NCBI GenBank assembly: GCA_003164305.1
Contig: PLSZ01000171.1
Location: 1-29,312 of the forward strand
From: Acetobacteraceae bacterium
GTDB lineage: Bacteria > Pseudomonadota > Alphaproteobacteria > Acetobacterales > Acetobacteraceae
Direction: 5' to 3'
DNA length: 29,312 bases
The notes under the pieces were generated by a model that worked only from the letters and a program-made list of their open reading frames with translations, was not told the DNA's origin and made no database searches. Numbering within the stretch: the stretch's first letter is position 1; each line of letters opens with the position of its first letter. Positions 1 through 29,312 of the stretch are shown here, in pieces. The position numbers were made by a program, and so were the translations under genes.

Positions 1-1209
<1,209 letters not shown>

Positions 1210-2508
1210 ATGACAAAACCATTCCATCTTGCCTGGTTCACCAACTTCACGCAGGGCGACTGGACCAATCCGGTGTCCGACGGCACCGGAGCCTGGGATG
1301 GGAAGTTTTTCATCGACATGGCTCAGGCGATGGAGCGGGCATGCTTCGACTATATCATGCTGGAAGACACGCTGATGGTGTCGGAGGCGTATGGCGGCAA
1401 CTCGGCGGCGACGCTGAAATACGCGTTGCAGGTGCCGAAGCACGATCCAATTCCCCTGGCCGCGATGATTGCCGCAGCGACGTCGAAACTTGGCGTGGTC
1501 GCGACGATGTCCACCCTGGCGTGGCCCCCGTTCATGCTGGCGCGCGTATCGACCACTCTGGACCATATCGCCGGCGGACGATTTGGTTGGAACATCGTCA
1601 CCAGCGGTGAGGACACGGCGGCGCAAAACTTTGGCCTCGACGAGCTGCCGCCGCGCGAAACGCGATATGCCATGGCGGATGAATATGTCGATCTCGTCTG
1701 CCAGTTGTTCGATTCCTGGGAACCTGACGCGGTGGTCAAGGACACGGCGACCGGAACTTACGCCGACCATACGAAGGTGCACGCCATTCATTTCGAGGGC
1801 AAATTCTTCAAGTGTCGCGGTCCATTGAACACCGTGCGGGCGCCGCAGGGACGGCCGGTTTTCGTGCAGGCCGGAGGATCGCCCCGCGGCCGCGCGTTCG
1901 CCGCCCGGCACGCGGATTCAATCATCGCGGTCGGCAATGGCATCGAAGGGATGAAGAGTTATCGTGACGACGTCCGCCGGCACGCGATCGCCGCGGGCCG
2001 CGATCCCGACGATATCAAGGTGTTGTTTCTCGTCTATCCGATCCTGGGGGAGACCGACGCGGAAGCGCATGCGCGGCACCAGCGGATGATCAATACGCCG
2101 GGGTTTATCGAGGCCGCGCTGGCGGCCGTCGGAACAGTGACCGACATCGATTTTTCCGGATTCGATCTGGACCAGCCTTTGCCGCCGCTCACCACGAATG
2201 GCGAGCAAGGCTCGCTGGATAAGTTCGCGCAGTGGGGCAGCGGGAAGACGTTACGACAGCTCGCACAGGAGCGGTTCGACGCGGGGATCGAACTGATCGG
2301 TTCACCCGATACCGTGGCGGAACGGATGGGCGCGGCGATGGAGGCGATCGGTGGCGACGGGTTTCTGATCAGCACGCCGTTTCAGCGCATCAGCCGGCGT
2401 TTCGTGACCGAGGTGTGCGAAGGACTTGTCCCCGCGTTGCAACGGCGGGGCCTCGCGCGGACCGCTTACACGAAGACGATGCTACGAGACACGCTGCGAG
2501 AGTTTTAA
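1210..2508 (+). CDS. LLM-class flavin-dependent monooxygenase (NtaA/SnaA/DszA family)
   Basis: The 432-residue product belongs to the bacterial luciferase-like monooxygenases of the nitrilotriacetate/dibenzothiophene-sulphone branch. These use reduced FMN from a separate reductase and molecular oxygen. Family segments are clear: FDYIMLEDT near residue 36, TTLDHIAGGRFGWNIVTS in the middle, QNFGLDELPPRETRYAMADE, and the RGPLNT...PVFVQAGGSPRGR block. I chose ATG 1210 because the protein then begins at the first family strand (FHLAWFTNF) and is preceded by GAGAGAG; the longer frame from 1018 adds residues unlike the family. It is closely related to the third LLM gene at 19492-20787, sharing the ADHTK(V/I)H motif and a similar C-terminus (LRDTLREF versus FRDNLRAF). 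It converges on the ABC importer with a single base between stops. The substrate is unknown, and no flavin reductase gene is nearby. Confidence 0.93.
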   Translation: MTKPFHLAWFTNFTQGDWTNPVSDGTGAWDGKFFIDMAQAMERACFDYIMLEDTLMVSEAYGGNSAATLKYALQVPKHDPIPLAAMIAAATSKLGVVATMSTLAWPPFMLARVSTTLDHIAGGRFGWNIVTSGEDTAAQNFGLDELPPRETRYAMADEYVDLVCQLFDSWEPDAVVKDTATGTYADHTKVHAIHFEGKFFKCRGPLNTVRAPQGRPVFVQAGGSPRGRAFAARHADSIIAVGNGIEGMKSYRDDVRRHAIAAGRDPDDIKVLFLVYPILGETDAEAHARHQRMINTPGFIEAALAAVGTVTDIDFSGFDLDQPLPPLTTNGEQGSLDKFAQWGSGKTLRQLAQERFDAGIELIGSPDTVAERMGAAMEAIGGDGFLISTPFQRISRRFVTEVCEGLVPALQRRGLARTAYTKTMLRDTLREF

Positions 2509-2509
2509 G

Positions 2510-3301
2510 TCACGGCGCCACGCTGTGCCCCCGTTCGTCAACGCGAGTCAGAAACTCCCGCGCGCGATCCGTCTCCGGCCGGCGGAAGAATGTCTCAGGT
2601 GGCGCATCCTCGATCACACGCCCGGAGTCCATGAACAGCAGGCGGGTGCCCACCTCACGGGCGAAGCGCATTTCGTGTGTCACCACCAGCATTGTCATCC
2701 CGTCGCGCGCGAGCCCGCGGATCACCGTCAGCACCTCCCCCACCAGTTCCGGATCCAGGGCGGAGGTCGGTTCATCGAACAGCATCAGGATCGGTTTCAT
2801 CGCCAGAGCCCTGGCGATCGCGACGCGCTGCTGCTGGCCGCCAGATAATTGTGCCGGCCGTTTCGCCGCGTGCTCTGACAGCCGGACCTGATCCAGCAGC
2901 TCGGCGGCCAACGCGCGCGCCTCGGTCTTCGGCAGACCGAGCACGCGATGCGGTCCGATCGCGACGTTATCCAGCGCGCTCAGATGCGCGAACAGATTAA
3001 AACGCTGAAACACCATGCCGATGGACTGACGCTTGCGCGCCGTCGCGACGGAGGAATCCGGTACCAGGTGACCGTCCCGCGTCTCACCCGCCATGTTGAC
3101 GCCGTTGACCACGATTTGCCCGGTCGTCGGCACCTCGATTCGATTGATACACCGCAGCAACGTCGATTTTCCCGCGCCGCTGGGGCCGATCACCATGACG
3201 ATCTCGCCCATTACGACGTCAAGATCGATCCGGTCGACAACAGGGATATCGCCGAACACCTTCGACACTCCGCGAATGCGCAGCAGCGGCAGGTCGTTCA
3301 C
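2510..3301 (-). CDS. Polar-amino-acid-type ABC importer, ATP-binding protein
   Basis: This 263-residue protein is the nucleotide-binding subunit of a PAAT-family importer (GlnQ/HisP type) on the cytoplasmic face of the membrane. It has Walker A GPSGAGKST (about 39-47), the Q-loop in GMVFQRFNLF, signature LSGGQQQR, Walker [15 protein letters not shown] and the H-loop VVTHEM. I set the start at GTG 3301, which overlaps the permease stop as GTGA; the frame stays open to 3922, but that extension only antisenses or overlaps the permease and has no family similarity. The gene is last in a three-gene operon with the permease (3298-3948) and binding protein (3961-4782). It resembles the two other ATPases in the window, so the three systems are probably related by duplication or by recruitment of similar modules. 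Confidence 0.95.
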   Translation of the reverse strand: MNDLPLLRIRGVSKVFGDIPVVDRIDLDVVMGEIVMVIGPSGAGKSTLLRCINRIEVPTTGQIVVNGVNMAGETRDGHLVPDSSVATARKRQSIGMVFQRFNLFAHLSALDNVAIGPHRVLGLPKTEARALAAELLDQVRLSEHAAKRPAQLSGGQQQRVAIARALAMKPILMLFDEPTSALDPELVGEVLTVIRGLARDGMTMLVVTHEMRFAREVGTRLLFMDSGRVIEDAPPETFFRRPETDRAREFLTRVDERGHSVAP

Positions 3302-3948
3302 GCCAACCGCTTTTCGACGTACTCGGAAAACTTCGCCAGAACCGAAATGATGATCAGGTAAAACACCGCGAGTTCCGCGTACAATTCGAACGGCGTGAAC
3401 TTCGCCGCGATGATGGCCTGCGCCGAGCGGGTCAGTTCCGAGATCGAGATGACCGAAAGCAACGACGAACTCTTGACCAGCGTTATCACCTCGTTGGTCA
3501 GCGGCGGCGTGATGCGGCGCAATGATTGCGGCAGCAGGATGAACAGCACCGACTGACGATTGGTCATGCCGATCGATTTCGCCGCCTCCGTCTGACCGGC
3601 ATCGATGGATTGCAGGCCGGATCGGACGATTTCCGCGATGAAGCCGCCGGAATTGAAGGCCAAAGCGACCACGCCGCTCCAGAAAGCGGACAACTCCAGG
3701 CCAAGTTGTGGCAAGGCGAAATACACCAGAAACACCTGTACCAGGGCCGGCGTACCGCGCACGAAATAGACATACGACCGCACGATCCCGCGAACGAACA
3801 CGTTTTCCGCCAGACTGAGCAAGCCGGCGACCGCGCCCAGTACAGTGCCAAACAGCATGGCGAGCGCCGACAGCTCCAGCGTCACCAGGGCGCCCTGGCA
3901 CAAATACGGCACCGCGTACCAAACGACGCCCCAGTCGAACGGGTTCAC
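3298..3948 (-). CDS. Polar-amino-acid-type ABC importer, permease
   Basis: The 216-residue product is an inner-membrane HisM/GlnP-type permease. It begins with a hydrophobic segment containing GALVTLELSALAM, continues with VRGTPALVQVFLVYFALP, and carries the EAA loop (AAKSIGMTNRQ...LPQSLRRITPP) that docks with the ATPase. About five membrane segments are visible. The start is GTG 3948, 12 bases after the binding-protein stop, with GGAA and a purine run ahead of it. The stop overlaps the ATPase start by four bases, implying coupled translation. Only one permease gene is present in this operon, so the transporter probably uses a homodimer. The substrate cannot be read from the permease. Confidence 0.93.
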   Translation of the reverse strand: MNPFDWGVVWYAVPYLCQGALVTLELSALAMLFGTVLGAVAGLLSLAENVFVRGIVRSYVYFVRGTPALVQVFLVYFALPQLGLELSAFWSGVVALAFNSGGFIAEIVRSGLQSIDAGQTEAAKSIGMTNRQSVLFILLPQSLRRITPPLTNEVITLVKSSSLLSVISISELTRSAQAIIAAKFTPFELYAELAVFYLIIISVLAKFSEYVEKRLA

Positions 3949-3960
3949 CCCGTGGTTCCG

Positions 3961-4782
3961 TTAAGGAAGAGTGTCGGGCACGCTATCTGGCGTTTCAAAC
4001 GTCGCGCCGAACCATTTCGTTTGCAGCGCCGTCAGTTCGCCGCTATTCTTCATGGCGGTGAACTCGTCGTTGACAAATTTCTGAAATGCCACGTCGTCCT
4101 TGCGGAATGACATGCCAACCCAGGCCTTGATGTCCTGAATACCGCCGACCTGTTTGAACAGGCCCTTCTGCTGCTGCATCACCACCATCAGGGTCGACAT
4201 GGAATTCACCACGCCATCCAGACGCTTCGTCATGAGGTCCGCGTAGGCCTCGGGGTAATGTTCGTAAAGCTTGATGTCTGCGAAGCCCGGCTTGCCTTGA
4301 GCCTTGAGAATCTCATCGAACTTCCTGGCCACCTGCGCGCCGGCCGAGCCCAGTTGGGAGCCGACTTTCTTGCCGGACAGGTCGGCGGCGGATTTGACCG
4401 TGTCGTCGGTGGCACGGATCAGCACCACGTTCGAGGCTTCGGCGTAAGGTTGGGAGAACAACACCTTCTCCGCCCGGTCTTTCGTGATGGTCATGCCGGA
4501 CAGGATCGCGTCGAACTTTTTCGTATAAAGGGCCGGAATGATGCCCGACCATTCGGTATCGACGAACTTCACTTTCACGCCAAGCTTGTCGGCGAAGTGC
4601 TGGCCGATATCGCAGTCGAACCCGACGATCTTGCCATCCTGGATTGACTCGTATGGGACATAGGCAGCCTCCATGCCGATCACCATCTCGCCGCGCTTCC
4701 TGATCTCGTCCAGCGTATCGGCCCGCGCGGACCAGGCCACGCATAAGACCACCGCGGCGGCGACCCAGGTTCCCATTCGCAT
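3961..4782 (-). CDS. Periplasmic substrate-binding protein of a PAAT-family ABC importer
   Basis: This 273-residue protein has a signal peptide cut after ARA (about residue 21), then a GlnH/HisJ-type fold: MVIGMEAAYVPYE, GFDCDIGQ, SGIIPALYTKKFDAILSGM. R103 (in TITKDR) matches the arginine that binds the ligand carboxylate in the family. The site that normally holds the amino-group-binding aspartate (pattern RxDAxxxD) reads KRLDGVVNS, giving S194 instead. That argues against a plain alpha-amino acid ligand. ATG 4782 follows a strong AAGGAGAG site. The gene leads the operon with the permease and ATPase and is divergent from the amidohydrolase at 5098, so both could share control from the region between them. 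Confidence 0.93.
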   Translation of the reverse strand: MRMGTWVAAAVVLCVAWSARADTLDEIRKRGEMVIGMEAAYVPYESIQDGKIVGFDCDIGQHFADKLGVKVKFVDTEWSGIIPALYTKKFDAILSGMTITKDRAEKVLFSQPYAEASNVVLIRATDDTVKSAADLSGKKVGSQLGSAGAQVARKFDEILKAQGKPGFADIKLYEHYPEAYADLMTKRLDGVVNSMSTLMVVMQQQKGLFKQVGGIQDIKAWVGMSFRKDDVAFQKFVNDEFTAMKNSGELTALQTKWFGATFETPDSVPDTLP

Positions 4783-5097
4783 CTGAACTCTCCTTTATCA
4801 CGGCCGCCGGCTTCGCCTCGCACAGCGCACTTTCCCTCGTTCAAAGCATTAGCAATCCGCGGGCCAGGTGGGAGCATGGTGTCCACGCTGGATGCGCTTC
4901 GATCCCCGTCGCTATCGACCTGACCGGGAACCGACATCGTGCATAAAATTCATCCAAAAGTGATTCGCTTTCGGGCAGTTATCCACGCGAGGCGCGACCA
5001 TCCGTTCCCTGTGGCAGGCCTGACCGCCAAAACCCCTGGCATGGCGCTTGCTGATCAATTCTGCCTCGTGGTGACACGAACCAACGGAGAAGTTGAC
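4783..5097. promoter_or_regulatory. Divergent promoter region between ABC importer and amidohydrolase
   Basis: This 315-base gap separates two divergent units. A tentative plus-strand promoter reads CTGACC (4920-4925), 18 bases, then TAAAAT (4944-4949). An imperfect 15-base palindrome, AAAGTGATTCGCTTT (4957-4971, six of seven pairs), sits at the predicted transcription start and could be an operator. An ATG at 4939 is in frame with the amidohydrolase but lies before that start, and its 53-residue extension is not family-like. No regulator gene is adjacent. Confidence 0.35.
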
Positions 5098-6411
5098 ATG
5101 ATCCCAGCCGCTTCCGCTCCGCCCGGTAGCTTCGACATCGTTCTCCTTGGCGGGAGGGTGATCGATCCCGCCTCCGGCACCGATGCGATTCTGGATGTCG
5201 CGATCAGCGACGGAAAGATCGCCGCCGTTGGCGCCGACCTTCCGATGCCACAAGGGACGACGGGGATCGACGTCAGCGGCGCGATCGTCACGCCCGGCCT
5301 GATCGATACGCATGCGCATGTTTATGAGCACGTGACCGGGGATTTCGGCCTCAATGCCGATCTGGTGGGCGTGCGCGGCGGTGTCACCACGGTCGTCGAT
5401 CAGGGCGGGCCGTCGGCCCCCACGTTCAACGGCTTCCGCGAGTTTATCGTGGAACCTTCCAAAACGCGCGTCCTGTGCTTCATCTCCTCCTATCTCGCCG
5501 GCGGGTTGCTCGGTCATAAATACGTCGATTTGTACGGACCGTCCGGCATCAACGTCGCCGCGATCGTCAAATGCGCGCGGGAAAACCCCGGTCTGATCAA
5601 GGGGATAAAGGCGCATGCCGAGCCGGGCGGATACTCGCGCTGGGGCCTCGAATCGCTGAAACTCGGCAAGCAGGCCAGCCGCGAACTTGGCCTGCCCATC
5701 TATGTGCATCTCGGAACGTTATGGCCGCAAAAGGCTGGTGCCGTCGTCGATCCGGGAGAAATCATCGATCAGGTCGTGCCGCTGCTCGACGAGGGCGACG
5801 TGCTGGCGCACCCGTTCACGCGCTATCCGTCCGGCTTCGTCGCCAAAGACGGATCGATCCATCCGCTGATCCGCGAGGCGCTGGACAAGGGCGTGACGAT
5901 TGACGTCGGTCGCGGCGCGCATTTCAGCTTCGACAATGCCCGCGCGGTGCTCGCGGCGGGTATTCTTCCGCACACGCTCGGTGCCGACCTGCATGGCTAC
6001 AACATCAAATATCCCGATGGCGGCCGGTGGTATCGCGGCATGTTCTCCGACACCGAAGAGATGGAGCCGCCGGAGGATGCGTCGCTGCCGTTCTCCACGC
6101 CCTACGGCCTGCATCACACCATGAGCGAGATGCTGACGCTTGGCGTCGGCCTGTCCGACGTGGTCGCCATGGCCACCTGCAACGCCGCGAAACTGCTGCG
6201 CATGGAAGACCGGATTGGCGCGTTGCGGCCGGGCATGGACGCCGATATCTCGGTGTTCCGCCTGCTGGATGGCGAATGGACGTTGCGGGATTCAAACGGC
6301 GTGGAGGTCGTCGCGCATCAACTGTTGCACCCCGAGCGCGTGGTGCGTTCCGGCGAGGTGATCACGGTCGATAGCCCGTTGCTGCCCGACCTCGGGCAAC
6401 TTGCCGCGTGA
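5098..6411 (+). CDS. Amidohydrolase-superfamily metal-dependent hydrolase (COG3964-like deacetylase)
   Basis: This 437-residue enzyme has the amidohydrolase barrel and its metal ligands. The DTHAHVYEH motif gives H72 and H74, GIKAHAEP gives the candidate carboxylated lysine K171, YVHLG gives H204, VLAHPF gives H238 and LGADLHG gives the catalytic D297. The N- and C-terminal strands (FDIVLLGGRVIDP; GALRPGMDADISVF) form the small beta-sandwich typical of dihydroorotase and adenine-deaminase relatives. The pattern best fits COG3964, a group often mislabelled dihydroorotase, in which some members remove acyl groups from hydroxy-acids such as acetyl-(R)-mandelate. ATG 5098 follows GGAGAAGTTGAC and places the start right before the first family strand. 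It ends five bases from the converging HpaB-type gene. Exact substrate unknown; a link to the oxygenases is inferred from position. Confidence 0.88.
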   Translation: MIPAASAPPGSFDIVLLGGRVIDPASGTDAILDVAISDGKIAAVGADLPMPQGTTGIDVSGAIVTPGLIDTHAHVYEHVTGDFGLNADLVGVRGGVTTVVDQGGPSAPTFNGFREFIVEPSKTRVLCFISSYLAGGLLGHKYVDLYGPSGINVAAIVKCARENPGLIKGIKAHAEPGGYSRWGLESLKLGKQASRELGLPIYVHLGTLWPQKAGAVVDPGEIIDQVVPLLDEGDVLAHPFTRYPSGFVAKDGSIHPLIREALDKGVTIDVGRGAHFSFDNARAVLAAGILPHTLGADLHGYNIKYPDGGRWYRGMFSDTEEMEPPEDASLPFSTPYGLHHTMSEMLTLGVGLSDVVAMATCNAAKLLRMEDRIGALRPGMDADISVFRLLDGEWTLRDSNGVEVVAHQLLHPERVVRSGEVITVDSPLLPDLGQLAA

Positions 6412-6416
6412 TTCCC

Positions 6417-7862
6417 TTAAAGGACACGATCCGACAGACCGGCGGCGTCGCGAACCGTGCGCAGTGAATGCGCCCAATCGAAATTGCGCCAGACGGCCGC
6501 GAGGTTCGCATAAGGCGGAGATTGCGCGAACAATTGAAACGTCAGGCGATGTCCGGCGTAATCCGAATTCAACAGGTCACGCGCGAAGGCCAGCAGCTTG
6601 CGTCTGTCGTCCGCCTGCCAGGTTTCGCTGATCGTGTAAAATTTCTCCAGCCACGGTGCGGTGTCCGGATCGCGGAAGGACGCCGCGTCCGGCGTCACGC
6701 AAATCTGTCCGCCGCACAGTTCGCGCGCGATATGCATCATATGATGCAGCTGCGACGAAGCGAGCACGCGTCCGGTCATCAGCAACGATTGGTTCGGCAT
6801 CAGCAAGCCACCGGGACTGCGCGTCGCGGTGGCGATCGCCGCGGTCAGATGCGCGTTGATCCCCTCACGGTAGCAGGCCAGAAGCGCGAGTTTCTCCTGC
6901 ACCGCCTGTTGATGCTCCAGCCCGGTCTGCCGTGCGTTGAACAACGCGGCGCCGATCATGAAATCGGCCATGCGGATATTCCGCTGCACGTAAGCGAAGG
7001 CGCTGTAGCGATGCAGCGTGGCGCGAATGAAGGTCGCCGCTTTGGTATGCCGATAGAACAACACGTCATCCCACGGGATCAGCACGTCGTCGAACACCAA
7101 CAGCGTGTCCACCTCATCGAAACGGTTCGACAGCGGGTAATCCTCGGCCGGCGCGCGTCCGGCGAAACCGGTGCGGCAAATGAATTTCAGGTTCGGCGCG
7201 CTGAGATCGCAGATAAAGCCGACCGCGTAATCGGAAAGCTGTGAATCGCCCCAGTTGGCGATCGTCGGTTTGGTAAAAGCCTGATTGGCATAAGCCGCCG
7301 CGGTTTCGTATTTCGCGCCGCGCACGATGATGCCCGCGTCGGTCTCGCGCACCACGTGCAGCAGCATATCGGGATCCTGGTCTTGTGGCCGCTTCGAGCG
7401 GTCGCCCTTGGGATCCGTATTGGCGGAAACGTGAAACGGATCCTGCTTCACCACGCGGTCGACGTGGTTCCGGATGTTGGCCGAGAACCGTGGATTGACC
7501 TCGTTCAGCACGTCCTGGCCGTCATAGAGCGCCCACATCTCGCCCACCGTTTCGTCACCGACACGGGTTACCACGCCGCCGATGTCATCGAGCACGGCAT
7601 CGACGGCGGTGCGCTTGGCTTGCCAATCCTGTTCCGTCAGCGGCAGTTTCGTGCCGATCGCGCAGACGTCGCCGGTTTCGTCGGTCCACGTCATCGTGGC
7701 CGCGGTCCGCGCGTCATGCGCCATGTCGTAAATCCGGGCACGAACATCGACCAGCGGTTTGAACATCGGATGCGTGGTAACGTCCGCGACCCGCTCCCCG
7801 TTGATCCAGACACGGCGGCCGTCGCGAATGGAATCCCGGTATTGCTGGCCGGTTCGAATCAT
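6417..7862 (-). CDS. HpaB-family (4-hydroxyphenylacetate 3-hydroxylase type) flavin monooxygenase
   Basis: The 481-residue protein has the length and architecture of the large oxygenase component of two-component FADH2-dependent phenol hydroxylases (HpaB/PvcC group), which have an acyl-CoA-dehydrogenase-like fold. It starts with the family opening TGQQYRDSIRDGRRVWINGE. It then shows RTGFAGRAPAEDYPLS (about 230-245), FDEVDTLLVFDDVLIPWDDV (about 248-267) and a helical C-terminal domain ending in FAQSPPYANLAAVW. ATG 7862 is preceded by a GGGGAAA site. It is the last gene of the long minus-strand run, 41 bases after the LLM monooxygenase. HpaB enzymes need FADH2 from HpaC, and no HpaC gene is present here. 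An ortho-hydroxylated phenol is the default guess, but relatives act on other phenolic and N-containing rings, so the substrate is left open. Confidence 0.9.
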   Translation of the reverse strand: MIRTGQQYRDSIRDGRRVWINGERVADVTTHPMFKPLVDVRARIYDMAHDARTAATMTWTDETGDVCAIGTKLPLTEQDWQAKRTAVDAVLDDIGGVVTRVGDETVGEMWALYDGQDVLNEVNPRFSANIRNHVDRVVKQDPFHVSANTDPKGDRSKRPQDQDPDMLLHVVRETDAGIIVRGAKYETAAAYANQAFTKPTIANWGDSQLSDYAVGFICDLSAPNLKFICRTGFAGRAPAEDYPLSNRFDEVDTLLVFDDVLIPWDDVLFYRHTKAATFIRATLHRYSAFAYVQRNIRMADFMIGAALFNARQTGLEHQQAVQEKLALLACYREGINAHLTAAIATATRSPGGLLMPNQSLLMTGRVLASSQLHHMMHIARELCGGQICVTPDAASFRDPDTAPWLEKFYTISETWQADDRRKLLAFARDLLNSDYAGHRLTFQLFAQSPPYANLAAVWRNFDWAHSLRTVRDAAGLSDRVL

Positions 7863-7903
7863 GTCCGTTTCCCCGTGTTATATTGTGCTTGCGCGCGAAA
7901 CCC

Positions 7904-9238
7904 TCACGGCTTCGGCAAGCCCAGATGGTCGCGAAGCGTGGTGCCTTCGTAGTCAGCTCGAAACAATCCGCGATCGCGCAATTCCGGGATGACCAAATCG
8001 ACGAAATCATTCAACCCGCCAGGCAGAGTCGCCGGCTGGATCAGAAACCCGTCCACCGCGTAATGATCGAACCAGGTCTGCATATCATCGGCGATCATCG
8101 ACGCCGTGCCGATCACGGTACGCTGGCCGCGCGCGCCGGCGAAGCGCTGGTACAACTGCCGGATCGTCAGTCCCTCATCACGGGCCCACCCGAGAATTTG
8201 CCGAAACGCGGTCTGCCCGGCGTTGGTGCCATGACGCTCGACCTCGTTCGGTAACGGCCCATCGATGTCGTACGGACGCAAATCGAATTTACCGAGGCTG
8301 TAGCCCAGAAGTTCCAGACCGACATCCGGATGGATCAAGGATTGCAAATGCGCGTGCTTGTCCCTGGCCTCGGCCAGGGTGCGTCCAACAATCGGATTAA
8401 GTCCCGGCATCACAACGAGATGACGGCGCTCCCGACCGAATTTGTTCATCCGGCCCTTCAGGTCCGCGTAAAACGTCTGGGCTGGCTCCATGAAGGTCTG
8501 CGGCGTGAACACCGCCTCCGCCGTGCGTGCCGCCAACTCACGACCGGCTTCTGAGGAACCCGCCTGAAATAGCACCGGCTCCCCCTGCGGGGACCGCGCC
8601 ACGTTCAGCGGCCCCTTCACGCGAAAATGCTGACCTTCGTGGTTCAGTTCATGCAATTTCGCCGGATCGTGATAAATCCCGGTGCCGCGGTCGCGCACGA
8701 ACGCGTCCGCGTCCCAACTTTTCCACAAGCCGCGCACGACGTCGGTGAATTCTTCCGCCCGGTCGTAGCGAACGTCGTGCTCGAAATGCGCCTCCCGGCC
8801 GAAGTTGAATGCCTCCGACTGGTTCGATGACGTGACGACATTCCAACCGGCGCGGCCGCCGCTGATCAAATCCAACGAGGCGAACTTGCGCGCCACGTTA
8901 TACGGCTCGTTATAACTGGTGGTGGCGGTGGCCACCAGGCCGAGATGCGTCGTCAGCGGGGCGATCGCCGACAGCAGCGTCAACGGTTCGAAATACGCCA
9001 TGTACTGCGGCCAACGGCGCAACGCGTCCGGCCTTCCGTCGCGCACCGCCAACGCGTCGGCCAGAAACATCAGATCGAATTTGCCGCGCTCGGCGGTTTG
9101 GGCCAGTTCGGCGTAGTGCCGGAAATTCGTGCCGGCATCGATTTGAGCGCTTTCGTCCAGCCAGGACGCGACATGATGTCCCGTGGGATGAAAGAACGCG
9201 CCCAGATGAAGCTGCTCGCCAGGACGCGCCGCGGTCAT
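7904..9238 (-). CDS. LLM-class flavin-dependent monooxygenase, NtaA/SnaA type
   Basis: The 444-residue product is a canonical member of the nitrilotriacetate monooxygenase component A family: LHLGAFFHPTGHHVASW near the N-terminus, RGKFDLMFLADALAV, SLDLISGGRAGWNVVTSSN, NFGREAHFEHDVRYDRAEEF, and PVLFQAGSSEAGRELAA. It should oxidise a small substrate with FMNH2 and oxygen; relatives cut C-N or C-S bonds or open amide rings. The start ATG 9238 overlaps the stop of the dioxygenase gene as ATGA; a longer frame to 9304 reads only shadow sequence of that gene. It differs from the other two LLM proteins of the window, which form a closer pair with each other, so it probably acts on a different compound or at a different step. 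Confidence 0.94.
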   Translation of the reverse strand: MTAARPGEQLHLGAFFHPTGHHVASWLDESAQIDAGTNFRHYAELAQTAERGKFDLMFLADALAVRDGRPDALRRWPQYMAYFEPLTLLSAIAPLTTHLGLVATATTSYNEPYNVARKFASLDLISGGRAGWNVVTSSNQSEAFNFGREAHFEHDVRYDRAEEFTDVVRGLWKSWDADAFVRDRGTGIYHDPAKLHELNHEGQHFRVKGPLNVARSPQGEPVLFQAGSSEAGRELAARTAEAVFTPQTFMEPAQTFYADLKGRMNKFGRERRHLVVMPGLNPIVGRTLAEARDKHAHLQSLIHPDVGLELLGYSLGKFDLRPYDIDGPLPNEVERHGTNAGQTAFRQILGWARDEGLTIRQLYQRFAGARGQRTVIGTASMIADDMQTWFDHYAVDGFLIQPATLPGGLNDFVDLVIPELRDRGLFRADYEGTTLRDHLGLPKP

Positions 9239-10290
9239 GCGGTGATCGCGTGCTTGCCGGCCAGAGCGCCGCCGCGCAGCGCACCCGCCCGCGTGTCGCC
9301 CCACTGCACCGCGTGCCCCTCGGGCAGCAACCGGCTGAACGGGGTCGACAGCCAGATGCGCAACAAAACGCGTGACGCGTCGCCTTCATTTTTGAACGCG
9401 GTGCGCCCGTGATAGGTTACATGCTGGGTCATGAATTGCAGGTCGCCCGGTTCGAAGGGCGCGAACAGGCAGAGTTCCTCGCCGATTTCGTGCAGCAGAT
9501 CCATCGCCGCGTTCTGCGCCTCAGTTAAAGGCGGAACTCCATCGATCTCCTGCGCCTGATTGATATAGGTGCGGGAATACTGGCTGGTGAATCCGCCATC
9601 GGCGGCGCGCGCGAACACCGGCATCGGGAACACGCGGTCGGGACGATCTCCCTCCTCGTCTTCGGGTCGCATGCGCCAGAACGGCTCGTAAAACACCCGC
9701 AACAAATCCGGCCGGCGACGCGCCATCTCGTTATGGATGGCGACGCTGGACACGATCTTCGACACACCGCCTTCGATGCCGTTGCTGACGCAAAGCAGCG
9801 AAAGCAAATCGCATTTATCGGTATGAAAACGCAGCGCGCCCGTGGATCGCGCGACGGTTCGCGCCGAAATCAGCTTGCCCACGCCACTGTTGTAATCCAA
9901 CGCCGCGCCAGTGCCGGTTTCGTCTTTCACCTCCGCCAACACCTCGCCGGCCGAGGTCTGATAGACCGGCGTGCCGAGGTTGACGCAAAATCCCCAGAAC
10001 AGCCTCCGCAGCATGTCCCGCGGCATCCGATCGACCGGCACCCCTTTGATCCGCACCACTCCTGGGCCGTATTCCAGTTGCCGCGCGGTCCAGGCCAACA
10101 AGGGCGCCAGTTCCGGAATCTCGAAGGCCCATTTGCCAAATCCTGGACAAGGCGCATGGTTCGCCAAATCCGCCGCGCGAATCAGCGCCGCGATCTCAGC
10201 CTCCGTCAGGCGCCGTCCCCATGCCTCCGACGCCTCCAGTTCCGCGCCGCGCCATGCCTGGTTCGTTTTGATCGGAGCAAGCTCATCCAT
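9235..10290 (-). CDS. TauD/TfdA-family Fe(II)/2-oxoglutarate-dependent dioxygenase
   Basis: This 351-residue protein carries the iron-binding facial triad of the TauD/TfdA family: H156 and D158 in RFHTDKCD, and H294 in TYHGRTAF. R311 (in VLLRIWLS) is placed to bind the 2-oxoglutarate carboxylate. The segment GVVRIKGVPVDRM near 77-89 and QTSAGEVLAEVKD are typical of the GBBH-like or clavaminate-synthase-like side of the family. Members hydroxylate a C-H next to a heteroatom and so release sulphite, amines or alcohols, or carry out simple hydroxylation. ATG 10290 abuts the ATPase stop directly (TGAATG), and its own stop overlaps the next LLM gene, so translation is probably coupled on both sides. 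A transporter subunit and an oxygenase joined so closely suggests that this enzyme works on the imported compound. Confidence 0.93.
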   Translation of the reverse strand: MDELAPIKTNQAWRGAELEASEAWGRRLTEAEIAALIRAADLANHAPCPGFGKWAFEIPELAPLLAWTARQLEYGPGVVRIKGVPVDRMPRDMLRRLFWGFCVNLGTPVYQTSAGEVLAEVKDETGTGAALDYNSGVGKLISARTVARSTGALRFHTDKCDLLSLLCVSNGIEGGVSKIVSSVAIHNEMARRRPDLLRVFYEPFWRMRPEDEEGDRPDRVFPMPVFARAADGGFTSQYSRTYINQAQEIDGVPPLTEAQNAAMDLLHEIGEELCLFAPFEPGDLQFMTQHVTYHGRTAFKNEGDASRVLLRIWLSTPFSRLLPEGHAVQWGDTRAGALRGGALAGKHAITA

Positions 10291-11028
10291 TCAGGCCTCC
10301 ATTCGGCTGAGGAAACGATCCACCCGGTCCGGCACGGCGGAGGAGAAGAAATCCCTGGATGACGCGCGGTGCGCCACCTTGCCATGATCCAAAAATACAA
10401 CCTCGTTCGCCGCGCGACGGGCGAACCCGAGTTCATGCGTCACGACGATGCTGGTCAAGCCCGCCTCGGCCAGTTCGCGCATCACGATCAACACCTCGCC
10501 GACAGTTTCCGGGTCCAAAGCGCTGGTCGGTTCGTCGAACAGCATCAGCGCGGGATCCATCGCCAGAGCGCGCGCGATCGCCACGCGCTGCTGTTGACCG
10601 CCCGAAAGTTCATCCGGATACGCGTCCGCCTTGTCAGGCAGATGCACGCGCCCCAGCAGATCGAGGGCCAGCGCGCGGGCCTCCGTCCTGGGCCGGCCCA
10701 ATACCTTGGTCGGAGCGAGCATGATGTTGTCCAGCGCGGTCAGATGCGCGAATAACTCGAAGTTCTGAAACACCATGCCGATGCGCTGACGCACGGCGGA
10801 CGCATGGCCGCGGGTCAGACCTGAGATCTCCTGACCTTTGAATAAAATACTGCCGGATGCGATCGGCTCCAGCAGGTTAAGGCAGCGCAACAACGTCGAC
10901 TTGCCGGAACCCGACGGTCCCAGCACCACGAGGCAATCGCCCTCCCGCACCGATAGATCGACGCCGCGCAGAACATCGGTGTCACCGAAACGTTTCCAGA
11001 TCGCCGCGGCGTTCAGGAGATCCGTCAT
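10291..11028 (-). CDS. PAAT-type ABC importer, ATP-binding protein (second system)
   Basis: This 245-residue GlnQ/HisP-type ATPase has Walker [10 protein letters not shown] (37-45), Q-loop GMVFQNFELF, signature [15 protein letters not shown], Walker [15 protein letters not shown] and the H-loop VVTHEL. Its start ATG 11028 overlaps the permease stop as ATGA and its stop touches the dioxygenase start. It belongs with the permease 11025-11726 and binding protein 11734-12528. Length and motif order are normal for the family. Confidence 0.95.
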   Translation of the reverse strand: MTDLLNAAAIWKRFGDTDVLRGVDLSVREGDCLVVLGPSGSGKSTLLRCLNLLEPIASGSILFKGQEISGLTRGHASAVRQRIGMVFQNFELFAHLTALDNIMLAPTKVLGRPRTEARALALDLLGRVHLPDKADAYPDELSGGQQQRVAIARALAMDPALMLFDEPTSALDPETVGEVLIVMRELAEAGLTSIVVTHELGFARRAANEVVFLDHGKVAHRASSRDFFSSAVPDRVDRFLSRMEA

Positions 11029-11726
11029 CGTGCCGCCTGCGCGACGGGCACGGCGACGATGCGCCGGCGGCGAGAAAAGCCGCGTTCGATGCGCATCTGT
11101 ATTTGCATGAAGATCGTGGTCAGCACGAGATAGTAGACACCCGCCGCGAACAGCGTTTCAAAATAGCGGAACGTGCCGGAAGCGTCTTGTTCCGCTACCA
11201 TCAGCAATTCCTTCACACCGATCACCGAGACGATCGCGGTGACTTTCAGCATGCTGATGAACTGGTTGCCAATCGGCGGGATGACGATCCGCATAGCCTG
11301 CGGCAACACGACCCAGACCATGATTCGCCACTCGTCCATGCCCAGTGCGCGGGCGGCCAATCGCTGGCCGCGGCCAACGCCAAGTATGCCGGCGCGCATG
11401 ATCTCGGCCATATAGGCGCCCTCGTTCAGGCCGAGGGCGAGCACGGCGCAGGTGAATCCGGACATCACCAATCCGAACGCCGGCAAAACATTGAAGGCGA
11501 AGACGAGTTGCAAAAGCACCGGGGTGCCGCGGAACAACCAAAGATACCCGGTCACCGCGTGATGCACCGCGCGATACGGCGTTTCCCGTCCGACCGCAAG
11601 CAGCAGTCCGATGACGACGCCAACCGCGAGGGACGCGAGGCTAAGACCAAGCGTGATCAGCGCGGCATGGGCGAATTCCGCGCTGACGAGGTAACGCAGG
11701 AACAGCGCGGGGGAGAACAGCGACAC
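11025..11726 (-). CDS. PAAT-type ABC importer, permease (second system)
   Basis: The 233-residue inner-membrane permease has HisM/GlnP features: ITLGLSLASLAVGVVIGLLLA as the first strong membrane helix, LWLFRGTPVLLQLVFAFNVLP, LNEGAYMAEIMRAGI, and the EAA loop AARALGMDEWR...LPQAMRIVIPP. I chose GTG 11726, seven bases after the binding-protein stop, with GAGG five bases upstream. The frame is open to 11909, but those residues are the binding-protein gene read out of frame. The C-terminus is basic (RRRRIVAVPVAQAAR), which fits a cytoplasmic end. It is translationally coupled to the ATPase. Confidence 0.91.
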   Translation of the reverse strand: MSLFSPALFLRYLVSAEFAHAALITLGLSLASLAVGVVIGLLLAVGRETPYRAVHHAVTGYLWLFRGTPVLLQLVFAFNVLPAFGLVMSGFTCAVLALGLNEGAYMAEIMRAGILGVGRGQRLAARALGMDEWRIMVWVVLPQAMRIVIPPIGNQFISMLKVTAIVSVIGVKELLMVAEQDASGTFRYFETLFAAGVYYLVLTTIFMQIQMRIERGFSRRRRIVAVPVAQAAR

Positions 11727-11733
11727 AAGCGCC

Positions 11734-12528
11734 TCAATACGCCGCGCTGCTGGGTGGCATCTTCCATGTCGCCAGCAGCTTCGCGTAATCGCCATCCGCG
11801 ACGACCGCCGCCATGGCTTTTTGCAACGCGGCGAACAGCAGCGGATTGTCCTTACTGACCGCGATGCCGACTTTGGTTTCGTTATCGAAGGGATCGCCGG
11901 CGGCGGCATAGGTGTCCGGCGTCGCCTGCATCAGCGCCACGGCGGTGGGAGTCGAAACGATGATCGCGTCGGCCCGATCCTGCGTCAGCGCCAGTGCACA
12001 CGCGGTCGTGCCGGCCAGCGACAACATTTCGATCTTCGGCTTGCCGGCGGCTTCGCAGGCGGCACTGGTTTTGTTGGCGGAGGCCTCGAACACGGTGCCC
12101 ACGGGAGCGGAAACACGATGACCGCACAGCGACATCTTATCACTCAGCCCGGACGGATTGCCCTTGCGCACCACGACCTGATTGCCAACCAGCAGATAGG
12201 GCACGAAATCCGCGACCTCTTTCCGCGCATCGTTGATGTACATGCCACTGATGATGGCATCGATGCGCTTGCCAGTCAGGGCAGGAATGATGCCCTTGAA
12301 GTCGATGGGTAACGTGGTGAAGCTGAGTTTCAATTGCTTCGTCAGCAACTCCGCCAGATCGACGTCGAAGCCGATCGTCTTGCCGTCGATGACGTATTCG
12401 AAGGGAGGAAATGTCGGGGACATGCCGATCGTCAGGGTGTTTTCGCTGACCAATGGCAACGGTTGCGCAACGGATGGCGAGGTGGCGAACGCGAGGACGA
12501 GAAGGCCGAGAACAAGACGAGGCAGCAT
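11734..12528 (-). CDS. Periplasmic substrate-binding protein of PAAT-type importer (second system)
   Basis: The 264-residue protein has a signal peptide ending SVAQ (cut after about residue 21), then TLTIGMSPTFPPFEYVIDG, GFDVDLAELL and GIIPALTGKRIDAIISGM. R102 (YINDAR) should bind the ligand carboxylate. The position of the usual amino-group-binding aspartate holds S192 (DRADAIIVS). Two cysteines, C135 and C158, could form a disulphide across a loop. ATG 12528 has GGAG eight bases upstream. It follows RidA by 27 bases and leads the second complete importer of the operon. Its ligand is probably not a standard amino acid. Confidence 0.92.
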   Translation of the reverse strand: MLPRLVLGLLVLAFATSPSVAQPLPLVSENTLTIGMSPTFPPFEYVIDGKTIGFDVDLAELLTKQLKLSFTTLPIDFKGIIPALTGKRIDAIISGMYINDARKEVADFVPYLLVGNQVVVRKGNPSGLSDKMSLCGHRVSAPVGTVFEASANKTSAACEAAGKPKIEMLSLAGTTACALALTQDRADAIIVSTPTAVALMQATPDTYAAAGDPFDNETKVGIAVSKDNPLLFAALQKAMAAVVADGDYAKLLATWKMPPSSAAY

Positions 12529-12555
12529 GGAAGAACTCCGGTTCTGAGGGGGTAC

Positions 12556-12951
12556 TCAACTCGCTCGCCGCGCGATCATATCGATTTCGATCAGGCCGCC
12601 GCGCGCCAGAGTGGTGACGCCGACGGTGGTCCGCGCGGGCAGCCGGCCCGTCGCGAAGTAGGTGCGATAGATCTCATTGAACGGGCCGTAGTCGCGCTCA
12701 AACACAGTCAAAAACGCGCGCACCATGACGACCTGTTCCAGTCCCGAACCAAGTCCGTTCAACACGCGCTTCAGGTTGTCCATCACCTTGTGCGTCTGCG
12801 CCGCGATCCCCTCGGGTATCGGGCGTGAGTCATCGTCCGGATCGGTGGCAAGCTGGCCGGTGATGAACAGCCAGCCGTCTTGCTCGACCGCGTGGCTGTA
12901 GGGCGCGACCGGCGCCGGGGCACCGCTGATCATGTGAAACAGGGGATCCAT
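12556..12951 (-). CDS. RidA/YjgF/YER057c/UK114-family protein (enamine/imine deaminase type)
   Basis: The 131-residue protein has the RidA fold signature: APVAPYSHAV at the N-terminus, LFITGQLATDP, and the active-site arginine R107 in GRLPARTTVGV, followed by LIEIDMIA. RidA proteins hydrolyse reactive enamines and imines made by amine-removing enzymes; RutC in pyrimidine degradation is a relative. R107 suggests real deaminase capacity rather than a purely structural relative. Two bases separate it from the fused transporter gene upstream, and 27 from the binding protein downstream. ATG 12951 is preferred; a second ATG six codons later (MISGAP) is also possible. Its presence within a transport/oxygenase operon suggests that the pathway makes an imine or enamine intermediate. 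Confidence 0.93.
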   Translation of the reverse strand: MDPLFHMISGAPAPVAPYSHAVEQDGWLFITGQLATDPDDDSRPIPEGIAAQTHKVMDNLKRVLNGLGSGLEQVVMVRAFLTVFERDYGPFNEIYRTYFATGRLPARTTVGVTTLARGGLIEIDMIARRAS

Positions 12952-12953
12952 CG

Positions 12954-14531
12954 TCAGACGACCTCTTCCTCGACTTTGTTGACCATGCGCAGAAAACGGC
13001 GCGTCCGGTCCTGGGTTGGCCGGTCCAGCACCGCGCCCGGGGGTCCCTGCTCGACGATCGCGCCATCGTCCATGAACAGGATTCGATCGGCGACCTCGCG
13101 GGCGAAACGAACCTCATGCGTGACGATGATCATGGTCATGCCGGCTTCGGCGAGGCCGCGGATCACGGTCAGAACTTCGCCCACCAGCTCCGGATCCAGC
13201 GCCGACGTGGGTTCATCGAACAGCATCACACTGGGCGCCACCGCCAGGGCACGCGCGATCGCGACACGCTGCTGCTGGCCACCGGACAGGCGATGCGGCA
13301 AATGATTCGCGTGCCGGGCCAGGCCCACGGCATTGAGCAGACGCGCGGCGACCGCGCGCGCCTCCTCCGGTCGCTGGCGATAAACCGTGACGGGCGCTTC
13401 GACGATATTTTCCAGCGCGGTGAGGTGCTCGAACAAATTGAAGTGCTGGAACACCATGCCGACGCGCGCGGCGGCGCGTGACTGCGCCAGCCGCTTGCGC
13501 ACGGGCCGAACACCGCCGCCAGGCAAGGGTTCATAGCCGACAAGCTTGCCGTTGACGGTGATTTCCCCCCAGTCCATCGGCTCCAGATGATTGATCATGC
13601 GCAACAGCGTGCTTTTGCCGGAACCACTGGGACCCATGATCACCACGACCTCGCCGGCGTTCACCGTCAGGTCGATGCCCTTCAGAATCTCCCGGCCGCC
13701 GTAGGTCTTCTGGACATTGTGACAAACCACGCACGGTCCCTCGGCGCCGGCGATATCGCGGCAGAGTTCGCCGATCAACGCGGGAAGGCGTTCACGCCCG
13801 GTCTGGATCGGCGTGTTGTCCGCCGCCGTCTTCGGACTTAAGCGCAGGAAGGCGCGGAGGCGTCGCGTGAACCCATCGTTCTCCTCACGCAAGAAGTCGA
13901 AATGCCGCTCCAGCGCGATCTGGCCCACCGCGACGGCGGAGGTCATGATCAGGTAGATGAGACCGGCGGCGGTGAAGACCTGAAAAAACAGAAAATTCTG
14001 ACCGACGATCTGTTCCGCGCTGAAGGTCAGTTCATTTACGAAAATCACCGACGCGATCGAGGTCCCTTTGATCATGCTGATCGTTTGATTGGCGACGCCG
14101 GGCAGGATCGATCGCATCGCCTGCGGCAGAATGATCCGCCGCAACGTCAGCAAAGGCGGCATGCCGAGCGCCGCGGCGGCGATGCTCTGGTTGCGGTTGA
14201 CCGCCAAAATGCCGCCGCGAATGATTTCGGCGCTGAACGCCGCTTCGTTGAGGGAAAACCCGGCGACGGCCGTCGCAAAGGTGCTGAGCGTCAGGCCAAC
14301 CGACGGCAGAACGTCAAAAATGAACACCAGTTGCAGCAGCAACGGCGTGCCGCGGACGAACCAAATATAGAACCATGCCGCGCCGCGCACCGCGGCATGA
14401 CGGGACAGCCGCGCCAGCGCCAGAACCAGTCCAAGAAACAGGCCAAGGACCATGGCCAACGCGGCTATTTTCAACGCGAGCAGGGCGCCGCGCAACAGGA
14501 ACGGCGAGACGATGTAAGTGAGGAAAGTCAT
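12954..14531 (-). CDS. Fused ABC importer: permease and ATPase in one chain (third PAAT system)
   Basis: The 525-residue protein joins two subunits that are separate in the other two systems. Residues 1-215 are a HisM/GlnP-type permease ([23 protein letters not shown] loop [15 protein letters not shown]...LPQAMR, about 118-140). Residues 216-265 are a charged linker. Residues 266-525 are a GlnQ-type ATPase with Walker [10 protein letters not shown] (300-308), Q362, LSGGQ (415-419) and Walker [15 protein letters not shown] (435-448). The reading frame runs through without interruption, so this is a true fusion and not a sequencing error; fused members of this family are known. It probably works as a homodimer with the binding protein 14980-15849, from which it is separated by the truncated haemoglobin. 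ATG 14531 has only a weak site (TGAGAG). Confidence 0.93.
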
Positions 14532-14555
14532 GCTCTCAGCAACGCGGCACCACCC

Positions 14556-14966
14556 TCAGAACGGTTTCGATTTGTAATCGTAAGCGGGATTTGGCCTGAA
14601 TTCAGTGATCACACTGGCGCGCGCCGCCTTCAACGCCGTTCGGATTTCCGCCTGATCCGCCATGGACGCGCCGGATTCCGCCGCGGCGGCCACGAACATA
14701 TCGACGAACTGGTCGAATGCGTGTTCGGTGACCAACTGGCCTTTATGTGCCGCCTGCAACGAGGTACCGCGATCCGGCATCCGCGCATCGCCGAACGCCG
14801 TTCGCAGGAAGCCCAACTGACCGGTTTTCATGCGATCGATATCGACCCCCATGAAATATTCGCCGAGGTAATCGTCCGCCAGAAGCCGTTCGTAATGCAG
14901 ATCGATCAGACGCGTCAGTCCGGCTTCGCCACCCAGACGAGAAAAGAGCGTTGACCCTGTGTCCAT
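14556..14966 (-). CDS. Group I truncated haemoglobin (GlbN-like)
   Basis: The 136-residue globin has the 2-on-2 fold markers: LFSRLGGEAGLTRLIDLHYERLL with Y25 at position B10, a GVDIDRMKTGQLGFLRTAFGD stretch with Q50 near E7, and H74 in LQAAHKGQ as the proximal haem ligand. Tyr B10 plus Gln near E7 gives a polar pocket, suited to oxygen binding or nitric oxide dioxygenation. The C-terminal 40 residues (after about 95) are rather polar, ending in NPAYDYKSKPF, and are less typical. ATG 14966 follows AAGGAA. It sits between a binding protein (13 bases) and the fused transporter (24 bases), an unusual place for a globin. It may supply oxygen or protect the many oxygenases nearby; that role is inference only. 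Confidence 0.9.
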   Translation of the reverse strand: MDTGSTLFSRLGGEAGLTRLIDLHYERLLADDYLGEYFMGVDIDRMKTGQLGFLRTAFGDARMPDRGTSLQAAHKGQLVTEHAFDQFVDMFVAAAAESGASMADQAEIRTALKAARASVITEFRPNPAYDYKSKPF

Positions 14967-14979
14967 GTCTCGACGTTCC

Positions 14980-15849
14980 TTATTGCGTCAGAATGTCCGG
15001 CGGCAAAGCCCAGGATGGGTCGAGTTTGTATTGTTGAAAGATGTGTGCCAGTTCGCCGTTGGCTTCGGTCGCCGCGATCCCGTCGGCCAGGGCTCGCGCG
15101 AGTTCCGCGTTGCCTTTCGCCACGGCGACGCCGACTTTAATGCCCGGAAGGAAACTAAATCCCGCTTCCAGTAGCGGCTTCTGTTCGGCGATCGTTTGAG
15201 CGATCATGGCGTTGCTCAGCATGACATCGACCCGTTCTGTCTCGATCATCTGCCAGGCCTGGGAGCGGTCCTGAAACGTGTTCAGTTCGATCGCCTGCTT
15301 GCCGTCGGCGACACACTTATCGCTGATTTTCTGCAGCATGACGATTTCGACCGTGCCAAGCCCGGCGAGCGCCTTCGTGCCGCACAGTTCGTCGAGCGAA
15401 TGGAGGTTTTTCGGGTTGCCCTTATGCGTGATGGCACGATCCGCCATGGTGGAATACAGCACGAAATCCACCATTTTCGCGCGCTCCGGTGTATAGTAAA
15501 GTACATCCCACATGACATCGATTCGACCGCCCGCGACGGCGGGCAGCAAGCCGGACCAGACGCCGGTCACGAACTCCACCGGCAATCCGATGCATTTGAA
15601 CACAGCGCGTGCCAGGTCCGCGTCGGAACCGATGATCTGCTCGGGATTTTTCGGATCGCGGAAATTGAACGGTAACGAGACACCGTCCTCGCCGATCCTG
15701 ATCGTCTTGCCGGCCAGACCAGGGTAGCGAGTCGCCACCTTATCGGGTTCGCACGGTTTGACAGCGTCCGCGCGCGCGGGGGCCGAGGCACCGATCGTCA
15801 CCATCCCGAACAGCAACGCCGCAAGCCAGGTCATCAAACTTTCACGCAT
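14980..15849 (-). CDS. Periplasmic substrate-binding protein of PAAT-type importer (third system)
   Basis: The 289-residue protein begins at ATG 15849 behind GGAGAG. It has a signal peptide of about 27 residues ending in PARA. The mature part reads as a type II binding protein: TIRIGEDGVSLPFNF, GSDADLARAVF, GLLPAVAGGRIDVMWDVLYYTPERAKMVDF. R123 is the predicted carboxylate-binding arginine. The usual amino-group aspartate position is N213 (ERVDVMLSN). The W114-D115 pair in place of the usual small residues after the VDVM strand is unusual and suggests an altered pocket. Four cysteines (33, 86, 156, 179) may form disulphides. An upstream in-frame ATG at 15957 would add 36 residues without sense. 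Its partner is probably the fused permease-ATPase. Confidence 0.9.
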   Translation of the reverse strand: MRESLMTWLAALLFGMVTIGASAPARADAVKPCEPDKVATRYPGLAGKTIRIGEDGVSLPFNFRDPKNPEQIIGSDADLARAVFKCIGLPVEFVTGVWSGLLPAVAGGRIDVMWDVLYYTPERAKMVDFVLYSTMADRAITHKGNPKNLHSLDELCGTKALAGLGTVEIVMLQKISDKCVADGKQAIELNTFQDRSQAWQMIETERVDVMLSNAMIAQTIAEQKPLLEAGFSFLPGIKVGVAVAKGNAELARALADGIAATEANGELAHIFQQYKLDPSWALPPDILTQ

Positions 15850-15920
15850 GCGATCGCTCTCCGTTTCGCTGCTCTGACAATAGGAAAATGCAACTCGTGT
15901 GCCAGCAGCCCGGCGGATGC

Positions 15921-16946
15921 TTAGTCGCAACGGAACATCCCGCGCCGGATGCGGCAATGGACACCTTGACTGCCATCCACGACCTGCGTGACCGCGAAAT
16001 CCGCCGCGACGCTCATCAGCGAGTAAGCATCGTCGCGGCTCAACCGTTGACGGTCCGTCAACAGAGTCAGCATGTCCAGGCTCGCGTCGCGCATCGCGAC
16101 GTTCAGGTCTTCGTTGAACCCGTGCACGATCCAGTGCAGCGGCGTCTCCAACAAGGGAGACGGGAACTGGAAGTCCTTGCGCACGCGCACTTCGAACAGG
16201 ACATCGAGCGAGGCCTCGATCGCGGTGCCGCTGATCTCACCGTCGCCCTGCGACACATGCGGATCGCCGACCGAAAACAGCGCGCCGGGGACCTGCACCG
16301 GATAATACATCGTCGCACCGGCGCCGATGCGCCAGTTGTCGATGTTGCCACCATGTTTGCCGGGCGGAATGCTGCTGACACGTCCCTTCGCGTCGGGCGC
16401 CACGCCGGCGGTGCCCAGATGCGGCCGGGTCGGAATGCGAATGCCGGCCAGCGCGGGTTGGCAGTCGCAGGTCGCACAATCGGTGATGCGGCCGGGGACG
16501 AGGTATTTCTCCTTCACATCGTAAGCGAACATCGCCGTCGCCTGATTCGCTTCCCGATGCAGCCGATAAATGGTGACGCGTTCCCGCTCCTCCATCTCGC
16601 GGTACAGATGGCCCCAATGCGCCGCGAGATTGGACCCGTAATCCAGCCGCGGTGTCATCTCGTGATAGCGCACCTCCAGCATATCGCCGGGCATCGCGCC
16701 TTCGACATAGACGGGACCGGTCATGATGTGCACGCCAGGCGCGCGGTCATGTTCGGGAATCGCCGCGTAAAGTTCACGGATGGATGCGTCCATCATCAGA
16801 TCGGGTGCGTCGCCGGCGTGATGCGTAACGGCCTCGGCACGGATCAGGTCTCCGCTGTTCACTCGCAATGCCGGCGCGAGCGAGGCGTCGAAGTAACCCC
16901 AGTGCACGTTTTCCGCGCGCGCCGGAAGATGATGCAACGCGGTCAT
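15921..16946 (-). CDS. Acetamidase/formamidase family protein (FmdA/AmdA)
   Basis: The 341-residue protein matches the acetamidase/formamidase family, metal-dependent hydrolases that cleave short amides to acid and ammonia. Family blocks are in order: ENVHWGYFDASLAPAL (12-27), MTGPVYVEGAMPGD (75-88), IPPGKHGGNIDN (193-204) and GDPHVSQGDGEISGTAIE (227-244). A small cysteine cluster, DCATCDC (156-162), precedes the third block and could bind a metal. ATG 16946 overlaps the Rieske oxygenase stop by four bases; the frame continues to 17015, but only as shadow of that gene. It is second in the long operon, directly coupled to a Rieske oxygenase, so it may hydrolyse an amide set free by ring or side-chain oxidation. 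Its true substrate may be larger than formamide. Confidence 0.9.
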   Translation of the reverse strand: MTALHHLPARAENVHWGYFDASLAPALRVNSGDLIRAEAVTHHAGDAPDLMMDASIRELYAAIPEHDRAPGVHIMTGPVYVEGAMPGDMLEVRYHEMTPRLDYGSNLAAHWGHLYREMEERERVTIYRLHREANQATAMFAYDVKEKYLVPGRITDCATCDCQPALAGIRIPTRPHLGTAGVAPDAKGRVSSIPPGKHGGNIDNWRIGAGATMYYPVQVPGALFSVGDPHVSQGDGEISGTAIEASLDVLFEVRVRKDFQFPSPLLETPLHWIVHGFNEDLNVAMRDASLDMLTLLTDRQRLSRDDAYSLMSVAADFAVTQVVDGSQGVHCRIRRGMFRCD

Positions 16947-18142
16947 TCGGCGGCGGCGCGCAGATGGTCCTCGTCTTCGCGCCGCCATGTCGAGCGATAC
17001 CGTTCGACCAGCCACTTATTGAATTCGCGGTGGGTTTCTTCCTGCCAGGAGTAACGCCCCCGAATGGCATAGCGTGACCGCAATCCTTTTTGCACCAGCG
17101 TATCAACATGCCGATCCTGGGCGCCGATCTTAATCGACGCCTGCACATTGATTTGCCGCCGTTCCTCGAACAGCGGCTCATCCATCGCGCCCGGTGCGTA
17201 GAGCACGCCGGATTCCGCGGTCGTTACCTCGGCGGAGTCGGCGTGCAGGATGAAATAGCTGATCTGGTCGGACCGAAATCCCATCGTCAGCGTTGGCGGA
17301 ACATTGGCGAAGATCACTTCATTGCGCTGCTTGTCCGTCAGTCCCGGAAACAATTTCAGGATGCAGCGTTGCAGCGGATTGACCGCGCCGTCCATGTGCG
17401 TCGTGCCGTTGTAACGGAAATAGCCGGCGGTATCGGCCGGCAGTTCCGGGAAGCGGGCCAGCGCGCTGGGGATGACGTCATGCATGCCGCGATGCAGGCG
17501 ATTGGCGTGATAGCCGTCGTTGTTGTTTTCGAACATGACCTTCCAGTTCCAGGGATAGGTCGTGGAGCCGTCGGGCCGCGGTCCGTCCGCCAGCTCCGCC
17601 TTGTAATTCTCGATCGCCAGCCGCAACGTTTCCAATCGGGGCGCCAACGGCCTGGCGTTCTGGTCGAAATTGATAAAGACAAAGCCCAGCCAGATTTCGA
17701 GTTTAAATGCCGGGAGGCGCACCTGCTTCTTATCGAAGCCGCAGGCGCGCTCCATCGCCGGCGCGCCGATCAATTGGCCATCCAACGAGTAGACCCAATG
17801 GTGGTAGGGACAGAGGAAGGTCTTGGTGCGGCCGTGGCCCTCGGCGACGAGCATGGCGCGGTGCTGGCAGACGGTGGAGAAGGCTTTCAGCACACCGTCC
17901 CGGTTGCGTACGACGACGATGGGTTCGCCGATATGGCTGGTGGTGAAGAACTCGCCGGGCTCGCGCGCCCAGGATTCACGGCCGACGCAGAGCCATTCGT
18001 GATTGAAGATGGCTTCTTTCTCGAACTCGTGGAATTCGGCGTCGGTGTAGCAGGCAGGCGGCAGCATTTCCGCCTGATCGACGGCGGCGATCGAGGAGTC
18101 GAGGCTGGCGAAAAACTGGTCGTTCAGCGTGCCTGATTTCAC
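16943..18142 (-). CDS. Rieske non-haem iron oxygenase, catalytic alpha subunit
   Basis: The 399-residue protein has the Rieske [2Fe-2S] motif C92-x-H94 with C111-x-x-H114 (VCQHRAMLV...FLCPYHHW) and a catalytic mononuclear iron site in ENNNDGYHANRLH: D209 is the bridging aspartate, H212 and H217 the ligands. Such proteins hydroxylate rings or remove N- or O-methyl groups using electrons from a separate reductase. It is closer in style to the ring-hydroxylating and quaternary-amine (GbcA/CntA-like) alpha subunits than to the VanA-like protein at 18307. No beta subunit or reductase is next to it. The start is GTG 18142 after GGGAGA, five bases away. It opens the long operon. Confidence 0.93.
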   Translation of the reverse strand: MKSGTLNDQFFASLDSSIAAVDQAEMLPPACYTDAEFHEFEKEAIFNHEWLCVGRESWAREPGEFFTTSHIGEPIVVVRNRDGVLKAFSTVCQHRAMLVAEGHGRTKTFLCPYHHWVYSLDGQLIGAPAMERACGFDKKQVRLPAFKLEIWLGFVFINFDQNARPLAPRLETLRLAIENYKAELADGPRPDGSTTYPWNWKVMFENNNDGYHANRLHRGMHDVIPSALARFPELPADTAGYFRYNGTTHMDGAVNPLQRCILKLFPGLTDKQRNEVIFANVPPTLTMGFRSDQISYFILHADSAEVTTAESGVLYAPGAMDEPLFEERRQINVQASIKIGAQDRHVDTLVQKGLRSRYAIRGRYSWQEETHREFNKWLVERYRSTWRREDEDHLRAAAE

Positions 18143-18306
18143 GGCAATCTCCCGGGTCAGAGCGGCGACGGGGACAGAATAGGCTGCGGCCGAAGATCAG
18201 ACCAGACAGAAATGCATCCAAGCAAGCGACATTCTTCCAATCCGGCCACATATGCCGATAAAATAATCATCTATCGTTCAACTGATAACCATTTGCCCTG
18301 TATTCG
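18143..18306 (-). promoter_or_regulatory. AT-rich gap likely to hold the promoter of the long operon
   Basis: This 164-base gap between two minus-strand oxygenase genes is the longest non-coding gap on this strand between 6417 and 20787. Its part 18247-18296 is clearly richer in A and T than its surroundings. A loose palindrome, TATCGTTCAACTGATA (18272-18287), lies there. I could not find a good -35/-10 pair on the minus strand, so a promoter is inferred from position and base composition only. Confidence 0.35.
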
Positions 18307-19479
18307 TCACTCGCCGGCGGCCATGTCCTCGGCCAAGGAAATCCCCCCCGCGGACGGCCGTCGCGCATGGGCACCCGCGAACCGGCGCCAGGCGATGACG
18401 CCCACATCGGTCTTCGAGAGTCGTTCTGACCCCGGCACGAGCGCCTCGACCATCACCTTGTCCTGGTCGGAGAAAATCCGATCGTGCGTCCAGCCGCGCC
18501 AGAGATAGTAATGCACCCGATCGACGATCTCCCGCCAGCGACCGAGACGGCGCCAGTTGTTGATGTTGAAACAGCGTGTCGTTCCGGCATCGATAGGGAC
18601 GGCCCATTGCACGAGGCAATATTCGCCGCTGAGGCGGCCAACGACGACGAGGCCCGGCAACCGCACCTCCGATTGGTTACGAATACCGTAGACCAGATGC
18701 GCTTTCGAATTCGCGAAACCTTGCACGTTGCCGCGGCCGGTCGGCTTCATCACGCGCCACCACTCGTTGTTGGGGAACGAGCCAAGGCCGGGGTAGTCCG
18801 CTTTGGTCATGCCACCGGTGCGCTTGATGGCGATGCCTTTGTCGCCCTCCAGCGGCTTTGGATCGAGCGTGAGCGCGAAGGGCAGCACCGGCTGAAACAT
18901 CAATTCGGGTGAGCCGCGATGCACGAATTGCGCGTGGTGATCCTGTGGCCAGTTGTCGACCAAAGCACGCCAGTTGCATTTATAATCGGTGTACATCGAG
19001 ATCGAAAAGAATTTGTCCTGCTGGCCGATGAACTCCGGCAGGTCCTCCTCCAGGGCAGACGGTTCCATCGCGCCTGGCCAGATCCAGATCAGGCCGGCGA
19101 ATTCGCGCACCGGCCAGGTGCGCACGCTGACTTTGCGGGTCAACGGCGAATCCGGACCTTCCATCAGCGCGGCGAGCAACTGCCCCGTGGCGCCATCGAA
19201 CGTCCAGCCGTGATAGGGACAACTGATCGAGCCGCTGCCCGCGTATTCGCATTTTCCCGCCGACAGTTTCACGCCGCGGTGCGGACAGCGATCGTCCAGC
19301 GCGAACAGTTTGCCGCCGTCCCGAAACAGCACGATGTCGCGGCCGAGCAGCCGGACAGCTTTCGGTTTGCGCTTCAGGTTGCCGGCCGTGACGATCGGGT
19401 ACCAATAATTCTCAAAGCCCAGTTTGGGAATGCCGAAGCGGCGGTATGGCATTTCGCCGGGATCGTCGTCTTCATCCAT
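18307..19479 (-). CDS. Rieske oxygenase, VanA/phthalate-dioxygenase type, with altered bridging residue
   Basis: The 390-residue protein begins WYPIVTAGNLKRKPKAVRLL, as in VanA and phthalate dioxygenase oxygenases, and carries the Rieske motif C65-x-H67 and C87-x-x-H90 (RCPHRGVKL; ISCPYHGW). The catalytic iron segment reads DNWPQDHHAQFVH, giving H182 and H187 as ligands. The usual D-x-x-H spacing would put the bridging aspartate at residue 179, but this is glutamine; the aspartate is at 180 instead. VanA-like enzymes are homotrimers that demethylate or hydroxylate aromatics with a separate ferredoxin reductase, which is not encoded here. ATG 19479 follows AAGGAC. It lies 12 bases after the LLM gene 19492-20787, so the two form one unit. 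The function is uncertain because of the residue change. Confidence 0.92.
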   Translation of the reverse strand: MDEDDDPGEMPYRRFGIPKLGFENYWYPIVTAGNLKRKPKAVRLLGRDIVLFRDGGKLFALDDRCPHRGVKLSAGKCEYAGSGSISCPYHGWTFDGATGQLLAALMEGPDSPLTRKVSVRTWPVREFAGLIWIWPGAMEPSALEEDLPEFIGQQDKFFSISMYTDYKCNWRALVDNWPQDHHAQFVHRGSPELMFQPVLPFALTLDPKPLEGDKGIAIKRTGGMTKADYPGLGSFPNNEWWRVMKPTGRGNVQGFANSKAHLVYGIRNQSEVRLPGLVVVGRLSGEYCLVQWAVPIDAGTTRCFNINNWRRLGRWREIVDRVHYYLWRGWTHDRIFSDQDKVMVEALVPGSERLSKTDVGVIAWRRFAGAHARRPSAGGISLAEDMAAGE

Positions 19480-19491
19480 GGCCGTCGTCCT

Positions 19492-20787
19492 TCAGAACGC
19501 ACGCAGATTGTCGCGGAACAGGTCGTGGCTGTACGCCGCTCGGGTCAGCCCGCGCCGTTGCAGCGTGGGAACCAGACCATCGGTGATCTCGATGATCGCC
19601 TTGCGGGTCAGCGGGTCCTGGATCAGCAACCCATCGCCGCCGATTTCCTCCATCACCGAGGCCATCTCGCTGGCGATGCTGTCGGCCGTGCCGATGAAAT
19701 CGATGCCGCCGCTACCGGGATCCAGCAGCATCTGACGCAATGTGCGTGTCCCATCGCCGGATAAATGCGCCTCGAACGACGCCCGCGAGGCGTTGATTGT
19801 AAGCTTCGGCAGCGGCGCGTCGAGGTCGAACTTCGCGCAATCGATGCCACTCAGATACGACATCGCGGCGAGTTTCGCGTCCATCTTATCCGCCAGGCCG
19901 GCGGCCATGCGTGAATGTTTTTCGCGCGCCTCGTCGATCGTGTCGCCAAGGATGACGGACGCGCAGTGCATGACCTTGCAGTCGCGGGGATCGCGCCCGA
20001 TTGGTGTCATCAGCGCGGAAATGTCGGCACGATATTGCTTTGCCGCCGCGATCCGCCGGTTCTTCGCGATGATCAGGTCAGCGTGTTTGGCGGCGAAGGC
20101 ACGGCCGGCGGGGGAACCGCCGGCCTGGCAGATCACCGGTCGCCGCTGCGGTCCCGGCGCGGTGTTCAACGGCCCGCGGGATTTATAAAACCGGCCTTCG
20201 TAATGAATCGGATGGATTTTCGTGTGATCGGCGAACACACCGGTTTCTGGATTGGCGACAATCGCCCCGGGTTCCCACGATTGCCAGAGCCGGTCGCAGA
20301 TTTCCATCCACTCGTCGGCCATTTCATAGCGCAGGTCATGTTCGTAATGCCGATCGAGGCCGAAATTCTGCGCCGAGCGGTCATTGTGAGCGGTGACGAC
20401 GTTGAGGCCGACGCGCCCCTGGGTCAGATGGTCCAGGGTCGCGCCCAGGCGAGCCGCCAGATAAGGCGGATAGAAACTGGTGGTGATGGTCGCGACAATG
20501 CCAATCCGTTTGGTTACGTAACCAAGCAGCGGCACCAGCGGCATAGGGTCGCTTTTGGGTACCGAAAACGCATTGCGCAAGGACCATTCCGGTGAATCCT
20601 GAAACGCGTCGGCGATGAACGATCCATCTTCCAGAATCAGACAATCGAAACAGGCCCGTTCCAGTCCGCGCGCGAGGTCCATGTACAGGTCAGGCTTCAT
20701 CCAATCGGCGCCGATGGTCCCGCCCCAGGCCTGATGCCAGTTGTGCGGCGAGTAACCCTTTCCGATGAACCATCCGAGATGAAACAT
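19492..20787 (-). CDS. LLM-class flavin-dependent monooxygenase (paralogue of the gene at 1210)
   Basis: The 431-residue protein begins FHLGWFIGKGYSPHNW and continues with RACFDCLILEDGSF, ATLDHLTQGRVGLNVVTAHN, SAQNFGLDRHYEHDLRYEMADEW and the block SRGPLNTAPGPQRRPVICQAGG. It shares with the gene at 1210 the motifs WEP(D/G)A, ADHTK, RGPLNT and a C-terminus of the LRDxLRxF type, so the two are likely paralogues. ATG 20787 has GGAGG seven bases upstream; the frame is open to 20901 but crosses the inverted repeat and has no family content. It is first in a two-gene unit with the VanA-type oxygenase, divergent from the amidase operon. It needs reduced flavin from elsewhere. Confidence 0.93.
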   Translation of the reverse strand: MFHLGWFIGKGYSPHNWHQAWGGTIGADWMKPDLYMDLARGLERACFDCLILEDGSFIADAFQDSPEWSLRNAFSVPKSDPMPLVPLLGYVTKRIGIVATITTSFYPPYLAARLGATLDHLTQGRVGLNVVTAHNDRSAQNFGLDRHYEHDLRYEMADEWMEICDRLWQSWEPGAIVANPETGVFADHTKIHPIHYEGRFYKSRGPLNTAPGPQRRPVICQAGGSPAGRAFAAKHADLIIAKNRRIAAAKQYRADISALMTPIGRDPRDCKVMHCASVILGDTIDEAREKHSRMAAGLADKMDAKLAAMSYLSGIDCAKFDLDAPLPKLTINASRASFEAHLSGDGTRTLRQMLLDPGSGGIDFIGTADSIASEMASVMEEIGGDGLLIQDPLTRKAIIEITDGLVPTLQRRGLTRAAYSHDLFRDNLRAF

Positions 20788-20829
20788 GCCGCCTCCGGTT
20801 GAAGATGATTCCGGACGTCCCGGCCCTCG

Positions 20830-20884
20830 TGACGCAATTGGCGTGCCAGACAGGCCGGCCTCTTCTGGCACACCGATTGCGTCA
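20830..20884. promoter_or_regulatory. Large inverted repeat between divergent monooxygenase and amidase genes
   Basis: Two 21-base arms, 20830-20850 and 20864-20884, are inverted copies with 19 of 21 positions matching; the outer nine bases (TGACGCAAT / ATTGCGTCA) and inner eight (GTGCCAGA / TCTGGCAC) match fully. The 13-base spacer contains its own perfect palindrome, AGGCCGGCCT (20852-20861). The repeat fills the centre of the 155-base gap between two divergent starts (20787 and 20943). It could be an operator for a dimeric or tetrameric repressor controlling both directions, or an RNA hairpin in the amidase leader. Confidence 0.75.
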
Positions 20885-20942
20885 GGTTGACCCTGGGCCA
20901 CACCTGATGGGGACCCAGGCCAGCCACCAAAGGATCGCCACC

Positions 20943-22337
20943 GTGACCGCTCCGCATTTCCTGACCATCGCCGAAGCCGCGGCGAAAATCCGTTCGAAGG
21001 CGCTTTCTCCCGTCGATCTGGTCCAGGCTTTCATGACGCGCGTAAAAGCGCTCGACCCACAGCTGAACAGTCACATACTGGTGCTGGAGGACACCGCGCT
21101 GGCGGACGCGCGAAAGGCCGAGGCCGAGATCATGGCCGGCGGCTGGAAAGGGCCGTTGCACGGCATCCCGATCGGACTGAAGGACATCTACAATACCAAA
21201 GGCGTCGCGACGACCGGACACTCCGCCTTGTTCAAAGACCACGTGCCGGCGGAGGACGCCTTCACGGTGAAATGCCTGCGCGACTCAGGCGCGGTGTTCA
21301 CCGGCAAGCTCTCGACATGGGAGTTCGCCATCGGTGGCAGTTCGTTCGATCTGCCCTGGCCGCCCGCGCGCAATCCGTGGGATCTGACGCGCGATCCATC
21401 CGGTTCCTCGTCCGGGTCGGGCGCGGCGGTCGCGGCTGGGTTGTGCATGGGGGCGATGGGCTCCGATACCGGCGGCTCGATCCGCGGGCCGGCGGCGTGG
21501 TGCGGGATCGCCGGCCTGAAGCCGACCTACGGCTGGTTGAGCAGGCGCGGCATCCTACCGTTGTCCTTTTCGCTCGATCACGCTGGACCGATGTGCTGGA
21601 CCAGCGAGGACTGCGCGCTGATGATGAACGCGCTGACGAAATATGACCCGCTCGATGCCGCGTGCGCCGATGTGCCCGCACCTAATTTCGCCGCCGCGCT
21701 CGGCGGCGACCTCAAGGGTCTCCGGGTTGGCGTCGTGCGGCATTTCTTTGAAAAGGACCTGAGCACCGATGACGAAACGATCGCGGCATTGGAGAATTCG
21801 CTGATGGCGTTGCGCGACATGGGCGCCGTTGTGTTCGATGTCACGCTATCTCCGTTTGGCGTTTTCGCCGATACCGGCAGCCTGATCTCCCGCACGGAGT
21901 CCTATGCGACCCATCAGACATGGCTGCGCGAAACGCCGGAACTTTACGGTGCCTTCGGCCGACAGCGGCTGATGGCCGGCGCGTTCGTTTCGGGCGCCGA
22001 TTACGTCAACGCGCAACGGCAACGGGCAAAGCTGGTCGCGGAGGTCGCCGCGGTGATGAAATCCGCCGACATTTTGGTATTCCCCACCGCTCGCTGTCCG
22101 GCCCGCGAAATCGGCGAGGATTCAATGGCGAGCGGATTCCAGCCGTTCTTCAATCGCGCGTTCAACGTGACCGGATTCCCCGCCCTGTCGATCTGCGACG
22201 GCTTCAGCGCGCGTGGCCTGCCGCTGGCACTGCAAATTTGCGGCCGGCCGTTCGAGGACGCTCAGGTGTTGCAGGTCGGGCATGCTCTGGAGAACACGTT
22301 GGGAACGCGCGGGCGCCGCCCGGCCTTCGCCTGCTGA
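20943..22337 (+). CDS. Amidase signature enzyme, AtzE/AtzF-like
   Basis: The 464-residue protein has the Ser-cisSer-Lys triad of the amidase signature family: K80 in GIPIGLKDIYNT, S156 in SGSSSGSGAAVAAG, and nucleophile S179 in GSDTGGSIRGP. It hydrolyses an amide to acid and amine. The gene just downstream encodes a GatC/AtzG-like small subunit, a pairing known for AtzE (1-carboxybiuret hydrolase), and the length (about 460) fits AtzE as well. The chosen start is GTG 20943, with AAAGGA eight bases upstream and the protein beginning near the first family helix (FLTIAEAAAKIRSKALSPVDL). ATG 20907 and 20799 are in frame but lack ribosome sites, and the latter would start before the inverted repeat. 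It leads a three-gene operon with the small subunit and the DUF1989 protein. Confidence 0.93.
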   Translation: MTAPHFLTIAEAAAKIRSKALSPVDLVQAFMTRVKALDPQLNSHILVLEDTALADARKAEAEIMAGGWKGPLHGIPIGLKDIYNTKGVATTGHSALFKDHVPAEDAFTVKCLRDSGAVFTGKLSTWEFAIGGSSFDLPWPPARNPWDLTRDPSGSSSGSGAAVAAGLCMGAMGSDTGGSIRGPAAWCGIAGLKPTYGWLSRRGILPLSFSLDHAGPMCWTSEDCALMMNALTKYDPLDAACADVPAPNFAAALGGDLKGLRVGVVRHFFEKDLSTDDETIAALENSLMALRDMGAVVFDVTLSPFGVFADTGSLISRTESYATHQTWLRETPELYGAFGRQRLMAGAFVSGADYVNAQRQRAKLVAEVAAVMKSADILVFPTARCPAREIGEDSMASGFQPFFNRAFNVTGFPALSICDGFSARGLPLALQICGRPFEDAQVLQVGHALENTLGTRGRRPAFAC

Positions 22338-22362
22338 TTGACGTTTCAAGGAGAACTCCATC

Positions 22363-22539
22363 ATGGAAGATTCGACATTCGACGCGCGCCTGATGGCCGC
22401 CGGACTGAAACCATCCGACGCCGATCTTCCGGCGTTGCGCGCGCTTGTCGCGGACCTGGATCGCGCCGCGATCGCGATGCGCGCGCCAAGGCCATACGCC
22501 AAGGAACCGCTGAGCGCGTTTCGCCTGCCACGCGGTTGA
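22363..22539 (+). CDS. Small AtzG/GatC-like amidase partner (DUF4089-like), 58 residues
   Basis: This short frame starts at ATG 22363 behind a strong AAGGAGAA site, 25 bases after the amidase stop, and ends 16 bases before the DUF1989 gene. The protein is mostly helical and alanine/leucine-rich, starting MEDSTFDARLMAAGLKPSD, and closes with an AKEPLSAFRLPRG tail. An acidic-proline-phenylalanine tail after two short helices is the pattern of AtzG, the small subunit that stabilises AtzE, and of GatC in the GatCAB amidotransferase. At 58 residues it is slightly shorter than AtzG (about 68). The assignment rests on position, ribosome site and tail motif; no catalytic residue is expected. It is easily missed because of its size. 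Confidence 0.75.
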   Translation: MEDSTFDARLMAAGLKPSDADLPALRALVADLDRAAIAMRAPRPYAKEPLSAFRLPRG

Positions 22540-22555
22540 CCCGGTCGCACATCCC

Positions 22556-23155
22556 ATGCCGAAACCCATCGTCATCCCCGCCCGACGTGGCAAGGCCGCC
22601 TTCGTCTCACGCGGACAAACCATCACCGTCATCAACACCCACGGTGAACAAGTCATCGACACCTGGGCTTTCAATCACACCGACCTGACCGAGTTCATGT
22701 CGATGGAGCACAGCCGCGCCACGCACCATCACATGATCCCGCGCGCCGGGGACGCGATGCTGACCAACCATCGGCGGCCTGTCCTGACGATCCTCGAGGA
22801 CACGTCCGGCGGGGTTCACGACACGCTGATGGCCGCCTGCGACCGTTATCGTTACGAAGAACTCGGCTGCGCCGAATACCACGACAACTGCACGGACAAC
22901 CTCGCGGCCGCCCTCGCCGAAATAGGCCTGGTGCCACCGGAAACGCCGAGTCCGTTCAATTTGTTCATGAACATCCCATGGACCGTCACGGGCGATTTAT
23001 CGTTCGATCCGCCGGTATCGACGCCTGGGTGCTTTATCCGGATGCGGGCCGAGATGGATCTGATCGTGGCTTTTTCGGCTTGTCCGCAGGATATTCTGCC
23101 GATCAACGGCCGCGCCGGTAAGCCGGTCGAGGCCCACTTCGTCATCGGCGAATAG
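22556..23155 (+). CDS. DUF1989 (urea-carboxylase-associated) family protein
   Basis: The 199-residue protein matches the DUF1989 family: VIPARRGKAAFVSRGQTITV at the start, GEQVIDTWAFN, MSMEHSRA, then the candidate metal-site region HDTLMAACD (H88, C95) and CAEYHDNCTDN (C105, H109, C112), and NIPWTVTGDLSFDPP. Family members lie beside urea carboxylase and allophanate hydrolase genes, and a pair of them forms carboxyguanidine deiminase in guanidine use. Here there is only one copy and no urea carboxylase; its partners are an AtzE-like amidase and small subunit, so deimination or deamination of an N-carboxy or carbamoyl compound is possible. ATG 22556 has no strong ribosome site and may depend on coupling with the upstream genes. 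Its last 14 bases overlap the end of the opposing iron-sulphur gene. Confidence 0.88.
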   Translation: MPKPIVIPARRGKAAFVSRGQTITVINTHGEQVIDTWAFNHTDLTEFMSMEHSRATHHHMIPRAGDAMLTNHRRPVLTILEDTSGGVHDTLMAACDRYRYEELGCAEYHDNCTDNLAAALAEIGLVPPETPSPFNLFMNIPWTVTGDLSFDPPVSTPGCFIRMRAEMDLIVAFSACPQDILPINGRAGKPVEAHFVIGE

Positions 23156-24233
23156 CCCCGCGCAGCCAACGCAGCATCGCGCGCCACAGCAGTCGGCCAA
23201 GAGAAAGACGTTCCGGCGGCATCAGCGGGGCACCACGCAACCGAGCCGCCAGATCGCGCGCGACGGTGTCGGCGATGTCCGCGACAAACGCACGCACCAC
23301 GGGCGCGCGGGCGAATTGCGCCAGAGGTCCGCGCAACGAATAATCGATCGACAACGTTGCCTCGGTGGCGTCCGCGTCAGCTTCGCGCAATGTCAGCAGT
23401 GCACGGCCGCTCAATCGCGTGCCGGTCTTCGAGTCGGAACCCTCGCCTGATAATGCCGCGCGGTGGGCGCCTTCGTCGAAATCCATGATGCCGTCTCCTG
23501 CGAACAGGGTTTCGATCGGTCCCAGCGCGGCGCGTATCTCCCCGTGCAGCCGGTCGCCGTCCATGGCGGTCAGCCGCGCGCCGGGGATGCAGGAGGCGAC
23601 CAGAGCGGGATCGTGAAGCGCGTCCCACACGGCCCGAAGCGGCATATCGATGCGTTGGACCTGAACAATCGCCGCCGAGGGCATCTCTCGCGCTCGCGAA
23701 ACCATCGGCGCGGCGACGGTTTGTGTCACCACCGGCGGCGGACCGGGGGACGCGACAACGGCCACGGCCGGCACACCTTCGGCCAGGACACGCCGAATCG
23801 CGCGGACGATCCCGGCATAGCCCGTGCAGCGGCAGAGATTGCCCGAAAGTTCCAGCCTGATCGCCGCCTCGTCCGCATGAGGCAGGCGGAGCACGATGTC
23901 GCGCGCGGTCACCAGCATTCCGGGGGTGCAATAACCGCACTGCAACGCGTGCTCCGCGGTGAAAGCGTCCCGCAATCGAGCGATCGTCGGGTCGTCCTCA
24001 AGGCCTTCGATGGTGACGATCGCGGACCCCTCGCAGGCCACGGCGTAGGCGATGCAGGACCGCGCCGGCGCGCCGTCGATCAACAAGGTGCAGGCGCCGC
24101 AGACGCCGTGCTCACAGCCGAGATGGGTGCCGGTCAACCCACGGTCCTCGCGCACGAAGTCGGCCAGATGCGTGCGCGGTTGGACCTCCGCCGTGACTGG
24201 CGTGCCGTTCACCATGAGTGAGACCCGACTCAT
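23142..24233 (-). CDS. Molybdenum hydroxylase iron-sulphur subunit (CoxS type) fused to a CoxG/SRPBCC domain
   Basis: The 363-residue protein has two parts. Residues 1-160 are a CoxS-type subunit: plant ferredoxin-like cluster C40, C45, C48, C60 (GCEHGVCGACTLLI...C) and the second cluster C99, C102, C134, C136 (QCGYCTPGM; LSGNLCRCTGYAGI). Residues 161-185 are a proline/valine-rich linker. Residues from 186 on are a CoxG-like SRPBCC domain (MPLRAVWDALHDPALVASCIPGA is its family opening), ending in an arginine/tryptophan-rich helix (LWRAMLRWLRGAIRR) that could touch the membrane. CoxG helps to mature or anchor CO dehydrogenase at the membrane and is normally a separate gene. ATG 24233 overlaps the FAD-subunit stop as ATGA; the longer frame to 24665 is shadow sequence. 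The two halves read through without a break. It transfers electrons from the molybdenum site to FAD. Confidence 0.93.
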   Translation of the reverse strand: MSRVSLMVNGTPVTAEVQPRTHLADFVREDRGLTGTHLGCEHGVCGACTLLIDGAPARSCIAYAVACEGSAIVTIEGLEDDPTIARLRDAFTAEHALQCGYCTPGMLVTARDIVLRLPHADEAAIRLELSGNLCRCTGYAGIVRAIRRVLAEGVPAVAVVASPGPPPVVTQTVAAPMVSRAREMPSAAIVQVQRIDMPLRAVWDALHDPALVASCIPGARLTAMDGDRLHGEIRAALGPIETLFAGDGIMDFDEGAHRAALSGEGSDSKTGTRLSGRALLTLREADADATEATLSIDYSLRGPLAQFARAPVVRAFVADIADTVARDLAARLRGAPLMPPERLSLGRLLWRAMLRWLRGAIRR

Positions 24234-25006
24234 GCGCCCGCCTCGGCCAGGGCCCGGCGCAGCGTGACAAGCCGCATCTGCCGCGACACGGCATCGTCGG
24301 CCACGGGCAGCGCACGCGCGGCTTCTTCGATTGTCGCGGCGCCGTCCCGCAACAGCAAGGGCTTGCCACCAAGCGCACCGATCACGATCCGCCGCGTGCG
24401 CGGGGAAAGCAGTACGGCGGCCATCGCATGAGCAAAGTCGCCTGGTTTCCGGCAGGCTTTCACGTAGCCCCAACCCGCGGCGTCGCCCACCCGCGGCACG
24501 CGGACCGCGCACAGGATCTCGCCTGGATTGAGCGCGGTACGGAACGGCCCAAGAATGAAATCGGCGACCGGCAGGGCCCGCGTTCCGTTGGGACCACGCA
24601 ACAGCACCGCGGCATCCAAAGCGGTCAGCACGGTCACCCAATCCGCCGCCGGATCGGCGTGGCACAGGCTGCCGCCGATGGTGCCGCGATTGCGCACCGC
24701 GCGGTACGCGATCCCGCCCGCGACCCGCGCCAGGATGTCCCCGCCGATGTCCGGCACGCCGCCATCGGCGATCGTCGAGTGGGTCACGCCTGCGCCAATG
24801 GTCACCGCGCCCGCGTCATCCGTGACCCCGCCGAGTTCCGGCAAATGGTTCACCCGCGCCAGCGTCCGAGGCCGCGCCAGCCGCAGGTTCAACATCGGCC
24901 CAAGTGACTGGCCGCCGGCGAACGCGCGCGCCCCGTCGTTGGCCAGCAGGGCGATCGCCTGTTCCAGGCTCTCGGGGTGCGCGAAATCGAAGGCGGCGGC
25001 TTTCAT
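24230..25006 (-). CDS. Molybdenum hydroxylase FAD-binding subunit (CoxM type)
   Basis: The 258-residue protein is the middle subunit of a xanthine-oxidase-family hydroxylase. The FAD-binding signatures are AGGQSLGPMLNLRLA (about 30-44) and TIGGSLCHADPAADW (about 109-123). It passes electrons from the two iron-sulphur clusters to an acceptor. It starts with ATG 25006, overlapping the large-subunit stop by four bases, and overlaps the small subunit by four bases at its own end. Gene order large-medium-small is one of the common orders of this family. It is slightly short compared with many CoxM proteins (about 285), with a compact C-terminal domain. Confidence 0.94.
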   Translation of the reverse strand: MKAAAFDFAHPESLEQAIALLANDGARAFAGGQSLGPMLNLRLARPRTLARVNHLPELGGVTDDAGAVTIGAGVTHSTIADGGVPDIGGDILARVAGGIAYRAVRNRGTIGGSLCHADPAADWVTVLTALDAAVLLRGPNGTRALPVADFILGPFRTALNPGEILCAVRVPRVGDAAGWGYVKACRKPGDFAHAMAAVLLSPRTRRIVIGALGGKPLLLRDGAATIEEAARALPVADDAVSRQMRLVTLRRALAEAGA

Positions 25007-27339
25007 TTTCCGGTGCGCGCCAGCAACGCGGACAGCACGCGATGGGGCGTGATCGGCAGCTCGGAGATTTCCACGCCCAACGGCGAGAGCGCGTCGTTGA
25101 CCGCGTTGGCGATCGCGGCGGGCGGGCCGATCGCGCCACCCTCGCCGATGCCCTTCTGTCCGAACATCGACAGCGGCGAAGGGGTCGTCATGTGTTCGAT
25201 CCGCGGCTCTGGCACTTCGGTCGCCGATGGCAACAAATAATCCGCCAGCGTGGAGCCCAAGGGCTGGCCCGCGTTGTCGTACGGCATTTCCTCATAAAGC
25301 GCCGTGCCGATGCCCTGCGCGGTGCCGCCGATGATCTGGCCATCGACGATCATCGGATTGACCAGGGTGCCACCATCCTCGCAGATCACGTAGTCCAGGA
25401 TACGAATGGTGCCGAGTTCGGTATCGACCGAAACGACGGCGGCGTGCGCGGCATAACTGAAGGTGCCGCTGTCGCGCTTCGTTTTGTAGCCGGAGGTCAC
25501 TTCCAGGCCGCCGGCGGCGACGTCGCCAGGTAGATCTTGCGGCCGTAAATACCAGGTGCGCGCGACCTCGGCGATCGGCACGCTGCCCGCCGGACCGGTC
25601 ACGCATCCGTTGCCGACCCGCACCGTGTCGATCGGCGTCTGCAACAAATGTGCACCGATGACGGCTATGCGCTCGGCCAGATCGCGGCACGCCGTGCCGA
25701 CCGCGCCACCCGCCGTCACCATGCAACGCGAGCCCCAGGTGCCCGTCGAATACGGCGTCAGCGCGGTATCGCCGTGCACGACGCGAATGTCGGCCAGAGG
25801 CAACCCCAGAACCTCGTGCGCCACCTGCGCCAGCGTGGTCTCCAACCCCTGTCCGTGGCTTTGAATGCCGACGCGTAATTCCAATCCGCCATCCGGAGTC
25901 ATCCGCGCCGTCGCCTGCTCGAAACCGGGTACCATCGGAATGCCCCAGCCGGCGTAGACCGAGGTTCCGTGCGCCGCCTGCTCGCAAAAGATCGCGCTGC
26001 CGACGCCGATTCGCAGTGGGCCGGTTGTCTCGGTTTGGCGACGCCGCACGCCAGGGATGTCGATCGCCTCGATGGCGCGACGCAGGCATTCCCGGTAATC
26101 GCCGCTGTCAAAATGCTTCGCGGTGATGTTGTCGTACGGCATCGCCTCGGCCGGCACGAGGTTGCGCGAGCGGACCTCGTGCGGTTCCAGTCCGGCCTCG
26201 CGGGCCACGGCGTCGAGGCAGACTTCCAGCGCGAAGCAAACGCCGGCCCGCGCCACGCCGCGATACGGCAGGATCGGCGGCTTGTTGGTGGCGGCGGAAA
26301 ATGTGCGGCACCGATACGATCGCATCACGTACGGACCGGGCAGGATCGATGCCACCTGGGCCGCCTCCAGGCAGGCGGAGAACGGATAAGCGGAATACGC
26401 ACCGGCATCGACCACCGCCTCCGCGTCGATGCCGATCAGCGTGCCGTCCGCCTCGGCGTGCACGGTTATATCGTAGTCGTGCTCACGGCAGTTCGCGTTG
26501 CCGGTGAGTTGCTCGCGGCGATCCTCGACCCAGCGTACGGGATGGCCGAGCTTACGGCACAGCCACGCCGCGCAGACTTCCTCCGCCAGCAGGATACCCT
26601 TGTAACCGAAGCCGCCGCCGACATCAGGCGCCACGACGCGGATACGCGACTCGGGCAGGCCGAGACAGCCAGCGAGGCCGGTACGCACGATGTGCGGCAT
26701 TTGCGTCGATGTGTACACCAGCAATTGCTCCAACCTTCGGTCCCACGTCGCGACCACGCCGCGGCCTTCCAACGGCGACATGCATTGCCGCGCGGTGCGC
26801 AACCGGCGGCGCACGACGATCGGCGCCGGCGTGTCGAACCGTTCCGGCTCGATCGCGACGAAGGTTTCGAGAAAGACATTGTCGTCCCAGTGCTCGTGCA
26901 CCCTGACGTCGCTTTTGAGTGACGCGCGCATGTCGACGACAGCCGGCAATTCGTCAAAATCGACTTCGATTTTGTCCACGAGGTCTTCGGCCTCGGCGCG
27001 GCTGGCGGCCACGCAGACGGCGATCGGTTCGCCGACATGGCGCACCTTGATATCGGCCAGCACCGGTTGCGCGGATGGTTTGAAGCCGGGCAATCCGGAC
27101 ACCGCGACGATCGGCCGGACCGAAGCGAGATCGGCGGCGGTGAACACCGAGACCTCGGCACCGACCGGCTTCCGGATGGCGCGAATGCGGGCATGTGCGA
27201 TTGGGCTGCGCAAGAAGGCCAGATCGCGCATGCCGGAAAGCCGGATATCGGCGAGAAACTCACCCTTGCCGCGCAGGTAGCGATCGTCTTCCACGCGCGT
27301 TACGGATTGGCCGATACCTTCGCCCACCGTTTGCCGCAT
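25003..27339 (-). CDS. Molybdopterin-binding large subunit of a xanthine-dehydrogenase-family hydroxylase (form II CoxL-like)
   Basis: The 778-residue protein has the family segments VGEPIAVCVA, the glycine-rich molybdopterin loop VGGGFGYKG (240-248) and the catalytic glutamate E733 in GQKGIGEGGAIG. The active-site loop reads PYRGVAR (358-364). True CO dehydrogenases have AYRCSFR there, with a cysteine holding the copper; here the cysteine is replaced by glycine, so this enzyme is form II-like and should not oxidise CO. Members of that group hydroxylate aldehydes, purines and N-heterocycles (for example nicotinate or isoquinoline). ATG 27339 follows GGAAGGGAA. It heads a three-gene operon with the FAD and iron-sulphur subunits. 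An N-heterocyclic substrate would fit the amidases and RidA nearby, but the sequence does not prove it. Confidence 0.94.
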   Translation of the reverse strand: MRQTVGEGIGQSVTRVEDDRYLRGKGEFLADIRLSGMRDLAFLRSPIAHARIRAIRKPVGAEVSVFTAADLASVRPIVAVSGLPGFKPSAQPVLADIKVRHVGEPIAVCVAASRAEAEDLVDKIEVDFDELPAVVDMRASLKSDVRVHEHWDDNVFLETFVAIEPERFDTPAPIVVRRRLRTARQCMSPLEGRGVVATWDRRLEQLLVYTSTQMPHIVRTGLAGCLGLPESRIRVVAPDVGGGFGYKGILLAEEVCAAWLCRKLGHPVRWVEDRREQLTGNANCREHDYDITVHAEADGTLIGIDAEAVVDAGAYSAYPFSACLEAAQVASILPGPYVMRSYRCRTFSAATNKPPILPYRGVARAGVCFALEVCLDAVAREAGLEPHEVRSRNLVPAEAMPYDNITAKHFDSGDYRECLRRAIEAIDIPGVRRRQTETTGPLRIGVGSAIFCEQAAHGTSVYAGWGIPMVPGFEQATARMTPDGGLELRVGIQSHGQGLETTLAQVAHEVLGLPLADIRVVHGDTALTPYSTGTWGSRCMVTAGGAVGTACRDLAERIAVIGAHLLQTPIDTVRVGNGCVTGPAGSVPIAEVARTWYLRPQDLPGDVAAGGLEVTSGYKTKRDSGTFSYAAHAAVVSVDTELGTIRILDYVICEDGGTLVNPMIVDGQIIGGTAQGIGTALYEEMPYDNAGQPLGSTLADYLLPSATEVPEPRIEHMTTPSPLSMFGQKGIGEGGAIGPPAAIANAVNDALSPLGVEISELPITPHRVLSALLARTGK

Positions 27340-27449
27340 GACGATTCCCTTCCGCCTGCCTACCGCGCGTCCCGGCGCCGCCGATCCTGCCTACGTCGAG
27401 CGTTGCATGTCGCGTGCCATTTTTCGCGGCGACTTCTGCTCGGCAACAT

Positions 27450-27479
27450 TTGGCGGAGCGCGACGGGGCAGTGTATTAT
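27450..27479 (+). promoter_or_regulatory. Predicted sigma-70-type promoter upstream of the SWIM-SNF2 gene
   Basis: TTGGCG (27450-27455) and TATTAT (27474-27479), spaced by 18 bases and with a TG one base before the -10, resemble a sigma-70 promoter reading rightward. It lies about 130 bases upstream of the helicase start, in the 268-base gap (27340-27607) between that gene and the divergent molybdenum hydroxylase. No other clear element is visible in the gap. Confidence 0.45.
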
Positions 27480-27607
27480 CGGACGCGGCGGGAATGACCG
27501 AGTCGGTGCGGAACTCGACAGTGGCGTCGATCACCACTCTCCGGGGGTCCGCACGATGCTCGTGCGCGACCTCACGCCATGCCGTCCATCTGATGGGGTG
27601 ATGTCTC

Positions 27608-29312
27608 GTGGAAAATATTGCGAATTCAGAACGTAATACAACAAAACATTACCGCCATGGCCTTAATTCCACAACCGGGCAGAACAAGGCACCTAAGCTC
27701 TCGCGCACCCATGCGCCGGCCGGCCTGGCGCCGGAGGAGTGGCAACGGGGCCTGCGCCGCCAGTTCGGCCGCGAGCAGGAATTTGGGCTTGAAAATCTCA
27801 GCGGTGAGCCGTTTTTCTCCGAGTTTCGGGTCAGCAATCCGGTTTCGAAATCCAGCTATCGCGTGGCGATCAGGGGCATCGGACCGGGTCGTAATTTCTG
27901 TTCATGCCCCGATTACGCCACCAGCGATCTGGGCACCTGCAAGCACATCGAATTCACGCTTGGCCGGCTGGAGAAAAAGCGCGGTGCGAAAACGGCGTTC
28001 AGGCGTGGCTATCGGCCCGCGTTTTCCGAGCTGTATTTGCGTTATGATGGCAAACGCACCGTGCATTTTCACGCCGGAACGGATTGCCCGCCAGCGGTGG
28101 GCGAGGCTGCCGCCGGTTTGTTCGACACCGGGCACGACGGGATGCTGCCGGACGAGCGCCTCGGCGACCTGGAGCATTTCATGTCCACGGTGTCGAACAG
28201 CGGTCATGAATTCCGTGCTTATGACGATGCGCTCGATTTCGTCGCGGGACGGCGGGACGCGGCCCAGAGGGCGGCGAAGCTCGAACAGTTGTTCCCACGC
28301 GGCGCCGCCGATCCCAAACTGTTGGGTCTTCTGAAGGTGCCGATGTATCCCTATCAGGCCGAAGGCTCGCTGTTCTCGGTGCGATCAGGCCGGGTACTCA
28401 TCGGCGATGACATGGGACTGGGCAAGACCATCCAGGCAATCGCCGCGACCGAAATACTGGCGCGGCATTTCGGCGTCTCGAAAGTATTGGTGATCTGCCC
28501 CACCTCGCTCAAATATCAGTGGCAAAGCGAGATCGCGCGTTTCTCCGGGCGAGAAGGCAAAGACGCGGCACGCGTTATCAACGGCGGCCGGGCGCAGCGG
28601 CGGAAGGACTTTGCCCAGGACGATTTCTGTAAAATCACGAATTATGAGAAGCTGAGCCCCGACCTGGATCTGATCGCCGCCTGGGGACCCGAACTGGTCA
28701 TCGTTGATGAAGCACAACGGGTGAAAAACTGGAACACGATCGCGGCACGCGCCTTAAAACGAATCGATAGCTCCTATGCGATCGTGCTGACCGGGACGCC
28801 GTTGGAGAACAAGCTGGAAGAACTGATTTCCATCGTCCAGTTCGTCGATCAGCATCGGTTGGGGCCGACCTGGAAGCTGCTGCACGAGCATCAGGTCAAG
28901 GACGAAGCCGGTCGCGTCACCGGTTACACGGGGTTGGAGAGGATCGGCCAGACGCTGGCGCCGGTCATGATCCGCCGGCGCAAATCCGAAGTGCTGAAGC
29001 AATTGCCCGTTCGGACAGACCAGAATCTGCTGGTACCGATGACCGAGATGCAAATGCTGTATCACCAGGAAAACGCCGACGTGGTGACAAAAATCGTCCA
29101 GCGCTGGCGCAAGACAAAGTTTCTGTCTGAGATCGATCAGCGGCGGCTGACCTGTGCCCTGCAGAACATGCGCATGTCGTGCAACAGCACCTGGCTGCTG
29201 GACCACGAGACCGACCACGGCGTCAAGGCTGACGAACTGGCGGCGCTGTTCGACGACCTGTTCGCCGACCCCGAGGCCAAGGCAGTTGTGTTTTCGCAAT
29301 GGACGCGGACCC
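27608..29312 (+). CDS. SNF2-family helicase with N-terminal SWIM zinc finger (runs off the right edge)
   Basis: The first 568 residues are present. Residues 98-113 hold a SWIM zinc finger, C98-x-C100 and C111-x-H113 (FCSCPDYATSDLGTCKH). From about 255 on is the SNF2 ATPase: Walker A DDMGLGKTIQ (267-276), CPTSLKYQWQ (motif Ia), DEAQ (367-370), LTGTPLENKLEEL (motif III), and the start of the C-terminal helicase lobe at KAVVFSQWTRT (motif IV) at the window end. The start must be GTG 27608: the codon three before it is a stop in this frame and there is no ATG until residue 190. Such proteins move along duplex DNA and remodel protein-DNA or RNA polymerase complexes. It is probably unrelated to the catabolic genes and marks the right flank of the island. 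Confidence 0.93.
   Translation, partial: MENIANSERNTTKHYRHGLNSTTGQNKAPKLSRTHAPAGLAPEEWQRGLRRQFGREQEFGLENLSGEPFFSEFRVSNPVSKSSYRVAIRGIGPGRNFCSCPDYATSDLGTCKHIEFTLGRLEKKRGAKTAFRRGYRPAFSELYLRYDGKRTVHFHAGTDCPPAVGEAAAGLFDTGHDGMLPDERLGDLEHFMSTVSNSGHEFRAYDDALDFVAGRRDAAQRAAKLEQLFPRGAADPKLLGLLKVPMYPYQAEGSLFSVRSGRVLIGDDMGLGKTIQAIAATEILARHFGVSKVLVICPTSLKYQWQSEIARFSGREGKDAARVINGGRAQRRKDFAQDDFCKITNYEKLSPDLDLIAAWGPELVIVDEAQRVKNWNTIAARALKRIDSSYAIVLTGTPLENKLEELISIVQFVDQHRLGPTWKLLHEHQVKDEAGRVTGYTGLERIGQTLAPVMIRRRKSEVLKQLPVRTDQNLLVPMTEMQMLYHQENADVVTKIVQRWRKTKFLSEIDQRRLTCALQNMRMSCNSTWLLDHETDHGVKADELAALFDDLFADPEAKAVVFSQWTRT

Follow-up and report, generated by a model that had tools for sequence, protein, structure and literature searches.

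Among the described systems, the Rut operon couples an LLM monooxygenase with a Rid protein and amide hydrolysis, and the locus analysed here shares these elements but adds Rieske, TauD-type and HpaB enzymes as well as ABC importers. The FmdA-RidA-PAAT importer operons of Acetobacteraceae and Thiomonas hold a periplasmic binding protein, a permease/ATPase, RidA and FmdA together, as does our locus, which differs in its extra globin and Rieske enzyme, its gene order and an Asn at the aspartate site of the binding protein SBP2. The importer of ectoine, a cyclic N-carboxylate, is also of the PAAT type, and EhuD is the best model for the permease PERM1; the catabolic genes differ, and both Ehu models remain under their cut-offs (PERM1 against EhuD, 149 of 205 bits; ATP1 against EhuA, 254 of 345 bits). 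YtnJ of B. subtilis, which acts in the use of S-alkylcysteine, lies beside a cystine-like PAAT importer and is the nearest solved relative of LLM2 (370 bits), whereas our locus has dioxygenase and HpaB partners and has lost the Asp site. The HpaB-RidA'-DUF1028-M20 set of Paracoccus, Aminobacter, Rhizobium and Bacillus plasmids has an HpaB of the same subfamily (56-79% identity); M20, DUF1028 and RidA' were not found in the window, whose RidA is of the FmdA-associated type. The HpaB set elsewhere also has HutD and aspartate ammonia-lyase as neighbours, which prompted a comparison with the imidazole-4-acetate (Hin) pathway; for that pathway, hinF, hinL and hinH are given as hypothetical proteins and hinG as a peptidic-bond hydrolase (PMC8231116). 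DUF1028 had matches in 3 of 14 control genomes, among which the presence of Pseudomonas is not indicated. Pyrrole-2-carboxylate monooxygenase, which is mentioned in PMC6165268, was considered as a possible HpaB relative, and the Variovorax iad auxin pathway differs in that its Rieske enzyme has two subunits and its hydrolase resembles kynurenine formamidase (PMC12633357). No account of the gene combination described below was found in the portions of the literature that were searched.

The window, i.e., the whole stretch of 29,312 nucleotides of an Acetobacteraceae bacterium that was analysed, contains a run of twelve genes (6417-18142) with open reading frames throughout (Table 1), and these genes probably represent two separately inherited sets of importer and oxygenase or amide-cutting enzymes, probably for the uptake and dismantling of nitrogen-containing organic acids. 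In module A, importer 1 (SBP1-PERM1-ATP1) is accompanied by a 2-oxoglutarate dioxygenase of the TtnM/FrbJ type and an LLM monooxygenase of the NtaA/YtnJ type; in module B, importer 2 (SBP2 and a fused permease-ATPase) is joined by RidA, a group-1 globin, a Rieske oxygenase and an amidase of the FmdA family. That two uptake-plus-catabolism modules, each with its own importer and enzyme set, were united in one Acetobacteraceae-like genome has in our estimate an even chance of being correct.

Table 1. Genes of the twelve-gene run and the pair upstream of it, in window coordinates
Gene	Product	Position	Strand	Module or place	Pfam	Remark
HpaB	HpaB-family flavin monooxygenase	6417..7862	minus	attached to module A	HpaB_N + HpaB	
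LLM2	NtaA/DmoA-family flavin monooxygenase	7904..9238	minus	A	Bac_luciferase	likely start 9238
TauD	TauD-fold Fe(II)/2-oxoglutarate dioxygenase, TtnM/FrbJ-like	9235..10290	minus	A	TauD	
ATP1	importer 1 ATPase	10291..11028	minus	A	ABC_tran	
PERM1	importer 1 permease	11025..11726	minus	A	BPD_transp_1	likely start GTG 11726
SBP1	periplasmic binding protein of importer 1	11734..12528	minus	A	SBP_bac_3	
RidA	RidA-family imine/enamine hydrolase	12556..12951	minus	B	Ribonuc_L-PSP	
PA2	fused permease-ATPase of importer 2	12954..14531	minus	B	BPD_transp_1 + ABC_tran	
Globin	group-1 truncated-hemoglobin-like globin	14556..14966	minus	B	Bac_globin (37 bits)	
SBP2	periplasmic binding protein of importer 2	14980..15849	minus	B	SBP_bac_3	likely start 15849
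FmdA	acetamidase/formamidase-family hydrolase	15921..16946	minus	B	FmdA_AmdA (110 bits)	likely start 16946
Rsk1	Rieske non-heme iron oxygenase alpha subunit	16943..18142	minus	B	Rieske (67.8 bits), Ring_hydroxyl_A (95.6 bits)	
	second Rieske	18307-19479	minus	upstream of run, past a 164-base gap		
	third LLM	19492-20901	minus	upstream of run		paired with second Rieske

The first-pass annotation had described twelve same-strand genes spaced by -4 to 71 bases, comprising two ABC importers, oxygenases, an amidase, RidA and a globin; the coordinates and open frames bear out this layout, and each class was recovered by Pfam. In the order of transcription, the gaps are -4 bases between Rieske and FmdA, 71 before SBP2, 13 before the globin, 24 before the permease/ATPase, 2 before RidA, 27 before SBP1, 7 before PERM1, -4 before ATP1, 0 before TauD, -4 before LLM2 and 41 before HpaB. 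The four likely starts given in Table 1 are internal to the longest ORF and were chosen on the basis of gene overlaps and homology. A wider catabolic stretch (about 1018-27339) encloses the run, and three LLMs, two Rieske enzymes and three PAAT importers lie within 27 kb. This crowding would fit a chance assembly of unrelated degradation genes in a catabolic island, where no unit of function would extend past the single importer or enzyme, as would the lack of any detected flavin or Rieske reductase in the window and the absence of the full gene order from the other genomes searched; we consider such an assembly improbable, as genes overlap and the same partners recur in other genomes.

Regarding module A, LLM2 is an NtaA/DmoA-family FMN monooxygenase by NCBIfam TIGR03860 (570 bits, curated cut-off 280). 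Its kinship to YtnJ, together with the high rank of cystine-type models for the importer parts, could point to organosulfur scavenging, in which sulfonates or S-substituted cysteine-like compounds would enter through importer 1 and have their sulfur released by the LLM and TauD-type enzymes, as in B. subtilis YtnJ or the Ssu/Tau systems. We regard this as improbable: the dioxygenase resembles TtnM/FrbJ and no taurine dioxygenase model is among those listed for it, members of the SBP1 clade are without the Asp that binds ammonium, and the neighbours of that clade elsewhere are deacylases, RidA' and DUF1028. HpaB scored 223 bits against the 4-hydroxyphenylacetate 3-monooxygenase equivalog TIGR02309, under its cut-off of 480, and in a pairwise alignment with T. 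thermophilus HpaB the residues that we take to form the phenol site are only partly kept (Arg100 is retained, Tyr104 is Glu and His142 is Ser). Homologs with 77-79% identity are found on Paracoccus, Aminobacter, Caballeronia and Rhizobium plasmids. Judged by its sequence neighbourhoods, HpaB belongs with module A, because HpaB sequences, RidA' and DUF1028 adjoin PAAT importers in two other genomes, at locus L243 with an HpaB at 79% and at locus L222 with a C-terminal HpaB remnant.

In module B, the closest solved structure to Rsk1 is the carnitine monooxygenase CntA (133 bits), and the glycine betaine monooxygenase equivalog GbcA gave 110 bits against a cut-off of 670. FmdA belongs to its Pfam family, but it reached only 64 bits against the formamidase equivalog NF045496 (cut-off 500). 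The globin has 85 homologs and possesses both the domain and the proximal His of group-1 truncated hemoglobins; His74, presumably the proximal ligand, is kept in 27 of 28 sequences. The window RidA matches the RidA of the FmdA loci L002 and L050 at 59-69% and the RidA' of the HpaB loci at 25-29%. The resemblance to the Rut pathway suggested in the first-pass annotation is indirect: at FmdA-Rieske loci elsewhere, RutA is the best model of the LLM (252 bits, cut-off 498) and RutB/BiuH that of an isochorismatase (about 99 bits), both below cut-off. In the window itself it falls away, with LLM2 at 54 bits against RutA (cut-off 498), RidA at 62 bits against RutC (cut-off 169) and no Isochorismatase domain of the RutB type among the window proteins scanned, which cover part of the ORFs.

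The association of importers with oxygenases, read at first from this locus, recurs beyond the window, in genome G624, at PA2 loci and at L222 and L243. The five genes of module A are contiguous in G624 (LLM2 83%, PERM1 73% and ATP1 73% identity), the sole other genome with module A among 299 Acetobacteraceae-family genomes, and module B is absent from the 40 kb read there. Subsets of module B recur widely, without module A. SBP, PA, RidA and FmdA stand in a row in 4 of 14 PA2 loci, and FmdA is present in 9. FmdA has 291 relatives in the genome collection, the best 80 of which match at 70-76%; the 80 FmdA loci span 4-21 kb, so that their partner counts are lower bounds, with an Rsk1 homolog in at least 53, SBP2 and PA2 in at least 13 and RidA in at least 9. 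The PA2 and FmdA sets overlap by two loci, as L198 and L074 cover one and the same piece of DNA, and so do L205 and L052. Among 385 genomes of the class, 35 TauD homologs were found at E <= 1e-60, and other module genes were found, at the thresholds used for the partner counts, in none of 20 wide loci read; Rsk1, SBP2, PA2, RidA and FmdA each occur in 0 of 47 TauD-anchored stretches. A TauD-anchored set of 27 includes two second stretches, L161 and L163, the latter with two LLM2-like matches at 49%. As a proxy for co-location, the size of the longest contig in each cluster was also compared, using 83 of the 85 globin homologs, 117 of the 120 SBP2 homologs listed (457 found) and the 120 TauD homologs listed of 606 found. 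Globin and SBP2 homologs had 17 equal-sized contigs in common against about 1.2 expected; by this measure the globin is tied to SBP2. A search for the globin in the 299 family genomes at E <= 1e-15, which had no known positive, gave no match, and just 8 plasmid records were found, all below 60% identity and 80% coverage.

These comparisons bear on the first proposal of a single undescribed pathway, in which all twelve products would serve one nitrogen-containing organic acid taken up by two complementary importers. The neighbourhoods of the TauD-type and fused transporter genes, suggested as a check, held only sub-modules, and the twelve genes were not together at any genome locus read. Such a pathway is unsupported, because the modules occur apart and SBP2 and TauD co-locate no more than by chance (1 equal-sized contig in common against 1.2 expected for the listed homologs). 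Its favourable evidence lies in the close spacing with four-base overlaps, in LLM2 relatives at 2 of the 80 FmdA loci (L004, with Rsk1 and FmdA; L055, where FmdA is accompanied by an amidohydrolase), in locus L198, where another HpaB-family gene separates PA2 from FmdA, and in a long contig size of 104,282 bases common to a TauD and a globin homolog. Overall we judge it unlikely. The LLM2 relatives near FmdA and the TauD-globin match nevertheless weaken the separation somewhat; A and B may be less distinct than proposed, and their joint use is possible.

The binding proteins give information on the cargo. In all three of the window (SBP0, SBP1 and SBP2), the Arg for the alpha-carboxylate is kept and the Asp for the alpha-ammonium is replaced, by Ser in SBP0 and SBP1 and by Asn in SBP2. 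Arg123 of SBP2 is present in 34 of 34 aligned sequences, and Ser occupies the aspartate site in all 12 members of the SBP1 clade, 5 of which have an Asp one position earlier. Among five other binding proteins aligned, the Asp is absent in the SBP1 ortholog and in one more, and it is mostly retained in SBP2 relatives adjoining FmdA. The kept Arg and lost Asp suggest N-blocked or heterocyclic carboxylates as cargo; the nitrogen-containing organic acid proposed earlier as substrate agrees with such sites, which would suit an organic acid that has no free alpha-ammonium.

Under the two-module reading, we infer that the PAAT-type ABC importer of each module would carry a carboxylate with an alpha-nitrogen that is acylated, carbamoylated or part of a ring, not a free ammonium. 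M20 deacylases, which lie close to importer 1 in 6 of 10 stretches, speak for this reading. In module A, the 2-oxoglutarate dioxygenase, the LLM monooxygenase and HpaB would hydroxylate the compound brought in by importer 1 or open it by oxidation. In module B, the Rieske enzyme would oxygenate the compound brought in by importer 2, FmdA would then cut an amide or formamide bond, and RidA would hydrolyse the imine or enamine, by which nitrogen and an organic acid would be released. The globin may handle O2 or NO for the oxygenation step of module B, and electrons would be supplied by reductases encoded elsewhere. Against this reading weigh the single other genome with all five genes of module A, the uneven distribution of the Asp among the other binding proteins aligned, and the lack of any M20, DUF1028 or RidA' hit in the window. 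A further idea, which we hold to be distinctly unlikely, is that a dedicated class of group-1 globins co-evolved with the carboxylate importer and the amidase/Rieske operon, and that its conserved C-terminal tail docks to an operon partner, giving O2 to the oxygenase or clearing NO from it during breakdown of N-blocked carboxylates along a route for which no counterpart has been described.

Annotations of oxygenases, amidases, Rid proteins and globins frequently name no substrate. The pairings of importer 1 with HpaB, LLM or TauD-type oxygenases and of importer 2 with RidA, FmdA and the globin are testable units of uptake and degradation, and the binding-protein residues point to carboxylates that have no free alpha-ammonium as their likely cargo.

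All twelve genes of the run are present on the minus strand (6417-18142), and the spacing between neighbours ranges from -4 to 71 bases, which bears out the run claimed in the first-pass annotation, and each enzyme and transporter class named there is backed by Pfam. The parts of the run are of known kinds, and no name for this gene combination or for some of its pairings was found in the literature searched. The proposal that all twelve genes form a single pathway was only partly supported, because the sequence comparisons suggest two conserved import-plus-catabolism modules placed side by side. Module A comprises importer 1 (SBP1-PERM1-ATP1), the TauD-type dioxygenase and the LLM monooxygenase LLM2, with HpaB attached; module B comprises the Rieske protein Rsk1, the amidase FmdA, the binding protein SBP2, the globin, the fused permease-ATPase PA2 and RidA.

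The FmdA family is common: the genome collection contains 291 stretches that encode a member. Among the best 80 of the 291, kept as loci, an Rsk1 homolog was found in 53 (sharing the strand of FmdA at no more than 2.5 kb in 36 and at no more than 500 bases in 11), SBP2 and PA2 homologs in 13 and RidA in nine. PA2 homologs at E <= 1e-110 occurred in 17 of 299 genomes of the Acetobacteraceae sample; FmdA was present in 9 of the 14 PA2 loci read (six at >=60%, three at 41-42%), and SBP-PA-RidA-FmdA were consecutive in four. The window RidA clusters with RidA of FmdA loci and away from RidA', the Rid type of HpaB loci. At the same thresholds, none of the 47 TauD-anchored stretches contained FmdA, Rsk1, PA2, SBP2 or RidA. 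However, the single-pathway reading stays alive, since relatives of LLM2 are encoded close to both FmdA and Rsk1 in L004 and close to FmdA in L055, PA2 and FmdA flank a different HpaB-family gene in L198, and genome G480 holds relatives of both modules.

Proteins encoded near FmdA in other genomes show similarity to enzymes from ureide and pyrimidine metabolism, every one below curated cut-offs: a RutA-like LLM, RutB/BiuH-like isochorismatases, a BiuH-HpxZ (AtzH-like) fusion, a PuuE-like protein and a TRZ/ATZ hydrolase. The BiuH-like isochorismatase domain fused to an AtzH/HpxZ-like domain (L203:13774-14859) is near an SBP-PA-RidA-FmdA operon. On a Paraburkholderia aromaticivorans plasmid (L082:15173-17551), an AraC-type regulator is fused to an FmdA domain and adjoins a stand-alone FmdA gene; L002, L034 and L069 also carry FmdA-like genes of roughly 800 aa, the domains being checked in L082 alone. 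A widespread cluster in many of L010-L080 (Caulobacterales, Sphingomonadales, Hyphomonas, Nitrospirillum and others) joins FmdA and Rieske genes to a RutA-like LLM, a RutB-like isochorismatase, a TauD-family enzyme, an SDR, a PfkB-like kinase and a TonB receptor, several of these names being our own reading of the sequences.

Of 85 globin homologs, 84 were at >=53% identity; most came from metagenomes and one was named as an Acetobacteraceae MAG. The lengths of the contigs listed for homologs were compared between gene pairs, with chance estimated from 2000 jittered sets. Globin and SBP2 had 17 lengths in common (chance mean 1.2, maximum 6), and 11 against 0.11 expected for contigs >=3 kb, so the two genes are probably adjacent in many genomes. 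Globin and TauD had one long length in common (104,282; 0.09 expected at >=3 kb), and the overlap between SBP2 and TauD did not exceed chance. Of 28 aligned globins, 27 keep His74, and every one keeps R116, A117, V119, E122, F123, P125, P127 and Y131 near the C-terminus; this conservation may reflect a binding partner.

HpaB has lost two of three residues which we take to form the phenol site, and is thus probably not a phenol hydroxylase. A recurrent set of HpaB, RidA' and DUF1028 in L084-L089, L091 and L243, frequently accompanied by an M20 deacylase and in some cases by HutD, a flavin reductase or aspartate ammonia-lyase, had no name in the literature search. A protein with three consecutive Rid (Ribonuc_L-PSP) domains (L221:14202-15449) adjoins DUF1028 and an SBP1-type importer. 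Pfam scans of window proteins, which covered tested ORFs >=100 aa at both ends, detected neither a flavin reductase nor a Rieske reductase domain, a flavin reductase from an HpaB cluster gave no tblastn match in the window, and the Fer2 domain seen is part of CoxS; the reductase-requiring oxygenases are therefore probably served from elsewhere.

The surroundings of the run are catabolic too, and the adjoining AtzE-like amidase and DUF1989 protein suggest nitrogen chemistry of the ureide or guanidine type. The closest genome relative found for the TauD-type protein, at 79%, came from the 299 genomes of the family to which the Acetobacteraceae MAG L050 belongs; metagenome-derived relatives reached 99%, and CoxL was 74% identical to L050. 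These matches suggest that the host is Acetobacteraceae-like.

Catabolic features around the twelve-gene run
Feature	Position	Strand	Relation to run
LLM of NtaA family	1018-2508		flanks run
Third PAAT importer	2510-4782		flanks run; binding protein also without alpha-ammonium-site Asp
Amidohydrolase	4939-6411		flanks run
Second Rieske and third LLM	18307-20901		beyond run
AtzE-like amidase and DUF1989 protein	20799-23155	+	next to run, opposite strand
CoxLMS-type molybdenum hydroxylase	reaching 27339		

The three binding proteins of the window (SBP0, SBP1 and SBP2) were aligned to three PDB proteins having both an Arg and an Asp, presumably the alpha-carboxylate and alpha-ammonium sites. The Arg is kept in all three, and the Asp is replaced by Ser in SBP0 and SBP1 and by Asn in SBP2. 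Five other aligned binding proteins have Asp (three), Ser (the SBP1 ortholog) or Val (one) at this position. Ser was found in 12/12 of the SBP1 clade, with Asp one position earlier in 5/12; SBP2 relatives beside FmdA mostly retain the Asp, and the 34-member SBP2 alignment has Ser in 15, Asn in 12, Asp in six and Ala in one, with the Arg in 34/34. We read these replacements as pointing to a carboxylate cargo without a free alpha-ammonium group, which may be an N-acyl, N-carbamoyl or heterocyclic acid; the deacylases adjoining importer 1 in other loci are consistent with this reading. The nitrogen-containing organic acid proposed in the first-pass annotation is thus backed by binding-site residues as a class, without a compound being named.
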